The position numbers and the translations under genes were made by a program. 59,312 nt of DNA from an uncultured bacterium (lineage in GTDB: Bacteria > Bacteroidota > Bacteroidia > Bacteroidales > CAIWKO01), in NCBI GenBank assembly GCA_903862465.1, contig CAIOYH010000023.1, positions 1 through 59,312 of the forward strand. Reading direction: 5' to 3'. Of this stretch, positions 1 to 59,312 are shown one piece after another. The notes below the pieces were generated by a model. The model ran no database searches. It saw only the letters and a program-made list of their open reading frames with translations, and was not told the DNA's origin. Position 1 is the first letter of the stretch; every line of letters begins with the position of its first letter.

Positions 1-430
1 TACTAGTATAGTTTGACACATAAGTTCCTGCACTTGTATGGGTATTTCCGTGCCAAGAATAACTCTGTCCCTGACAAATGCTATGGTTTTCGTAGAATGC
101 ATATGTAGGATTTACGACAAGATGCAGTGTATAAGTGCTGTCGCAACCTTTACTACTAGTATAGTTTGACACATAAGTTCCTGCACTTGTATAGGTATTT
201 CCGTGCCAAGAATAACTCTGTCCTAGACAAATGCTATGGTTTTCAGAGAGTGCATATGTAGGATTTACGACAAGATGCAAGATATAAATGCTATCGCACC
301 CGTTACTGCTGTTATAGTTTGCCGAATATGTGCCTGCATTTGTATATGTATTTCCGTGCCAAGAATAACTCTGCCCTTCACAAATGCTATGGTTTTCTGA
401 GAAGGACTGCACAGGGTTTACGGATATGGC
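1..430 (-). repeat. 153-bp in-frame tandem repeats (51 residues each)
   Basis: Three copies are visible: one from the window edge, the next aligned about 153 bp on (position 161 aligns with 8), the third with the same offset (314 aligns with 161). Copies 1 and 2 are almost identical; copy 3 is more diverged. The units encode SYSWHGNTYT plus a GCDS motif and lie inside the partial surface-protein gene. The copy number beyond the edge is unknown. Confidence 0.9.
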
Positions 431-1639
431 AATAGTTGAGGATAATCCATCCCCACATGAATTATGCCCTTTTACTGTAATATTTCCTAAAGAAGTTTCT
501 GAAGTATAATTCACAACAATACTATTGGAAGCACTTGTTCCACTTCCAGTTGGTGGAATAGACCAAAGATAGGACGTGGCATTTGTAATATTGGGAACGG
601 AATATGTTACTCCACTTGAAACATGACATAAAGTGGTCACACCAGTAATCGGTCCTGCATTGGAGGGAAGAGGGTTTACGCTTATTACGACACTATCAGT
701 AGAACTACAACTATATGTATCTGTAACGGTAAGATGGTAAATTTTATTTTGAGTTGGATAAACAGTTTTGGTTATGCCGTTTCCTAATCCTTGATCCCAA
801 TGGTACAAAAGTGGCTCGGTGCCTGTAGTTCCTGCCCCATTTAAGACAATAGAATTTCCTGCACAAATGGAAGTATCATTATTTAAAACAATAGTAGGCT
901 TAGAATCAACCGTAAGGATTACAGAGTTCGAAAATTGAGAGCAGGTTTTTGTTACTCTGCATTTATAAGCTTTATTGTTTAAAGAACTTAATGCTTGAAG
1001 GATATGAAGCGTATTTGTATTAGCACCTGAATATGAAGCGTTGTTAGGAACATTATCCCATAAAACTCCATTTTGAATCTGCCATTGAAATGTGCTTCCT
1101 ATTGCGGCAGTCAAACTAAAACTTGCCTGACTGTTTTCACACACGAGTGTTGATAAGGGTTGTGTGATAATAGTGGGGTTGATGCTTCCGTTGATATAGT
1201 TTGGAAAAATCGGATCTAAATTAGATTTTACTAAGTCTGATGAAGCTAAAAAGTTCAGATTTGTAAAACCACCTTTATATTTGAATTTTAAATCACAAAG
1301 CTTGCCTGATACTAAGTTGACTCCATTATTGGTTCCATCAACCCATAAAACTACAACTTTCCATGCATCTGGCCCGCTAGTGGGAACACCACATAATAGT
1401 CCGGGAGTTAATGGACTTATATTGGCATTTCCAACATAGGTTAATACGGTCGTATCAAAACTAAGATTTAGTGTAAGTGCGCCTAACGAGATAATGTTGC
1501 TATAGTTAATAGGAACAATAATCGTGTCGTTTACACATGAGTATTGTTGTGGCAAAGTAAGTTGCTGGGCAAAAGATTTACTAGTATGTAGTGAACAAAA
1601 AACAAGAACGATTGTTATTATGGTAAATAACCTTTTCAT
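1..1639 (-). CDS. Secreted cohesin/Ig-like repeat protein, 3' part outside window
   Basis: An uninterrupted minus-strand frame runs from an ATG at 1639 off the window edge (546 codons visible, C-terminus missing). It opens with a signal peptide (MKRLFTIITIVLVFCSLHTS...SFAQ). Next comes a ~130-residue cohesin-like beta domain (NDTIIVPINYSN..GALTLNLSFDT), then Ig/PKD-like segments (STFQWQIQNG, SLLYHWDQG-type), then at least three near-identical 51-residue units containing SICxGQSYSWHGNTYT. The first ~170 residues match the architecture of the neighbouring 1782-2861 protein, so the two are probably paralogues. Cell-surface or secreted adhesin-like role via T9SS is inferred from the neighbour's sorting domain; this protein's own C-terminus cannot be seen. 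No enzymatic motif was found. Confidence 0.85.
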   Translation of the reverse strand, partial: MKRLFTIITIVLVFCSLHTSKSFAQQLTLPQQYSCVNDTIIVPINYSNIISLGALTLNLSFDTTVLTYVGNANISPLTPGLLCGVPTSGPDAWKVVVLWVDGTNNGVNLVSGKLCDLKFKYKGGFTNLNFLASSDLVKSNLDPIFPNYINGSINPTIITQPLSTLVCENSQASFSLTAAIGSTFQWQIQNGVLWDNVPNNASYSGANTNTLHILQALSSLNNKAYKCRVTKTCSQFSNSVILTVDSKPTIVLNNDTSICAGNSIVLNGAGTTGTEPLLYHWDQGLGNGITKTVYPTQNKIYHLTVTDTYSCSSTDSVVISVNPLPSNAGPITGVTTLCHVSSGVTYSVPNITNATSYLWSIPPTGSGTSASNSIVVNYTSETSLGNITVKGHNSCGDGLSSTIAISVNPVQSFSENHSICEGQSYSWHGNTYTNAGTYSANYNSSNGCDSIYILHLVVNPTYALSENHSICLGQSYSWHGNTYTSAGTYVSNYTSSKGCDSTYTLHLVVNPTYAFYENHSICQGQSYSWHGNTHTSAGTYVSNYTS

Positions 1640-1781
1640 GTGGATTTTATAACGTGCTTTTTGTTATCAACAGATACGTCGGAACTAGAGTTAATGAATG
1701 ATTTGATATTTTTGGACTTCAAATGAATTTTATTTCTATACTGAAACAAAGCCTCTCGAAGCATAATAATATAATGGATAA

Positions 1782-2861
1782 TTAGTTTTTTATCAATTTA
1801 TAAATTGCATTTAATTTATTGTCATTTTTGGGTGCTGAAATAATTTCAAGAAAATAAGTGCCTTTTTGAAGTTCCTTTAAATTGGAAATATATAGATGCG
1901 AGATATAGTTATTTTTGATAATTGATTTTACATATTTACCATCAATTTGATATATATTTATCTTTTCTATAAATGAGGATTGGGAAAAATCTATTGAAAT
2001 ATGATTTGAAAAAGGGTTTGGATAAATATTTGCAAAAGACAATTCATTATTATTTCCGGATAAATCCGCTATAAGTAAAACAGCTGAGTCAGAGTTTGTG
2101 GTTGAACATATATTGCTAACAGTACATCTCAAATAAACGCCATCTAAATTAGTTGTTGGATGATTGACGAAAAGGGTATCGTTATTAAATCCTTGAAAAA
2201 CGGAATTGTTTTGGACATCAAGCCATTCTCCACTTTGTTTTATTTGCCATCTGATGCTATCATAATTTGTAGCAGTTATTGTGTAGAATCCATTATCGGT
2301 AGTGTTTATAGACAAAGGCAGCGGTTGAAATGAAAAAATGGGGTTGTATGGAACCGATAAGTTTCCATTAATGTAGTTCACGTTGATAGTTTGTGCAGTA
2401 TAATCCGCAATTTCACAACTAGTGGAAAAGCTCAAGGAACAACTTCCGCCTAATACTTTCATTTTAATATCTGCTAATACCGCCGTGGTAAAATTCACCC
2501 CCGGGGCACTCGCATACCATGATATCGCTAAGATTCCTAATCGAGGACCACCAACTCCGTTTGTCATATCGTTGAACATCGCACTTGAAATAAGAGGATT
2601 GATATTGGCTAAATAAATTGTGTCCACCATCGTTGTGTCATAATCGATATATAAAGTGATTGCGCCAACATTAGTGGTGTTAGAAATGTTTATCGAAACA
2701 GTAGCAATGCTGCCGGGACAGGACTGTGCGGTACCAATCTCTAGTGTTTGGCTATTTGCTTGAAAATATAGAAACAATGCGAAAAACAGCGCAAACAAAA
2801 CTCTGCCGAGGCTATTTGTTTTTATTGAATGGGTGATTGCTTGAGTTCTCATAATATACAT
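1782..2861 (-). CDS. Secreted cohesin-like protein with T9SS sorting domain
   Basis: 359 residues. Signal peptide at residues ~15-37 (LFALFFALFLYFQANSQ). A cohesin-like beta-sandwich follows at ~38-165 (VSINISNTTNVGAITLYIDYDT). Then comes an Ig-like segment (~175-265, SIRWQIKQSGEWLDVQ...CTVSNIC). The C-terminal type IX secretion sorting domain spans ~275-359 (FANIYPNPFSNHISIDF; IYQIDGK; LQKGTYFLEI). T9SS substrates are exported across the outer membrane and either anchored or released. An in-frame ATG nine bases downstream (2852) gives a shorter and equally plausible signal peptide. The neighbour at 1-1639 shares the first two domains. The ligand is unknown. Confidence 0.88.
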   Translation of the reverse strand: MYIMRTQAITHSIKTNSLGRVLFALFFALFLYFQANSQTLEIGTAQSCPGSIATVSINISNTTNVGAITLYIDYDTTMVDTIYLANINPLISSAMFNDMTNGVGGPRLGILAISWYASAPGVNFTTAVLADIKMKVLGGSCSLSFSTSCEIADYTAQTINVNYINGNLSVPYNPIFSFQPLPLSINTTDNGFYTITATNYDSIRWQIKQSGEWLDVQNNSVFQGFNNDTLFVNHPTTNLDGVYLRCTVSNICSTTNSDSAVLLIADLSGNNNELSFANIYPNPFSNHISIDFSQSSFIEKINIYQIDGKYVKSIIKNNYISHLYISNLKELQKGTYFLEIISAPKNDNKLNAIYKLIKN

Positions 2862-3060
2862 TTTTTAACATTCATACTTTTAAATAAAAACTTATAGTAT
2901 GCCTTCTACTATAAAAAGTGCGCTAAGTTACGAATTAAATTTCAAAACAGTAAAAAAAACTTTTTTTTCGACACTGTTTTACGCTAGCAAAATGTGACCA
3001 AAACAATTTAATTTTTCTACCAATTACCTGTATTTTTTAAGGAATCTTTGTTTGATTTTG
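2862..3060. other. Intergenic leader, no gene seen
   Basis: AT-rich spacer upstream of the minus-strand surface protein, up to the start of the 43-bp array. TAACTTAG on the minus strand near 2925 is one base off the TAnnTTTG element and is not called. No open frame or hairpin stands out. Confidence 0.5.
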
Positions 3061-3392
3061 ACAATGGCATCCTGAACCTTTGCGGAGGCATTGATCATTC
3101 TTGTCAATGGCATCCGAAACCTTTCGGAAGGGTTTGATTGTTTTTGTCAATGGCATCCCGAACCTTTCGGAAGGGTTTGATCATTCTTATCAATGGCATC
3201 CCGAACCTTTGCGGAGGCATTGATCGTTCTTGTCAATGGCATCCCGAACCTTTGCGGAGGTATTGATCGTTCTTGTCAATGGCATTCGAAACCTTTCGGA
3301 AGGGTTTGATTGTTTTTGTCAAAGGCATCCGAAACCTTTCGGAAGGGTTTGATTGTTTTTGACAAAGGCTTCCGAAACAATTTTGGCGGTGT
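3061..3392. repeat. 43-bp intergenic tandem array with hairpin units
   Basis: Seven full 43-bp units start at 3061, 3104, 3147, 3190, 3233, 3276 and 3319, with a partial eighth from 3362. Two subtypes alternate. Subtype A (units 2, 6, 7) carries the perfect stem TCCGAAA/TTTCGGA (first base altered in unit 6). Subtype B (units 1, 4, 5) has a CCTTTGCGGAGG core and TCAATG/CATTGA ends that can pair. Unit 3 has the left half of B and the right half of A, which suggests recombination or gene conversion between units. The array is non-coding and lies between two minus-strand genes, ~50 bp before the structured element at 3441. Confidence 0.93.
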
Positions 3393-3435
3393 TTTTAGGA
3401 AACACAGTCCTTTGGCAGACCGCTAGAAGCCTGAG

Positions 3436-3545
3436 ACGGAGCGCAAGGGATTGGAACGAAAAGCCCACAGCGCCGCTTCTTCGCGGCGCGAGGACTTGGA
3501 GAGGAAAGCCCGACCCCCGTTTTTCACGGGGGATGCGCCCAAAGA
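3436..3545 (+). ncRNA. Structured three-way-junction element, copy 1
   Basis: Outer stem GCGCA (3441-3445) with TGCGC (3534-3538). Hairpin 2: GCGCCGC (3470-3476) with GCGGCGC (3483-3489), loop TTCTTC. Hairpin 3: CCCCCGT (3514-3520) with ACGGGGG (3526-3532), loop TTTTC. The strands before hairpins 2 and 3 are an internal repeat (GGATTGGAACGAAAAGCCC and GGACTTGGAGAGGAAAGCCC). A second copy at 31689 has different stem bases but keeps the pairing. It lies next to the 3' end of the rubrerythrin-like gene. It could be a known Bacteroidota RNA family (Flavo-1 should be tested) or a mobile repeat. Transcription is inferred, not shown. Confidence 0.65.
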
Positions 3546-3574
3546 ATAATGCTACAAAGGTCGGGAATTACTAG

Positions 3575-4078
3575 CTAGAAGGGCCAAAAATCACTGTCTA
3601 ACCAAATCTTTTCGCGCAATTCCTTATCCAACTCGTTTAAGATTTTTACATGACCTTTTTCCCAATTGGCAAGCCAAAGAAACATTTTTTTTACTTCGGG
3701 TTGGTTGGAACTATTGGCAAAATTGGTGTAGATTTCCACGGCTTTGTTTTCCATATCAATGGAGGCTGAGATGGCTGCGGCTTCAAATCCTGCACCTGAA
3801 ATTTGATTTTTTATTTCAGGAGAAAGAATCAGATTAATCACATTTTCGGCAGATTCGTCAGGAAGGGCAAGCGCGTCGGAAGCGTTTCCCTGTTTTAAAT
3901 TGGTGTATTGCCGCGTTAAAAATTCCGCATGAAGCTTTTCTTCATCTGCCATGATATTAAAGATGTTCTTTATGTCGTCGCTTTTGGTTTGTTCAACAAC
4001 ATTTTTGTAAAAAGCCTGACCTCTCATTTCCATAAGAATGGCGCTTTTTAAAATTTCGAGAGCTTGTTCGTTTTCCAT
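3575..4078 (-). CDS. Rubrerythrin-like ferritin-fold diiron protein
   Basis: 167 residues forming a four-helix ferritin-like domain. Candidate iron ligands are the Glu/His pairs in EMRGQAFY (helix 1), DEEKLHAEF (helix 2), DMENKAVEIY (helix 3) and NWEKGHVKIL (helix 4). There is no C-terminal rubredoxin Cys4 domain, so it is the short, rubrerythrin-like type usually linked to peroxide or oxygen handling in anaerobes and microaerophiles. It is the last gene of a minus-strand run and follows rluD by 48 bp. Electron donor and substrate cannot be told from the sequence. Confidence 0.85.
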   Translation of the reverse strand: MENEQALEILKSAILMEMRGQAFYKNVVEQTKSDDIKNIFNIMADEEKLHAEFLTRQYTNLKQGNASDALALPDESAENVINLILSPEIKNQISGAGFEAAAISASIDMENKAVEIYTNFANSSNQPEVKKMFLWLANWEKGHVKILNELDKELREKIWLDSDFWPF

Positions 4079-4126
4079 TGTATAATGTTTTTTAAAATTA
4101 ATAATTGGTTTTAGTATTATAGTTCA

Positions 4127-5152
4127 TTAAATAAATTCGTGACTTGTTTGGATATAATTTCTCCACTTCACGAGGACTTGTTGCATATCGTTGGGAAGTT
4201 CGGAATCGAAGAATATTTTTTTATTGGTGGTGGGGTGAATAAATCCAAGCGATTTGGCATGTAAGGCTTGTCGGGGAATGATTTGAAAACAGTTGTTGAC
4301 GAATTGTTTGTATTTGGTAAAAGTAGTGCCTTTCAACACAGCATCCCCACCATACAACGCATCGTTGAACAAATTGTGACCAATATGTTGCATGTGGGCG
4401 CGTATCTGATGCGTTCTGCCTGTTTCGAGTTGACATTCGATGAGGGTTACGTAGCGGAAACGTTCAATCACGCTGTAATGTGTTACCGCGTGTCTGCCTT
4501 GAGACTCGTCGGGGAACACATCCATCATGAGCCGATTGCGGAAGTTGCGCCCAATATTTCCCGTTATGGTTCCTTCATCTGTGTCGAAATCGCCCCAAAC
4601 CAATGCCCAATATTTTCGTTCGATATCATGGTCAAAGAAGTATTTCGCTAATGCCGCCTGACTCACTTCCGTTTTTGCCACTACCAATATCCCCGAAGTG
4701 TCTTTGTCAATGCGATGCACCAAATAGGGATGGGCATTGGCATCATTGCGAAAATAATATAACAAGGCGTTGAGCATAGTGCCGGTGTAGTTTCCGTGTC
4801 CGGGATGAACCACCATGCCGGCTTCTTTGTTGATGATGATTAATGCCTCATCTTCATAAACAATGTTTAAAGGAATATCTTCTGCAATAAGTTCGAATTC
4901 GTGAGGTGGATGAGGCATCACTATAGAGATGACATCGCCGGGCTTCACTTTGTAGCTCGATTTCACGGGCTTGTTGTTCACCAAAATGGCATTAGCATCG
5001 GCAGCACTTTGTATTTTGCTGCGCGAAACATTCGTAATGCGATCGGTCACAAACTTATCAATACGCAGCATTGCCTGTCGCGGGTCGGCAACAAAGCGAT
5101 GGTGTTCGAAAAATTCTTTTTCTTCTTCAGGAAGATCCGTTTCTTCAGCCAT
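4127..5152 (-). CDS. rluD: 23S rRNA pseudouridine synthase, RluD family
   Basis: 341 residues. The N-terminal S4 RNA-binding domain (~30-90, LRIDKFVTDRITNVSRSKIQ) is followed by the RluA/RluD catalytic domain with HRIDKDTSGILVVAKT, where the Asp after HRI is the catalytic aspartate. GRTHQIRAHMQHIGHNLFNDALYGG is the conserved downstream block. The family isomerises uridines in helix 69 of 23S rRNA. The usual Leu of HRLD is Ile here, a conservative change. Length is normal. It sits 32 bp after the response-regulator gene and may be cotranscribed, although the functions are unrelated. Confidence 0.93.
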   Translation of the reverse strand: MAEETDLPEEEKEFFEHHRFVADPRQAMLRIDKFVTDRITNVSRSKIQSAADANAILVNNKPVKSSYKVKPGDVISIVMPHPPHEFELIAEDIPLNIVYEDEALIIINKEAGMVVHPGHGNYTGTMLNALLYYFRNDANAHPYLVHRIDKDTSGILVVAKTEVSQAALAKYFFDHDIERKYWALVWGDFDTDEGTITGNIGRNFRNRLMMDVFPDESQGRHAVTHYSVIERFRYVTLIECQLETGRTHQIRAHMQHIGHNLFNDALYGGDAVLKGTTFTKYKQFVNNCFQIIPRQALHAKSLGFIHPTTNKKIFFDSELPNDMQQVLVKWRNYIQTSHEFI

Positions 5153-5184
5153 AATTGGTAAGTTTCAGCAGTAGTTTAGATTTA

Positions 5185-5616
5185 TCAGAATGAAATTATT
5201 TGAATGAATTTGCTCAACTGATCCAAAGTTTCGGTAAATTTTGTATAGTTAACGGGTTTGGTGATATACATATTGCACCCATATTTATAACACGTTGCTA
5301 CTTCCTGCGGATCATCGTTGGTGGAAAGCATCATCACGGGGATTACTTTTAACGCTTCATCTGATTTGATTTTTTTTAATGTTTCAATACCATCTAGAAT
5401 GGGCATATTGAGATCGAGCAGGACGATATAGTTTTTGTTGATATTGCGCACTGCTCCGTCGCCTTGTCGCGAAACAAAATTCCATACGTCTAATCCGTTG
5501 GTGAAATGGATGATGTTTTTGCATCCTCCGGATGCTTGCAATCCTTCTCGGATAAGGTCTGCATGTCCTTCGTCGTCTTCAGCTAACAGAATGACTAATT
5601 CTTTTGTGTATTCCAT
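5185..5616 (-). CDS. Single-domain response regulator
   Basis: 143 residues, essentially one REC domain: acidic pocket AEDDEG near residue 13, phospho-acceptor Asp in IVLLDLNMPILDG, switch Thr/Ser in MMLSTND, and conserved Lys in YITKPVNY. No output domain follows, so it acts by protein-protein contact or as a phosphorelay shuttle, like Rcp1-type regulators that partner PAS/GAF kinases. It lies 72 bp downstream of two histidine kinases on the same strand, which are its likely phosphodonors. Confidence 0.92.
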   Translation of the reverse strand: MEYTKELVILLAEDDEGHADLIREGLQASGGCKNIIHFTNGLDVWNFVSRQGDGAVRNINKNYIVLLDLNMPILDGIETLKKIKSDEALKVIPVMMLSTNDDPQEVATCYKYGCNMYITKPVNYTKFTETLDQLSKFIQIISF

Positions 5617-5688
5617 GTTATAGTAAGTGTTTGTTGAAAAATTGATTTATATGAATTATTGCATGTATTAAAAGTTATCTATATAATT

Positions 5689-7896
5689 TTATTCAGAAAA
5701 TTCCTCAAGGTTAAGTTCTACAAAAAAAGCACTTCCTTTTCCTTCCTCAGACTCCGCCCAGATTCTCCCATAGTGTTTATCAGTAATTCTTTTCACGAAG
5801 CTCAAACCAATACCTTCTCCGGCTTCGGGTGATTTGGGGTCAACACGGTAGAAGACATTCCATATTTTTTCTAAGTTTTGTGGAGTAATACCAATACCGG
5901 TGTCTTTGATTGAATAAATTACCTTGTTGTGAAGCGTTTGAGCTGAAATATCAATGATAAGTTGTCTTGATTTATCACGATATTTGATTGCGTTGAAAAT
6001 GATATTTGAAAATAATTGGTTCAACTGATTTGCGTCGCCATAACAGTCAGGGATTTTGCTTACATTGACTTCGGCAGCAAATTCGCTTATTTGAAAAGAA
6101 TGAGCAGCAATAATGGTTTCGAATAATTGCTGCATGTTGACTTTTGTGATAGAGAGAGTAATTCGTCCGGTTTTAGAAATTTGAGAAAGCCCCGACAAAA
6201 GAGTCCCCATTTTGAAAACAACTTCCGAAATAAATTTTAAGGTGTTTGGCACTATTTCTAAAGTAATTTTATCTATGCTTTGTTTTTTTTCGGGTTCAAA
6301 TGTGCAATCTGCAAGTAGGATTTTAAGCGTAGCCGTATTTTTTTCTAAACGTTCCACAAAGCCTTGTAAGTTGACCACCGGAGAACGAAGATCGTGAGAA
6401 ATTATGTTGAGATAGCTTTCGAGTTCTTTATTTTTGTTGGCTTTCAGTTCTTGTATTTGTAAGTTATCAGAGCGTTCTTTTTCTTTTATTTCTTTTTCGA
6501 GTTCCATGCGCATGAATTTCTCTTCGACAAGTTGTTTTTGTTGCGAAATTTGCTTTTGACGAATCACCAATAAGGTGATTACCACACTAAAAAATAACAC
6601 CCCAAACACAATAACTATCCATAAAAAAAGTATTCGTCCATTTTGAGTCTCAAGGCTCTTTTTTAACAACGCATTTTCTTGCTCATTGTGTTCGGTTTCG
6701 TAACGGGTTTTAAGCAACTCGATTTCTTTTTGTTTATCAAGTGAAATCAAACTGTCGGAGAGATCATGGGTGGTTTGAAGTGTTTCATACGCCTCGCTAT
6801 AACGATTTAGGTCAGCTAAAATCATGTGCCGCCGTTCGAGAAGTTTTGGCAAATTTGAAGTAAGTTTGTGACGTTTTGCTATCCTAATAGCCGAGTCAAT
6901 AGCAGATAATCCTTGAGATGCTCTATTGGTTTGCTCATATACACCGGCAAGAGCAGAAAGCGCATACGCTTGGTCATCATAAATATATTTTTGGCGGCAA
7001 AATTGAAGTATGCTATTCATCTCTGCTTCTGCTTCAGCATATTTTTTTTGAGTTTTCAAAATAATTCCAATATTATATCTAACCATCATAATATTAAGGG
7101 AATCATTAAGAGAGATAAGAATATCGTATGACTTATGATAAACGGAAAGCGCAGAATCATTTTCGTCAAGATTGCGGTAAATGATACCCAAATTCTGCAG
7201 ACCCGTGGCATATTCCCGTGTTTGATTGAGGGTCTTAATAATGTGCAGTGCTTGTTTCATATATTTCAAGGCATCATGAAATTCGCCGGTATGTTTAAAT
7301 GCCATTGCTAAGTTTTGGAGCGTTTGGGCTTGGTTATCTTTATTTCCCATTTTTTCATCCACCTTGAGCCCTTCCATAAATGTTTTTATGGCGGCAGTAT
7401 AATTACCACTCTCATCTTCCACGAGTCCTAAATTTAATAGAAAACGATGTTGATATTCTGAATTGTTATTTTTTTTGGCAAGTTCAAGACCTTTGTTAAA
7501 GATTAGTCTTGCATTTTCCATATCACCCAAATCGAGATTTAGATTTCCGAGGCTAATGAGGCAAGACAACATCTGTGTGGTGTCTTTGGCGATGGTTGCA
7601 TGTTCAGAAGCTTTGTTAATGAGTGTTGATGCGGTATCAAAAACACCTCGATTGGAATACACGGATGCTAAACCTAGTAACGCCTTGATATAGTTTTTGC
7701 TATTTTCGGTACCGCTGTCGGCAAGCATGCTTCGGTAGATGACTTCGGCTGCCTTGGGATCGAAATGGTTGAATGAATCGGCAAGCGCAATTTGTTTCTC
7801 GTTGTTGTGGATAACGTCACCTGATGTTTTGGAATGGCATGACCATAAAAAACACATAGCGAATAATAGAAAAAACAAAAACAGATAATGTCTCAT
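5689..7896 (-). CDS. TPR-containing sensor histidine kinase
   Basis: 735 residues. The N-terminal signal has a Cys in lipobox-like position (LLFAMCFLWSC), then tetratricopeptide repeats cover ~45-400. A transmembrane helix (~428-452, FLWIVIVFGVLFFSVVITLLVI) precedes a coiled coil. HisKA carries the phospho-His in ISHDLRSPV, and the HATPase has N box SNIIFNAIKYRD, G1 DTGIGIT and G2 GEGIGLSF. The periplasmic TPR part is typical of Bacteroidota hybrid-like sensors and should sense a protein or peptide partner. It starts 17 bp after the stop of the PAS kinase and has a related kinase core, so the two probably arose by duplication and work with the downstream response regulator. Confidence 0.9.
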   Translation of the reverse strand: MRHYLFLFFLLFAMCFLWSCHSKTSGDVIHNNEKQIALADSFNHFDPKAAEVIYRSMLADSGTENSKNYIKALLGLASVYSNRGVFDTASTLINKASEHATIAKDTTQMLSCLISLGNLNLDLGDMENARLIFNKGLELAKKNNNSEYQHRFLLNLGLVEDESGNYTAAIKTFMEGLKVDEKMGNKDNQAQTLQNLAMAFKHTGEFHDALKYMKQALHIIKTLNQTREYATGLQNLGIIYRNLDENDSALSVYHKSYDILISLNDSLNIMMVRYNIGIILKTQKKYAEAEAEMNSILQFCRQKYIYDDQAYALSALAGVYEQTNRASQGLSAIDSAIRIAKRHKLTSNLPKLLERRHMILADLNRYSEAYETLQTTHDLSDSLISLDKQKEIELLKTRYETEHNEQENALLKKSLETQNGRILFLWIVIVFGVLFFSVVITLLVIRQKQISQQKQLVEEKFMRMELEKEIKEKERSDNLQIQELKANKNKELESYLNIISHDLRSPVVNLQGFVERLEKNTATLKILLADCTFEPEKKQSIDKITLEIVPNTLKFISEVVFKMGTLLSGLSQISKTGRITLSITKVNMQQLFETIIAAHSFQISEFAAEVNVSKIPDCYGDANQLNQLFSNIIFNAIKYRDKSRQLIIDISAQTLHNKVIYSIKDTGIGITPQNLEKIWNVFYRVDPKSPEAGEGIGLSFVKRITDKHYGRIWAESEEGKGSAFFVELNLEEFSE

Positions 7897-7913
7897 GGAT
7901 GGTATTATTACTA

Positions 7914-10145
7914 TTATTCTGAAAATTCGTTTTTATTTAGTTGCACATGAAAGATACTTCCTTTGCCTTCTATGGATTCTACCCATATTTTGCCTTTATG
8001 TTGGTTGGCGATGCGTTTCGCGAAACTTAATCCGATTCCTTCGCCTGCCTCGGGAGATGCGGCGTTTACACGGTAGAACACATTAAATATTTTTTCGAGA
8101 CTACGAGGTGCGATACCAATGCCTGTGTCGGCGATAGAATAAATCACTTTGCTATGAAAAATTTGAGCTGTAATATCTATCACCAATTGTCGAGATGGGT
8201 CACGATATTTGATTGCATTGCCAAAAACATTAGAAAACAATTGATTTAGGAGGTTTTCGTCTCCATAGCAATCGGGCAGGTCGGCAATGTTCACTTTGGC
8301 GCCATATTCTGTTATTTGAAATTGTTGTGTATAAATTATGGTTTTGAACAGTTGATTTATATTAACTTTTTTGATATGAAGCGACACACGCCCCGTACGG
8401 GATATTTTCAAAAGCCCATTTAACAGGGTATCCATTTTGGTTACATTCGCCAAAATAAAGTTTAGTGCTTTTGTTATGTTTTCGGTAGTCATTGAGTCTA
8501 TTTCCGACTTGGCAGTTGATTCACGTTGACATTCGGAGAGCGCCAATTTAATTGCGTTTGTTTGACGTTCTAATTTCTGACTAAATCCTTGTATGTTTAC
8601 TAAAGGTGTTCTTAAATCATGAGTGGTTATGTAGAGGAAGTTTTCGAGTTCTTTGTTTTTATCGAAGATGATTTCTTGATTTTGTTTAATTTCAGTAATG
8701 TCGGTTGTAATGGTTGCGAAAGTGTTTTTGCGGGGGGAAACCACTGAGATCATCAAATATTTGTCTAAAGGTGCATAGAAAGTTGTGTATTCGTAGGGTT
8801 CGCCTGTTAGTGCTACTCGAGCGTATTCTTCCAAAAATAGAGGCGTTTTGTTAATGTCTAAATCCGTAGCCAATTTGCCGATTATATCTTCTTTATTGAT
8901 GCCCGTAATTTCGGTAAATGCTTTGTTGCAATCTGTGATTCTATAATTAATCGGCTCGCAGTTTTCGTTGAACACCAATTCTTGAAGTGCCACCATTTCG
9001 GACATGGATTCGAACAGTGTACTGAGTTTTTGTTCGCTTTCGCGTAGTTCTTTCTCGGCTTTCTTTGCCTCAGTGATGTCGCGTGCCGAACCTACAACAC
9101 CAATTAATTCGTTTTTATCATTATATAAAGGTGCCTTGTGAACATCAAGATACAGGAACTTGCCATTCACATTGCCGTATTCATCAAACTGTTTATGCGT
9201 CATTTCTTTCTTAGTGATTTCGTCCGAATTGACGCAAAGTTCGCCGAAAGTGAACCAATCAGGATTGTCCGGATGGGAATTGCGCGAGCGAAGGGCAAAA
9301 AACATATCATCTTTTCCAATGGGTTCGGAGGTGTCGAGGGCATTGAGCAGGTTCTCGCAAATGGCTTTGTTGGTAAAGATGAAACGATTGTCTAAATCTT
9401 TTGCCCACAACATATCGGGCATGGTGTCGCTCATCAAACGCATCAAGGTGTAGAGGTTGTAGTATTTGGTTTCAGTTTCATGTAGAGCTTTTTTAGCTTG
9501 TTTGCGTTCGGTCATATCGTGAACGACGGTGAAACGAAACTTTTTATTTTGCACTTGAATGATTTCTGCTAGTAATATTACATGTTTAATATCACCATTT
9601 TTTGCTGTTAAATCAACCTCAACGCTCGAAATGTTGCCATTTTTGTCAGCATTTTGTAATGCAACATCCATAGTTTCTTTTGTCAAAACGCCTAATTCTA
9701 TTGCCGTTTTTCCTATCACTTCTTCATTTGTGAATCCAAACAATGAACAAAATGCCTCATTCACCTCTACGTATTTGTGGGTTTCCAAATCACTTAATCC
9801 ACAAGCTGAGGGATTGAGATAAAAAACTTTCGAAAACTTTTCTTCTGACAAGCGTACTCTTGAAATATCCTTAGTAACTCCGAAAATCACCGGATTGCCA
9901 TCCCAAAATCCATGTGAAACTCTTGTTTCAACCGGAATTTGGATGCCCGCTTTTGTAACAAGCGGAACAGGACAGTATTCAGTTTGTCCACTCAACATTT
10001 CGCCTACAATTCTGCCCGCCTCTTCCCGTCGTTCCTCAGGATGAACCCAAAGTACAGATTTTCCAAAAAGTTCTTTACGAGTATAACCCAAACGTTCGGT
10101 AACGGTAGAGTTTGTATGGAGTATATTTCCTTGTAAGTCTAACAC
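7914..10145 (-). CDS. Multi-PAS histidine kinase, C-terminal part of a frameshifted gene
   Basis: 743 residues. A PAS domain lacking its first strands (~1-95, NILHTNSTVTERLGYTRKEL) is followed by PAS domains at ~104-220, ~223-365 and ~368-490 (with EITGINKEDIIG). HisKA has its His in ITTHDLRTPL, and the HATPase has SNVFGNAIKYRD, DTGIGIA and GEGIGLSF. No transmembrane segment, so it is cytosolic. The nominal start lies inside the first PAS domain. Removing one base from the A7 run at 10218-10224 joins it in frame to the GAF-PAS protein upstream, giving one kinase of ~1080 residues. On its own it could still be translated from the internal ATG. Confidence 0.85.
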   Translation of the reverse strand: MLDLQGNILHTNSTVTERLGYTRKELFGKSVLWVHPEERREEAGRIVGEMLSGQTEYCPVPLVTKAGIQIPVETRVSHGFWDGNPVIFGVTKDISRVRLSEEKFSKVFYLNPSACGLSDLETHKYVEVNEAFCSLFGFTNEEVIGKTAIELGVLTKETMDVALQNADKNGNISSVEVDLTAKNGDIKHVILLAEIIQVQNKKFRFTVVHDMTERKQAKKALHETETKYYNLYTLMRLMSDTMPDMLWAKDLDNRFIFTNKAICENLLNALDTSEPIGKDDMFFALRSRNSHPDNPDWFTFGELCVNSDEITKKEMTHKQFDEYGNVNGKFLYLDVHKAPLYNDKNELIGVVGSARDITEAKKAEKELRESEQKLSTLFESMSEMVALQELVFNENCEPINYRITDCNKAFTEITGINKEDIIGKLATDLDINKTPLFLEEYARVALTGEPYEYTTFYAPLDKYLMISVVSPRKNTFATITTDITEIKQNQEIIFDKNKELENFLYITTHDLRTPLVNIQGFSQKLERQTNAIKLALSECQRESTAKSEIDSMTTENITKALNFILANVTKMDTLLNGLLKISRTGRVSLHIKKVNINQLFKTIIYTQQFQITEYGAKVNIADLPDCYGDENLLNQLFSNVFGNAIKYRDPSRQLVIDITAQIFHSKVIYSIADTGIGIAPRSLEKIFNVFYRVNAASPEAGEGIGLSFAKRIANQHKGKIWVESIEGKGSIFHVQLNKNEFSE

Positions 10146-11158
10146 AAAAAGAAATTCGTCAATGGTGTTAAAAAATGTTTCGTAGTTTTTGCGGGTTTGT
10201 TGGGTGGCGTCTTCTGCTTTTTTTGTTCACTGATGTCTCTCAAGGAGGTGACGCGCACATCTCTGCCTTTATAAAACATCATTTTGCCATGCAACATGCA
10301 GGGAAACGTACGGCCATCTTTTCGCAAAGCCTTCGCTTCATAAGGTTCTTGGGCATTTGAAAGCATCTTTTGCATCACTAGGTCTCTATCTTCGGGCACT
10401 ATCCAATCGGTGCCATATCTGCCCAAAGCTTCGGCAGAGGTGTAGCCAAACATTTTTTCGGCGCTGAGGTTTTGTTCTATGCAAATGCCTTTTTCAGATA
10501 AAAATATGGCTTCGAATGTGGCTTCCGACAAGCCCCTATATTTTTCTTTGCTTTCTTCGAGTGCTTCGGCGGTGCGCAAACGCTCAATATAAAGTCCGAT
10601 TTGATTGGCAAATAATGTCACCAAATCATTGTTGATTATGGTTTCTCCTCTTGAAAAAATTAAGGTGAAATCGCCAAGTGATTTATTGTTTTTGATGATT
10701 TGCACCACAAAAACCAAACCCAGATTAAAAGTTTTTTCAATTATGGACGAAATAGATTCGGAAATAACAGTGCCGGTCAATTCGTGTAAGGAATTGAACG
10801 GGGTGATAACATTGTCACCAATTTTTTTGGCACGAACAGGGTCGTGTTTCCATTTTTTGTTTACCACATCAAAGCCTAAATACATGGTGGCTTTTTTCAA
10901 CTTGTCGGGCAGTCCTGCCAAAGCAACGGTGGTGAAATCGAGACTATCTTCATCAAAAATATTGAAGGCAACATAACGTGCACCGGATATTTCGATGATG
11001 ATGTCGGCTATTTTTTCAAAATTGACGCCATCAATAGTCGCCTCAATCAATTCGGTGCTTTTCAACAGTACGCGTTTCAGCATGTCATTTTTTTCATCTA
11101 AAATGACATCTTCTGTGGGGAGCTTTTGTGCGTTTGGCATTGGTTTGTTTTTTTTCAT
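10139..11158 (-). CDS. GAF-PAS sensor fragment, N-terminal part of a frameshifted kinase
   Basis: 339 residues. A GAF domain (~45-195) is followed by a PAS domain (~205-315, YRGLSEATFEAIFLSEKG) ending in the usual PAC motif VTSLRDISEQKK. The last ~25 residues are out-of-frame sequence. Reading with one A fewer gives AEDATQQTRKNYETFFNTID, a normal linker into the next PAS domain. It overlaps the downstream frame by 7 bp. The fragment has no kinase domain of its own. TACTTTTG at 11315-11308 is a possible promoter for the whole run. Confidence 0.85.
   Translation of the reverse strand: MKKNKPMPNAQKLPTEDVILDEKNDMLKRVLLKSTELIEATIDGVNFEKIADIIIEISGARYVAFNIFDEDSLDFTTVALAGLPDKLKKATMYLGFDVVNKKWKHDPVRAKKIGDNVITPFNSLHELTGTVISESISSIIEKTFNLGLVFVVQIIKNNKSLGDFTLIFSRGETIINNDLVTLFANQIGLYIERLRTAEALEESKEKYRGLSEATFEAIFLSEKGICIEQNLSAEKMFGYTSAEALGRYGTDWIVPEDRDLVMQKMLSNAQEPYEAKALRKDGRTFPCMLHGKMMFYKGRDVRVTSLRDISEQKKQKTPPNKPAKTTKHFLTPLTNFFLC
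10218..10224 (-). other. A7 frameshift site splitting the GAF-PAS-kinase gene
   Basis: On the coding (minus) strand seven consecutive A follow GAAC. With six A the two frames fuse across the GAF-PAS/PAS junction. A7 runs are slippage-prone during replication and transcription. Sequencing error, a true null allele, phase variation and transcriptional slippage are all possible. Confidence 0.85.
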
Positions 11159-11307
11159 AATGGCAAGTAAGGCTTAGGCATTAAGTGGCTAATCTTGGCG
11201 CAGAAGCAGAATGCGAATTGAATATATACCAATGTGGAAGCGAACATTTTGTTTAAGTTTTTTTAATTAAAAATGATACCGTAAAAAACGTTATGAATTT
11301 CAAGCGT

Positions 11308-11315
11308 CAAAAGTA
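11308..11315 (-). promoter_or_regulatory. Bacteroidota -7 element upstream of the sensor operon
   Basis: TACTTTTG on the minus strand matches TAnnTTTG, ~150 bp upstream of the GAF-PAS start at 11158. No well-spaced -33 TTG was found. Confidence 0.4.
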
Positions 11316-11387
11316 CAAAAAATTTAAAAACAAACAGTTTTTTTGTTTGGGATTTTTTTTAAAGTTTTGGGAGGACTTGGGCACACA

Positions 11388-11420
11388 AAAAAGGCTTCCC
11401 TTATTCAGCGAAGCCCTTTT
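11388..11420 (-). terminator. Rho-independent terminator, possibly bidirectional
   Basis: GGCTTC (11393-11398) pairs with GAAGCC (11410-11415), extended by flanking A/T pairs. T runs follow on both strands. It lies 30 bp after the stop of the helical/Fn3-like gene and so ends its transcript. Confidence 0.8.
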
Positions 11421-11449
11421 TTTTATTTCTCGGTAGAAAAAGATTTCAA

Positions 11450-12031
11450 TTATAATGAAATAGTAGCAATATCCGAATGGATACCAATTTCTTCGTCGTT
11501 TAAGACTAAGAAGACATAATATTGGCGTTGTTCGGATGCGGCTCCGCCAATATTTGGACGTGTGTCAATGGTATGAGGATGGGTAACATGTTTTAAATAA
11601 GTGAAAGTTGTTTCACTTCCGCGTTTGCAATAAATATTGCCACCTTCGGCATGTTCTAATGTAAATTTAATGTCCACACCGTTAGGTGCGACAGCCAATT
11701 TAACCGTAGTTTTTACGGTCATAGGGTCGAAACTGATTTCGCTGCCAATGATACCCAAAGCTGCACCAATACCTTCGTTATAAAGAGTACTCTTTTTGTG
11801 TGCTTGGATTTTTGGCGCAAACTCTTTCATAGTATCAGCAATTGCGTTGTCACGATCTTTGGTTTTTTGAACGGCTAAAGCGGCTGCTACGTCGGCAGCA
11901 TCTATCGCGTCAATAATAACATCGCAAAGAGCTTTTTCGGCGGTAACTTCGGCTTGTGCCATTGCTAATGTGGCGCCGTTGTCGGGTATATTTGTTTTAT
12001 ACTTTACCGCCCAAGCCCGTTTGTCGGGCAT
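11450..12031 (-). CDS. Helical + Fn3-like protein of unknown function, start disrupted
   Basis: 193 residues from ATG 12031: an Ala-rich helical N-terminal half (~15-95) and a C-terminal beta domain (~105-193) resembling fibronectin III. It shares architecture, though weakly sequence, with the 30479-31096 protein. An ATG at 12061 in the same frame has the better leader (ACCAAAACAAAAAGTT, nearly the leader of the paralogue) and reads MAKQ, then TAA, then YFPKAMPDKRAW. The original start was therefore probably 12061 and codon 5 is now a stop. Translation from 12031 is possible but its leader is poor. No signal peptide. Function unknown. Confidence 0.7.
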   Translation of the reverse strand: MPDKRAWAVKYKTNIPDNGATLAMAQAEVTAEKALCDVIIDAIDAADVAAALAVQKTKDRDNAIADTMKEFAPKIQAHKKSTLYNEGIGAALGIIGSEISFDPMTVKTTVKLAVAPNGVDIKFTLEHAEGGNIYCKRGSETTFTYLKHVTHPHTIDTRPNIGGAASEQRQYYVFLVLNDEEIGIHSDIATISL

Positions 12032-12144
12032 AGCTTTCGGAAAATATTACTGTTTTGCCATAACTTTTTGTTTTGGTTTTTAAAATGGAGTTTCTGTTTT
12101 GTTTTGTTTTTTGTTTTTTAAATTTCTACCGATGAAATATTTTA

Positions 12145-12152
12145 CAAAGGTA
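12145..12152 (-). promoter_or_regulatory. -7 promoter element of the helical/Fn3-like gene
   Basis: TACCTTTG on the minus strand is a perfect TAnnTTTG match. It lies ~85 bp upstream of the ATG at 12061, leaving an A-rich leader of ~75 nt. Confidence 0.6.
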
Positions 12153-12241
12153 TATAAAAATAGCAATACGAAAAACAAAAATTTTATTTTAAGAAAAAAA
12201 TATTTTGTTGGCTGAATAAATCCCACACGTGGTTGATATTC

Positions 12242-12430
12242 TCAGACATGAGTCTGAACTATTCAGACATGAATCTGAGTTATCCGGGCATGAATCTGAG
12301 TTATCCGAACACGAATCTGAGTTATCCATCCATGAATCTGAGTTATTCAGCCATGAGTCTGAGTTATCCGGACATGAGTCTGAACCATCCAAACATGTGT
12401 CTGAACGATTCAGACACGTGTCGGAACCGT
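12242..12430. repeat. 21-bp tandem array A (9 units)
   Basis: Nine contiguous 21-bp units start at 12242, 12263, 12284, 12305, 12326, 12347, 12368, 12389 and 12410, then decay. Unit 1 holds the dyad TCAGACATGAGTCTGA (6-bp arms, 4-bp spacer). Other units have substitutions mostly in the left arm. All frames through it are open because 21 is divisible by 3, so the apparent small ORFs are not genes. It lies between two minus-strand genes. Confidence 0.95.
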
Positions 12431-12635
12431 ACAGACAACGAGAGTTTTGTTCTTTCTCTATACAAAACAATAGGATTTAAGAGGGGGATATTTTCCGTTA
12501 CATGCTTTTTATATCTCTATATATAAGAGAGTTATGTAGAGAGTTGACGAAGGTTTTTCGCTGATAATCTTGATGAAGTCTATGCTTTCCTATAGCACCC
12601 AAAATTTCTGAAATATTACTAGGAGCGGTTTCTAG

Positions 12636-12710
12636 CCCGAACTGAACCCCAAACTAGGAACTATTAACTCTGAACTAGGAACTCTAAACTCTGAACAAGG
12701 AACTAGCCCA
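12636..12710. repeat. Short degenerate repeats built on GAACTAGGAACT
   Basis: The segment is made of diverged copies of AACTCTGAACTAGG. The same sequence style recurs at 40126-40175. Non-coding, directly after the stop of the CapA-like gene. Origin unknown. Confidence 0.7.
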
Positions 12711-12712
12711 AC

Positions 12713-13786
12713 TCACTCCTCCGTCACCACCCCCTCATCACTGATATGAATCTTCATCTCAGGAAAATCCGTTGCGGTGAGATTTTGGATCACTTTCAAA
12801 ACGCGCTTATCAGTATCGAGCAAAGGCGGTTGATATTTCAATTGATACGTAGAATAAATTTGGGCTTTCAGAAAAGTGCCTTTGCGGTCGGTTTTCACCT
12901 GCATGATGGGTGCCAAACCACATACGCCCGCGATGCTGATGCGGCTGTAGGTGCAAAAATTGCCCATACTATATGCCACAAACCGATGTTTATACACCTC
13001 CACAGCACGTGTCACATGCGGACCGTGCCCAAAAATCACATCCGCACCCGCATCTATCATCAAATGGGCAAATTTATACACGTTGCCGCGATTGTAGCCC
13101 ATAAACATTTCGTCTTGTCGCGTTACATGCTGATGGTCGGCACCCTCGGCACCGCTGTGGAAGGACACTATCACCACATCGCACACCGAATCCAAATGAC
13201 GCACTATAGCTTCTGCGGCGGCATAATTTCGGATGTCGCAATTGCCCGATTCGGGCGAAAACGCGCAAAAACCAAAGCGGATGCTATCCTTTATATATAT
13301 GGTATAGGGTTTGGTCAAAAAACCGGCATAATGAAGCCCGGCGGCGTCCAAAGTTTTGGCGGTATTTTGTTTGCCGGCTTCGCCAAAATCTTTGCAATGA
13401 TTGTTGGCATTGCTAATCAGGTCGAAACCTGCCTCCACCAAACAGGCGGCAAACTTGGTGGGCATGCCGAATGTCCAACAATTGTCGTTGTTGCAGGGTT
13501 TGTGTCCGTTGGGCGTATCGGTAAACACACCCTCCAAATTACAAAAAGCCACGTCTGCCTGCTGAAAAATGTGTTTCACATTCTGAAACTCTTTCGAGCA
13601 ATCCTCCCCCGAGGGCAAAAACTCCCGCGAAGGGATAATCGTGCCCATCATCACATCGCCCACACCCACAATGACCAAAGTGTCGTTCCGCGACTTTTTG
13701 ATACTGTCATTTTGTGCCGAAAGTTGAAAAATACTTACAATAAACAATACGCTGCAAAGCGAAAAAAGGCTGAAAAATGATTTCAT
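12713..13786 (-). CDS. Secreted CapA-family metallophosphatase-like protein
   Basis: 357 residues with a signal peptide ending at FQLSAQ (~25). The CapA/PGA_cap fold shows GVGDVMMGT (metal-binding Asp), CNLEGVFTD, SNANNHCKDFG (Asn-His pair), SFHSGAE and IFGHGPHVTRAVEVY (His motif). Members of this calcineurin-like family are linked to poly-gamma-glutamate capsule export or unknown phosphoesterase activity. No capBC genes lie nearby, so a capsule role is not supported here. Promoter TATCTTTG begins 15 bp upstream of the ATG, implying a very short leader. Confidence 0.87.
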   Translation of the reverse strand: MKSFFSLFSLCSVLFIVSIFQLSAQNDSIKKSRNDTLVIVGVGDVMMGTIIPSREFLPSGEDCSKEFQNVKHIFQQADVAFCNLEGVFTDTPNGHKPCNNDNCWTFGMPTKFAACLVEAGFDLISNANNHCKDFGEAGKQNTAKTLDAAGLHYAGFLTKPYTIYIKDSIRFGFCAFSPESGNCDIRNYAAAEAIVRHLDSVCDVVIVSFHSGAEGADHQHVTRQDEMFMGYNRGNVYKFAHLMIDAGADVIFGHGPHVTRAVEVYKHRFVAYSMGNFCTYSRISIAGVCGLAPIMQVKTDRKGTFLKAQIYSTYQLKYQPPLLDTDKRVLKVIQNLTATDFPEMKIHISDEGVVTEE

Positions 13787-13800
13787 ACAATAGTTTTTTG

Positions 13801-13808
13801 CAAAGATA
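13801..13808 (-). promoter_or_regulatory. -7 promoter element of the CapA-like gene
   Basis: TATCTTTG on the minus strand, 15-22 bp upstream of the ATG at 13786. The leader would be ~5-8 nt. Confidence 0.55.
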
Positions 13809-14076
13809 AGGTTTTATAGCAAAACCCTATGATAAACGTCAGTGTATTTTTTCAAGAAAAATAATTTATTTTGTTCCATGGATTGATAAATTTTATTTAC
13901 ATTTGAATCGCGAAAAATGATGGGCATGTGGTGCAGAAACATTTTTGTTAGAAGTATTGAAATCAACAATATACTACCGAATAATGGAAAGCAACACGAA
14001 CAAATTATTTCAAATATTTTGATGAAAAGTTATCTCGGAAAGTTCGCATTGAAAAATAAATGAAAAAAAAATATCG

Positions 14077-14103
14077 TTGTTTACAGAAATTCTGCTAATT
14101 TTG
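14077..14103 (+). promoter_or_regulatory. Promoter of the OPT transporter gene
   Basis: TAATTTTG at 14096-14103 with TTG at 14077-14079 (16-bp gap, slightly short). The rest of the 13787-14183 interval holds nothing else recognisable. An AAAAGGAGAA block just before the ATG at 14184 is an unusually good Shine-Dalgarno-like site for this genome. Confidence 0.5.
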
Positions 14104-14183
14104 AACATTATTTCTAAAAACAGCAGGAAGAAAAGCATCGAAACACACAAAAATTAGTATTCATAAATTAAAAGGAGAAAATT

Positions 14184-16238
14184 ATGTCAGAACACGAACA
14201 AACAACAAAAAGTTTACCCGAAAATGCGTATCGCGAACTAGCGCCCGGCGAAGAGTACATCCCGGTGATGCCGGCAAATAAAGTTTTTCCGGAAGTGACA
14301 ACGTGGTCATTGGTAATGGGCTTGATAATGGCTTTTATATTTTCAGCGGCAGCAGCCTTTTCCGGTTTAAAAATCGGACAGGTATTCGAAGCTGCTATAC
14401 CTATTTCTATTATTGCTGTTGGAGCATCAGCTGCCGCACGTAAAAAAAACGCTTTAGGTCAGAATGTAATTATTCAATCCATTGGAGCAAGCTCAGGAGT
14501 TATTGTGGCAGGAGCCGTATTCACCATTCCCGGATTGTATATTCTGCAAGCAAAATATCCTGACATTCAGGTGGACTTTTTTCAGATATTTTTCTCTTCC
14601 TTACTGGGAGGCTTTTTAGGCATCTTGTTCTTAATTCCTTTCCGCAAGTATTTTGTAAAAGATATGCATGGCAAACTTCCTTTCCCCGAAGCCACTGCCA
14701 CCACCGAAATTCTAATGACAGGCGAAAAAGGCGGTTCGCAAGCTAAATTACTGCTGATAACAGGACTAATCGGTGGCTTGTTCGACTTCTGTTTTACTTC
14801 CATTAAATTATGGAGCGAAGTTATCACCACACGCGTGATTCCTGCAGGTGCTGTTTTAGCAGATAAAGTAAAAATGGTGTTCAAATTCAATGTTAGCGCC
14901 TTGATTTTTAGCTTTGGCTATCTTGTTGGATTACGATTTTCCTTAATTATTGCGGCAGGATCTTTACTCTCATGGTTTGTATTTATTCCTTTGGTGAATG
15001 AAATCGGCAATATTGTGGCAAGCTTAAATGGTGGTCCAAATCCTTTCGCAGCGATGACTGCCGAAGCTATTTTCCGTGCTTATGTACGTCCAATTGGTAT
15101 AGGCGGTATCGCAATGGCAGGAATTATTGGTATTATTAAATCCTCAGGTGTTATAGTAAGCGCATTTAAACTTGCTGCCGGAATGGGCGGAAAAGCACAT
15201 GCCGAAGCTAAAGTGGAACGTACGCAGAAAGACCTTAAGATGTCCTTCGTTATGTTGTTCCTTTTACTCACCGTTGTTGCTGTTTTTGTATTCCTTCTTT
15301 TAGGAGTTCATGTAACTTTAGTGCAAGCTCTTGTTGCTTTGGCAACCATCTTTGTTATTTCCTTTTTATTTACCACGGTCGCTGCCAATGCTATTGCAAT
15401 AGTCGGCACGAATCCTGTTTCAGGAATGACATTAATGACGCTTATTTTATCTTCAGTAATTCTTGTTTCAGTTGGTTTGAGTGGATGGAAGGGTATGGTA
15501 AGTTCTCTGATAATTGGAGGTATCGTTTGTACTGCCTTATCCATGGCGGGTGGCTTTATCACCGATTTAAAAGTTGGTTATTGGCTAGGAACCACACCGG
15601 TAAAACAGCAGACGTTTAAGTTTTTGGGAACGCTAGTTTCTGCTGCTACCGTTGGAGCAGTAATATTTATTCTCAACAAAGCTTATGGTTTTGTACCGGA
15701 TGCCCATCATAATGACCCTATGACTGCGCCACAAGCAAACGCAATGGCAGCTATTATTGAACCATTAATGAATAATGGTGGCGCTCCATGGATACTTTTG
15801 AGTATTGGCGCTGTAATATCAATTTTATTGAATTGGCTAAAAATTTCCCCACTAGCATTTGCATTAGGTATGTTTATTCCGTTGGATTTGAATACTCCTT
15901 TGGTTGTTGGCGGACTATTAAACAATTGGTTCTCGAAGAAAACCAAAAACGAAAAACTTAATACTGCACGTGTAAATCGTGGTATTTTGATATCATCTGG
16001 GTTCATTGCGGGAGCTGCTATCTTTGGTGTAATAGGCGCTTTGCTGCTTTTTGCAAAATCATTCCCAAGTATGTCTTGGATTAATCTGAATCCACATTTC
16101 TTCCAAGCAATGGATAAAGATGGCAATTGGGAATTCGTAGCAGGCAACGCTTGGCCACAAATTATAGGCATTGTAGCGTTCTGTGGATTGATAGGATATT
16201 TTATTTGGGAAACATTAAAAGCAAAAGAAAACGATTAA
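14184..16238 (+). CDS. OPT-family oligopeptide transporter
   Basis: 684 residues with about 15 hydrophobic transmembrane segments. OPT hallmarks include the N-terminal VTTWSLVMGLIMAFIFSAAAAFSGLKIGQ, the HGKLPFPEATATTEIL block and the C-terminal LGMFIPLDLNTPLVVGGLL. The family imports small peptides (or metal-peptide complexes) driven by the proton gradient in the inner membrane. Peptidase T follows 63 bp downstream, which fits uptake and then hydrolysis of tripeptides, although a terminator lies between them. Substrate range is not readable from sequence. Confidence 0.93.
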   Translation: MSEHEQTTKSLPENAYRELAPGEEYIPVMPANKVFPEVTTWSLVMGLIMAFIFSAAAAFSGLKIGQVFEAAIPISIIAVGASAAARKKNALGQNVIIQSIGASSGVIVAGAVFTIPGLYILQAKYPDIQVDFFQIFFSSLLGGFLGILFLIPFRKYFVKDMHGKLPFPEATATTEILMTGEKGGSQAKLLLITGLIGGLFDFCFTSIKLWSEVITTRVIPAGAVLADKVKMVFKFNVSALIFSFGYLVGLRFSLIIAAGSLLSWFVFIPLVNEIGNIVASLNGGPNPFAAMTAEAIFRAYVRPIGIGGIAMAGIIGIIKSSGVIVSAFKLAAGMGGKAHAEAKVERTQKDLKMSFVMLFLLLTVVAVFVFLLLGVHVTLVQALVALATIFVISFLFTTVAANAIAIVGTNPVSGMTLMTLILSSVILVSVGLSGWKGMVSSLIIGGIVCTALSMAGGFITDLKVGYWLGTTPVKQQTFKFLGTLVSAATVGAVIFILNKAYGFVPDAHHNDPMTAPQANAMAAIIEPLMNNGGAPWILLSIGAVISILLNWLKISPLAFALGMFIPLDLNTPLVVGGLLNNWFSKKTKNEKLNTARVNRGILISSGFIAGAAIFGVIGALLLFAKSFPSMSWINLNPHFFQAMDKDGNWEFVAGNAWPQIIGIVAFCGLIGYFIWETLKAKEND

Positions 16239-16248
16239 TTTATAATTC

Positions 16249-16290
16249 AAGAAAGGGATAAAAGCCATTATTCCTTTCTTTTTATTTTTA
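16249..16290 (+). terminator. Rho-independent terminator after OPT gene
   Basis: AAGAAAGGGATAA (16249-16261) pairs with TTATTCCTTTCTT (16268-16280), with one G-U wobble. A T-rich tail runs to 16289. The stem lies before pepT, so pepT would need read-through or its own promoter. Confidence 0.75.
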
Positions 16291-16301
16291 AAAATATTAC
16301 A

Positions 16302-17531
16302 ATGAAAGAAAAAGTTTTAGAACGTTTTTTACGTTACATAAAAATTGACACACAATCGGACGAAAACTCCGAAACAACGCCAAGTACTCAAAAACAATTC
16401 AATTTGGCTAATGTGCTGAAGAAAGAGTTGGAAGATTTAGGCTTGTCAAACATTTCTTTGGATGAGAAATGTTATTTAATGGCAACCTTGCCGGCAAATA
16501 CAGATAAGAAAATACCAACCATTGGCTTTATTGCGCACATGGACACGAGTCCCGACATGCCGGGTGCTGTTGAAAATCCACAATTTATTCACGATTATTA
16601 TGGTGATGATATTGAAATCAACAAAGAAAAAAACCTAGTACTGACCACCACCGAGTTTCCCGAACTGAAAGAATATATCGGCAATACGCTGATAACAACG
16701 GATGGAAACACCCTTTTGGGCGCCGATGACAAAGCGGGTGTTGCCGAGATAATGACTGCCATCGAATTTTTGGTTCAGCATCCCGAAATCAAACATGGAA
16801 CCATCAAAGTTGGCTTCACACCTGACGAAGAAATCGGACGTGGTGTAGATCATTTTGATGTGAAAAAGTTTGATGCCGAATTTGCTTATACCATGGATGG
16901 TGGCGGGCTTGGCGAATTGGAATACGAGAACTTTAATGCGGCAGGAGCAAAAATCCTCATCCAAGGGCGCAACATACATCCGGGTTATGCCAAAGACAAA
17001 ATGGTGAACGCTATGTTGGTTGCTATGGAGTTAAATGCACTGCTACCCGTGCATCAACGTCCCGAACATACCGTCAGTTATGAGGGCTTCTATCATCTAG
17101 TGAAAATGGAAGGCACCGTAGAAAATGCTATGTTGCAATACATCATCCGCGACCACGATAAAGAAAAATTCGAGCATAAAAAAGCATTCATCACCCATGC
17201 CGTTGACTATATGAACAAACGCTATGGCAGCGATGTGTTGAAACTCGAAATGAAAGATCAATATTATAATATGAAAGAAATGGTGCTTCCGGTTTATCAT
17301 GTGGTGGAAACCGCGAAACTCGCCATGGAAGAATTGGGTATTGCCCCTGTGATTGTCCCTATTCGTGGCGGCACGGATGGCGCTCGCCTTTCCTATATGG
17401 GCTTACCTTGTCCGAATATATTTGCCGGTGGACATAATTTTCACGGGAAGTTTGAGTATGTTGCGCTCGAGTCTATGGAAAAAGCAGTTGCTGTTATTCT
17501 AAAAATTATCGAACTGTATTCAAACAAATAA
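16302..17531 (+). CDS. pepT: Peptidase T (tripeptide aminopeptidase)
   Basis: 409 residues, the usual PepT length. M20 metal and catalytic motifs: GFIAHMDTSPDMPG (His and Asp), DGNTLLGADDKAGVAE (bridging Asp), TPDEEIGRG (catalytic Glu and ligand Glu), YTMDGGGLGELEYENFNAA (PepT signature) and AGGHNFHGKFEY (last His). It is a cytosolic di-zinc enzyme that removes the N-terminal residue of tripeptides. It lies directly downstream of the OPT peptide transporter, a sensible pairing for peptide use. Confidence 0.96.
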   Translation: MKEKVLERFLRYIKIDTQSDENSETTPSTQKQFNLANVLKKELEDLGLSNISLDEKCYLMATLPANTDKKIPTIGFIAHMDTSPDMPGAVENPQFIHDYYGDDIEINKEKNLVLTTTEFPELKEYIGNTLITTDGNTLLGADDKAGVAEIMTAIEFLVQHPEIKHGTIKVGFTPDEEIGRGVDHFDVKKFDAEFAYTMDGGGLGELEYENFNAAGAKILIQGRNIHPGYAKDKMVNAMLVAMELNALLPVHQRPEHTVSYEGFYHLVKMEGTVENAMLQYIIRDHDKEKFEHKKAFITHAVDYMNKRYGSDVLKLEMKDQYYNMKEMVLPVYHVVETAKLAMEELGIAPVIVPIRGGTDGARLSYMGLPCPNIFAGGHNFHGKFEYVALESMEKAVAVILKIIELYSNK

Positions 17532-17570
17532 AACTGAGGAGTTTTCTTAGAAAAAATATTTTTACTTGCT

Positions 17571-17602
17571 TTGTAAAACTTTAATTATTCTTATTATTTT
17601 TG
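17571..17602 (+). promoter_or_regulatory. Promoter of the two-component operon
   Basis: TTG at 17571-17573, a 21-bp gap, then TATTTTTG at 17595-17602: a good match to both Bacteroidota promoter elements. It lies 22 bp before the response-regulator ATG. Confidence 0.65.
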
Positions 17603-17624
17603 CCAAAAATAAAAAACAACATTT

Positions 17625-18116
17625 ATGTCAACAAAAAAAATTCTTCTCGTTGATGATGACGAAGATTTCATCTCAGCAATTGCGGCAATTTTGACCGCTA
17701 ACGGATATAAAACAAAAATAGCTTATAGCGGTGTCGAAGGGTATATCGTTGGGCAGGGTTTCTCTCCCGATTTGATTATTCTAGATGTAAACATGGAAAC
17801 CGCCAATGCCGGTTTTGATCTAAACAAAAAATTTAGAACAAACGATCTGTTCAAAAAAATACCCATCATTATGCTTACGGGAATAGAAACCTTGGCTGCA
17901 AGCAATCAGATGATTGAAATGTATAGCCAAATGGCTAATATTCAGGGGTTTGAAAATGATATTGTCATGAAGGTGGTGAATGCCGATGGAACAGTGTCCG
18001 TGGATTACAAGACTGACGCAGGTCAGAAATATTATCTTTTGTTGGATAGTTTCTTGAGCAAACCTGTGGAAACAGAAGAGTTGCTTGCTGAAATTAAAAA
18101 GTTTTTGAAAGAATAA
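17625..18116 (+). CDS. Response regulator, REC-only
   Basis: 163 residues: one REC domain with acidic pocket VDDDEDF, phospho-Asp in LIILDVNME, switch Thr in IIMLTGIE and Lys in FLSKPVETEEL. A ~35-residue insertion (MYSQMANIQGFENDIVMK...) separates the switch Thr from the conserved Lys, making it longer than a typical REC. No DNA-binding domain. It is followed 5 bp later by a histidine kinase, its probable partner. Confidence 0.92.
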   Translation: MSTKKILLVDDDEDFISAIAAILTANGYKTKIAYSGVEGYIVGQGFSPDLIILDVNMETANAGFDLNKKFRTNDLFKKIPIIMLTGIETLAASNQMIEMYSQMANIQGFENDIVMKVVNADGTVSVDYKTDAGQKYYLLLDSFLSKPVETEELLAEIKKFLKE

Positions 18117-18121
18117 ACTAC

Positions 18122-19456
18122 ATGATATATCATTTAGATTCTGAAAATTTATCAAAAAAAGTTTTCTGGTTATGCATACTTCGTTGGTTTGCGGTTGTAG
18201 GAATTGTTATAGCAACACTTATTACGAAGTTTTTCTTAGATCTGAATATAAACTTTTTTGTTTTGTTTCTGATAGCGGGGCTTTTGTTTTTAAGCAATAT
18301 CATTTACATTCTTTTTCTGCGCCCCTTTCTGTCGGAAGGGGATCAAAAGAGCATCCTGACTGTCCAAAAAAACATTAATTTTCAAATCTTTTTTGATTTC
18401 ATCTTTCTGACCTTGCTCCTTCATTTTTCTGGAGGTATAGAAAATCCTTTCATCATCTTTTATATATTTCACATGATTATCAGCAGTATTTTGCTGTCGA
18501 GAAAGTGGACATATATTCATTCAACAATCGGGATTTTTTTATTTGCATCGCTTGCTGTTTCTGAATATTTAGGCATTATGCCTCATTATTCTATTAATAA
18601 ATATTTATCCTCATTAATTGAGAACGATCCCTATTATTTATTTTCTGCCTTAGTAATTTTTATTATTACAGCTTATTTGGTGGTTTACATTACTACGTTT
18701 TTAGCCGGAAGGCTTCGAATTGTTGAGCAAAAACTCAAAGCAGCCAATAGCGATTTGACTGAAAAAGATAAGATAAAAAACGAATACGTAATTCGTGTAA
18801 CTCACGACATCAAAGGACACATTGCTGCCATAAAAAGTAATTTGGAAGTGGTCAACAAGCAGCTTATTGCTCCTGTGGATATTCAGAATTTAAAATTTAT
18901 AGATAAAGCCTACAACCGAACTCAAAAGTTGAACGAATTTATTTATGATTTGCTCACCCTCACCAACATGAGACTCAATAATAAATTCGATAAAGAGCCT
19001 ATTGATATACTTAAGGTACTTACTAGTGTGGCGAAGTCAAACAAACCATTCGCCGTTGCGAAACATATCACGTTTACAAAGGAATTTGACATAACAACAC
19101 CCTTTTTCTCCGGCATAGAATCTTCTATCGAAGAAGTGATAAGCAATTTGGTGCAAAATGCCATTAAATATACACCTGAGAATGGTAGCGTTATGTTGAA
19201 AGCTTCTTCGGATATACATGAATTTATTGTAACAGTGAGCGACACGGGCTATGGTATACCCGAAGCAGATATACCTTTTATATTTGATGAGTTTTTCCGA
19301 GCTTCAAATATAAAAAGCGCCATTAAGGATGGCACCGGCTTGGGATTGTCGTTGGTGAAAGCTATTGTGGATCGACACAAAGGAACCATACATGCCGAAA
19401 GTGAAGTGGGTGTTGGTTCGAAGTTTGTTGTGCGTTTCCCTCACGGAATTGATTAA
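18122..19456 (+). CDS. Membrane sensor histidine kinase
   Basis: 444 residues. Six predicted transmembrane helices occupy ~10-200 with little extracytoplasmic sequence, so sensing is probably within the membrane. A short coiled coil leads to HisKA with the phospho-His in VIRVTHDIKGHI. The HATPase shows NLVQNAIKYTPENG, DTGYGIPEADIPFIFDEFF and GTGLGLSLVKAI. The Lys-Gly after HDI replaces the usual LR-TP of the H box, which is atypical but leaves the His. It is translated 5 bp after the response regulator, so the pair is cotranscribed. Confidence 0.93.
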   Translation: MIYHLDSENLSKKVFWLCILRWFAVVGIVIATLITKFFLDLNINFFVLFLIAGLLFLSNIIYILFLRPFLSEGDQKSILTVQKNINFQIFFDFIFLTLLLHFSGGIENPFIIFYIFHMIISSILLSRKWTYIHSTIGIFLFASLAVSEYLGIMPHYSINKYLSSLIENDPYYLFSALVIFIITAYLVVYITTFLAGRLRIVEQKLKAANSDLTEKDKIKNEYVIRVTHDIKGHIAAIKSNLEVVNKQLIAPVDIQNLKFIDKAYNRTQKLNEFIYDLLTLTNMRLNNKFDKEPIDILKVLTSVAKSNKPFAVAKHITFTKEFDITTPFFSGIESSIEEVISNLVQNAIKYTPENGSVMLKASSDIHEFIVTVSDTGYGIPEADIPFIFDEFFRASNIKSAIKDGTGLGLSLVKAIVDRHKGTIHAESEVGVGSKFVVRFPHGID

Positions 19457-19483
19457 GAAATTAAAAACCAAAAAACCTTTGAT

Positions 19484-20086
19484 ATGAAAACCTTAACCAA
19501 CCAAATTCTTATCACAACACTCATTAGTGTTATATGTTTCTGTGTAGCTTGCACTTCCACCAAACAAGAAGACGCGAAAGTATCCGTTATTTCTGCTAAA
19601 GCCAAATCAGGGACATCGCATTTCACCGTGACACCCTCAACCTATTATTCTAAGTTCAATTTCTTAGTGGACTCTAGTGGTGCTGTTTATTACTATTGCT
19701 TGCGCAATACAGGTTTCATTAGCAATGGCGACAACGGGCAGTTCCCAAGTTTTGTTGATTTGACACCCGAACAAATGGTAGAGTTGACTTCCAAAAATGT
19801 AATCGATTTTCTGAAAAGCAATGTGCTCAATGATGCTAAAGATGAAATCAATATTTCGATTTCCTCCCAAAAAGACAGCATCGTATCTTTGACTTTTGAC
19901 CATTTGATTAAATTTCTTTATGATAGCACCAAGAATGTGGATTTTCAAATTCGAACTACAACTATAGAGGAAAACACCGTGTTGAAATTCAAGCAGCGTA
20001 ATACATTATACGACCCTAAAGCCATTGTCTGGGATTCAACCAAGGTGGCTTTTGTAGCTACCCCTAAGGCGTCTTCTAGAAAATAA
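19484..20086 (+). CDS. Predicted lipoprotein of unknown function
   Basis: 200 residues. The signal sequence ends in lipobox FCVAC (~24), followed by a Thr/Ser linker. The remainder looks like a mixed alpha/beta globular domain with no motif I recognise (FLVDSSGAVYYYCLRN; LTFDHLIKFLYDSTKN). It starts 27 bp after the histidine kinase and may be cotranscribed, which could make it an extracytoplasmic accessory of the two-component pair (inference). Confidence 0.75.
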   Translation: MKTLTNQILITTLISVICFCVACTSTKQEDAKVSVISAKAKSGTSHFTVTPSTYYSKFNFLVDSSGAVYYYCLRNTGFISNGDNGQFPSFVDLTPEQMVELTSKNVIDFLKSNVLNDAKDEINISISSQKDSIVSLTFDHLIKFLYDSTKNVDFQIRTTTIEENTVLKFKQRNTLYDPKAIVWDSTKVAFVATPKASSRK

Positions 20087-20155
20087 TTAACTCAAGTTAG
20101 CTTCAAGAAGTAGCAATATTTCAATGAATAATTATCGCTATCAAATCAAAATCGT

Positions 20156-21103
20156 ATGAAAAAAATAATGATTATTTCCGTCACGATGATGTTCTGGGCT
20201 TTCCATGTCGTGGCACAAAAACAAGAAGACCTCCAAGGCTTGCGTCAAATTGCTGACAGATATTCCTACGTTTTGGAAAAAGATGATCTGATGAAACAGG
20301 TTCAAGAAATGGGTCCTTCTTCCAATATGATTATCGCTCTCAAGCAGAAATATGCCGATGTGATTGCTCAAAACCCCAATGATTCTATCACTTTAGAAAT
20401 AAATCGTGCAGAACAAAAATTACAAGGTTTTTTGAGTTATATTGATTCTAGATTTCCTTTGAATCAAATTAAAGAACGCGTGATGGACTATTTGGGCGAC
20501 GCGATGCGTGACGGGAGAAACGGAAAGATTATGAAAGAAGACCCTGATTACATTTGGTCGGGTACTTGGTCGGACACCAAAAATCACATTCGTGATGCCA
20601 ACATCGCCATCGAAGTGCTGAAATTGAAAGTGGGACCCAACGACACAGGTGTGATAAATAACTATCAACTGGTGAAGAAATGCGAAGCCGATTTAGAGGT
20701 GCTAAAAGCAGAAACACGCCCTTTGTTGCCTCCTAAAAAACCCATTGCACCACTGCCCGATATTTATAAAGGCGCCGATAAAGAATCCCTTAAAGCCAAA
20801 ATCAAAACCATGTTTGCTGAAGAATGTCAGAAATATAGCATCACCAAAGTGTATTTGGTCTCAGAAGGTTGGGAACGTGTCACGGGAGTTCGTTGGGACG
20901 ATATGTCGAAATCATTCCGTAAGTACGACCGTTCGTCGCTTGAGGTGGATATTATTTGTGTGAAAAAAGGTGAAGCCAATCCCACCAAAGGCTTTTTGGT
21001 TTCCTATACTTTAGAAAAAGATAATATAAGCGGGAAGGTTTATGACACGGTTTTATGCGACTATTTGGAAGACCGAGTTCTCGACCTAGGTAAGACAAAA
21101 TAG
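20156..21103 (+). CDS. Secreted protein of unknown function
   Basis: 315 residues with a signal peptide ending at HVVAQ (~20). The body is mainly helical and charged (DLQGLRQIADRYSYVLEKDDL; RVMDYLGDAMRDGRNG), then Pro-rich PLLPPKKPIAPLPD near 190. The C-terminal mixed domain (~200-315) contains KVYLVSEGWERVTGVRWDD. No known family recognised. It follows the lipoprotein by 69 bp on the same strand. Confidence 0.75.
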   Translation: MKKIMIISVTMMFWAFHVVAQKQEDLQGLRQIADRYSYVLEKDDLMKQVQEMGPSSNMIIALKQKYADVIAQNPNDSITLEINRAEQKLQGFLSYIDSRFPLNQIKERVMDYLGDAMRDGRNGKIMKEDPDYIWSGTWSDTKNHIRDANIAIEVLKLKVGPNDTGVINNYQLVKKCEADLEVLKAETRPLLPPKKPIAPLPDIYKGADKESLKAKIKTMFAEECQKYSITKVYLVSEGWERVTGVRWDDMSKSFRKYDRSSLEVDIICVKKGEANPTKGFLVSYTLEKDNISGKVYDTVLCDYLEDRVLDLGKTK

Positions 21104-21278
21104 AAGGATGACATTAAAGTCATGCAGACCTAGAGCCTGCTTATCGAGAACCATCTGTGTTGCGGATGTGTTCGAAAGCTTGTAAATAGCAGCATGTCTG
21201 ATTTATACAAGTATTTTATTATGCTAAATGAGCATAATAATGGCTCAAAACATACTCATTTAATGCCGCTATACATCG
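21104..21278. other. Intergenic region, no gene seen
   Basis: No open frame with a plausible start. It leads directly into 21-bp array B. Confidence 0.5.
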
Positions 21279-21362
21279 TTATTCTATAACAGAACATCGT
21301 TATTCTACATTAGAATAATCTTATTCTACTATAGAATAACTTCATTCTACCAATAAAATATT
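21279..21362. repeat. 21-bp tandem array B (4 units)
   Basis: Units start at 21279, 21300, 21321 and 21342. The middle units hold the dyad TTATTCTANNATAGAATAA or a close form. The array lies 60-170 bp upstream of the FGE-like gene, between two plus-strand genes. Confidence 0.88.
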
Positions 21363-21420
21363 TGATGCTGACGCTTCAATATTTTTATTTGTACAATAAT
21401 AATATGTAGAAAATAATTCC

Positions 21421-21428
21421 TAACTTTG
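21421..21428 (+). promoter_or_regulatory. -7 promoter element of the FGE-like gene
   Basis: TAACTTTG, 22 bp before the ATG at 21451. Array B ends 58 bp upstream of it. Confidence 0.55.
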
Positions 21429-21450
21429 TAAAAAAAATAAAAGGTGTGTT

Positions 21451-22242
21451 ATGAAAGCAACAAGATTTTTAGTTCCTGTAATGATTATAATTATAATGGT
21501 GCTGACAAGCGCCACAATCAACAACAATGGTTTCGTGAAACCTCCGAAAGGATATGTTTTTATTCCGATGGGAACAGCAGAAATTGGCAACAAAATCAGA
21601 ACATTTCAGGCATATTATATTTCGGAAACGGAAGTAACCAACGGGCAATATGGTGAATTTCTGACCGCCCTGAAAGCACAAGGGAAAATTCAAGATTATG
21701 AATTGGCGAAAATTGACAGTGCACGATGGGCACAATACGTTCCTTATGGCACTTCTTATTATGACAAAACCTATCATCAGAAAAATGACTATCCCGTGGT
21801 GAACATTTCAAAAGAAGGTGCTAAGCTATACTGCAAATGGCTTTCGGAAAAATATTCTGCAAACAAAGAAGGTGTGCAGTTTGAATTTCGATTGCCTACA
21901 AATGCGGAATGGGAATATGCTGCGCGTGGTGGCTTGAAAAAATGTCCTTATCCGTGGGGAGGTCCCTATCCATATAATTCATTGGGGAATTTTTTGGCAC
22001 AATTCAAAGCGTTTGGATTGAACTATGGACCTGTGCCTGTGAAAACTTATCCTGCCAATGATTTTGGCGTGTATGAAATGTCAGGCAACGTAGCCGAAAT
22101 GGTTGGCGACACCACTGTTGTTCGCGGCGGCAGTTGGGATAGCTCTAATTATGGCATACAAATTGCGACTTGTGGCGAATACATGGTGTCGCCCACAATA
22201 GGGTTTCGCCCTGTGATGACATTTCTGGAAAAGAAGAATTAA
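21451..22242 (+). CDS. Formylglycine-generating-enzyme-like (SUMF1) protein
   Basis: 263 residues: an N-terminal hydrophobic signal/anchor (~5-22) then an FGE-sulfatase fold. Family marks: MGTAEIGNKIRTFQAYYISETEVTNGQYGEFL, YPVVNISKEGAKLYCKWLSEK, FRLPTNAEWEYAARGG, PYPWGG, DFGVYEMSGNVAEMV, VVRGGSWDSS and GFRPVM. This fold occurs in sulfatase activators and in gliding/T9SS lipoproteins GldJ/GldK. The protein lacks a lipobox Cys and is shorter than GldK. The active-site Cys pair of true FGEs is not evident, so a structural or binding role is more likely. Confidence 0.85.
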   Translation: MKATRFLVPVMIIIIMVLTSATINNNGFVKPPKGYVFIPMGTAEIGNKIRTFQAYYISETEVTNGQYGEFLTALKAQGKIQDYELAKIDSARWAQYVPYGTSYYDKTYHQKNDYPVVNISKEGAKLYCKWLSEKYSANKEGVQFEFRLPTNAEWEYAARGGLKKCPYPWGGPYPYNSLGNFLAQFKAFGLNYGPVPVKTYPANDFGVYEMSGNVAEMVGDTTVVRGGSWDSSNYGIQIATCGEYMVSPTIGFRPVMTFLEKKN

Positions 22243-22311
22243 AAGGTGTTGATAGATATCTGACTCTAGAGTAAGAGTAAATTTTATAAGAGATTTCTTG
22301 CTAGAAAATCA

Positions 22312-23334
22312 TCAAATCACATTCTCAAATTGTTTCAGAAAACGTATATCATTTTCCGAAAACAAACGGAGATCTTTCACAGCATATTTTAGGTTGGTGA
22401 TGCGTTCGATGCCCATACCAAAGGCAAATCCCGAATATTCATTACTGTCAATGCCGCAATTTTCCAACACATTGGGGTCAACCATGCCACAGCCTAAAAT
22501 CTCTACCCATCCTGTCTTCTTACACATATTACAGCCCTTGCCTCCGCATATCGAGCACGAAATATCCATCTCTGCAGAAGGTTCGGTGAAAGGGAAATAG
22601 GAAGGGCGCAGGCGAATACGTGTGTCAACGCTAAACATTTCTTTCGCAAAATAAAGCAGCGTTTGTTTCAAATCGGCAAAGGATACTTTTTTGTCAATAT
22701 ACAAACCTTCCACTTGATGAAAAAAACAATGCGCGCGAGCAGAAATGGCTTCGTTGCGATACACCCTTCCGGGCATAATGGCACGCAAAGGGGGCTTTTG
22801 ATTTTGCATCAATCGCACTTGCACGGATGAAGTATGCGTGCGCAAAGCGATGTCGGGCTGTTGTTCAATAAAAAAAGTGTCCTGCATATCGCGGGCAGGA
22901 TGATCAGCCTGAAAATTCAATGCGGAAAAAATATGCCAATCATCTTCTATTTCAGGTCCTTCTTCAACGGTGAAACCAATGCGTGAAAAGATTTGCAGAA
23001 TTTCGTTTCTTACTAAGGACATCGGATGGCGCGCACCATAATTCGCGGAAGATACGTTTAATGACAAGTCCGAATCATCTGCTTTCGACGTTCCTTTTGC
23101 TTCAAGTTCCGATTTTATGGAAGTGTATTTCTCGTTCGCAGCAATTTTCAACTGATTCAACATCTGACCTGCAACGCGTTTTTGGTCGGAAGGCAAGGCT
23201 TTAAAGTCCTCGAACAATTGATTTAATAAGCCGTTTTTCCCAAGATATTTAATCCGAAATTGTTCTAAATCGTGTTCGTTGAGGGAAGTCGTTTTTTCAA
23301 CTTCCGCGAGATGCTGCTTGATGATTGTTTCCAT
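22312..23334 (-). CDS. pheS: Phenylalanyl-tRNA synthetase alpha subunit
   Basis: 340 residues, normal length. An N-terminal coiled coil (~1-85) is followed by the class II catalytic domain with motif 2 RVYRNEAISARAHCFFHQVEGL, GPEIEDDWHIF near motif 1 and motif 3 GFAFGMGIERI. An insert with four Cys (SCSICGGKGCNMCKKTGW) suggests a zinc-knuckle-like loop, known in some PheS. With PheT it charges tRNA-Phe; pheT is not in this window. It starts 67 bp after the cyclophilin stop, beyond a terminator. Confidence 0.97.
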   Translation of the reverse strand: METIIKQHLAEVEKTTSLNEHDLEQFRIKYLGKNGLLNQLFEDFKALPSDQKRVAGQMLNQLKIAANEKYTSIKSELEAKGTSKADDSDLSLNVSSANYGARHPMSLVRNEILQIFSRIGFTVEEGPEIEDDWHIFSALNFQADHPARDMQDTFFIEQQPDIALRTHTSSVQVRLMQNQKPPLRAIMPGRVYRNEAISARAHCFFHQVEGLYIDKKVSFADLKQTLLYFAKEMFSVDTRIRLRPSYFPFTEPSAEMDISCSICGGKGCNMCKKTGWVEILGCGMVDPNVLENCGIDSNEYSGFAFGMGIERITNLKYAVKDLRLFSENDIRFLKQFENVI

Positions 23335-23345
23335 GATATTATTAA

Positions 23346-23385
23346 AAAAAATTGCCCAAAATCACTTAGGTTCGGGCAATTTTGG
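23346..23385 (-). terminator. Rho-independent terminator after the cyclophilin gene
   Basis: ATTGCCC (23351-23357) pairs with GGGCAAT (23374-23380), with a T tract on the minus strand. It lies between the cyclophilin stop (23401) and the pheS start (23334). Confidence 0.8.
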
Positions 23386-23400
23386 TATTCAAAAAGAGAA

Positions 23401-24039
23401 TTATTTTGCGATTTCAATAGTCATTTTAATGTCTTCGACGGGTTTGTCGGCAGCTCCTGTTTTTACGGCAGCAATTTTTTCAATCACATCCAAGCCTTCT
23501 GTCACTTCGCCAAAAACAGTGTAATCTCCATCCAATTGCGGTGTTCCGCCAATGGTTTTATAGGCTTTGCGTTGTTCTGCAGAAAATGTTTTGCCCATAC
23601 GTTGTTCGATGGCAGTAAGGTCAGCGTCCGAATAAACTCTTCCCTGAACAATATAAAACTGCGAACCCGAAGATTCCTTTTTCGGATTAATTTGGTCGGG
23701 CATACGTGCTGCGGCTAAAGCCTCCTTTTTGTGATAGTATTTAGCAAGAATTTCGGCAGGAATGGTGTAACCAACATCTTTTGTTCCGTTTTGGGCACCG
23801 CCTCCTTGTATCATAAAGCTATTAATTACCCGATGAAAGATAGAACCGTTGTAAAAACCTTCCTTAACCAACTTCAAAAAATTGTCGCGATGTTGGGGTG
23901 TGTCGTTATAAAGCTTCACTTTGATGTTTCCATGCGAAGTTTTTATTAAAAAAATTAAATCAGTAGTAGCTTGATTTTGAGCATTTACGAATCCTGAAAA
24001 CAAGATGGCGATAAAAAAAGAAATAATATTTTTTTTCAT
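23401..24039 (-). CDS. Secreted cyclophilin-type peptidyl-prolyl isomerase
   Basis: 212 residues: signal peptide ending at SGFVNAQ (~20), then a bacterial cyclophilin domain with FHRVINSFMIQGG (catalytic Arg, Gln), SGSQFYIV (ligand-binding Gln/Phe) and DGDYTVFGEVTEGLDVIEKI. It catalyses cis-trans isomerisation of prolyl bonds, here in the periplasm. A ~15-residue insertion with EQRMGKTFSAEQRKAYK separates the QFYIV and FGEV motifs, common in Bacteroidota cyclophilins. A minus-strand TAATTTTG at 24121-24114 may be its promoter. Confidence 0.94.
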   Translation of the reverse strand: MKKNIISFFIAILFSGFVNAQNQATTDLIFLIKTSHGNIKVKLYNDTPQHRDNFLKLVKEGFYNGSIFHRVINSFMIQGGGAQNGTKDVGYTIPAEILAKYYHKKEALAAARMPDQINPKKESSGSQFYIVQGRVYSDADLTAIEQRMGKTFSAEQRKAYKTIGGTPQLDGDYTVFGEVTEGLDVIEKIAAVKTGAADKPVEDIKMTIEIAK

Positions 24040-24054
24040 GATAAAATTTATTTG

Positions 24055-24062
24055 TAAATTTG
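24055..24062 (+). promoter_or_regulatory. Possible -7 element of the small lipoprotein gene
   Basis: TAAATTTG, 78 bp before the ATG at 24140. A minus-strand TAATTTTG (24121-24114) faces the opposite way, for the cyclophilin gene, so the two promoters would overlap head to head. Confidence 0.35.
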
Positions 24063-24113
24063 CGTAAGTTTTTAAAGTAAAATGCTTTATTTTGCAGAAA
24101 AATTTTTAGAAAG

Positions 24114-24121
24114 CAAAATTA
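24114..24121 (-). promoter_or_regulatory. Possible -7 element of the cyclophilin gene
   Basis: TAATTTTG on the minus strand, 75 bp upstream of the ATG at 24039. Confidence 0.4.
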
Positions 24122-24139
24122 TAAAAAAAAATTGGAACT

Positions 24140-24502
24140 ATGAAAAAAATTTCTATTAAAAGTCTAATTACCCTTATTGTCGTTGTTAGTATTTCTGGCA
24201 TGGTCTTTTTTGGATGTAAAAAAGCCAATACTGATTGCACTGCAATTATTACAGTAAAAAAATTGTTGGATACGATGCAAATATTGCCGTATGCCGAAGT
24301 GATTATTGCTCCTAATTATCCTGATGTCAGAGTAGAAGGCAAATCTGACGCAGCAGGTCAATATCAAAATGTGTTCAAATACGAAGGCATATTGGATATT
24401 CAGGTGTATAAAGTGATTATTGCCGGAGATACTTTAAGAGGTACAGGCGTAATACGTTTGAAACCGGGCGAGACTGTTTCCAAAACGGTTTTTGTTCAAT
24501 AA
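24140..24502 (+). CDS. Small predicted lipoprotein with beta-sandwich domain
   Basis: 120 residues. Signal peptide with lipobox MVFFGC (~26), then ~90 residues that look like a carboxypeptidase-regulatory or transthyretin-like beta fold (AEVIIAP; GKSDAAGQYQNVFKYEG; RGTGVIRLKPGETVSKTV). Unknown function. Its stop lies 2 bp from the convergent tdk stop, with no room for a separate terminator. Confidence 0.78.
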   Translation: MKKISIKSLITLIVVVSISGMVFFGCKKANTDCTAIITVKKLLDTMQILPYAEVIIAPNYPDVRVEGKSDAAGQYQNVFKYEGILDIQVYKVIIAGDTLRGTGVIRLKPGETVSKTVFVQ

Positions 24503-24504
24503 TT

Positions 24505-25086
24505 TTATTCTTTTAGTGCTTTATTGAAACAACTTCTGCAAAGAGGTTCGTAATTGTCGGTTTCGCCTAGCAAAATTAATTTATCGTTTTTCACGATTCG
24601 GTGAGAGACATACGCTAAATTGCCGCATTTCATACAAATTGCATGAACCTTGGTGACGTATTCGGCTGTTGCTATAAGCGCGGGCATGGGACCAAAAGGC
24701 ACGCCTAAATAGTCCATATCCAAACCGGCAACTATAACGCGTATGCCTCTTTCAGCAAGTGTATTGCAGACGGTTACGATTTCAGAATCGAAAAACTGAG
24801 CTTCGTCCAATGCAACAATATCCACATCGCCTGCAAGCAATAAAATTTGAGATGAAGACTGAACGGGAGTGGACTGTATGGAATTTTCATCATGAGAAGT
24901 CACCTTTTCTAAATCGTAGCGGATGTCAATTTCAGGTTTAAATATCTCGAAACGCTGATTTGCATACTTGGCACGCTTAATTCTTCGCAGTAGTTCCTCA
25001 GTTTTACCTGAAAACATAGAGCCGCAAATCACTTCAATCCATCCTTTTTTGTGTATTTCTGTATTTTTTTCTAAAAACATAGTCAT
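24505..25086 (-). CDS. tdk: Thymidine kinase (type II)
   Basis: 193 residues, normal size. P-loop [11 protein letters not shown] (~22-32), Mg/catalytic region [10 protein letters not shown], lasso region, and a structural zinc site with Cys in [13 protein letters not shown] plus CRSC near the C-terminus. It phosphorylates thymidine for the salvage pathway and is tetrameric in the family. Start: ATG 25086, with a second in-frame ATG at 25080 as an alternative. Confidence 0.96.
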
Positions 25087-25127
25087 TGATTGTAATTCTT
25101 TTTATAATTTTATACCCAATTTCACTG

Positions 25128-25135
25128 CAAATATA
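25128..25135 (-). promoter_or_regulatory. -7 promoter element of tdk
   Basis: TATATTTG on the minus strand, 42-49 bp upstream of the tdk ATG. Confidence 0.5.
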
Positions 25136-25161
25136 TCACTAACATTTTTATTTTTACGTTT

Positions 25162-26301
25162 ATGGAAACAAAAAATATCAAAGAAGAAATAAAAAACATT
25201 TTAGAGGTTCTAAATGAACAGTTTGCTATCATTGATGAACATCAAAAAAGAATTCCTCAAATTGAATTGGATATCGTTATGGCAAATATCCGACACTTTT
25301 ACGAACTCTTTTATGAGTTAAACAAATTAAACAGCTATCATAAAAATAGTATTGATGCAAATATAGCAGTAAATTTTGAAATTGAGAAACAAGAAATTTT
25401 ATCGCTACCCGAAAATAAGACGGTTAGTAGTGATGAGAAACCTGATAATACTACTATTTCCATAGCTTTAGAGCCTGAAGAAAAAAAATCTGAAATAATG
25501 AATGACACCGTTATTTTTAAGGAAGAAGAGGTGCAGGAGACCGTTGGTCATGAATCTTTACCTATGGAAGAAATTGCGGAGCCAATTATTGAGGAGTCGC
25601 AAGTTCAAGAAGAAATTTCGGCGTCCATTGTCGCGGAAACCCAAGTTCAAGAAGAAATTGCCGAGCCCATTGTTGCGGAAACGATAGTTCATGAGCAAAT
25701 GAAGGAACCTATTATAGCGGAAACACAAGTTCAAGAGGAAATTGCAGAACCAATTGTAGAGGAGATTGTGCTTCCTATTGTAGAAGAACAGACGATTCCT
25801 GAGGAAATAATTATTGCAGAAACGACTCCACCTGTGAATGAGCTTATCATCACCAAAGTGGATGTGCCTGAACAGCAAGTAGAGATTGAACTACCTAAAG
25901 AGGTTCCTGTTCCCATGAAAACGGGAAAACAACAAGCGATTGATTTGTTTTCATTAACTGAAAAAGAAATTGTTGCGGATAAGTTTAAAGAAAGCCCTAA
26001 GTTGATGCACGAAAAAATGGTGTTTGACAAACCTGATAACACTTTGGCGAGTAGGGTGGGGAAAGCAACAATTACCAATCTAAAAAATGCCATCGGTATT
26101 AACGATAAGTTTTTATTTATCAACGAACTTTTTAAAGGAGACCTGCAGGAATATAACAAAACCATTGATATGCTCAACAGCTTTTTAGGCATTGAAGAAG
26201 CCAATGTGTTTTTTGAGGATTTAAAAGAAAAATATAATTGGAACGAAAAACCCGATGCGCTGCATAAGTTGGAAGAATTGATTATCAGAAAATTCTTATA
26301 G
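25162..26301 (+). CDS. Conserved protein with acidic repetitive linker
   Basis: 379 residues. An N-terminal helical domain (~1-60) is followed by a low-complexity acidic linker (~80-240) with tandem copies of AETQVQEEIAEPIV. The C-terminal helical domain (~265-379) contains IGINDKFLFINELFKGD and FFEDLKEKYNWNEKPDAL, a block I associate with a Bacteroidota-specific family of unknown function. No signal peptide, so cytosolic. The repeats are visible at DNA level (25580-25780) and probably vary in number between strains. Its stop abuts the ATG of the M28 peptidase, so the two are co-translated. Confidence 0.8.
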   Translation: METKNIKEEIKNILEVLNEQFAIIDEHQKRIPQIELDIVMANIRHFYELFYELNKLNSYHKNSIDANIAVNFEIEKQEILSLPENKTVSSDEKPDNTTISIALEPEEKKSEIMNDTVIFKEEEVQETVGHESLPMEEIAEPIIEESQVQEEISASIVAETQVQEEIAEPIVAETIVHEQMKEPIIAETQVQEEIAEPIVEEIVLPIVEEQTIPEEIIIAETTPPVNELIITKVDVPEQQVEIELPKEVPVPMKTGKQQAIDLFSLTEKEIVADKFKESPKLMHEKMVFDKPDNTLASRVGKATITNLKNAIGINDKFLFINELFKGDLQEYNKTIDMLNSFLGIEEANVFFEDLKEKYNWNEKPDALHKLEELIIRKFL

Positions 26302-27555
26302 ATGAAAAGAACTATCATTGCTTTTTGCCTTGTTTGGCTCTGTTCGTCGCTTCTCTATTCTCAAAATCTTCCATATGTCAAAAGCATGATAGACACGTTG
26401 GCATCGCCTGAATTTTATGGTCGCGGCTATGTGAACAATGGGGATAAGATTGCTGCCGCTTTTATCGCGAAGCAACTCAAAAAAGATAAGGTCAAATGTT
26501 TTGACACGAGTTATTTTCAAACATTTCATGTCAATGTGAATACCTTTCCCGATGATGTAACCATAAAAATAAACGGCGTTGATAAACAGCCCGGAGTAGA
26601 TTTTATGGTGTCGCCCGATGCGCAAACAATGAAGGATAGCTATAAAGTTTTATTTGCTGATGGAAACACATTGAGTTCGGAAAAGCTTACTAAGAAGTTC
26701 AACAATCAAAATCTCTCGAAATTGGCTTTGGTGGTGGATACGGGGTTTAAAGATTTGAAAAACAAAAAACTTGAAGAAACACCTTTGTTGGTTTTTATTC
26801 GTGATAAAGGTATCTCATGGCATGTGGCTAAAGAACAAAATGAGAAGAAACATGCTGAGATTACCATCAATCGAAGTGCGTTGCCCGCTAAGATTTCGAA
26901 TATCGCTGTGAATATTCATGCGAAACTGCTCAGCAATTATCCCTCACAAAACGTGGTGGGATATCTTCCCGGGAAGATATATCCCGATAGTTTTGTGGTG
27001 TTTGGGGCACATTACGATCATTTGGGGATGATGGGCAGCAAAGCTTATTTCCCCGGTGCCAACGATAATGCAAGCGGCACAGCCATGTTGCTCGATTTGG
27101 CTGCTTATTATGCTCAGCCTGAAAATCGCCCTGATTATTCCGTGTGTTTTATATTCTTCTCTTGCGAAGAAGCGGGTTTGGTGGGTTCGGAATATTATAC
27201 AAAGTTTCCTTTGTTTCCTTTGCGGAAGATTAAATTTATGTTGAATTTAGATATGGTGGGCACGGGCAGCGATGGCATCAAAGTGGTGAACGGAAGTATA
27301 TTTAAAAAGGATTTTGAAACTTTGAAGCAACTGAACGAAGCGGGGAAATATCTGAAAAGCGTGAACGAACGAGGAGAAGCTGCCAATAGCGACCATTATC
27401 ACTTTTATAAAAAAGGGGTGAAAAGTTTTTTTATCTACACCCTCGGCAGCGAATATAAGGAGTATCATACTGTGACAGACAAAGCTGCAGGGCTTCCATT
27501 GACAAAATACCCTGAACTTTTCAATTTAGTTTTACGCTTTGTAGGCTCCTTATAA
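26302..27555 (+). CDS. Secreted M28-family zinc aminopeptidase
   Basis: 417 residues with a signal peptide ending at SLLYSQ (~21). The M28 catalytic domain (~215-417) has metal ligands in GAHYDHLG (His, Asp), GANDNASGTAML (bridging Asp), SCEEAGLVGS (catalytic and ligand Glu), LNLDMVG (Asp) and YHTVTD (His). The N-terminal ~200 residues include a PA-like insert. It should release N-terminal residues from peptides in the periplasm or outside. The ATG directly follows the previous stop. A terminator lies downstream at 27678. Confidence 0.92.
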   Translation: MKRTIIAFCLVWLCSSLLYSQNLPYVKSMIDTLASPEFYGRGYVNNGDKIAAAFIAKQLKKDKVKCFDTSYFQTFHVNVNTFPDDVTIKINGVDKQPGVDFMVSPDAQTMKDSYKVLFADGNTLSSEKLTKKFNNQNLSKLALVVDTGFKDLKNKKLEETPLLVFIRDKGISWHVAKEQNEKKHAEITINRSALPAKISNIAVNIHAKLLSNYPSQNVVGYLPGKIYPDSFVVFGAHYDHLGMMGSKAYFPGANDNASGTAMLLDLAAYYAQPENRPDYSVCFIFFSCEEAGLVGSEYYTKFPLFPLRKIKFMLNLDMVGTGSDGIKVVNGSIFKKDFETLKQLNEAGKYLKSVNERGEAANSDHYHFYKKGVKSFFIYTLGSEYKEYHTVTDKAAGLPLTKYPELFNLVLRFVGSL

Positions 27556-27677
27556 AAATAATTTCATAACAACCAAGTTATTTTCTGTTTTGGGCGTTTA
27601 TATATGTAAGCCTTATATAGGTTTGAGGTATTTGTTTCTAACCCTTCCATTGCCTCAAAATTTTTCCCATAATAATG

Positions 27678-27707
27678 AAGCAAGCTCGCCTGAGCTTGCT
27701 TTTTTTT
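27678..27707 (+). terminator. Rho-independent terminator
   Basis: AAGCAAGCTC (27678-27687), loop GCCT, GAGCTTGCTT (27692-27701), then a T run. It ends the M28 transcript. The next gene's -7 element begins 2 bp later. Confidence 0.9.
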
Positions 27708-27708
27708 A

Positions 27709-27716
27709 TACCTTTG
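27709..27716 (+). promoter_or_regulatory. -7 promoter element of the universal stress protein gene
   Basis: TACCTTTG, 16 bp before the ATG at 27733; the leader is short. The upstream part of this promoter coincides with the terminator hairpin. Confidence 0.6.
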
Positions 27717-27732
27717 TCTTTTTTATGTAGAA

Positions 27733-28599
27733 ATGACAGAACCAACTTCAAAACAACAAATATTAATTCCCTACGATTTTTCGAAAGCTGCCGAAAATGC
27801 TTTGCTCTACGGTATTGAATTGGCGCGACTGTTTAAGTGCGAAATAAGTATTTTTTATATTGTTACTAAAATAATCGCAAAACTTGAAGTCAAAGATATT
27901 GAAGTAACAGAAGCCAGGAAAAAAGCATTAGGCGAAATAGCCAATAGAATCATTTCCCAAGAGGGAATCATGGCGAATGTGTATGTTTTTAAAGGCGAAG
28001 TGCAGCAAGTTATTCATGATTTTTATGAGAAATTGAATGCCATTGCGGTGATGGCAGGCATGAATAGCTTTAAATCGAAAGTACATTGTTTTTCGTCAAG
28101 CTCCCTAGTGACGGATTATAGAGATTTGCGCATACCTATTATTATAGTGCACGACGAATTGCCCCGCAAAAGAATGTATGAAAATATTATTTTGCCCTTG
28201 GATTTCAATCGCGAATCGAAAGAGAAATCGGCTTGGTCGGGCTATATCAGCACCTTGAACCAATCGAGGGTTACGGTGTTGACACGCAAATACAAGGATG
28301 CGTATTTTGCTGCTTCTTTGCGTACAAACATAGTGTTGGTCGAAAAGTTGTTTAATAATCTTGGTGTGGCGTATGAGTTGATTAAGGAACCCGATATCAC
28401 CTGCGACATTGATAAATATGCTGTGGATTATGCGTGGATCAACCAAGGCGATATGATAGTGATTATGGCTACCAAAGAAGTGGCGGTTGACGATTTGTTG
28501 TTTGGTTTGAAAGAAAAGAAAATCATTGAAAACAAATACAAACTGCCCATCATGCTCATCAATCCAAGAGATGATTTGTATTTGCCTTGTGGATGTTGA
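27733..28599 (+). CDS. Tandem universal stress protein (UspA fold)
   Basis: 288 residues made of two Usp-like halves: ~1-140 (ILIPYDFSKAAENALLYGIELARLF, with IPIIIVHDE closing the fold) and ~145-288 (NIILPLDFNRESKEKS, with LPIMLINPRDD). The G-2x-G-9x-G(S/T) ATP loop is not clear in either half, so it may be a non-ATP-binding type. Such proteins are common in Bacteroidota and respond to stress or starvation. Target unknown. Own promoter; followed by a 9-bp repeat array. Confidence 0.88.
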   Translation: MTEPTSKQQILIPYDFSKAAENALLYGIELARLFKCEISIFYIVTKIIAKLEVKDIEVTEARKKALGEIANRIISQEGIMANVYVFKGEVQQVIHDFYEKLNAIAVMAGMNSFKSKVHCFSSSSLVTDYRDLRIPIIIVHDELPRKRMYENIILPLDFNRESKEKSAWSGYISTLNQSRVTVLTRKYKDAYFAASLRTNIVLVEKLFNNLGVAYELIKEPDITCDIDKYAVDYAWINQGDMIVIMATKEVAVDDLLFGLKEKKIIENKYKLPIMLINPRDDLYLPCGC

Positions 28600-28610
28600 G
28601 AGGGGGAGAG

Positions 28611-28718
28611 AAGTACTTAAAGTGTCTAAAGTGCTTCAAGTGCCTAAAGTACTTCAAGTATTTAAAGTGCTAAAAGTATTTGGATTATTTCAAGTGTCTA
28701 AAGTACTTCAAGTGCCTT
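28611..28718. repeat. 9-bp tandem array (12 units)
   Basis: Units such as AAGTGCTTC, AAGTGCCTA and AAGTACTTC repeat every 9 bp, with a higher 18-bp order (alternating TC and TA ends). AAGTACTT is itself a palindrome. The array begins 12 bp after the stop of the universal stress protein gene. Non-coding. Confidence 0.9.
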
Positions 28719-28830
28719 GAGACAACTCAACCAAACCTCCTATGATAGATTTCAAGAAAGGTTTCACTTACATGATTTAAGCTGTAGGCTAAAAGATAGT
28801 AGCGACGGAAGCAGAGGGTAGTAAGATTTT

Positions 28831-29172
28831 TTATTTCAAACCTCTTATATGATGTGCTGAAACATGGTTGTTTGTAATATATCGAATAATGTATTTATTG
28901 TCGTTTTTTATAAAAAACACATACCATGTTGTTCTCTTGGTTGTTTTTATATTGATATAATGAGTTCCGAATTTTTTAAATCGTGGCGGTGCAAGTTTAT
29001 GTTGCTTAATAGAAATGGTTCTTTCAATTTCAAAAGTCAAATTATCAACATAATCTTTTGCCGTTTTTAAAAAGCCAAAATATTCTTTATGAAATAATTT
29101 ATACGCCAATGCATCAAGATAATTTTCAACATTTGCGTTATAGATTATCTTTGCTCCGGTTTCCACTCCCAT
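28831..29172 (-). CDS. Putative RelE/ParE-family toxin
   Basis: 113 residues. The C-terminal part (~70-113) looks like the RelE/ParE strand pattern (HYINIKTTKRTTWYVFFIKNDNKYIIRYITNNH). The N-terminal ~60 residues are helical, with NYLDALAYKLFHKEYFGF. The start overlaps the upstream small gene by 28 bp, typical of antitoxin-toxin translation coupling. Known members cleave mRNA or poison gyrase; which applies cannot be told. The start could also be a later codon, but no other ATG lies near. Confidence 0.7.
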   Translation of the reverse strand: MGVETGAKIIYNANVENYLDALAYKLFHKEYFGFLKTAKDYVDNLTFEIERTISIKQHKLAPPRFKKFGTHYINIKTTKRTTWYVFFIKNDNKYIIRYITNNHVSAHHIRGLK

Positions 29173-29375
29173 TTGTCAATTCGTTTGTGTAATCTGATCC
29201 TTAATTCATCTCCGGTAATGCCATCTTTCCATTCCTTTTCAAAATCATCCTCATCAATAGCCCCTTTTTGTTCCAAGTAAGGTAATAAATCTTTGTGTTT
29301 TTTTAAATTGATACGGGCATACGTCATGTGACCTTTGCTGTCTTTTTCGATTTGAATACCTGCTATACGTGCCAT
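29145..29375 (-). CDS. Putative antitoxin of the RelE/ParE-like pair
   Basis: 76 residues, small and highly charged (MARIAGIQIEKDSKGHMTYA; HKRIDKWEWKPEQR). It lies first in a two-gene minus-strand operon, upstream of the toxin and overlapping it, which is the usual antitoxin position. The N-terminal strand could carry DNA binding for autoregulation, but no domain is clear. TAATTTTG at 29400-29393 supplies a promoter only ~18 bp upstream. Confidence 0.68.
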   Translation of the reverse strand: MARIAGIQIEKDSKGHMTYARINLKKHKDLLPYLEQKGAIDEDDFEKEWKDGITGDELRIRLHKRIDKWEWKPEQR

Positions 29376-29392
29376 GTTGAATAAATTTGATG

Positions 29393-29400
29393 CAAAATTA
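29393..29400 (-). promoter_or_regulatory. -7 promoter element of the toxin-antitoxin operon
   Basis: TAATTTTG on the minus strand, 18-25 bp upstream of the antitoxin ATG. TTG lies 15 bp further up across an A9 tract (29402-29410). Confidence 0.5.
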
Positions 29401-29533
29401 CAAAAAAAAAGAATTCAAATTACAAAAAAAAATGATTTGTATGAACCTATGTTGAACTGAATAACAGAACCTGTTTAGGCAGAAGCCTAAAAGGATAGAC
29501 AAGACGTAGGTAGAACCTTCGCCTAATGGGGAC

Positions 29534-30145
29534 TCATGAAATAATAAATTTAATGAGCAAAATAGTGATTAATATTAAAACTACTACAATCGCTAGATTA
29601 CGATCCTGTTTTAAATCAGAAAGAACTTTTGTTTGCAGAATTTTATCGAAATCAAACATTGATAGTGTATCTTCTTTATTGTTATTTTGGTTTTGTTGGC
29701 TTATCAGAGACCGTATCTCTTTTTCAATTTTTTCAAGTCGGATGAATTTTTTCTTTCTGATATAGTTTGTTATCAGAGAATCAATAAGAAAACCTAATGA
29801 CGCAAATCCTGAAATCAGGATTGGAAAGATTATTGGGATATCATAATATTGGGAAAAAAGAATAAATAGGAATAGTAAAATCAACATGGTGATAAGTCCT
29901 GATTTCAATGAAACGTGCGGTCTTTTCTGAAGGAATAAATTAATTCGTGAAGCTTCCTCTGCTAAGGCTTCAACTTTTAGTTCCATAATCATGTTTTTTG
30001 TATCCTTAAAATCAAAATTCCGATTCTCCAACTCTTTTTTTGCAAATTCAAGAACAGAGATAGGCAGAAAGGAATTTCCGCAATATATATCATAGAGCTC
30101 CTTATTAGACTTTTCTTTAAAGATTTCTTGCCAATTATAGTCCAT
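29534..30145 (-). CDS. Hypothetical membrane protein
   Basis: 203 residues. The N-terminal soluble helical part (~1-75) contains EIFKEKSNKELYDIYCG. Two adjacent transmembrane helices follow (~82-125), then a cytosolic charged coiled region and a final transmembrane helix at ~183-203. No family recognised. It is flanked by the toxin-antitoxin pair and the helical/Fn3-like gene, so this segment may be accessory DNA. It appears monocistronic, with no clear -7 element. Confidence 0.7.
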   Translation of the reverse strand: MDYNWQEIFKEKSNKELYDIYCGNSFLPISVLEFAKKELENRNFDFKDTKNMIMELKVEALAEEASRINLFLQKRPHVSLKSGLITMLILLFLFILFSQYYDIPIIFPILISGFASLGFLIDSLITNYIRKKKFIRLEKIEKEIRSLISQQNQNNNKEDTLSMFDFDKILQTKVLSDLKQDRNLAIVVVLILITILLIKFIIS

Positions 30146-30383
30146 GTTTTAATTATTAGAAATTACATATAGCATTTATATTGAACCGTATAAATTATTT
30201 TTACATTATCAATTACTTTATTTCCGAGTTCAAAAATAAACAACATTTCCCATATAAAAGCAAGAAAAATCATTTCATCAAGAAAAATAAATTTTAATTA
30301 AAAATAATCAATTTCCAACTACCCTATAATTAAGTATATACATCGTATATAAAATCAAGACTTAAAATAAATTAAAAAAACCA
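30146..30383. other. AT-rich divergent intergenic region
   Basis: The gap between divergent genes at 30145 (minus) and 30479 (plus). It is very AT-rich with no further frame or stable hairpin; the plus-strand promoter lies at its right end. Confidence 0.5.
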
Positions 30384-30413
30384 TTGCCAATAATGAAAAT
30401 AAGTGTAAGTTTG
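30384..30413 (+). promoter_or_regulatory. Promoter of the helical/Fn3-like gene
   Basis: TTG (30384-30386), a 19-bp gap, TAAGTTTG (30406-30413): the best two-part promoter match in the window. It gives a leader of ~55-60 nt ending in the A-rich stretch shared with the paralogue at 12061. Confidence 0.72.
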
Positions 30414-30478
30414 CAACGTTTTTTTTTTCAAACCTTAAACTGTAGTTAAATTATTTAATAACCAAAAACAAAAAAAGT

Positions 30479-31096
30479 ATGTCGTATATTTTAATTAAGC
30501 TGATAATAGCAGCTTTAAATGCACCCAAACCTATCCCTGAAAAGATAGAGTATTACAAGACACTGTATTCTATAATGCATGAAAATGCATTGTTTACCAC
30601 CCTTTCAACAAAACTTGGAACGTTTTTATCAAAAACAACTGCCTTAGAGACTGTTCAAGTAGAATTTAAACAGAAGTTTCCTACTAAAAGCAAAGACGAC
30701 CGTGACTTTGCTGACCGTGAAGCTGATGCGGCAGTCAAAGAAGTAGTAGCAGGTGTGCAAGGATTGGCAAATGCTGATCTTCCACATGCCGCAGATATTA
30801 TTACCGCTGCGGGCTTAAAGGTTGTTTATAGAACTGTTCGCGTTCCTCAAGTGGCTGATGTGAAAGATGGTCCTACTTCTCCTTCTGTTCATATTATGGG
30901 CGATGGCAGCGGAAACCACAATTTTCGCAAAAGTTTGGATGGATTAACTTGGTTAAATATGTTAGGCAACGGTACTTCAAATTTAATAGATTATGAAGTG
31001 ATAGTTGGCAGAACATATTACTATCAAACCCAAAAAGTTGGGACCAAAGGCAGATTGGGTCCTTGGAGCAGGGTTATGAGCATATTAGTTAGGTAA
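30479..31096 (+). CDS. Helical + Fn3-like protein of unknown function
   Basis: 205 residues. A helical N-terminal half (~1-115, KTTALETVQVEFKQKFP; DREADAAVKEVVAGVQGL) is followed by a beta-rich C-terminal domain (~120-205) with DGSGNHNFRKSLDGLTW and GRTYYYQTQKVGTKGRLGPWS, typical of fibronectin III ends. No signal peptide. The paralogue at 11450-12061 has the same layout and a nearly identical A-rich leader. I know of similar multi-copy families in Bacteroidota but cannot assign a function. Strong promoter and terminator flank it, indicating a single-gene unit. Confidence 0.8.
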   Translation: MSYILIKLIIAALNAPKPIPEKIEYYKTLYSIMHENALFTTLSTKLGTFLSKTTALETVQVEFKQKFPTKSKDDRDFADREADAAVKEVVAGVQGLANADLPHAADIITAAGLKVVYRTVRVPQVADVKDGPTSPSVHIMGDGSGNHNFRKSLDGLTWLNMLGNGTSNLIDYEVIVGRTYYYQTQKVGTKGRLGPWSRVMSILVR

Positions 31097-31143
31097 TTTA
31101 TATTTGTCTTTCAGCAAATTAAAGATTTTTATAAACTAAAATA

Positions 31144-31175
31144 AAAACGATAGTCGCAAGCTATCGTTTTTTTTT
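31144..31175 (+). terminator. Rho-independent terminator
   Basis: AAAACGATAG (31144-31153), loop TCGCAAG, CTATCGTTTT (31161-31170), T9 run. It ends the helical/Fn3-like gene transcript. Confidence 0.92.
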
Positions 31176-31229
31176 GTGCGTCAGATAGCGTAGGTTGCAT
31201 GGATGAGTCCATTTATTTTCGATTTTGAA

Positions 31230-31502
31230 TTCATGTTTTTTAAGATTATATCGATATCTTTTAAGATTATATCGATATCTTTTATGAAGACATCGACATC
31301 TTTTAAGAAGATATCGACATCCTTTAAGATTTCATCGTCATCCTTTAAGACGATATCGACATCTGTTAAGATTATATCGTCATCCTTTAAGAAGATATCG
31401 ACATCTGTTATGATTACATCGATGTCTCTTAAGATTTTATCGACATCGTCTAAGAAGATATCGACATCTTTTAAGATTTCATCGACATCATCATAAATGA
31501 TA
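31230..31502. repeat. 21-bp tandem array C (about 13 units)
   Basis: Units start at 31230, 31251, 31272 and so on every 21 bp to 31482; the last is degraded. The best junctions form the palindrome AAGATATCGATATCTT. The array lies between a plus-strand terminator and the structured element copy 2, in a convergent intergenic region. Small frames through it are a by-product of the period. Confidence 0.95.
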
Positions 31503-31684
31503 AGGTCATCAGGGGTATTTTTGAGGATTTTAAATCAGTAATGATTAGTTATGCAGCGGTTTAAGAAGTCGTAATTTTTTTATAGTAAGCGAAGTTGTTT
31601 GTTTTTTTTAACAACAGAAAAGAGAAGCGAAAAGGCAGGAAAAGTGATGGGCGATGAGAAGATGATGAATGGCAGGCTGATAGC
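31503..31684. other. Spacer between array C and structured element
   Basis: No gene. AT-rich with scattered GAAAAGGCAGGAAAAG-like purine tracts. Confidence 0.45.
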
Positions 31685-31795
31685 CCCCGCGTGAGGGATT
31701 GCAGAGGAAAGCCCACAGTGCCGCTTATTCGCGGCGCGAGGACTTGGAACGAAAAGCCCGACCCCGACATTTTCTGTCGGGGGCACGCCCAAATA
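31685..31795 (+). ncRNA. Structured three-way-junction element, copy 2
   Basis: Outer stem GCGTG (31689-31693) with CACGC (31784-31788). Hairpin 2: GTGCCGC (31718-31724) with GCGGCGC (31731-31737), loop TTATTC. Hairpin 3: CCCCGACA (31762-31769) with TGTCGGGG (31775-31782), loop TTTTC. Compared with copy 1 at 3441, two outer-stem pairs change on both sides, and hairpin 3 is rebuilt with other bases. The U-G pair in hairpin 2 pairs only in plus-strand RNA. It lies downstream (3' side) of the apt operon and after array C. Confidence 0.65.
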
Positions 31796-31921
31796 AAAAT
31801 GGAAGCTCTAAATTCCGAGCTCCAAATTACAAGTTTAAAGCTCGCAATTTTTAATCATAGGTTAATCTCACTTGATAGTGTCGCGTACCGCAGGGCGGAA
31901 GCCTCAGTGGTCCTCTCCAAC

Positions 31922-32470
31922 CTAAAACTTCACCAACGAAAACACCTCTATCCCCTCACCGATTTGCGCGGCGCCGTTCAGGAAGCTGAGTTCGCAGATG
32001 AAATTCACATGGATGGATTTCACGGCGAAGTTGCGGATGAGTTCGATGGCTGCTTTGGCAGAGCCGCCTGTGGCAAGCAAGTCGTCGTGGAGCAACACCA
32101 CGTCGTTGGTTTCTAAGGCGTCTTGATGGATGTGGAGAATGTTTTCGCCATATTCCAAGCTGTAGGATTTGGAAAAGGTGGGCGCGGGCAGTTTGCCGGG
32201 TTTGCGAATGGGCACGAAGCCTGCGTTGAGGCGAGCCGCCAAGGCGCCGCCCAAGATGAAGCCGCGCGATTCGATGCCAACCACTTTGGTGATGCCCATG
32301 TTTTGGTAATAGGCAGCGGTTTGGTCGAGCATATAGCGAAAAATCTCGGGACGTTTGATGGCGGTGGTGATATCTTTAAACTGTATGCCGGGGATGGGGA
32401 AATCGGGCACGTTGCGGATGGATTCTACCACGTCGAGCAGTGTGATGGCTGCATTGGAATTTGATGTCAT
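31922..32470 (-). CDS. apt: Adenine phosphoribosyltransferase
   Basis: 182 residues. PRPP-binding loop VVLLHDDLLATGGSAKAAIEL (the usual VDDLLATGGT with Ser for Thr), FKDITTAIKRPEIF near the N-terminus, GIESRGFILGGALAARL and IRKPGKLP. It converts adenine plus PRPP to AMP. It is the last gene of an add-rlmN-apt operon, 9 bp after rlmN, which joins adenosine deamination and adenine salvage. Confidence 0.95.
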   Translation of the reverse strand: MTSNSNAAITLLDVVESIRNVPDFPIPGIQFKDITTAIKRPEIFRYMLDQTAAYYQNMGITKVVGIESRGFILGGALAARLNAGFVPIRKPGKLPAPTFSKSYSLEYGENILHIHQDALETNDVVLLHDDLLATGGSAKAAIELIRNFAVKSIHVNFICELSFLNGAAQIGEGIEVFSLVKF

Positions 32471-32479
32471 AGTGCTTAT

Positions 32480-33520
32480 TTATTTTAAGGTGTTATTTTT
32501 GGCTAATTGTCCGCAGGCGGCTTGTATGTCGCTGCCTTTGCTGTGGCGGAGATTGACGATGATGTTTTTTGATTCTAGAAAAGCGATAAACTTTTTGATG
32601 TTGGCGCTGCTGCTTGGTTTGAAAAGCTGCGAGGCGGTGGAGTTGTAGGGGATGATGTTAATTTTCACAGGAAAACTTCTGCAAAAAGAAGCCAATGCGG
32701 CGGCGTCTTCGTTGGCATCGTTGAGCCCGTCGAACAGGATATATTCGATGGTGATGCGGTTGCCCGTTTTTTGATGATAATATTTCAGCGCGTCGGTGAG
32801 CATGCTCAAAGAATATTTGTTCCCCACGGGCATAAACTGTTTGCGTTTGCTGTCGTTAGCCGAATGGAGGGAAATAGCCAAATGGTAGGGGATGTTTTTG
32901 TCTGCCATTTTCTTGATTTCGGAGGTGATGCCCGAGGTGGAGATGGTGATACGTTGAGGCGAAAAATTCAGGGTCGTCTTGTCGGAAATTTTATCCAAAG
33001 CGGCGAGGGTGTTGTTCAAATTCAGCAAGGGTTCGCCCATGCCCATCACGACGATATTGTCGAGAGAGGTGTAGAATTTCTCTACGGCGAGTTTCATCAG
33101 CAATATAATTTGGTCGTGAATTTCCAAAGCATCCATGTCGCGCACGAAGCCCATGCTGCCCGTGGCACAGAAACGACAGCCCAAGGCACAGCCCACCTGA
33201 GAAGAGATGCAAGCGGTGAGGCGGTCTTTGGAAGGAATCAACACACTCTCTATCTGATGCCCGTCGGCGAGCTGCAACACATATTTGCGGGTGCCGTCCG
33301 ACGACACTTTTTCTTCGGCTATCTCTATGGAGTTGATGATAAAATCGGCGTTCATCTTCTGCCGAAACTCTGCGGAAATGTTGGTCATCTCGTCAAAACT
33401 GACGGCGGTTTTTTTCCATATCCATTCAAAGGTTTGCTTGGCGCGAAACGCCTGTTGACCGTGTTGAACGGCATAATCGGTCAGCTCTTGTAAAGAAAGA
33501 TTTTTGATGTGTGTTTTCAC
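32480..33520 (-). CDS. rlmN: 23S rRNA/tRNA adenine C2-methyltransferase, radical SAM
   Basis: 346 residues, normal length. Radical SAM cluster Cys in VGCALGCRFCATGSMGF, SAM motif MGMGEPLLN, ISLHSANDSKRKQFMPV, and the methyl-carrier Cys near the C-terminus (SDIQAACGQL, with the partner Cys in the family's usual place). It methylates C2 of A2503 in 23S rRNA and A37 in some tRNAs. It is embedded between add and apt with 9-bp gaps, a fixed operon here. Confidence 0.95.
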   Translation of the reverse strand: MKTHIKNLSLQELTDYAVQHGQQAFRAKQTFEWIWKKTAVSFDEMTNISAEFRQKMNADFIINSIEIAEEKVSSDGTRKYVLQLADGHQIESVLIPSKDRLTACISSQVGCALGCRFCATGSMGFVRDMDALEIHDQIILLMKLAVEKFYTSLDNIVVMGMGEPLLNLNNTLAALDKISDKTTLNFSPQRITISTSGITSEIKKMADKNIPYHLAISLHSANDSKRKQFMPVGNKYSLSMLTDALKYYHQKTGNRITIEYILFDGLNDANEDAAALASFCRSFPVKINIIPYNSTASQLFKPSSSANIKKFIAFLESKNIIVNLRHSKGSDIQAACGQLAKNNTLK

Positions 33521-33529
33521 GTTATTGTT

Positions 33530-34558
33530 TTAGGATGCATTAAAATCGCTTACGAAGGTGTCAATACGCTTGATATAGGTTTGCTTTTGCGCTGCATCAA
33601 TAAAAGATGCCTCGAAAGAGTTTTTTGCGAGCGTAATGATGTCGTCGTGCCACAATTCCAAAGCTTGTTGTATGGCGATATAGTTTTCGTTCAGATAGCC
33701 GCCAAAATAGGCAGGGTCGTCGGAGTTTACGGTGGCTACCACCTTGTTGTCCAATAGGGTTTTCAGGGGATGATGGCGCAAATCTTTCACCACTTGGAGC
33801 TTCAAATTCGAGAGCGGACACATGGTGAGGGGGATTCTTTGCTGCGCGATTTTTTGTATCAGCAGTGCATCATCTTTGGAGTTGTTGCCATGGTCGATGC
33901 GCGAAATCTTCAACAAATCCAATGAATCGTGGATATAGTCCACAGGACCTTCTTCGCCTGCATGAGCCACCGCCACGAAACCCGCTTGGCGTGCCGCTTC
34001 AAACACCCGAACGAACTTATGGGGCGGATTGCCTCTTTCGGAAGAGTCCAAACCTACGCCGATGATTTTATCTTTAAAAGGAAGCGCCTGTTGCAAAGTG
34101 GCGAATGCCGATGCTTCATCCAAATGGCGCAAGAAACACATAATCAAATCTCCATGTATGCCCAAGTTTTTCTCTGCATCTTGCAAGGCATGATAGATAC
34201 CATTGAAAACTACAGGGAAAGCAACGCCATTTTCGTGATGGGTTTGCGGGTCGAAAAATATTTCGGTGTGCAGGATGTTTTGCGAGGCGGCTTTGGTCAG
34301 ATAGGATGTGGTGAGGTCATAAAAGTCGCGCTCGGTTTTCAATGCCTGCGACCCTATATAATATATGTCTAAGAATTCTTGCAGATTGCGAAATTGATAT
34401 GCCTCGCGCAAAGCTTCCACGTCGCGATACTTTAGGGTGATATGGTTGCGCGCCGCAATTTCGAACATCAACTCAGGCTCAAAAGTGCCTTCAATATGCA
34501 CATGAAGTTCCGCCTTCGGTATGTTACAAATAAACTCAAGTATGTTGTTCGTTTCCAC
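33530..34558 (-). CDS. add: Adenosine deaminase family protein
   Basis: 342 residues from GTG 34558. Zinc ligands in KAELHVHIEGT (HxH), AVAHAGEEG (His, and catalytic Glu) and TVNSDDPAYFGG (Asp pair), with SRIDHGNNS supplying the catalytic His region. It hydrolyses adenosine to inosine; adenine deaminase is a close alternative, as the families are hard to separate by eye. A longer frame begins at ATG 34582, but that ATG lies upstream of the -7 element TACCTTTG (34579-34572), so GTG 34558 is preferred. Confidence 0.9.
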   Translation of the reverse strand: METNNILEFICNIPKAELHVHIEGTFEPELMFEIAARNHITLKYRDVEALREAYQFRNLQEFLDIYYIGSQALKTERDFYDLTTSYLTKAASQNILHTEIFFDPQTHHENGVAFPVVFNGIYHALQDAEKNLGIHGDLIMCFLRHLDEASAFATLQQALPFKDKIIGVGLDSSERGNPPHKFVRVFEAARQAGFVAVAHAGEEGPVDYIHDSLDLLKISRIDHGNNSKDDALLIQKIAQQRIPLTMCPLSNLKLQVVKDLRHHPLKTLLDNKVVATVNSDDPAYFGGYLNENYIAIQQALELWHDDIITLAKNSFEASFIDAAQKQTYIKRIDTFVSDFNAS

Positions 34559-34571
34559 GCAATTTTTTTTG

Positions 34572-34579
34572 CAAAGGTA
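34572..34579 (-). promoter_or_regulatory. -7 promoter element of the add-rlmN-apt operon
   Basis: TACCTTTG on the minus strand, 14-21 bp upstream of GTG 34558. It would overlap the coding region if the ATG at 34582 were used. Confidence 0.65.
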
Positions 34580-34639
34580 CATAAAAGCGGAACATGCCGC
34601 CTAAACATTTATGATTCAGGAAAGAGATTTGACGCGTGC

Positions 34640-35185
34640 CTACCAATTGTCGGGCTTAGCAACTTTCGGAACCATGCCTTTTTTCAGACTTACGATCCAA
34701 TCGTTCACCCACGTATTCACCTGACCTAACCAAACATCCCATGCGGGGATATATTTTTGGTCTTTTTTGTCGAGCCAACGTTCGAGGGGGAATTTCGACA
34801 CGGCTGCCAAACCAAAATCAGTGAAAACATAACGATATTTGTTGGGTTTGAACTCCAATTTTAAGGTGTAGTTGATCACACCGGCGTCGGTTTTCAGTCC
34901 GTCTTTATCGGTGTTATATATTTTGAAACTATGGCGAATGATGATTTTGCCATTTTCGGGGTCGCGTACGGTGGTGGCTTCGGCGGCGTTTTTGTAGTTG
35001 GCATTTATCCACGCGATGCAGGTGTTGTAGAGTTTGTTGACGTCACCTTCTTGCGTAACCACCTCTTTATAGGTGATTAATTTGGTGTCTTCATCCACAG
35101 GGACGATAGACGTTTGCGCTGAGGCGTTGATGGAAGCGCTTCCCAAAAGAAGCATCATACTTAGGATTCCAAGATTCTTTTTCAT
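34640..35185 (-). CDS. Secreted DUF4468-like protein
   Basis: 181 residues with a signal peptide ending at INASAQ (~24). The body has the TBP-like alpha/beta pattern of DUF4468 domains (ITYKEVVTQEGDVNKLYNTCIAWINANYKNA; GKIIIRHSFKIY; INYTLKLEFKPNKYRYVFTDF). These are periplasmic proteins of unknown role common in Bacteroidota. Single gene with its own promoter (35206-35213). Confidence 0.82.
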   Translation of the reverse strand: MKKNLGILSMMLLLGSASINASAQTSIVPVDEDTKLITYKEVVTQEGDVNKLYNTCIAWINANYKNAAEATTVRDPENGKIIIRHSFKIYNTDKDGLKTDAGVINYTLKLEFKPNKYRYVFTDFGLAAVSKFPLERWLDKKDQKYIPAWDVWLGQVNTWVNDWIVSLKKGMVPKVAKPDNW

Positions 35186-35205
35186 GAGATAATTATTTAA
35201 GTTAA

Positions 35206-35213
35206 CAAAATTA
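35206..35213 (-). promoter_or_regulatory. -7 promoter element of the DUF4468-like gene
   Basis: TAATTTTG on the minus strand, 21-28 bp upstream of the ATG at 35185. Confidence 0.55.
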
Positions 35214-35266
35214 CGAAATTTCCTTCACCTAGAGCAAAAATTAATCCAAATAGTAAAAAATAGTGC

Positions 35267-36940
35267 TTAAAAATTTAGATTTGTTCTATACACACGCAAA
35301 TTCTTCATCCGATCCGTCACTTTCAATTCGAGGCTATTGCTTCCGCGTTTGAAATGCGCCGCGTCTATTTTATAGATAAGCATATCGGATTTAGCGTCGT
35401 AACTTGCCAACACCCACGTGTCGTTAATCGTAAGTGCGTAGGTGCTTATGCCCGAAAAATCGTCTGTAATTTTAAATCGCAGTTGAGCTTCGGGCGTTAC
35501 TTTTTTTCCGTTTGATATGCCGATAGGAATAATTTCCGGTGGGATGCTATCTGCCACGATGCAGTAGGTGCCGAAGCGTCTTATTTTAGCAGCAAGAACG
35601 CCATCTGTCCATTCACTTTTGATATAGGTATAAGGTTTTTCTGATACTTCGGCTATGGTCAACTTTGACTTGAGGTTGGGGTTGATAGCAGTGTCGGGCT
35701 TTATCTGTAAAGAAACAAAAGAATGGATAGGTGTGAAGCGATTGTGGATTTGGAATACTTTGGAGAAGCTTGCCTTGATGCGCGGCAGCGTTCGGAAATC
35801 AAAATAGATAGAATCGTAAAGCGCATTCGACGGAAAATCCACCTGAACATCCTCTGCTTCGAAATGATTTTTTAATCCATAACGAAAAAGAGGAGCAGCA
35901 TTTTCAGCAAGGATAGAAGCGCTTGAGTTTTTCGGTTTCGATTTCACGATTTGTTCCGCCACGGCAACATTCCCTTGAAAGTCATATACAAAAAACTGAA
36001 TGCGGTGCAGACAGCTATCCTCAAAATCCCACACGCCTTCATCCTCTGCATCTATATTGTTGTTGAACCTATTGCCGGGAGCCACGTAGGTGGTCACAAT
36101 CCGCTTGTCGTGGGCAATATATTCGGGATAATCAATCAAAGCATTCACGTAGCGCCCATCATCAAAGCTCAAAGAATCGAAATGCAGGCGAAACATGAGC
36201 ACAGAATCTATCATCACCTTCATAGCATAGATACCACAAGTGCCCCCTTGATTGATATTGTCGAAAGCCGTCACGCCGAAATACGTTTTCCCGCTGACCT
36301 CAAGCGTATCTTTCTTCTTCCCTAATTCCGTTCTATTGTTTTTAGATATATCATACAGATAAATCTTCTCGATAGTTGGATTCACTTTGTCAGCGGGATA
36401 GTTGTTGAAATAAAAGGGATTGATGGGCAATTCTGTCCGTTCATTTCTGATTTCAAAATGAAGATGTGGTCCCGAGGATGCTCCTGTATTGCCGGAGTAG
36501 CCTACGAGGTCGCCTTTCTTCAGATGAAACAAGGCAGCGTTTGGAAACAGTTCGATTTCGTAGGATTGTTGTTCGTATTGTTTGCGGCGTACATAGTCTT
36601 CCACCACTACATTAAACTCATTCAGATGCGCATACACCGAAACGAAACCATTGGCATGCGTCACATAAATCACTTTGCCATAGCCCGAAGTGGAGATTTT
36701 GATGCGCGACACATAGCCATCGGCAATGCACATCACGTTGAGGTTTTCTTTGTTTTGAGTAGCAAAATCCAAGCCTGTATGGAAATGGTCGTTGCGCAAT
36801 TCGCCAAAAGTGCCGCTGATGATGGGGGATATATCTAAGGGAAACCGAAAATTTGTTTTGGAGAAATCACGCTGCGCCATGGCGATGCCGCCCACACTTA
36901 GTAAAAAAAGAAAAACGACAAATGATTTTTTAAGATTCAC
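35267..36940 (-). CDS. Secreted M23-family (LytM) metallopeptidase
   Basis: 557 residues. Signal peptide ending at GGIAMAQ (~22). The peptidase domain comes first (~35-170): RNDHFHTGLDFA supplies a His and an Asp ligand, VYAHL and SGPHLHFEIRN supply the remaining His. The long C-terminal beta-rich part (~180-557) looks like Ig-type folds. M23 enzymes cut peptidoglycan cross-links or act as inactive activators; the ligand set is intact here, so it is probably active. Promoter TATTTTTG at 37044-37037. Confidence 0.92.
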   Translation of the reverse strand: MNLKKSFVVFLFLLSVGGIAMAQRDFSKTNFRFPLDISPIISGTFGELRNDHFHTGLDFATQNKENLNVMCIADGYVSRIKISTSGYGKVIYVTHANGFVSVYAHLNEFNVVVEDYVRRKQYEQQSYEIELFPNAALFHLKKGDLVGYSGNTGASSGPHLHFEIRNERTELPINPFYFNNYPADKVNPTIEKIYLYDISKNNRTELGKKKDTLEVSGKTYFGVTAFDNINQGGTCGIYAMKVMIDSVLMFRLHFDSLSFDDGRYVNALIDYPEYIAHDKRIVTTYVAPGNRFNNNIDAEDEGVWDFEDSCLHRIQFFVYDFQGNVAVAEQIVKSKPKNSSASILAENAAPLFRYGLKNHFEAEDVQVDFPSNALYDSIYFDFRTLPRIKASFSKVFQIHNRFTPIHSFVSLQIKPDTAINPNLKSKLTIAEVSEKPYTYIKSEWTDGVLAAKIRRFGTYCIVADSIPPEIIPIGISNGKKVTPEAQLRFKITDDFSGISTYALTINDTWVLASYDAKSDMLIYKIDAAHFKRGSNSLELKVTDRMKNLRVYRTNLNF

Positions 36941-37036
36941 TATTCATGGGCTTTAAAAAGATAATCGAGCGCAACGCATCCCCCTAAATAAATAGAAATG
37001 CAAGCTTCAAACCAATGTGAAGCCGCTTAGATAACG

Positions 37037-37044
37037 CAAAAATA
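37037..37044 (-). promoter_or_regulatory. -7 promoter element of the M23 peptidase gene
   Basis: TATTTTTG on the minus strand, ~97 bp upstream of the ATG at 36940 and just past the stop of the protease-TPR gene. Confidence 0.45.
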
Positions 37045-37051
37045 GTGAGGT

Positions 37052-38083
37052 TTAATATTCGAGAGGACAAAATTTCTCGATAAGTTTGAAGGCAGGGTCG
37101 TAGCCTTTTTCATAAGACAGCGTCCAATCTTCGCAGGCGCCCACTTTGTCGCCCAATTCGGCTTTACACACGCCGCGCATGTCATAAACTTCAGCAAATT
37201 CGGGCTGCAGCTCCAAGGCTTTGTTGAAATCTTCCAACGCCTCTTTGAAACGCAATTGCAGACACTTCGCCTGACCCCTGAACGCATAAGCATCGGCATC
37301 CGAAGGGTTAATGCGTATCACCATGCTGAATTTTTCGATGGCAGCAGAATATTCTTTATTGCTCAAGCGCAGAAAACCTTGTTCGCGAAACTCTTTCGAG
37401 GCTCTTGCTTTCTCTTCGTTCACTGCCGCTTGTTTGCTGATGAGGTCGAAAATAGACGTCAACGACTCCAATCCTTTCAATTCGCCACTATTTTTTATAA
37501 GATGAAGAATTTTTTCAGCGGGCGTTGCAAAAGTCATAGCAGATCCTTCAATGGGGGAACTTACGGTCATTCCCAACACATTGCCGACGGAATCCAAAAT
37601 GGGAAAACCGGCAGTTTTCAAAGGCGCATTGGCTTTCACGGTAATCAGTTTTATGTTGCCCAAATCTTTAAATGCATTTAATTTGGCAGCAATCAGTTCG
37701 GGTTTCTCCTCGCCATTTCTTGTCAAAAGAAAAACGCTTTGATTGGGCATCGGCATATAGCTTGCGAGGGTCGCAGGCTCCGCGCTGTCGTTATCAATTT
37801 TCAACAACACCAAATCATTTTCCTCGTCGGTGGCAACAAATCCGATGAGGTTAGCCACCTTGCCGTTTGCCAACAGCACCGTGCCTTTTTGGTGTTTGCC
37901 AATCGTGCTGACGGTGGTCATAAGCGTGTTATTTCCAACGAAAAAACCATAGCCCATAACAACATCGCTTTTCACAATGGCTAATGAGGGTGTGATTTTC
38001 TGCAAAAGCTCACTTTTATCTTGAGAAAAACCCTTGGAGTAAAAGCTGACTACAATTAAAATAAGAATGACGAATCTTTTCAT
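37052..38083 (-). CDS. Degenerate trypsin-fold protein with TPR repeats
   Basis: 343 residues from ATG 38083 with a signal peptide ending SKGFSQ. An S1C/DegP-like barrel (~25-195) is followed by about three TPRs (~240-340; RINPSDADAYAFRGQAKCLQLRFKEALEDF). The catalytic triad is not visible: the His position reads TTVSTIGKH instead of TNxHV, and the GNSGGP serine loop reads TAGFPILD. The barrel is therefore probably a binding domain. The longest frame starts at 38131, but TAACTTTG at 38105-38098 lies between that ATG and the signal peptide, so 38083 is the start. Confidence 0.85.
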   Translation of the reverse strand: MKRFVILILIVVSFYSKGFSQDKSELLQKITPSLAIVKSDVVMGYGFFVGNNTLMTTVSTIGKHQKGTVLLANGKVANLIGFVATDEENDLVLLKIDNDSAEPATLASYMPMPNQSVFLLTRNGEEKPELIAAKLNAFKDLGNIKLITVKANAPLKTAGFPILDSVGNVLGMTVSSPIEGSAMTFATPAEKILHLIKNSGELKGLESLTSIFDLISKQAAVNEEKARASKEFREQGFLRLSNKEYSAAIEKFSMVIRINPSDADAYAFRGQAKCLQLRFKEALEDFNKALELQPEFAEVYDMRGVCKAELGDKVGACEDWTLSYEKGYDPAFKLIEKFCPLEY

Positions 38084-38097
38084 ACCGAAATTTTTTT

Positions 38098-38105
38098 CAA
38101 AGTTA
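38098..38105 (-). promoter_or_regulatory. -7 promoter element of the protease-TPR gene
   Basis: TAACTTTG on the minus strand, 15-22 bp upstream of ATG 38083. Confidence 0.6.
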
Positions 38106-38305
38106 TAAAAATTTTTTATTGTGATGCACAAATTTTTTAAGAAAAATATTTTCCTGATGTTTTCAGTAACGTAAATTGAATAAGATTAGGCACATATAGC
38201 CATGTATTTCTGTGTTTTCTTTTTGATGAAAGAAGAAGAATTAAGGAACAACAGCGAAAAGTAAGTGCGAAAACTGCAAATATGCTTCATGGGGCGCAAA
38301 GGAAC

Positions 38306-38494
38306 GTTGCGGTGGTCAAAAGAGTTGTTGCGATACTTAAAAGGAAGACTGCGGTGGTCGAAAGAGTTGTTGCGGTACTCAAAAGGAATGATGCGATGGT
38401 CGAAAGGAATGATGCGGTGCTCGAAAGGAATGATGCGGTGGTCAAAAGGATCGTTGCGGTACAAAAAAGAGTCGTTGCGGTACAAAAAAGGAGC
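38306..38494. repeat. 21-bp tandem array D (9 units)
   Basis: Units start every 21 bp from 38306 to 38474; cores read GATGCGGTGGTCGAAAGGAA or close forms. No clear dyad, unlike the other 21-bp arrays. It lies in the divergent region between the protease-TPR gene and the methyltransferase-like gene. All frames are open, giving spurious ORFs on both strands. Confidence 0.94.
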
Positions 38495-38624
38495 ACTTTT
38501 GTCAGTCGCAAGCAAAAGGCTTGTTTTTCGCATGACATTTTGACATATTTCAACATCATTTTTTCTTATCTGAAGAAAGAAAAAACATTTTGCGAATTTC
38601 CGTCGAAGCTAATGCAATAATCAT

Positions 38625-38632
38625 TAATTTTG
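38625..38632 (+). promoter_or_regulatory. -7 promoter element of the methyltransferase-like gene
   Basis: TAATTTTG, 18 bp before the ATG at 38651. A TTG at 38630 that extends the frame lies inside this element. Confidence 0.6.
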
Positions 38633-38650
38633 TACCCACAAAAAAAAATT

Positions 38651-39370
38651 ATGTCTCAAGCTTATCGAATACTATCTCAATTCAAGTTTAGGTGGAAGGC
38701 TCAATCGAAATACGCCGTTCATGCGCCTTTCGCTTTTGATTTTTACACCAAAGTGATATGCGCAAAGCAAAAGTTACCTTTAAAGCTTAACACGATTGAA
38801 AGCCTGCGTAAGACCACCCTGCGCGAACATGCGAAAGCTATCCGCAAGCAAATTCCGTCATGTCGCGATGCTTTTTTATTATATCGCATCGTGGAATATA
38901 TCCAACCGACGCATATTTTAGAAATCGGCACATCTGAGGGAATTGCCCCCATGTTTATGATGTATGCCCAAAAGGAAGCTAGGCTAATCAACAGCGAAGA
39001 AAAATGGCAACTCGCTAAAATTGCTCATCAAAATCAAATGGCTTCTTTGTTCCTTGATTATTGTATTGCATGGAAAAACGAAATAATTACGCCCGAAGAG
39101 GCAAAACAAAACCTACCTTTGGGCGTTGTTTATTTCAGCAATATGTTTTTTGGGGAAGATTTGTCCCAACTTTTTGTTGATTGTTTACCTTTTGTTGATG
39201 AAAACAGTGTTTTTATTTTTTCGAGGATACATACTTCTAAACTGATGGAAAATACTTGGAATGAAATCATTCGGAACGAAAACATCAGCCTAAGTTTGGA
39301 TATCTTTCACTTCGGAATTGTTTTCTTCAAAAAAAATATTGCCAAACAACATTTTAATTTAAAGTATTGA
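38651..39370 (+). CDS. Methyltransferase-like protein
   Basis: 239 residues from ATG 38651. The central Rossmann motif THILEIGTSEGIAPMFMMYA resembles the SAM-binding loop of class I methyltransferases. The N-terminal ~75 residues (KYAVHAPFAFDFYTKVI) are typical of a Bacteroidota family beside ABC transporter genes. Acceptor-binding residues are not recognisable. The stop is 27 bp before the ABC ATPase, whose own promoter overlaps the gap. Function unknown. Confidence 0.78.
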   Translation: MSQAYRILSQFKFRWKAQSKYAVHAPFAFDFYTKVICAKQKLPLKLNTIESLRKTTLREHAKAIRKQIPSCRDAFLLYRIVEYIQPTHILEIGTSEGIAPMFMMYAQKEARLINSEEKWQLAKIAHQNQMASLFLDYCIAWKNEIITPEEAKQNLPLGVVYFSNMFFGEDLSQLFVDCLPFVDENSVFIFSRIHTSKLMENTWNEIIRNENISLSLDIFHFGIVFFKKNIAKQHFNLKY

Positions 39371-39372
39371 AC

Positions 39373-39380
39373 TACCTTTG
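39373..39380 (+). promoter_or_regulatory. -7 promoter element of the ABC ATPase gene
   Basis: TACCTTTG, beginning 2 bp after the stop of the preceding gene and 17 bp before the ATG at 39398. Confidence 0.55.
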
Positions 39381-39397
39381 TTCAAAGATTAACGAAC

Positions 39398-40117
39398 ATG
39401 AAAAATGAAATTATCAGTCTGACCAACACCACCAAGCATTATAAAGTGGGCACTTATATCGTCAAAGCATTGCAAAGCATATCATTGAAGATATATAAAA
39501 ACGAGTATGTTGCCCTGATGGGACCTTCAGGTTCGGGCAAATCCACCCTGATGAATATTATAGGATGTTTGGACACGCCCACCTCGGGCACCTATATCTT
39601 GAATCAACAAGATGTTAGCAAACTCAACGACAACCAACTCGCCGAAATTCGCAACAAAGAAATTGGTTTTGTTTTCCAAACCTTCAACCTCCTGCCGCGT
39701 TCCACGGCGCTCGACAATGTTGCCTTACCTTTGATTTATGCAGGATTCAACAGCAACAAACGCATCCTACGTGCCAAAGAAGTATTGGAACAGGTGCAAC
39801 TCAGCGACCGTATCACCCACAAACCAAACGAACTTTCGGGTGGTCAACGCCAAAGGGTTGCTATTGCTCGCGCTTTGGTCAACAAGCCCTCTATCATTTT
39901 GGCGGATGAACCCACAGGAAACCTCGACTCGAAAACATCCATCGAAATTATGGGGCTATTCGAAGAAATCCACGAGCAAGGCAACACTATCATATTGGTG
40001 ACTCACGAAGAAGACATCGCACGCCACGCCCATCGTATCATACGCCTCAAAGATGGCGTTGTGGACACCGACGAAATGAACGAAAACATCCGTAAGATGA
40101 AATTTTATGCGGAATAA
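39398..40117 (+). CDS. ABC transporter ATPase, MacB/LolD type
   Basis: 239 residues, a single nucleotide-binding domain: Walker [11 protein letters not shown]-loop [10 protein letters not shown], signature LSGGQRQR, Walker [16 protein letters not shown], and the switch His in [13 protein letters not shown]. It belongs to the lipoprotein-release/macrolide export subgroup, which drives mechanotransmission across the envelope with a FtsX-like permease. No permease gene lies beside it, so the partner is elsewhere. Confidence 0.93.
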
Positions 40118-40125
40118 GTATCCCG

Positions 40126-40175
40126 AACTCTGAAATTGGAACTCCGAACTAGAAACTCTGAACTCCCAACTAATT
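40126..40175. repeat. Short degenerate repeats of the GAACTAGGAACT type
   Basis: Diverged copies of AACTCTGAACT, as at 12636-12710, fill the gap before the adenosyltransferase gene. Confidence 0.65.
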
Positions 40176-40185
40176 AAACTGAAGA

Positions 40186-40743
40186 ATGAATTACGATAAC
40201 CAAAAAATCTATACCAAAAAAGGCGACAGCGGCAACACTTCCCTCATTGGCGGCAGCCGTGTTGAAAAGTCCGATTTGCGCATCGAAGCCTACGGCACCC
40301 TCGACGAATTGAATTCTTTTATCGGACTTATCCGCGATTTTTCTGTGGAGATGGAACAAAAGCACACCCTGCTAGCCATTCAGTCGCATATTTTTATCGC
40401 AGAATCATTGTTGGCTGCCGATTCCGAAAAATCACTTATCAATTTGCCAATGCTAACGGAAGAAAACGTCCAACTATTAGAGACCGAAATAGACCGCATG
40501 AACGAACGCTTGCCCGAACTGAAACATTTCATATTGCCGGGCGGACATCCTGTGGTTTCTTATTGCCATATAGCGCGTACCGTGTGTCGGAGGGCAGAAC
40601 GTGCTATGGTGAAGCTCGATTTGTTTAGCGAAAAACAAAAACTAGTATTAAAATATGTAAACCGCCTTTCCGATTACTTTTTTGTATTGGCTCGCTATGT
40701 TGCCAAAGATTTAGGCGTCGCGGAAACGCTTTGGAAAATTTAA
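40186..40743 (+). CDS. Cob(I)alamin adenosyltransferase, PduO type
   Basis: 185 residues, normal length. Hallmarks: KIYTKKGDSGNTSLIGGSRVEKSD (ATP-binding start), EAYGTLDELNSFIG, and ARTVCRRAERAMVKL, a helix with the conserved Arg residues of the ATP site. It transfers the adenosyl group from ATP to Co(I) corrinoid, making adenosylcobalamin. The two B12-binding radical SAM genes at 51-54 kb use cobalamin but not necessarily this form. Directly preceded by degenerate repeats; no clear promoter seen. Confidence 0.94.
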   Translation: MNYDNQKIYTKKGDSGNTSLIGGSRVEKSDLRIEAYGTLDELNSFIGLIRDFSVEMEQKHTLLAIQSHIFIAESLLAADSEKSLINLPMLTEENVQLLETEIDRMNERLPELKHFILPGGHPVVSYCHIARTVCRRAERAMVKLDLFSEKQKLVLKYVNRLSDYFFVLARYVAKDLGVAETLWKI

Positions 40744-40876
40744 TTTGAAAAAAAACAATAATCACTCAATATATAATATAATATTTGCGTTATGCTATAA
40801 AAGGGGATTAAAACACATAAGTTGAGCACGAAAGAAAACTGGTTAACATTTTTTAACACTAGAATGAATCTTTATC

Positions 40877-40908
40877 TTGACTTTGTGTGTAAAATAGATA
40901 TATTTTTG
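40877..40908 (+). promoter_or_regulatory. Promoter of the DUF2795 gene
   Basis: TTG (40877-40879), a 21-bp gap, TATTTTTG (40901-40908), 23 bp before the ATG at 40932. Confidence 0.65.
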
Positions 40909-40931
40909 CAAAAAATTTAAAACCGAGAAGT

Positions 40932-41153
40932 ATGTATTGGACTCTAGAATTGGCTTCAAAATTAGAAGATGCACCATGGCCTGCAACTAAAGATGAACTA
41001 CTTGACTATGCTATGCGTTCAGCTTTGCCTGCCGAAGTATTAGAAAATCTAAGAGAAATAGAAGATGAAGGCGAAGTGTATGAAAGCATTGAAGATATTT
41101 GGCCCGACTATCCTACCAAGGAGGATTTCTTCTTTCACGAAGATGAGTATTAA
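40932..41153 (+). CDS. Small acidic DUF2795 protein
   Basis: 73 residues with marked acidity: WTLELASKLEDAPWPATKDEL, LREIEDEGEVYESIEDIWPD and the tail FFFHEDEY. The family (DUF2795) is widespread and highly conserved in Bacteroidota; its function is unknown. It has its own promoter and a strong terminator, so it is expressed alone. Confidence 0.9.
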   Translation: MYWTLELASKLEDAPWPATKDELLDYAMRSALPAEVLENLREIEDEGEVYESIEDIWPDYPTKEDFFFHEDEY

Positions 41154-41177
41154 GAAATTTGGTTACTAACAAATAAT

Positions 41178-41207
41178 AAAGCTTCCGCGAGGAGGCTTTT
41201 ATTTTTG
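41178..41207 (+). terminator. Rho-independent terminator with GNRA loop
   Basis: AAAGCTTCC (41178-41186), GCGA loop, GGAGGCTTT (41191-41199), T-rich tail. The T-G pair favours the plus strand. The truB stop (41199, minus) falls inside it, so it may serve both convergent genes. Confidence 0.85.
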
Positions 41208-41900
41208 TTGGAAGTCATGAATCACTAGCGCTTCCAATTGTTCTAAAGTAACAGCATCTGCTAGCGAAAACTCTCCGATAGACGTGCGACACAAAGAAGT
41301 TAAATGTGCACCGCTATCCAATGCCAAACCCAAATCTCTTGCCAAAGAGCGGATGTAAGTGCCTTTGGTACATTCCACCTCAAAATCAACGTAGGGCAGT
41401 TTGATATCTTTTATATCGAAACGTTTGATGTTAATAGGTCGGGCAACCAACTCCACTTCATGACCTTGACGCGCTATTTCATACGCACGTTTTCCATCCA
41501 CTTTAACAGCAGAAAACATCGGCGGCACTTGTTCCTGCTCTCCGATGAACGTTTTTGATGCTTCGATAATAGCTTCAGGAGTCAGTTCCGAAATGTCGAA
41601 TCGTTTATTGATTTTTGTTTCCAAATCAAAAGATGCGGTCGTGGCACCAATATGAAAAGTGCCTGTGTAAACTTTGTCTTGATTTTGAAACTCTTCAATC
41701 CGCTTGGTATATTTGCCGGTACACAGCACCAATAATCCCGTTGCCAACGGGTCGAGAGTTCCCGAATGACCAATCTTTACTTTTTTGATGCCGACACGAT
41801 ACTTCAGCATCGTTCGAATCTTCGCCACAACATCAAAAGATGTCCATTTGTAGGGTTTGTTGATTAAAATAATCTCGCCATCGAGGAAATGAAAAAACAT
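41199..41900 (-). CDS. truB: tRNA pseudouridine-55 synthase
   Basis: 233 residues, the short bacterial form without a large PUA extension. Catalytic Asp in KIGHSGTLDPLATGLL; VPPMFSAVKVDGKRAYE and CTKGTYIRSLARDLG complete the family pattern. It makes the T-loop pseudouridine of tRNAs. It is the last gene of the ftsX-DUF3098-uppP-truB operon, 1 bp after the uppP stop. Confidence 0.96.
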   Translation of the reverse strand: MFFHFLDGEIILINKPYKWTSFDVVAKIRTMLKYRVGIKKVKIGHSGTLDPLATGLLVLCTGKYTKRIEEFQNQDKVYTGTFHIGATTASFDLETKINKRFDISELTPEAIIEASKTFIGEQEQVPPMFSAVKVDGKRAYEIARQGHEVELVARPINIKRFDIKDIKLPYVDFEVECTKGTYIRSLARDLGLALDSGAHLTSLCRTSIGEFSLADAVTLEQLEALVIHDFQQK

Positions 41901-41901
41901 A

Positions 41902-42708
41902 TTATGTAATTTTTAAATCGTAACCTAGAATAATAAAAAGCAGAATGGCAGCACCCAAAATAATACGGTAATAACCAAACACTTTAAATCCATATTTTGT
42001 CAGGAAGCTGATAAAAGCCTTGATTGCAATGATAGCAATGATAAACGCCACAATATTTCCTACTGCCAAAAGTTGGATATTGTTTTTTGTCAACAATTCG
42101 GGTGTGTCTTTATAGGCATCCCACATACTTTTTGCAAATGCCCCTGCTAAGGTTGGTACGGCAAGAAAAAATGAAAACTCGGCTGCCACCTTGCGACTAA
42201 GTTTCTGTTGCATACCACCAATGATGGTTGCTGCACTCCGACTAAGTCCCGGAAAAACTATAGCTAACACTTGAAACACCCCTATAAAAAAAGACTTCTT
42301 CACAGTCACATTGTCCACATTTTCAATCTCAGGCTTTTTGAACCAATTGTCAACAAACAACAAAACGATACCGCCAAGAAGCGTCACGCTAGCTATGAAA
42401 ATAGGAGTTTCGAGCATCGTATCTATATGCTTCTTCAGCATAACGCCGACCACAACAGCAGGAAAAAAAGCAACGACAAGTTTAAGATAAAACTGCCATT
42501 TTTTGAAGTCGAAAAACTTTCGCCAATAGAGTAAAACAACCGAAATGATAGCCCCAAACTGTATGGTTTCGATAAAAAGCTTGGTGAACGCATCTTTTTC
42601 TATGCCCATTGACGAGGCGGTGAAAACCATGTGCCCTGTGGATGAAACGGGCAAAAACTCTGTTAATCCTTCAACGATTGCAAGAATAACAGCTTGAAGT
42701 AAACTCAT
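41902..42708 (-). CDS. uppP: Undecaprenyl-diphosphatase (BacA/UppP)
   Basis: 268 residues, eight transmembrane segments. [16 protein letters not shown] (catalytic Glu-rich motif) and [15 protein letters not shown] (Arg/Ser motif) are the two halves of the active site. It recycles undecaprenyl diphosphate for peptidoglycan and glycan synthesis; resistance to bacitracin is the classic phenotype. It overlaps DUF3098 by 4 bp, indicating coupled translation. Confidence 0.96.
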
Positions 42709-43070
42709 GCTTCTACAGTTTGTTTCGGCTTAAGCATGATAGCAACCACTTCTACGGCAAACCCCAATAAAACTAAAATAGGAGCAATAGTCAAACGCTG
42801 TGTGTCAAATATTGCTTCGTTGAACACTTTAGGATCTTTTGAACCTCCGCCCGCCATAACAATGAAGCCGATAATAATTAAAACAACGCCGATAACCATC
42901 AGCAAATAATTTCGTTTGTCAAATAAAAAGCCGATACCCTTTGGTTCTGCTTGACGCGAGCGAATGTTGCTTCTGCTTGGCGCTGCTTTGGGGACTACAA
43001 CGGGTTCAACTTTTCTCATCTCAGAGATATTAGGTTTGTTTGGAATGTTTGGTTTTCTTTTTGTTGCCAT
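42705..43070 (-). CDS. DUF3098 membrane protein
   Basis: 121 residues: a basic disordered N-terminus (~1-50, [16 protein letters not shown]) then two transmembrane helices ([39 protein letters not shown]). It is known only as a conserved Bacteroidota partner in the ftsX-uppP gene order, so a role in division or envelope growth is suspected. It lies 42 bp after ftsX. Confidence 0.9.
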
Positions 43071-43112
43071 TTTTTTAAAATGTAATGAATACTAATGAAT
43101 CTATGCTATAAT

Positions 43113-43991
43113 TTAATAATACAAATAATCTACTTTAATTTTTAAGTATTTCCGCACGGCAAAGAAGGTGGAAATTAATGAAATCACGAAGCCCAAAGCG
43201 ATGACAAAGGCGAATAGCATCAAAAACAAATCTAAACTTTGCAAATTGATAATCTCAGGAATTTCTTTCCGCGATATAGAAATAACGCCAATCAACATAA
43301 TTATTGCGATAATGGACGAAATTAATCCGTGTATCAGGCTGATTGTCATAAACGGTCGGCGGATAAAACCTTCGGTGGCACCCACCAATTGCATGGTTTT
43401 TATCAGAAAACGTTTCGAATAAACTGCCAAGCGGATGGTGTTGTTGATCAAACTGATGGCGATTATCAACAACAGCAAACTAAAGCCCAACAGTATGGCA
43501 GAAATCTTGTTGATGTTGTCGTTCACATCTTTCACCAAAGATTTTTGATACTTCACTTCTTCTACTAAAGGATTCTTTTTGAGTTGCTGATCAATCTGTT
43601 CGAAAAAGACAGGCAGGGCATATTCTGCTTTCAGATGCACTTCAATTGATGTATGCAAGGGATTGTAGCCAATGAACTGCACGAAATCAACGCCCAATTC
43701 TTTTTGATAGTTTTCGGCAGCTTTTTCTTCGCTGATATAAGCCGTTGAACGGACATATTCCATCGCATCCAACTGTTTTTGCAGTTGTACGATGTCAGCT
43801 TCTTTCACATTTTTGTTCATGTAAACAGTAAATCCGATATTTTCTTTCACATAATCGGAAAGTTTTTGGGTGTGCAACACCAATAAACCAACCAATCCAA
43901 TAGCAAAAAGTACCAATGAAATACTTACTATAGTGGTGATTCTAGAGCTGTTGAGCCTACGACGATTAAAATGTTCTTCTTTACGTGACAT
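43113..43991 (-). CDS. ftsX: Cell-division permease FtsX
   Basis: 292 residues. TM1 (~20-40), a large extracytoplasmic domain (~45-165), and three C-terminal helices with the FtsX pattern LINNTIRLAVYSKRFLIKTMQLVGATEGFIRRPF. With FtsE it links cytoplasmic division to periplasmic peptidoglycan hydrolases. ftsE is not adjacent. It heads the minus-strand operon to truB. Confidence 0.94.
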   Translation of the reverse strand: MSRKEEHFNRRRLNSSRITTIVSISLVLFAIGLVGLLVLHTQKLSDYVKENIGFTVYMNKNVKEADIVQLQKQLDAMEYVRSTAYISEEKAAENYQKELGVDFVQFIGYNPLHTSIEVHLKAEYALPVFFEQIDQQLKKNPLVEEVKYQKSLVKDVNDNINKISAILLGFSLLLLIIAISLINNTIRLAVYSKRFLIKTMQLVGATEGFIRRPFMTISLIHGLISSIIAIIMLIGVISISRKEIPEIINLQSLDLFLMLFAFVIALGFVISLISTFFAVRKYLKIKVDYLYY

Positions 43992-44007
43992 AAAAACTTT
44001 TCGGCTG

Positions 44008-44118
44008 CTAAATTAGTAAAAATTCTTTTACGAAGAATAAAAATTTTTGTTGACGGGAAATGTGGATATAATAGGAGAAAATTGTTCCCACAGAGAACGG
44101 AAATTCACGCGGAAAACA
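44008..44118. other. Upstream region of ftsX, no gene
   Basis: AT-rich DNA with no TAnnTTTG match in the right orientation near the ftsX ATG. Nothing else recognised. Confidence 0.4.
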
Positions 44119-44221
44119 ACCACATAGGCACATAGATACATAGAGAGATAAAAAAAAGAAGATAACATAGTGGCCTTCGGCAAAAAAAACCACTAAGTCA
44201 CAAAGACACTAAGGCACAAAA
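44119..44221. repeat. Imperfect 8-bp repeats (CACTAAGT/CACATAGG types)
   Basis: Two stretches with 8-bp periodicity: CACATAGG, CACATAGA and TACATAGA near 44120-44145, and CACTAAGT, CACAAAGA and CACTAAGG near 44190-44220. Simple, non-coding. Confidence 0.75.
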
Positions 44222-44401
44222 AGGACCCGTTGATTTGGATTGGTAGTCGGGGCGCGACTTGGAATCGCACTCAGACTTGATAACAATTACTTTTTCTTAG
44301 GATTAAGGGTTTGCAGACAGCAATCCTTTGTTTTTTTCAAAGTATTGGTATAATGCACCTTGCAAATTAATGAAATGTTAATCGAGCTCATTCTTTAAGA
44401 G

Positions 44402-44632
44402 TAACGAACGTTTCTTCAAGAGTAACGAACGTTTCTTTTGAAATAACGAACGTTACTTTCGAAATAACGAACGAAACTTTTGAAGTAACGAATGAAATTT
44501 TTGAAGTAACGAATGAAACTTTTGAAATAACGAACGTTTCTTTTGAAATAACGAACGAAACTTTTGAAATAACGAACGAAACTTTCGAAATAACGAACGT
44601 TACTTCAAGAGTAACGAACGATCCGACCGAAA
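44402..44632. repeat. 21-bp tandem array E (11 units)
   Basis: Units start every 21 bp from 44402 to 44612; the last is degraded. Cores read TAACGAACGTTTCTTTTGAA. TTTCGAAA flanked by CGTTA/TAACG forms a near-perfect dyad across unit boundaries. Units alternate CGTTTCTTTT and CGAAACTTTT. It lies in the divergent region between ftsX and the membrane-protein gene. Confidence 0.95.
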
Positions 44633-44698
44633 TGATAGAAAGCGTTTTTTTTGGATGGGGGGAGGGGATTTTTGGATGAGAGTTAAAAGTTTTTTGAT

Positions 44699-44709
44699 GG
44701 GGGGGGGGG
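44699..44709 (+). repeat. G11 homopolymer upstream of the membrane-protein promoter
   Basis: Eleven consecutive G lie ~30 bp upstream of TATCTTTG (44739) and just before TTG (44714), in a purine-rich stretch with more G runs from 44655. Such tracts slip easily and may alter promoter strength. Homopolymer length may also be a sequencing artefact. Confidence 0.8.
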
Positions 44710-44713
44710 TATT

Positions 44714-44746
44714 TTGTTAAGGGGTTTGGAAAAATGTTTATCTTTG
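44714..44746 (+). promoter_or_regulatory. Promoter of the membrane-protein gene
   Basis: TTG (44714-44716), a 22-bp gap, TATCTTTG (44739-44746). An ATG at 44734 that extends the frame lies inside the promoter. Confidence 0.6.
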
Positions 44747-44796
44747 CATCTAAAAATGCACTTTTTTCATTAAATGTGCTGAGGATAAAAATAAAT

Positions 44797-45711
44797 ATGC
44801 AAGTGCAAGAAGAAAACAAATCAGACTATGATATAATAAAAAATATCTATGTTGATATTAATAAAAAAGGATTTATTATCCTTACTATTTTTATTTCATC
44901 TCTTATTACATTATTTTTAGATTTTCAATTGGATTTCAAGCTCTATGTTTACCTATTAGTCTTAATTATTATTTTCTTTCTATCCAAATTAATCATTACG
45001 AAGAGTTTTATTAAGAGATTTAAGCGAAAAGCCATTCTCCTTGATGCAGAAAACTTGAATTTTTTTAATGACACTTTACGCATAAGTGACAGTGATGTAA
45101 TTATATCCTGTGAAATAAAAAATTGTCGTATCGTTTTAAAAGATGATTATCTTTTCCTTAGAACTCCTTCAATTATAATGGATAAACAAATTACACGTAA
45201 ACTTTTTGTTGTTAAAGCAAATTCGATTGAACTTAAACAAAAATACAGTTCGATAATAGAGCCATATCTACAAAAGAATAAAATTAAATTTAAGATACTT
45301 ACTAGCATCTATATTGCTTTGTCTATATTGTCTATTGCTTGGAAAATAGATTTATATGTGCTCAACAAATTCTATTATGACAAAGGTTTGGAATGGGAGG
45401 TTTTGAAAATTGAAAAAAACGAAAGTACTATCTTTCAAATTGATACAACATCAAAAGGATATGTAGGTTTGAAAAACAACTTTACTAATGACACTTCTAG
45501 TTTTTGGAGTAGTAATCGTTTTTTTCATTTTAGGCATGAACCGTTTTTAGGGGTACGTCTTTTATATGCTTCTGGTGAATCAGGTAGGTCTGAGGAAAAT
45601 GGCCCATTTAGTGATATGAACGTGTTAGGCCTATATGACGAGCTTTATGAAAGTGATACTTTAAAACTGATTAAAAAAGAGTTTAAAATTATTTGTATTC
45701 ATAATAAATGA
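44797..45711 (+). CDS. Hypothetical membrane protein
   Basis: 304 residues from ATG 44797 (the frame is open from 44734, but that ATG precedes the -7 element). Two adjacent transmembrane helices (~28-72), a cytosolic beta-rich domain (~80-160; ILLDAENLNFFNDTLRISDSDVIISCEIKN) resembling a PH-like fold, another helix (~175-195), and an extracytoplasmic C-terminal domain. No family recognised. Own promoter downstream of a G11 tract and array E. Confidence 0.75.
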   Translation: MQVQEENKSDYDIIKNIYVDINKKGFIILTIFISSLITLFLDFQLDFKLYVYLLVLIIIFFLSKLIITKSFIKRFKRKAILLDAENLNFFNDTLRISDSDVIISCEIKNCRIVLKDDYLFLRTPSIIMDKQITRKLFVVKANSIELKQKYSSIIEPYLQKNKIKFKILTSIYIALSILSIAWKIDLYVLNKFYYDKGLEWEVLKIEKNESTIFQIDTTSKGYVGLKNNFTNDTSSFWSSNRFFHFRHEPFLGVRLLYASGESGRSEENGPFSDMNVLGLYDELYESDTLKLIKKEFKIICIHNK

Positions 45712-45852
45712 TATTCCTATAATCAAGATTTTTAAATTCACCATTATATATGTGTGTCTTGCACCATAACACAACAAACATAAACCATAAAAAATTGCAT
45801 TAACACGTTTACCTATAAGTTTTCTTTTATCATTATCTCAAACCCAAACACC

Positions 45853-46419
45853 ATGAAATTTCCCGAATCAGCATTAGCTCATAAATATCTCGACGGATTG
45901 CAAGGCATTGAAATTGGTGGCGCTGCGCATAATAGTTTTGGGTTGAACACTATTAATGTTGATAGAGTGGGGGATATGAACTCGCATTTCAAAATAACCG
46001 AAGTTGAATTGTGTGGCGAAGCTTTGCAGGTGGATGTGGTGGCAGAGGGCAATAAGTTACCTTTTGCGGATAAATCTTATGATTTTGTGATTTCGAGCCA
46101 TGTGATAGAACATTTTTATGACCCAATTTCGGCATTGTTGGAATGGGCTCGCGTGGCACGACGCTATATTTTTATCATTGTTCCCCATCGGCAGCGCACT
46201 TTTGATGCAGACAAAAAGCTTACTAAAGTAAAGGAGCTTCGCAAACGTCATATTAAGAAGCTTGTTGTTGAGGATGAAGCCCGAGGGGTGCATTGGTCGG
46301 TTTTCGAAGTGCCCAATTTCAATGAGTTGTGTGTGTTGTGTGGATTGAAAGTAGTAGAGATTCAGGACCCCGACGATAAAGTGGGCAATGGGTTCACGTT
46401 TGTGATAAAGTTGGATTGA
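45853..46419 (+). CDS. Class I SAM-dependent methyltransferase
   Basis: 188 residues, a compact methyltransferase-11 type domain: LQGIEIGGAAHN (motif I), FADKSYDFVISSHVIEHFYDP (motif IV) and FIIVPH (motif VI). Acceptor unknown. It is divergent in orientation from the methyltransferase operon that ends at 46480 and lies at the edge of the ACP/FkbH block. No clear promoter. Confidence 0.85.
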   Translation: MKFPESALAHKYLDGLQGIEIGGAAHNSFGLNTINVDRVGDMNSHFKITEVELCGEALQVDVVAEGNKLPFADKSYDFVISSHVIEHFYDPISALLEWARVARRYIFIIVPHRQRTFDADKKLTKVKELRKRHIKKLVVEDEARGVHWSVFEVPNFNELCVLCGLKVVEIQDPDDKVGNGFTFVIKLD

Positions 46420-46479
46420 GTGTTTATTTCGTATAAAGAGAGAATTGGGGCGGCATGTTCTGTATCAGATTATTTTGCC

Positions 46480-47238
46480 TTATTTTCTCATCGTGATATA
46501 AAATTCGTAGGTATTGATTTGGGTTAAGATGGTTTCTTCCGCAGCAACTTGTAGTTTTATCAAATTATATTCAAATAGCATCGCCATTAATTTTATAAAA
46601 CTTTCAGGAGTCCAAACCCAACAATGTGTATCTATATAGGTATGCAAAGATTCTTTTGCAAAATGCAAGGCGAGTTCATGATATTCTTTTGTAATCGTGA
46701 ATTCATGCGAAACTTCTCCATTATGATGTTTAACAGGGTCGTTGCAAATTTCGTTGGGCACATATAAAAAATGTTCATAAACTATTCGAGGGTCAGGTTT
46801 TTTTCTGTCTTCGAGATAAGCACCCATGACATCCGATATATCGGTAAGTCGGCGTCTGAAATCAAAACAATAACGTTTGTCAGGTATCGCCAATTGTAGC
46901 TTGCCATCGTCCTCCAAAATGGACTCAATTTCATTGAGCCACTTTATTAGATTCGGAACATGCTCTATGACATGAGAAGCAATAATCAATCCAAACTTCT
47001 CGCCGTTTACAAGCTCTTGATACGGTTGCCCCTTATGAACATAATGAACCTCAACAATATCGTCATTATTGATATTGGGGTCGTTCAGGAAATGTGCTTT
47101 TAATTCCTCGGTACTCAACAGGTCTAAATACCTTGTATTTGGATGTTCTTTGGGCAATACGGGTCTATGCAGCGGGGCGATTTCAAGACACTTGAATGTA
47201 TCCAAATAAGGCTGTAGTTTAAAAAAAGTATCTCTCAT
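46480..47238 (-). CDS. Class I SAM-dependent methyltransferase
   Basis: 252 residues. Motif I CLEIAPLHRP, acidic loop YLDLLSTEEL, FGLIIASHVIEHVPNLIKWLNEIESILEDDGKLQLAIPDKRY (motifs IV-VI). A long C-terminal part with DTHCWVWTPESFIKLM is seen in glycan-cluster methyltransferases. Last gene of a four-gene minus-strand operon (FkbH-like, ACP, methyltransferase, this gene), 15 bp after the previous stop. Confidence 0.87.
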   Translation of the reverse strand: MRDTFFKLQPYLDTFKCLEIAPLHRPVLPKEHPNTRYLDLLSTEELKAHFLNDPNINNDDIVEVHYVHKGQPYQELVNGEKFGLIIASHVIEHVPNLIKWLNEIESILEDDGKLQLAIPDKRYCFDFRRRLTDISDVMGAYLEDRKKPDPRIVYEHFLYVPNEICNDPVKHHNGEVSHEFTITKEYHELALHFAKESLHTYIDTHCWVWTPESFIKLMAMLFEYNLIKLQVAAEETILTQINTYEFYITMRK

Positions 47239-47253
47239 AATCTCATGGTTTTT

Positions 47254-48156
47254 CTAAGCTGTTACCAAAACACCTGCGTACATCATGGATACCTTATACT
47301 TTTCGGCAAGCTCAGGAGGTACATTTTCTGAATATATTGAAAACTCTTTCTCGATTTTAAAACCACTAGCTGTGATAAGGTCTCGGATTTCGTCGGCATT
47401 TCTAAAAAGATAAATATGGTCTATGGTTGGACCATTGGTTGGCACCGTAAGAAACACTTTGCCATCATCCTTCAACAAAGAAAATAGCTTCTTGAGTAAG
47501 TCAACGGGGCGTTCCACATGTTCTAAAACCTCTCCCATGGTGATAAAATCATATTTTGTAGCAGGCATATAGTTGAAAATATCCGAAAGCACATAAGTAA
47601 CTTGGTCGTTTGCTATCATCATTTTAGCAATATCTATAGAACTTTGGCTGATATCAACCATGTTAAAAGTGGCTTTTGCGCCTATGCTACGAATGGCTTC
47701 TGAAGCATACAAACCATGACCACCTCCCACTTCCAAATAGGAATGTATTTGCGGGCTGTTTTCTTTAATAACACTGTTGAAAAACAAGAGGATATTGTAA
47801 TGATGCGCCCACAGAAACTGCGACAAAAGAATGCCATGAACATAATATTGCATCACTTCGGGATTGTTATAAACCCTTGTATTCACCTCGTCAAAAGTCG
47901 TGCTTGTATATTTTCCTGTTTGCATAAATTGAACGGTTTCGTAGTTGATATCTGCAATCATTTGCAAATAACAATCAATGGCATAATCCAGGGTTTTTCC
48001 TTGATGTTGCAGCAACAAATTATATCGAGTCAGGAAAGCATTTGCGCGGATAAAATATGTTTCGTCAAAGTTTTGTTGATTATGCAGTATTTTCTTCCCA
48101 TGTATTTTATTGAGTAAACAAATACGTTCTACAATATAATCTAATAAGGTCTGCAT
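47254..48156 (-). CDS. Class I SAM-dependent methyltransferase
   Basis: 300 residues. A helical N-terminal cap (~1-130) precedes the methyltransferase core: YLEVGGGHGLYASEAI (motif I), MVDISQSSIDIA (motif II), YDFITMGEVLEHVERP (motif IV), GKVFLTVPTNGP. The cap and the location after an acyl carrier protein gene suggest an ACP-bound or sugar substrate (inference). 46 bp downstream of the ACP gene. Confidence 0.87.
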   Translation of the reverse strand: MQTLLDYIVERICLLNKIHGKKILHNQQNFDETYFIRANAFLTRYNLLLQHQGKTLDYAIDCYLQMIADINYETVQFMQTGKYTSTTFDEVNTRVYNNPEVMQYYVHGILLSQFLWAHHYNILLFFNSVIKENSPQIHSYLEVGGGHGLYASEAIRSIGAKATFNMVDISQSSIDIAKMMIANDQVTYVLSDIFNYMPATKYDFITMGEVLEHVERPVDLLKKLFSLLKDDGKVFLTVPTNGPTIDHIYLFRNADEIRDLITASGFKIEKEFSIYSENVPPELAEKYKVSMMYAGVLVTA

Positions 48157-48202
48157 AAAGTTGTTTTACTCTGTAAGTAATGTTTATAGGGATTGCAAAT
48201 TG

Positions 48203-48445
48203 CTATTTTATTTTATCATAGATGCAGGCTATCATGTCGCCTACGTTATCCCAACTTTGAATTTCTCTTGATGAAAAATGGGTATTAAATTTCATTTCTA
48301 TAGCCACTACCAAGCGGATATGAGCTAACGAATCCCATTCTTCAATATCGTTGGCTGTAGTTTCGTTTGTTAAAACGATATCTTTTTTATCAAGTACATC
48401 AATAAAAATCTCTTTTACTATTTTTTCTAATTGTTCTTTTTCCAT
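48203..48445 (-). CDS. Acyl carrier protein
   Basis: 80 residues, normal ACP length, four-helix pattern. The phosphopantetheine Ser lies in EEWDSLAHIRLVVAIE (DSL motif). It differs from a housekeeping AcpP in context: placed between an FkbH-like gene and methyltransferases, it should carry a dedicated acyl group. In FkbH-type pathways the phosphatase-like enzyme loads a glyceryl unit from a glycolytic acyl phosphate onto such an ACP. Confidence 0.93.
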   Translation of the reverse strand: MEKEQLEKIVKEIFIDVLDKKDIVLTNETTANDIEEWDSLAHIRLVVAIEMKFNTHFSSREIQSWDNVGDMIACIYDKIK

Positions 48446-48520
48446 GCCTTCTTTTGTTTTTTTATAATTAATGATATAGGATTATTTACTTGTCGATTTT
48501 TTTTAATATGATTTTATTAT

Positions 48521-50260
48521 TCAATTGTTTACTTTAGAATATTTTTCAAGGATAAAACATTTTTTATCTTCGTAATTTGCCACATCCAACCTCCAAAATT
48601 CGTTGGAACTTTCAAACCCAAGCCCTTTATAATGATGCTGCACCATTTCGTTTTTTGACGTTGGAATATATTCGCCTTTTAAATACTTGAAGCCATTTTC
48701 TTTAGCACACCCTGCTATTTTATTCAGGACAAAATGTTCCATGCCACGCTTCAACACACGACAACTCATCAACCAAGTATCTATAAACAAGGTTTGCTCG
48801 TTTTCCTTATGTAAAATTATTACGCAAATCATCCCATTATCCCCAAATTTGTCTTCCAAGGTAAATGCAAAAGTAAAATATTTTTCCGACTCGGCAAAGA
48901 ATTTAATATCAGCATCGGTATAACGAATGGCTCTGAGATTAAATTGATTCGAACGTTGAGATAGTTGCGCAACTCTTGGAATATTAAATGTAGTGAAAGG
49001 TTCAACCAAGGATTGCATGTGTAAACTCTTCAAAAAATCATCCTCATTCAAAAAACTCTTTTGAACAGTTTTGCGTTCCGCTTCAATTTTATATAGTGCT
49101 GTTCGCTGTTTGTCTTCATGAGAATATGAAGTTGTTTCGAAAAGATTCAAACTATACAAATACTCTAAATAATCGGCAGGATCTTCAGGCAATTCGGGCA
49201 CACAAATCTCCGGAATAGTTGAATGTACTAGGCTCCTTTCAAATGGATTATCATCAAGAAATACCATAGTATCGAAACCGATGTTTAAAACACTTTGTAT
49301 GTGTCGAAGGTTATCCGCTTTGTTTTCCCAATTTGCCACAAACACCGCGATATCGTTCAATTGCAACACCATATCAGGATGTTTTTCAAAAGGTTCTTTG
49401 GCAACAGATTCAATGTTTTTGCTACAAACAGCAATGATAATGCCTCTGTTTTTCAGTTTCTTTATCCAATATTGAAATTCTGTAAAGGCTTTGCCAATAC
49501 CCAAACTTCCCATCTGAATGTTTTCCATCCCATCATCGCCAATGATACCTCCCCACAAGGTATTATCTAAATCTAGAATCAAACATTTTTTAAAATTCCC
49601 ATGTAAAGCAGCTATCAAATCAACTGTTTTAGAAGCTATTTCAGGTATCACATCCACGCTTAGTACCATTTCATAATTTATATAGATGGACGTGTGAAAG
49701 AATGTCTTTTTGCCAACTCGATTCTGAATTGTTGAAATTTCGCAGACATAAAAGTTGTGATTCTTTGATGCAAATAGCATTAGTTCATAATTGAGCTTAC
49801 GCAATTGAAACAAAAATGAAGCAGGTATTTTGCTTGCAAAGTTTCCAAACACATGGTCATCAATTTCAGTATAGTTGTAATAAATTACTTTCGCCGTTAG
49901 CTTTTCAGAAAGAACGGCGTAATAATTTTCAATGGAAGATAGCTCATTTGAGGCAAGCATATCATGCTCATCCGTTGATAGTTTGTTGTATTTGCTCAAC
50001 AATATATGCGCAGATTGAAACACGATAATAATGTCAGGATGAACGGCATATAATTCTGAGGATGTATCATAAATCTGCCGTTCAATTTGATTGAAATCTG
50101 TTTCCCAAACATTCAAATCCAATCGTTTTTCATAGCCAACAGCCCTGATGGCTTGGGTTAGGAATTGTGTTGAGGTATCTCCAAGCACAGCTACTTTACA
50201 ATTCGTGAAACCTGTAAAGTCTTTTTTTAAGTTCTTTAGTAATTGAAAAAAATCTTTCAT
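48521..50260 (-). CDS. FkbH-like HAD-superfamily / acyltransferase fusion
   Basis: 579 residues. The N-terminal domain (~1-210) is SGNH-like (VAVLGDTSTQFLTQAI; HPDIIIVFQSAH). The HAD-IIIC phosphatase-like domain (~222-380) has the catalytic DxD motif in LILDLDNTLWGGIIGDDG and VFLDDNPFERS. The C-terminal GNAT-like domain (~430-575) has FKYLKGEYIPTSKN. FkbH proteins dephosphorylate a glyceryl donor and transfer the glyceryl group to an ACP; the ACP gene follows 75 bp downstream. Promoter TTG-N19-TAACTTTG (50314-50285). Whether the product enters a polyketide or a glycan cannot be decided from sequence. Confidence 0.9.
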   Translation of the reverse strand: MKDFFQLLKNLKKDFTGFTNCKVAVLGDTSTQFLTQAIRAVGYEKRLDLNVWETDFNQIERQIYDTSSELYAVHPDIIIVFQSAHILLSKYNKLSTDEHDMLASNELSSIENYYAVLSEKLTAKVIYYNYTEIDDHVFGNFASKIPASFLFQLRKLNYELMLFASKNHNFYVCEISTIQNRVGKKTFFHTSIYINYEMVLSVDVIPEIASKTVDLIAALHGNFKKCLILDLDNTLWGGIIGDDGMENIQMGSLGIGKAFTEFQYWIKKLKNRGIIIAVCSKNIESVAKEPFEKHPDMVLQLNDIAVFVANWENKADNLRHIQSVLNIGFDTMVFLDDNPFERSLVHSTIPEICVPELPEDPADYLEYLYSLNLFETTSYSHEDKQRTALYKIEAERKTVQKSFLNEDDFLKSLHMQSLVEPFTTFNIPRVAQLSQRSNQFNLRAIRYTDADIKFFAESEKYFTFAFTLEDKFGDNGMICVIILHKENEQTLFIDTWLMSCRVLKRGMEHFVLNKIAGCAKENGFKYLKGEYIPTSKNEMVQHHYKGLGFESSNEFWRLDVANYEDKKCFILEKYSKVNN

Positions 50261-50284
50261 GCTATAGTGTTAGACATATCGCTG

Positions 50285-50314
50285 CAAAGTTAATCATTTA
50301 TTGTCTATCAACAA
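50285..50314 (-). promoter_or_regulatory. Promoter of the FkbH-ACP-methyltransferase operon
   Basis: On the minus strand TTG (50314-50312), a 19-bp gap, TAACTTTG (50292-50285): both elements with ideal spacing, ~25 bp upstream of the ATG at 50260. Confidence 0.7.
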
Positions 50315-50580
50315 TATCTTGAAACTAATCGGATATTATTACAACACGTAATGGTTTTCATTATCGTTCATGGTGTATTGTTCAAAAATCCGTTCGGATT
50401 CCTATAGTAATATGACAACAAAGACGCCTAAATCTACCTAATATATTTTAGTAAAAGCAGTTTTTCAATTTTCAAAGTAGGTATCCTATAAAAATTCTCC
50501 ATTTTTTGAACTTTTTTAACTCCTTGTAAATAAGCACCCTCTAGAGGCAATATTTTTTTTATTTTCCGGGGGGAGAGCAA
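50315..50580. other. Divergent intergenic region, no gene seen
   Basis: Between the FkbH promoter and array F. No open frame or strong hairpin; a TTTTTTTATTTTCCGGGGGGAG tract precedes the array. Confidence 0.45.
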
Positions 50581-50874
50581 ACCTCCCCTGTTTGTTTAAT
50601 TATCTCCCCTGTTTGTTTACATACCTCATAGGTTATTCTAAATACCCCCGAGGTATCTATAATTACCTCTTAGGTTTCTATAATTACGTCCGAGGTATCT
50701 ATAATTACCTTCTAGGTTTCTATAATTATCTCTGAGGTATCTATAAGTACCTCCTAGGTTTTTATAAGTACCTCCTACGTTTCTATAATTACTTCCGAGG
50801 TTTTTATAGATACTTCTGAGGTTTTTATAGATACTTCTAGAGTTTTTATAATTATCTCCGAGCTTATTACTTTT
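50581..50874. repeat. 21-bp tandem array F (14 units)
   Basis: Units start every 21 bp from 50581 to 50854. Middle units hold ACCTCNGAGGT or ACCTNNTAGGT dyads followed by TTTCTATAATTA. Early units (50581, 50602) differ (CCCCTGTTTGTTT). It lies in the divergent region between the FkbH operon and the radical SAM genes, ending 64 bp before a plus-strand -7 element. Confidence 0.95.
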
Positions 50875-50937
50875 TTATTCAACATGTATATTTAAGAACT
50901 ATTATAAGATTTCTGTGTCAGTATAAAATTAAAATAC

Positions 50938-50945
50938 TATATTTG
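50938..50945 (+). promoter_or_regulatory. -7 promoter element of the radical SAM-MBOAT gene run
   Basis: TATATTTG, 59 bp before the start codon at 51005. No good -33 TTG was found. Confidence 0.5.
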
Positions 50946-51004
50946 CAAACCGACAAGGCTAGTAAAAAAGAAACATTACAATAAAAAAAAGGGGTGCAAC
51001 TTTC

Positions 51005-52498
51005 GTGATAAAAAAAATTCTATTAATTGATGTTGAAATATTCGAGGACAAAAACCATCCCGGAGCCCAATTATATAGTCATCATCCTATCGGATTGTTG
51101 TATCTTATTGCCTCAGCGAAAAGTCAATTCCCCGACATAGAGTTTAAAATTTTTCACACTTCAACAAGCGCTGAACCTGTAAAAGATTTAGAAAACTTGC
51201 TCCTTTCATTCAACCCTGACATGGTAGGTCTTAGGGCATTATCCATAGCTGCCGACTCGTTTAAAATAATAAGCGAAAAAGTTCGGGAAATCAAACCTCA
51301 TATTCCAATAGTCGGTGGCGGTCCCTATCCTTCCATTTCTTACGATGATCTTTTGCATTCAGGCTTAATTGATTTGGCTGTTATTGGAGAAGGAGAAATA
51401 ACCTTTGTTGAGTTGATTAATCAACTGATGAAAACCACCGCTATTCCAACGGATATAAAAGGAACAGCCGTGATAGAAAACGAAAAGCTGAAAGTAAATG
51501 AACAGCAGCCTGTAATTAAAAATATTGATGTTTTGCCGTTTCCTGATTATGATTATATCAACCTGAAAGAATACCATCATCTTAAAAATCATGCATTACA
51601 AGATGCGTCTGAATCGGCATTTATTTTAGGTTCTCGAGGTTGTCCTTATGGCTGTTTTTATTGTCATCAGCTGTTTGGGAAGAGGATTCGTCGCCGTTCT
51701 GCCGAAAATATTGTTGCAGAAATAAGAGAGCATATAGAAAAGCGGGGTATTTTTGATTTTGTTTTCTTGGATGATATTTTTAATGTGCCCATGCCTGAAG
51801 CCAAAAAAGTCTTGTCGTTAATCATCGAAAAACTACCTCCCATAAGAATAAATTTCCCGAATGGCTTGCGTGCCGATTTTATTGATGAAGAGATGCTTGA
51901 TTTGTTTGAAAAAGCAGGAACTGTACACATGGCATTGGCAGTGGAATCCGTAACGCCCCGACTCCAAAAAATGATGGGGAAAAACCTAGATATTGAAAAA
52001 GCAGGAAAGGTCATAGATGCTGCTACGAAACGATTCGTGACCCGAATTTTTTATATAATAGGATTCCCGACAGAAACGTATGAAGAGGCAATGGATACCA
52101 TTAATTTTGCGGCAAAATTTAAGCATGCAGCTCATCCTACCTTAAGCGTTTTGAGGCTATATAATAACTCACGGCTTTTTGATATACTTCAACCGACCGA
52201 GGAACAAATAATGGCGATAGCTTTGCAGGAAAAAAACTTTTTGCATTTAACAATGTTTCATAATACAGAATTTTATGGGGATTTTTTTTCCGAAGAAAAA
52301 GTGCCAATTAAAGGCAAGGACTTAAAAGGACTTTCCTATCATTGGTTGCGTGAAGTTCTTTTTAATCCTGAACGTATCAGACCAAGTCATCAGGTTTTGG
52401 AAAAATTTTATGATAAGGAGAAAATCATAGAATTTTATCAAAGCATCTTTGATAATCTGAATTTTAATGAGAAGGACTTACGAAGATTGTTGAAATAG
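51005..52498 (+). CDS. B12-binding-domain radical SAM protein, copy 1
   Basis: 497 residues, GTG start (51005) preceded by AAAGGGGTG; no upstream ATG is in frame. The N-terminal B12-binding-like Rossmann domain (~1-165, IPIVGGGPYPSISYDDLL) is followed by the radical SAM core with cluster Cys in RGCPYGCFYCHQLFGKRIRRRS, and C-terminal accessory sequence. The classic DxHxxG base-off His motif is not evident, so true cobalamin binding is uncertain. Related enzymes methylate unactivated carbons or phosphinates. The next gene is a close paralogue. Confidence 0.9.
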   Translation: MIKKILLIDVEIFEDKNHPGAQLYSHHPIGLLYLIASAKSQFPDIEFKIFHTSTSAEPVKDLENLLLSFNPDMVGLRALSIAADSFKIISEKVREIKPHIPIVGGGPYPSISYDDLLHSGLIDLAVIGEGEITFVELINQLMKTTAIPTDIKGTAVIENEKLKVNEQQPVIKNIDVLPFPDYDYINLKEYHHLKNHALQDASESAFILGSRGCPYGCFYCHQLFGKRIRRRSAENIVAEIREHIEKRGIFDFVFLDDIFNVPMPEAKKVLSLIIEKLPPIRINFPNGLRADFIDEEMLDLFEKAGTVHMALAVESVTPRLQKMMGKNLDIEKAGKVIDAATKRFVTRIFYIIGFPTETYEEAMDTINFAAKFKHAAHPTLSVLRLYNNSRLFDILQPTEEQIMAIALQEKNFLHLTMFHNTEFYGDFFSEEKVPIKGKDLKGLSYHWLREVLFNPERIRPSHQVLEKFYDKEKIIEFYQSIFDNLNFNEKDLRRLLK

Positions 52499-52544
52499 CT
52501 TCAATAATTGGCTTATAAAGATAAATATGGAGAGGATAAATTAA

Positions 52545-54044
52545 ATGATAAGCAGAATTCTACTTATAGACATTGAATTATTCAGCGATAAAAATAGTCA
52601 TACACAGATATGGTTCAGTCATTACCCTATTGGTTTGCTTTATCTTGCCTCGGCTGCCAAAGAAGCATTTCCGGAATTAGAGTTTAAAGTTTTTCACACA
52701 GCAACAAGCAACAATCCGATAAAGGATATTGAATCGCTTTTAGCATCATTTAAACCCAATCTGATAGGGCTTAGGGCTATGTCGAGAGGCAAAGATCCTT
52801 TTAAATTGGTTGCAGAAAAAATCAGGGAACTAAGACCCGATGTGCCAATAATCGCGGGTGGTCCATATCCTTCAACTTGTTATGATGAAATTTTGTTGGC
52901 AGATATGGTTAACATGGCTGTCATAGGCGAAGGAGAACTAACTTTTGTTGATATCATTGGTCATCTTATGAAATCTCCTGCAATTCCATTGAATTTGAAA
53001 GGCACTGTTGTTATTGAGCAGGGAAAAGTGAAAGTAAACGAGTCGCGTCCTTTAATTCAAAACCTAGATATCATCCCGTTTCCTGATTTTAGCTTACTTA
53101 ATCTGAAAGATTATATTGGTTTCAAAAACCAAGGTTTGCAGGATGTATCAGAATGTGCTATTATTTTCTCTACCCGCGGATGTCCTTACGGTTGTTTTTA
53201 CTGTCACCAACTTTTTGGGAAAAGGATACGTCGTCGTTCGGCTGAAAATGTGGTGGCAGAAATGAAAGAACATGTTGAAAAAAGGGGCATTAAGAACTTT
53301 ATTTTTATTGATGATACGTTTAATGTGCCTATGCCCGAAGCCAAAAAGATTTTAGCCCTTATTGCGCAAAAATTACCGGGCATAAGAATTAATTTTCCCA
53401 ACGGATTTCGTGCCGACCATATAGACGATGAATTGATTGATTTGCTCGAACAAGCCGGAACCGTTGAAATGGCATTAGCTGTCGAAACTGCTGTGCCACG
53501 CTTACAAAAGTTAATCGGGAAAAATCTAGATATTGATAAGGCGAGAAAAGCTATTGATGCGGCTTCTAGACGTTTTATTACGCGTACACTTTTTATTGTT
53601 GGCTTTCCAACTGAAACGTTTGAAGAGGCAATGGAAACTATTAACTTTGCAGCCTCTTTTGAATATGTAGCGCAGCCCATGTTAAGTTTGCTGCGCGTTT
53701 ACAATAATTCCAGGCTGTTTGATATGCTTGAACCTACTCAGGAACAAGCTGCGCAAATTGCATTGCAGGAGAAAAATATTATGCATTTAGAAATGTTTGA
53801 TGATATTGGCTTCTACGGCGACTTGTTTTCAGCTGAAAAGGTCCCTTTAAAAAGCAACGATATTAAAGAGCTTTTAAGCTGTTGGATGCGTTCTGTCCTT
53901 ATAAATCCGAAGCGCATCAACAAAAGTCATGCAATAGCACAAAACTACCTGAATCCTGAAGAAATATTAGAGTTTTACAGAAATGTATTCGATAAACCTT
54001 TGTTTAGTGAAAACGATTTACAAAGGTTGTTAAAATTAAAATGA
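52545..54044 (+). CDS. B12-binding-domain radical SAM protein, copy 2
   Basis: 499 residues, collinear with the 51005-52498 protein over its whole length and clearly homologous (shared CPYGCFYCHQLFGKRIRRRS and EDIxxMPEAKK-type blocks). The same two domains are present. It arises from tandem duplication followed by divergence; both retain the three cluster Cys, so both are probably active with different substrates or successive steps. 46-bp gap to the first copy. Confidence 0.9.
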   Translation: MISRILLIDIELFSDKNSHTQIWFSHYPIGLLYLASAAKEAFPELEFKVFHTATSNNPIKDIESLLASFKPNLIGLRAMSRGKDPFKLVAEKIRELRPDVPIIAGGPYPSTCYDEILLADMVNMAVIGEGELTFVDIIGHLMKSPAIPLNLKGTVVIEQGKVKVNESRPLIQNLDIIPFPDFSLLNLKDYIGFKNQGLQDVSECAIIFSTRGCPYGCFYCHQLFGKRIRRRSAENVVAEMKEHVEKRGIKNFIFIDDTFNVPMPEAKKILALIAQKLPGIRINFPNGFRADHIDDELIDLLEQAGTVEMALAVETAVPRLQKLIGKNLDIDKARKAIDAASRRFITRTLFIVGFPTETFEEAMETINFAASFEYVAQPMLSLLRVYNNSRLFDMLEPTQEQAAQIALQEKNIMHLEMFDDIGFYGDLFSAEKVPLKSNDIKELLSCWMRSVLINPKRINKSHAIAQNYLNPEEILEFYRNVFDKPLFSENDLQRLLKLK

Positions 54045-54164
54045 TCTTTTTGCTGACACTATAGAAATCACACGCTTGAACTCTTTATGAATAGAAAAAT
54101 AAATAAAATTATTTTTATGGCTTGCCTGAATATCAAAATACAATTATTAATCCGAAAGTAATTT

Positions 54165-55559
54165 ATGGTTTTCAGTTCGATCGTTTTTATTTTTATTTTT
54201 CTTCCGATTTTTCTTGTAGGATATTATTTAATGCCAAGAATATGGGCTAAAAACATTTTCCTATTTTTGTCAAGTCTTGGTTTTTATTTTTGGGGCGCCG
54301 GAAACCTTGTGGTCCTATTAATCTTTATTGGGATATTCTCATGGTTTTTCTCAATGCTGATAGCTAAAACAAAATTCAAACGGACTTCTCTTATTATCGC
54401 CATTGCTACATTTATTGGAATTCTTGTCTATTACAAATATTTGGGATTCATCATTGATAGTCTGATTTATGCAGGTATTACGGGAATTCATCAAGTAAAA
54501 CTAGTATCATCCCTTGGTGTCTCATTTTTTACATTTCAGGCTATTTCTTATACCATTAATGTTTATCGGAAGAACGATCGATTTGAGAAAAATCCAGGGT
54601 ACATCATGCTTTATCTGACCATGTTTCCTCAATTAATAGCGGGTCCGATTGTAAGATATAGTAATATTGAACAACAACTGAAACATCGCAAATTTGAATT
54701 AGATAGATTCGCCGAAGGGGTTAAAAGATTTATCATTGGTTTGGGAAAAAAAGTATTGATTGCAAATAGCATTGGTTTTATGGTGAATTCTATTATGGAT
54801 GCTGATATATCTACTATTAGTCCTGCAGTGGCGTGGTTATGCATTGTGGCTTTTGCTGTACAGCTATTGTTTGATTTTTCAGGATACACTGATATGGCTA
54901 TTGGTGTCGGTAAAATGTTGGGCTTTGATCTTCCCGAAAATTTCAACTATCCCTATATCAGCAAATCACTTACTGAATTCTGGAGACGTTGGCACATGTC
55001 ATTATATGCTTGGATAAAAGATTATATTTTCAGTCCTCTTTCCATGAAGATGCGCTATTGGGGAAAAAGCGGAGTGTTCATTGCATTGACTGTAACTTTT
55101 ATAATTTCCGGAATATGGCATGGACCTACATGGAATTTTATCATCTGGGGAGGTTTTCAGGGACTTTTGCTTGGTCTTGAGGAATTGTTTTTCTTAAAGT
55201 ACCTCAAACGGTTAAAAGGTTTTGGCAGGATTTACCTCTGGTTTGTACTCATTTTGTGTGCGGTATTGTTTAGAACAAAAGATATACATCAGGCATTCGG
55301 TTATTATGCAATGATGTTTCATTTTTCAAAACCAGGTGTATTGGGTTTGAATGCTTTTGTTATGCATGAACACATTTTTGCGCTTCTAGCAGGGATATTA
55401 CTGTGCATTCCATTTACGATTTCTGAAAGATTTAAAACCGGGAAAATGAACATGGCTATTCAAACTCTTGGTACTATGTTGCTAGTAATTGTATTTGCCA
55501 TCTCACTGATGAGAATTGTGGGTGATACTAGTAACCCTTTCATTTACTTTAAGTTCTAG
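54165..55559 (+). CDS. MBOAT-family membrane O-acyltransferase
   Basis: 464 residues, about ten membrane segments. AlgI/DltB-type marks: GVSFFTFQAISYTINVYR, MFPQLIAGPIVRYSNIEQQL, EFWRRWHMSLYAWIKDYIF and the invariant His in SGIWHGPTWNFIIWGG. Such proteins pass acyl groups across the inner membrane to a periplasmic partner that puts them on exported glycans. The next gene, 5 bp on, encodes that kind of partner. Confidence 0.95.
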   Translation: MVFSSIVFIFIFLPIFLVGYYLMPRIWAKNIFLFLSSLGFYFWGAGNLVVLLIFIGIFSWFFSMLIAKTKFKRTSLIIAIATFIGILVYYKYLGFIIDSLIYAGITGIHQVKLVSSLGVSFFTFQAISYTINVYRKNDRFEKNPGYIMLYLTMFPQLIAGPIVRYSNIEQQLKHRKFELDRFAEGVKRFIIGLGKKVLIANSIGFMVNSIMDADISTISPAVAWLCIVAFAVQLLFDFSGYTDMAIGVGKMLGFDLPENFNYPYISKSLTEFWRRWHMSLYAWIKDYIFSPLSMKMRYWGKSGVFIALTVTFIISGIWHGPTWNFIIWGGFQGLLLGLEELFFLKYLKRLKGFGRIYLWFVLILCAVLFRTKDIHQAFGYYAMMFHFSKPGVLGLNAFVMHEHIFALLAGILLCIPFTISERFKTGKMNMAIQTLGTMLLVIVFAISLMRIVGDTSNPFIYFKF

Positions 55560-55564
55560 AGAAA

Positions 55565-58500
55565 ATGAATAATAACAAAACCGGCAGAAGCAGTAAAATC
55601 AGATCTTTTATTTTAAAGAGATTGAAGCTTGCCTTCCTGCTTTTTCTTATTATTCCACTGGTTTATTATTTATTATGGAATAATCAGGACCCAAAAACTG
55701 TTGACACAGCACAACATTTGGATTATTTAAGTTATTCTGTGAGATCAACAAACAAAGCAGCATTACGTTTAGTTGAAAAAGAGCAGGATATTATAAGTTG
55801 GAACATCAATTCAGGAGCCTATAAAAATCTTGAGTTTGTTGGTAACATAAGCTGTGAGGATGGGATTAAATTCAAAGCCGACAATCTAAATAGTAATGAT
55901 ACTCTTCTCTTTCTAGGTATTACTATCTATCACAAAAATAAACTTATATCTTTCAATGGTAGCAAGCAAAACATTTCCGTCAGCAATGCGAATCTTGATG
56001 TTAAGAATAGTGTTATACAATTAGTTGTCGAAAAAAGCGGAACTCCCGTAATCATAGATATAAAAACCCCTGCAGATTGGAATAATAACGAACCTCTTCA
56101 TGCAAAGAAGGTCGTAATAGGGTTACTATTCCTATTTGCTTTTTTGTTGATGATATGGATAAATCCTTCAACAAAGTATTTGATAGTATCATTGGGAGTC
56201 ACTATTTTTGTTCTTCTTATTAGTTATATTGTTTTCAATAGTTCTAGTGGAAAGATTACGTTCTCGACATCTTCTAAGATAAATAATGCTGAAATCTTCT
56301 ACAGTCAGACACCTTTCTTTAGTACAACAAAAAGATACTCCTCTGAAAAACTTACAGATGTCTTTAGTCAACCTCTAAACTTAGAAACGGAAAAATATCT
56401 GCGCTTCGATGTAGGTGACAGCCTATTGGATTTGAATCAAATTACAGTAAAACTCAATACCGGCATCTTTTCCAAAAGTTACACTCTTTCTGATTTGCCT
56501 GAGGATAGATTAATTCTGAATGATATGGTATTGATTGGCAAAACATATCATATTACCGGTAATGACCCCTACATTAAGTTAGTTTCGCCATCTTTCATTG
56601 ATACGATTGATTTTCTGCTTTTTCTGGAGCTTAACAAGTTCCTGTTCATTGCGATTATTGTTTTCATCATTTTATTATGCCTGCATAGCTTGCTTGATAA
56701 GAAGTTGAACAGATTAAAACTGAAACCCGCCTATCTGGCGTTTCTATTAATCCCTTTTACGTATTACATGATTAGCCAGCATTGGTTTCCCAATGCAGTT
56801 CAACAGCATTCTGACTATCTTTATTTTTCCGCCAAAACAACACATCCCGGCATATTTACATTGTTTAACGGAAATGATTCTCTGACTTCATGGCTAGTTG
56901 ATTCTCCGGGTTACAAGTATCTCCAATACAAAGGTCATGCGAATATAAATGAGAACTTTTTCATTAAGGTGAAAGGGCTTTCGAAGCAGGATACTGTCTC
57001 GTTTCTTTCTATTAATCTTTTTCACGACAACCAAACCTATTCCCTGTATGAAAAAAGCAATGCCACTTGCAAAATAAACAATGCCCGCTTTGTGGATAAT
57101 ACAAATGCTAGTAATGTTGTGGTGGATAAAACCGGCATTCCTCTAACAGTAAGTTTGATGCCATCAAATATAATGCAGAAAAACAATCAGGAAAACCATA
57201 CTCATGCGATTCTTATTCTCATTATTTTTTGTGTCTTCATTATTGCTCTTTTATTTTCACCGGATCAAAGGTTCTTTATCGTATCAACTATTGTTACATC
57301 CATATTAATGGTTGTGTTTTTCTGGATGAGTAATGAGGTGCAAAGTCTGCTTGTATTAAAAACAAGCTCTCCTGCAGGGAGGGTAGATATATTTTATAAC
57401 AATAATCCCGGCTTTGTTCCTAAACAAACCTATCTGGATATTACAAGCAAATATGAATTCAAATTGCAAATCATGCCTGCTGATTTCTTGTTTTACAGAT
57501 GCGATATTGGAGAAAAAAATGATATAATTAAAGATCTAGGGATAAATTCTACTATTGGAATATTAAGTAATCAATGGGATTACAGCACTGTTTCTCCTGA
57601 CAAAATCCTATTGAATGATATGATACGATGTGGAAATGATTATCGTGTGTGTGGCGATGATCCGTTTATTGCTTTGTCGTCGGCATATCAGATAAAGAAG
57701 TTGCAAGGCTTGGTTTTGATTCGACAGAATTTGTTTTTCTTTCTGTCGCTACTGCTGTTTTTGATAGTAATAATTGTGGGAAAATATTCAAAAGGAGACA
57801 AATTACCCAATTTCTTTCAAGTTGTGTTTTTCCTTACATTTATCTCTACAGGCATTATAATCTATCTGTTTAATTCTGAAAACAGAGTCTTGTTATCAGA
57901 AAACCGTCGAACAACTAAATTCCCTGTTTTTCAGACGGATTCCACTGCTGCTTTTATCAAAGGATTGGATAATTACATTTTAGATCAATTGCCCGGCAGA
58001 AAATATATGATCAGGATGAATAACTTGATGCAATATACGGTTTTCAAACAAGTGGTTAACAGTCAGATCATTCATTTTGGAGAGGACGGATGGATGTATT
58101 TTATTGGCGGACCTGCCAAAGATAATTATGAAAACAGAGTCCCGCTTACGATGGATGAATTGGGCAAAATCAAAAATTTGCTTGAAGCCAGAAGAGATTG
58201 GCTGCAAAAAAGGGACATCTCTTTCTATGTGGTATTTCCACCCATGTGCCAAAGTGTGTATGAAGAATTTGTCGGTCAACGCATGAGACGATATTGTAAG
58301 AAAACAAAGACAGAGCAACTTTTTGAATACCTGAAATCAAACTCAAGCCTGAAAGTTATTGATGTTTACACGCCTTTAATGAAGGCAAAAACCACTTTTC
58401 AGGAAAAACTTTATTTTAAAAACAATTGCCATTGGACCTATTTCGGAGGCTATATTGCCTATTGCGAAATGATTAATTACATGAAAAAGGACTTTACCAA

Positions 58501-58957
58501 CATAGGCGAAGTGGTAAATTCAAAGGACTTTGGATGGGAAGAATCCGCCAATTTCAGACCAGATTTACTGACACTTATGGATATTGACATGTTTTACTCT
58601 TTTCAACAAACTAAACCCAAATTTTATGAGAATATAATCACGGATACTATCTATCCATTTTATTTGGATTTATGGACTCCCAAACCACCTGTCAGTGTTA
58701 TCACTAAAAAGACCACCAATCCGTCAATGCTTATGTATGGAGATTCTTATGCAGGATGTATATTGCCCTTTCTTCTTCAAAACTATAGTAAGACCACTTT
58801 TGTTTGGACACCGCTGTTTCAACCGGCTATCATCGAAAAAGAAAAACCCGATATGGTGATTCAGGAAATGGTGGATGGGAGCATTTTGAACATACTTCTC
58901 AAAAACAAACCCTTTCCAGAGCTGAAAGATAGCACGAATAAACTTCCTCCCAATTAA
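55565..58957 (+). CDS. Giant AlgJ/AlgX-like acyltransferase partner with duplicated N-terminal module
   Basis: 1130 residues. Two homologous modules, each with TM segments and a beta-rich domain: ~20-385 (DYLSYSVRST..SWNINSGAYKNLEF) and ~395-745 (DYLYFSAKTT..SWLVDSPGYKYLQY). A C-terminal SGNH-like AlgJ/AlgX domain follows (~770-1130): GEDGWMYF (~839), NNCHWTYFGGYIAY (His956) and MYGDSYAGC (Ser1061). The catalytic triad in AlgJ/AlgX is Asp-x-His plus Ser; here residue 954 is Asn where Asp is expected. The duplicated modules have no known family. It should receive acyl groups from the MBOAT protein encoded just upstream. Confidence 0.85.
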   Translation: MNNNKTGRSSKIRSFILKRLKLAFLLFLIIPLVYYLLWNNQDPKTVDTAQHLDYLSYSVRSTNKAALRLVEKEQDIISWNINSGAYKNLEFVGNISCEDGIKFKADNLNSNDTLLFLGITIYHKNKLISFNGSKQNISVSNANLDVKNSVIQLVVEKSGTPVIIDIKTPADWNNNEPLHAKKVVIGLLFLFAFLLMIWINPSTKYLIVSLGVTIFVLLISYIVFNSSSGKITFSTSSKINNAEIFYSQTPFFSTTKRYSSEKLTDVFSQPLNLETEKYLRFDVGDSLLDLNQITVKLNTGIFSKSYTLSDLPEDRLILNDMVLIGKTYHITGNDPYIKLVSPSFIDTIDFLLFLELNKFLFIAIIVFIILLCLHSLLDKKLNRLKLKPAYLAFLLIPFTYYMISQHWFPNAVQQHSDYLYFSAKTTHPGIFTLFNGNDSLTSWLVDSPGYKYLQYKGHANINENFFIKVKGLSKQDTVSFLSINLFHDNQTYSLYEKSNATCKINNARFVDNTNASNVVVDKTGIPLTVSLMPSNIMQKNNQENHTHAILILIIFCVFIIALLFSPDQRFFIVSTIVTSILMVVFFWMSNEVQSLLVLKTSSPAGRVDIFYNNNPGFVPKQTYLDITSKYEFKLQIMPADFLFYRCDIGEKNDIIKDLGINSTIGILSNQWDYSTVSPDKILLNDMIRCGNDYRVCGDDPFIALSSAYQIKKLQGLVLIRQNLFFFLSLLLFLIVIIVGKYSKGDKLPNFFQVVFFLTFISTGIIIYLFNSENRVLLSENRRTTKFPVFQTDSTAAFIKGLDNYILDQLPGRKYMIRMNNLMQYTVFKQVVNSQIIHFGEDGWMYFIGGPAKDNYENRVPLTMDELGKIKNLLEARRDWLQKRDISFYVVFPPMCQSVYEEFVGQRMRRYCKKTKTEQLFEYLKSNSSLKVIDVYTPLMKAKTTFQEKLYFKNNCHWTYFGGYIAYCEMINYMKKDFTNIGEVVNSKDFGWEESANFRPDLLTLMDIDMFYSFQQTKPKFYENIITDTIYPFYLDLWTPKPPVSVITKKTTNPSMLMYGDSYAGCILPFLLQNYSKTTFVWTPLFQPAIIEKEKPDMVIQEMVDGSILNILLKNKPFPELKDSTNKLPPN

Positions 58958-59042
58958 GCTTACTTTCGGAAGGGTTCCTCATCATAGAATTAGTAACTTG
59001 TGTCTGCTGAATCACACTATTGAAATTAAAAACCAAACTGCT

Positions 59043-59114
59043 GACTATTTCGGAGTAAACCATGCTAGTGATTCCGGAGCATAGTGTGCCAGTGATTCCG
59101 GAGTAAACCCTGCC
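59043..59114. repeat. 24-bp terminal repeats of the IS21 element
   Basis: Three units at 59043, 59067 and 59091 share AGTGATTCCGGAGTAAACC or close forms. Confidence 0.8.
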
Positions 59115-59242
59115 ACAAAAAGCATAAAAATAAGGCAGGGATAAAAAAGTCAGAAAATAAAAAACCTGACATTCTGGCATGAAGTAGGTCACTAATATTT
59201 CAAAGGCAATATGGAAGCGTATAAGGAAAAATTCTTTATACG

Positions 59243-59312
59243 ATGGCAAATAAACCAATAACCATGTTGCAAATTAAGCGCATTCTACAATTAAAAAATA
59301 ACGGGAAATCGA
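59243..59312 (+). CDS. istA: IS21 transposase IstA, N-terminus only
   Basis: 23 codons visible: MANKPITMLQIKRILQLK followed by NNGKS, the start of the helix-turn-helix domain of IS21-family IstA proteins. It cuts off at the window edge. IstB would follow outside. It is expected to move the element together with IstB by cut-and-paste or replicative transposition. Confidence 0.8.
   Translation, partial: MANKPITMLQIKRILQLKNNGKS

Follow-up and report, generated by a model that had tools for sequence, protein, structure and literature searches.

A divergent FkbH-ACP and MBOAT-AlgX-like gene cassette in Bacteroidales and its possible role in carrier-fed glycan acylation

Can the products of a single cassette build an acyl group on a carrier protein, hand it to a membrane acyltransferase and place it on a surface glycan? 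The question is raised by positions 45,853 to 58,957 of contig CAIOYH010000023.1 (assembly GCA_903862465.1), from an uncultured bacterium of the order Bacteroidales; the whole stretch of 59,312 nucleotides that was analysed is here called the window. An earlier note had read the locus as a pathway in which a modified C3-type acyl group is made on an acyl carrier protein (ACP) and then exported to a surface glycan. We consider it probable that the cassette is a Dlt-like, carrier-fed MBOAT-SGNH glycan acylation system whose acyl group would start as a glyceryl unit made by FkbH.

Gene content of the two divergent runs

The gene coordinates and families given earlier for both runs hold in profile searches. 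The minus strand carries FkbH (48521..50260; TIGR01686, E=6.9e-90, 301.5 bits against a cut-off of 146.65; PF21211; FkbH_N), an ACP (48203..48445; PF00550, 25.8 bits against a cut-off of 20.8) and two class I SAM methyltransferases, MT300 (47254..48156; Methyltransf_23, E=2.9e-17) and MT252 (46480..47238; Methyltransf_23, E=1.4e-9). Both of these had been described; a third class I enzyme, MT188 (45853..46419, plus strand; Methyltransf_11, E=3.2e-10), lies in the same range yet had been passed over, and its membership in the cassette is uncertain. On the plus strand are rSAM1 (51005..52498; PF04055, E=5.2e-21; PF02310, E=4.5e-16), rSAM2 (52545..54044; Radical_SAM and B12-binding domains), the MBOAT gene (54165..55559; PF03062, E=3.5e-26) and, starting 5 bp past it, the gene of a giant AlgX-like protein (55565..58957; PF16822, E=3.6e-9, residues 837-1018 only).

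The array F placed between the runs (50621-50862) is a real 21-bp tandem array, one of several within the window with differing units. Since the FkbH-rSAM1 gap of a second locus (L042, in genome G030) holds no tandem array and other arrays lie elsewhere in the window, array F is not counted in the system, and a regulatory role for it was rejected. Four terminator-like sites surround it, against a shuffle mean of 0.4.

FkbH comprises FkbH_N, HAD-IIIC and C-terminal domains, and Asp230 and Asp232 of its HAD Asp motif are invariant in 14 homologues; a PDB relative, 3slr, matches over residues 2-383. The above-cut-off domain, the Asp motif and the ACP encoded next to it are sequence features of a putative glyceryl-ACP synthase. 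The predicted phosphopantetheine attachment site of the ACP is Ser39, inside a DSL motif (residues 38-40), and this serine is conserved in all eight aligned ACPs. No adenylating, DltA-type loader was found at the cassette, where FkbH takes that position.

The two radical SAM proteins are tandem paralogues (62% identical). A CPYGCFYC motif lies at residue 213 of rSAM1, its three cysteines being conserved in seven of seven homologues; the cluster motif C...C..C and a B12-binding domain are present, as they are in B12-dependent radical SAM methylases. Neither protein scored above the cut-off of any curated family searched (the best NCBIfam model, BchE, gave 106 bits against 481), and the best PDB match was AprD4 (E=2.4e-12). 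A structure prediction for rSAM1 from three sequences had a mean pLDDT of 53.0 and was discarded.

The MBOAT ends in the six residues FIYFKF (459-464), the motif that serves as tyrosine acyl shuttle in glycan acyltransferases of the MBOAT-SGNH kind, with Tyr461 as the candidate acyl-carrying residue. The candidate catalytic residue is His319 in a WHG motif, which is kept in all five F-type copies. The C-terminal F.Y..F occurs in 85 of 90 compared MBOATs, the window's included (93 before ORFs below 340 aa and three identical copies were dropped). In a tree of 87 rows, from which MBOATs shorter than 400 aa were excluded, the F-type MBOATs form one clade (SH-aLRT 99) beside the MBOATs of ligase-type pairs. 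A dlt-like operon is found elsewhere in the window's genome, and the MBOAT there lacks the shuttle motif.

The only PDB sequence relatives of the window's MBOAT are DltB. DltB reportedly touches DltC through six residues; in the window's MBOAT one of these (Met309) is kept, one (Lys312) is conservatively changed and four are not kept. The PLGG segment marks AlgI-type MBOATs; it was absent from 64 and present in 8 of the MBOATs near FkbH, as against 8 and 10, respectively, elsewhere in the sample (Fisher p=1.5e-4, in a sample chosen by FkbH and made up of related rows). A Dlt-like docking segment, as read from the absence of PLGG, was set aside as proof of carrier use. We take it as a hint only, because of the composition of that sample, because only one of six DltC contacts is kept, and because at least one MBOAT without PLGG, that of locus L068, has no ACP seen beside its gene.

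The giant protein starts with two diverged repeats, in which membrane segments occur along with beta-rich stretches (internal repeat of 27% over 343 residues, E=4e-43; eight hydrophobic segments), and continues with a circularly permuted SGNH domain; residues 779-974 match PatB1 (5v8d, E=5.2e-8). Its earlier description as AlgJ/AlgX-like is borne out by the PF16822 match, but about two thirds of the protein is without a family match in the profile scan and the canonical triad is incomplete: Ser1061 and His956 are present, with Asn954 where Asp is expected. In the motif alignment this Asn replaces Asp in all five F-type AlgX-like proteins, so the last step may differ. A structure prediction from two sequences (mean pLDDT 33.0) was discarded.

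Linkage of the runs and occurrence of their parts

The earlier note had made its proposal depend on the two runs occurring together in related genomes, and they are linked. Among 393 genomes of the order (at most three candidates scored per genome, or two for the AlgX-like query, as also in the phylum searches), the radical SAM gene was found in 5, FkbH in 27 and the giant AlgX-like protein in 7; all five radical SAM genomes also carry the other two (hypergeometric values of 1e-6 for FkbH and 3e-10 for giant AlgX, the genomes not being independent). Neighbourhoods were left out for eight weaker FkbH matches. G030, which belongs to another family, has the same nine genes in the same order and orientation, with 60-84% protein identity and a few extra ORFs between them, and this recurrence is more than chance. 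A one-radical-SAM form occurs in G042; in G238 the cassette is split across short contigs; and in G307 FkbH is gone from the locus, although the genome retains, at another place, an FkbH that falls in the same group of the tree. The window and G030 have two radical SAM copies, and G042, G307 and G238 one each.

MT300 was found in five of five carriers (54-71% identity), and at 14 of 67 evaluable named loci it lies on the same strand as FkbH and within 4.5 kb of it. MT252 has an 80% identical copy at the same position in G030 and no match in the stretches of the other carriers. Copies of MT188 (84-87% identical) occur in G030, G307 and G238, and in the last two the gene sits between the MBOAT and giant AlgX genes of a sister, ligase-type module.

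Such sister MBOAT/AlgX pairs, the nearest relatives of the pair in the window, were found in G003 and G307, where a different ACP and an acyl-AMP ligase accompany them. An MBOAT/AlgJ pair standing alone with ordinary acetylation had been named as counter-evidence. The pair does occur without FkbH, in G003, but there it has its own ligase and ACP and is not a bare acetylation pair.

By comparison, the FkbH-ACP-MBOAT core is not special to this cassette. It forms an operon at 47 of 67 evaluable Bacteroidota loci (reduced from 80 by excluding those with less than 4.5 kb downstream), or at 40 of the same 67 within 4 kb of the FkbH end, and the MBOAT clade differs from the F-type, which makes it an independent coupling that speaks for the carrier-fed reading. 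An ACP is present at 79 of the 80 named FkbH loci. Only one of six partner proteins of these wider operons has a Pfam SGNH-type family above cut-off. No same-strand MBOAT lies within 4.5 kb of FkbH at 20 of the 67 loci, so FkbH-ACP serves other acceptors too.

These 20 loci are among the points in favour of two adjacent pathways. In one, FkbH, the ACP and the methyltransferases would produce a methylated glyceryl group that N-acylates an amino sugar before polymerization, as happens for Campylobacter flagellin; in the other, acetyl-CoA would be the donor with which the MBOAT/AlgX pair O-acetylates the polymer. In G030 and G307 the amino-sugar genes FdtA and DegT are found close to the cassette, the FkbH-ACP of L119 is accompanied by NeuB and an acyltransferase-3 gene, and pseudaminic acid carrying 2,3-di-O-methylglyceroyl has been described (PMC3068675, in the part cited). 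We nevertheless hold this explanation to be unlikely, because giant AlgX and MBOAT are accompanied by an ACP and one of two loaders, FkbH or an acyl-AMP ligase, in four of the four genomes readable across the pair (G000, G003, G030, G307) and by FkbH in G042, and because MBOATs of unrelated clades have come to adjoin FkbH-ACP.

A surface polysaccharide as destination fits the surroundings of the cassette in three of five carriers (G030, G042, G307), where polysaccharide genes share its contig. These comprise GT2, GT4, a Wzm/Wzt-like ABC transporter, FdtA, DegT and an O-antigen ligase in G030, and a subset in G307 and G042. In G030 and G042 the cassette is flanked by sulfotransferase genes. No polysaccharide genes were seen beside it in the window's own genome, where the contig ends 355 bp past the cassette.

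Proposed route from carrier protein to surface

What the sequences show is which genes are present and that they are linked, together with the shuttle motif and the active-site residues named above; every catalytic step, the acyl identity and the acceptor are inferred. FkbH would take a glyceryl unit (from 1,3-bisphosphoglycerate, by analogy) and load it on the dedicated ACP. We propose that MT300, perhaps with MT252, O-methylates the ACP-bound glyceryl group, which the B12 radical SAM proteins may also alter, either by C-methylation or by rearranging a diol. On the cytoplasmic side of the membrane the MBOAT would receive the docking acyl-ACP, the acyl group would pass to Tyr461 of the FIYFKF tail, and this tail would hand it to the AlgX-like SGNH protein for transfer to an exported surface polysaccharide. 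The direction claimed earlier, from a C3 acyl group on ACP to a surface glycan, agrees with the shuttle motif and with the polysaccharide genes of the three carriers. Counted against the carrier-fed reading are the triad Asn, the FkbH loci lacking a near MBOAT, the single SGNH match among six partners, the DltC-contacting residues of DltB of which one in six is kept, the lack of a curated-family match above cut-off for the radical SAM proteins and the context in the window's own genome.

Another explanation keeps the carrier-fed route but takes the methyltransferases and radical SAM proteins away from the ACP-bound group. Their substrate might be the glycan or some other molecule, with the carrier-fed route delivering plain glyceryl or O-methylglyceryl. 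MT188 also accompanies the ligase-type module, nearby clusters share additional methyltransferases and a radical SAM protein of the SPASM type regardless of FkbH, and the wider FkbH-ACP-MBOAT operons lack this B12 radical SAM family. The B12 radical SAM gene, however, was found in none of the 393 genomes of the order without FkbH, and it occupies the place that acyl-modifying genes (MaoC, SDR, VOC) have in other operons; we regard this alternative as somewhat unlikely.

A polyketide-like or secreted small-molecule cluster with glyceryl-ACP as building block is highly improbable. Such clusters are where FkbH is best known (PMC13122637, in the part cited), and ketosynthase III lies near FkbH at 7 of the 67 named loci; yet ketosynthase, condensation and thioesterase families are absent from the ten scanned window proteins, and the MBOAT and AlgX-like genes are directly next. 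We keep to carrier-fed acylation as the preferred reading.

Comparison with known systems

The cassette appears to join two pathways that are usually treated separately. On the side of the acyl group, FkbH and ACP participate in the di-O-methylglyceroyl route of Campylobacter jejuni, and FK520-type methoxymalonyl units come from FkbH/ACP/O-methyltransferase modules that use glycerate. In C. jejuni, too, a surface glycan is decorated with methylated glyceryl, carried by pseudaminic acid, but as an amide, formed at the nucleotide-sugar stage and dependent on Cj1295 (according to the cited part of PMC3068675, which names no MBOAT). The suomilide module also combines FkbH, a carrier protein and a methyltransferase, and the proposal for it is a precedent for FkbH and O-methyltransferase action on a carrier protein; its sulfotransferase domain has a counterpart of sorts in the sulfotransferase genes of G030 and G042, and the proposal gives its MBOAT a step of its own, acylation of a hexose (all from the sections of PMC13122637 cited). 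Unlike suomilide, the cassette has no assembly line, and its product appears bound for a membrane acyltransferase.

On the side of transfer, the O-acetyltransferases PatA/PatB and AlgI/AlgJ/AlgX resemble the cassette in the C-terminal F.Y..F of the MBOAT and the AlgX/PatB1-family SGNH partner; the cassette differs in its adjoining ACP and loader and in the change of the triad Asp to Asn. MBOAT-SGNH enzymes with a built-in shuttle, PatA among them, reportedly use acyl-CoA and no carrier protein, and the other feeding mode, that of Dlt, employs a carrier and a separate shuttle protein (PMC12148441, as far as the cited part of that source goes). The loci described here suggest a third mode, widespread in Bacteroidota, by which carrier-bound and hence tailorable acyl groups reach surface glycans. 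If this is true, it would explain a possible decoration of surface sugars with non-acetate acids in such bacteria, and FkbH-ACP would be a handle for locating carrier-fed acylation systems. More tentatively, and with less confidence than in the general reading, we suggest a third bacterial MBOAT-SGNH class that has a built-in tyrosine shuttle like PatA but, like DltB, is fed by a dedicated carrier protein, with swappable loaders (FkbH or acyl-AMP ligase). In the branch seen here the radical SAM pair and methyltransferases would build a new C3/C4 acyl group, branched or rearranged, while it is bound to ACP, and the giant SGNH protein, which lacks the Asp, would transfer it to an O-antigen-type polysaccharide.

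A close parallel is Dlt, the teichoic-acid D-alanylation system (DltA-DltC-DltB-DltX-DltD), which likewise has a dedicated carrier protein, an MBOAT and an SGNH partner. In the cassette FkbH stands in place of the adenylating ligase DltA, the MBOAT carries the shuttle motif that DltX supplies in Dlt, the partner is AlgX-like and not DltD-like, and methyltransferase and radical SAM genes are added.

Gene order and co-occurrence of the two runs

Two divergent runs of genes had been proposed in the earlier note, and ORF listing and family scans of contig C23, all of which makes up the window and which belongs to a draft genome of 4.2 Mb, bear out both of them and their coordinates. The minus strand encodes FkbH, an acyl carrier protein (ACP) and the methyltransferases MT300 and MT252, with intergenic gaps of 75, 46 and 15 bp; the plus strand encodes two radical SAM proteins (rSAM1 and rSAM2), an MBOAT and a giant AlgX-like protein (gaps of 46, 120 and 5 bp). 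A third methyltransferase, MT188, of uncertain membership, is located on the plus strand at the left edge of the cassette range. The runs are separated by 744 bp containing a 21-bp tandem array. Ordinary genes flank the cassette on the left, and on the right the contig ends after 355 bp.

Several tandem arrays in the window, with a period of 21 bp and differing in their units, are located at 12243-12437, 12652-12705, 21273-21355, 31238-31489, 38298-38492, 44391-44621 and 50621-50862; some overlap small ORFs, and another contig of this genome (L185) has similar arrays. Terminator-like hairpins lie within and next to the last of these arrays at 50569-50589, 50650-50669 and 50734-50753, four having been found versus 0.4 expected from shuffles.

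In a sample of 393 genomes of the order (E≤1e-50 for FkbH, ≤1e-60 for rSAM1, ≤1e-40 for the giant AlgX-like protein), FkbH was detected in 27, rSAM1 in five and the AlgX-like protein in seven. All five rSAM genomes (the window's own, G000, with G030, G042, G238 and G307; four family codes) also carry FkbH and the giant AlgX-like protein, an overlap whose chance is 1e-6 and 3e-10 if the genomes, which are not fully independent, are treated as such. The two runs belong together, and the link between them is real. FkbH and rSAM were not found in the three congeners of the window's genome at the thresholds applied. Among 395 genomes of the phylum (E≤1e-90) the radical SAM family was found in the window's own genome only, and this branch is therefore rare.

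Genome G030 has kept the order and orientation of all nine genes at 60-84% identity, with a few extra ORFs, including a separate copy of the AlgX-like N-terminal region, a sulfotransferase and a four-helix-bundle ORF (TIGR02436; L042:8244-8609). The last is found between MT300 and ACP, as is a 7-bp repeat array (L042:8626-8764). In G042 a sulfotransferase lies between FkbH, ACP and MT300 on one side and the divergent genes for a single rSAM, MBOAT and AlgX on the other. The G238 parts lie on short contigs which break inside FkbH and AlgX, so that we can only infer gene adjacency. In G307 one run comprises ACP and MT300 and the divergent run rSAM, MBOAT and AlgX, but FkbH is absent at that spot; it stands alone on contig C230 (71% identical to the window FkbH). 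Its retention in the genome outside the operon argues for a functional tie rather than mere proximity. In an FkbH tree (101 rows, quick method) those of the five carriers fall within a supported set of six (SH-aLRT 96), the outsider being that of locus L119, and they are thus not a demonstrated clade by themselves.

Carrier loading, catalytic residues and putative acceptor

The closest relatives of the window's MBOAT/AlgX pair stand without FkbH. In the congener G003, a genome in which FkbH was not found, genes for an AMP-binding enzyme and a 79-amino acid ACP come after those for an MBOAT of 57% identity and two AlgX-like proteins. Within NCBIfam the AMP-binding enzyme comes closest to a long-chain-fatty-acid-CoA ligase subfamily and to fatty acyl-AMP ligases, every match being below cut-off. 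In G307 this ligase module and the FkbH module are neighbours. A tree of MBOATs (87 rows, quick method, no bootstrap) groups the five linked to FkbH in one clade (99), joined by that of G003 (98) and then by the other two ligase-type MBOATs (100). The ligase modules and this grouping therefore point to one acyltransferase pair with two ways of loading the ACP. This swap of loader, read from gene neighbourhoods, is the strongest argument suggesting that the MBOAT would be fed by ACP and not by acetyl-CoA.

Ser39 of the ACP, the Asp230/Asp232 motif of FkbH, the WHG motif of the MBOAT and CxxxCxxC of both radical SAM proteins are intact. Ser1061 (YGDSY) and His956 are conserved in the AlgX-like domain, with the permuted arrangement of the AlgX family. 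In the D-x-H motif of this domain each of the five FkbH-module proteins has Asn in place of Asp; among those of ligase modules this position is Asp in three of four and Ser in the fourth. For PatB1 an Asp mutant is reported to have lowered activity and a Ser mutant none (PMC9487903). Read against these mutants, the substitution suggests that the FkbH-module proteins may employ a Ser-His dyad, may handle a different acyl group, or may not be the final transferase.

For suomilide it has been proposed that FkbH loads glycerate from 1,3-bisphosphoglycerate, O-methylation and sulfation then taking place on the carrier protein (PMC13122637), and di-O-methylglyceroyl is known on the pseudaminic acid of Campylobacter flagellin (PMC3068675). 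Matches of the radical SAM proteins to BchE, the ladderane B12 family and others fall far short of the cut-offs; among PDB entries AprD4 is the closest relative (E=2.4e-12), with TokK and others next. A cobalamin adenosyltransferase is encoded at 40186-40743, which is consistent with B12 use.

The FkbH-module contig of G030 also specifies glycosyltransferases, FdtA, a DegT aminotransferase, an O-antigen-ligase-type protein and an ABC-2 permease/ATPase pair. Those of G307 and G042 carry glycosyltransferase GT716 and a SPASM radical SAM protein, G307 having DegT and FdtA as well, and a similar polysaccharide cluster adjoins the ligase module of G003. The window's genome encodes GT716 and the SPASM protein on contig C163, on which, read end to end, neither the cassette nor Wzm/Wzt-like genes were found. 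Since polysaccharide genes accompany the cassette in relatives and were not seen beside it in the window's genome, where its contig ends, it is from these relatives that we infer an O-antigen-type polysaccharide as the putative acceptor. The direction of the earlier note, a C3 acyl group made on ACP and passed to a surface glycan, is plausible and strengthened.

The wider FkbH-ACP-MBOAT family

A profile search of genome contigs gave 539 confirmed FkbH relatives, the best 80 of which are mostly from Bacteroidota, with a few Treponema, one deltaproteobacterial and one Bacillota record. ACP was matched in 79 of these 80, the exception being a 3-kb fragment. Among the 67 with at least 4.5 kb of downstream sequence, 47 have an MBOAT on the same strand within 4.5 kb; other same-strand neighbours are SDR (30), MaoC (27), VOC (18), MT300 (14), ketosynthase III (7), acyltransferase-3 (6) and AMP ligase (4). 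The 20 without MBOAT comprise six with ketosynthase III, one with acyltransferase-3 and 13 with neither; the divergent G042 locus (L094) is counted here because its MBOAT is on the opposite strand. Of 20 loci fetched from the order, 16 matched MBOAT and 17 ACP. ORFs of 240-420 amino acids directly 3' of the MBOAT contain G-x-S of the SGNH block I type, a weak motif, in 50 of 55 cases, and one of six tested proteins following MBOATs scored above cut-off for a Pfam SGNH-type family.

The FkbH-ACP-MBOAT core is wider than the earlier note had recognized. The MBOATs of these operons lie elsewhere in the MBOAT tree than the clade of the FkbH-rSAM carriers, so that FkbH-ACP appears to have been coupled to MBOATs more than once independently. 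At L119:10001-17113 an acyltransferase-3 protein comes after FkbH-ACP, in one run with genes for NeuB and aminotransferases, an arrangement which suggests that the carrier may also feed such enzymes in nonulosonate clusters.

Open-access literature on FkbH together with MBOAT concerned cyanobacterial peptides only, and that on FkbH gene clusters with lipopolysaccharide was a lipopeptide review. No open-access work was found joining glyceryl, acyl carrier protein, polysaccharide and MBOAT, or FkbH, acyl carrier protein and O-antigen; for MBOAT, SGNH and carrier protein none was identified as FkbH work. The broader queries, likewise open-access, covered 20 of 254, 20 of 256 and 12 of 133 matches.

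The MBOAT tail and other putative carrier-linked systems

A dltA-B-D-C-like operon is present in the window's genome, which is of Gram-negative type, at L070:6889-11157 (contig C133); each of its four proteins hits the corresponding NCBIfam model at a score under the curated cut-off, and its MBOAT has no F.Y..F tail. At L071:5977-11061 (contig C220) an ACP-like ORF (so labelled from tblastn alone, Pfam and NCBIfam giving no match), a 493-amino acid ORF, a protein with GDSL and LysM domains and an MBOAT ending in FIYLEF follow one another. They may form a further carrier-linked set of the MBOAT-SGNH kind, whose partner would bind peptidoglycan.

A C-terminal F.Y..F is the tyrosine acyl-shuttle motif of MBOAT-SGNH glycan acyltransferases, and enzymes with such an integral shuttle are reported to draw on acyl-CoA with no carrier protein (PMC12148441). 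The window MBOAT terminates in FIYFKF, and F.Y..F occurs within the last 25 residues of 85 of the 90 MBOATs compared. The other five are those of G030 (FIYFQY), two Chryseobacterium (YIYEQF), one at a contig end and the dlt-like MBOAT. With this tail and a neighbouring carrier, the FkbH- and ligase-linked MBOATs thus pair a shuttle of their own with a carrier protein, a combination that is not known from the account of Anderson et al. 2025 (PMC12148441).
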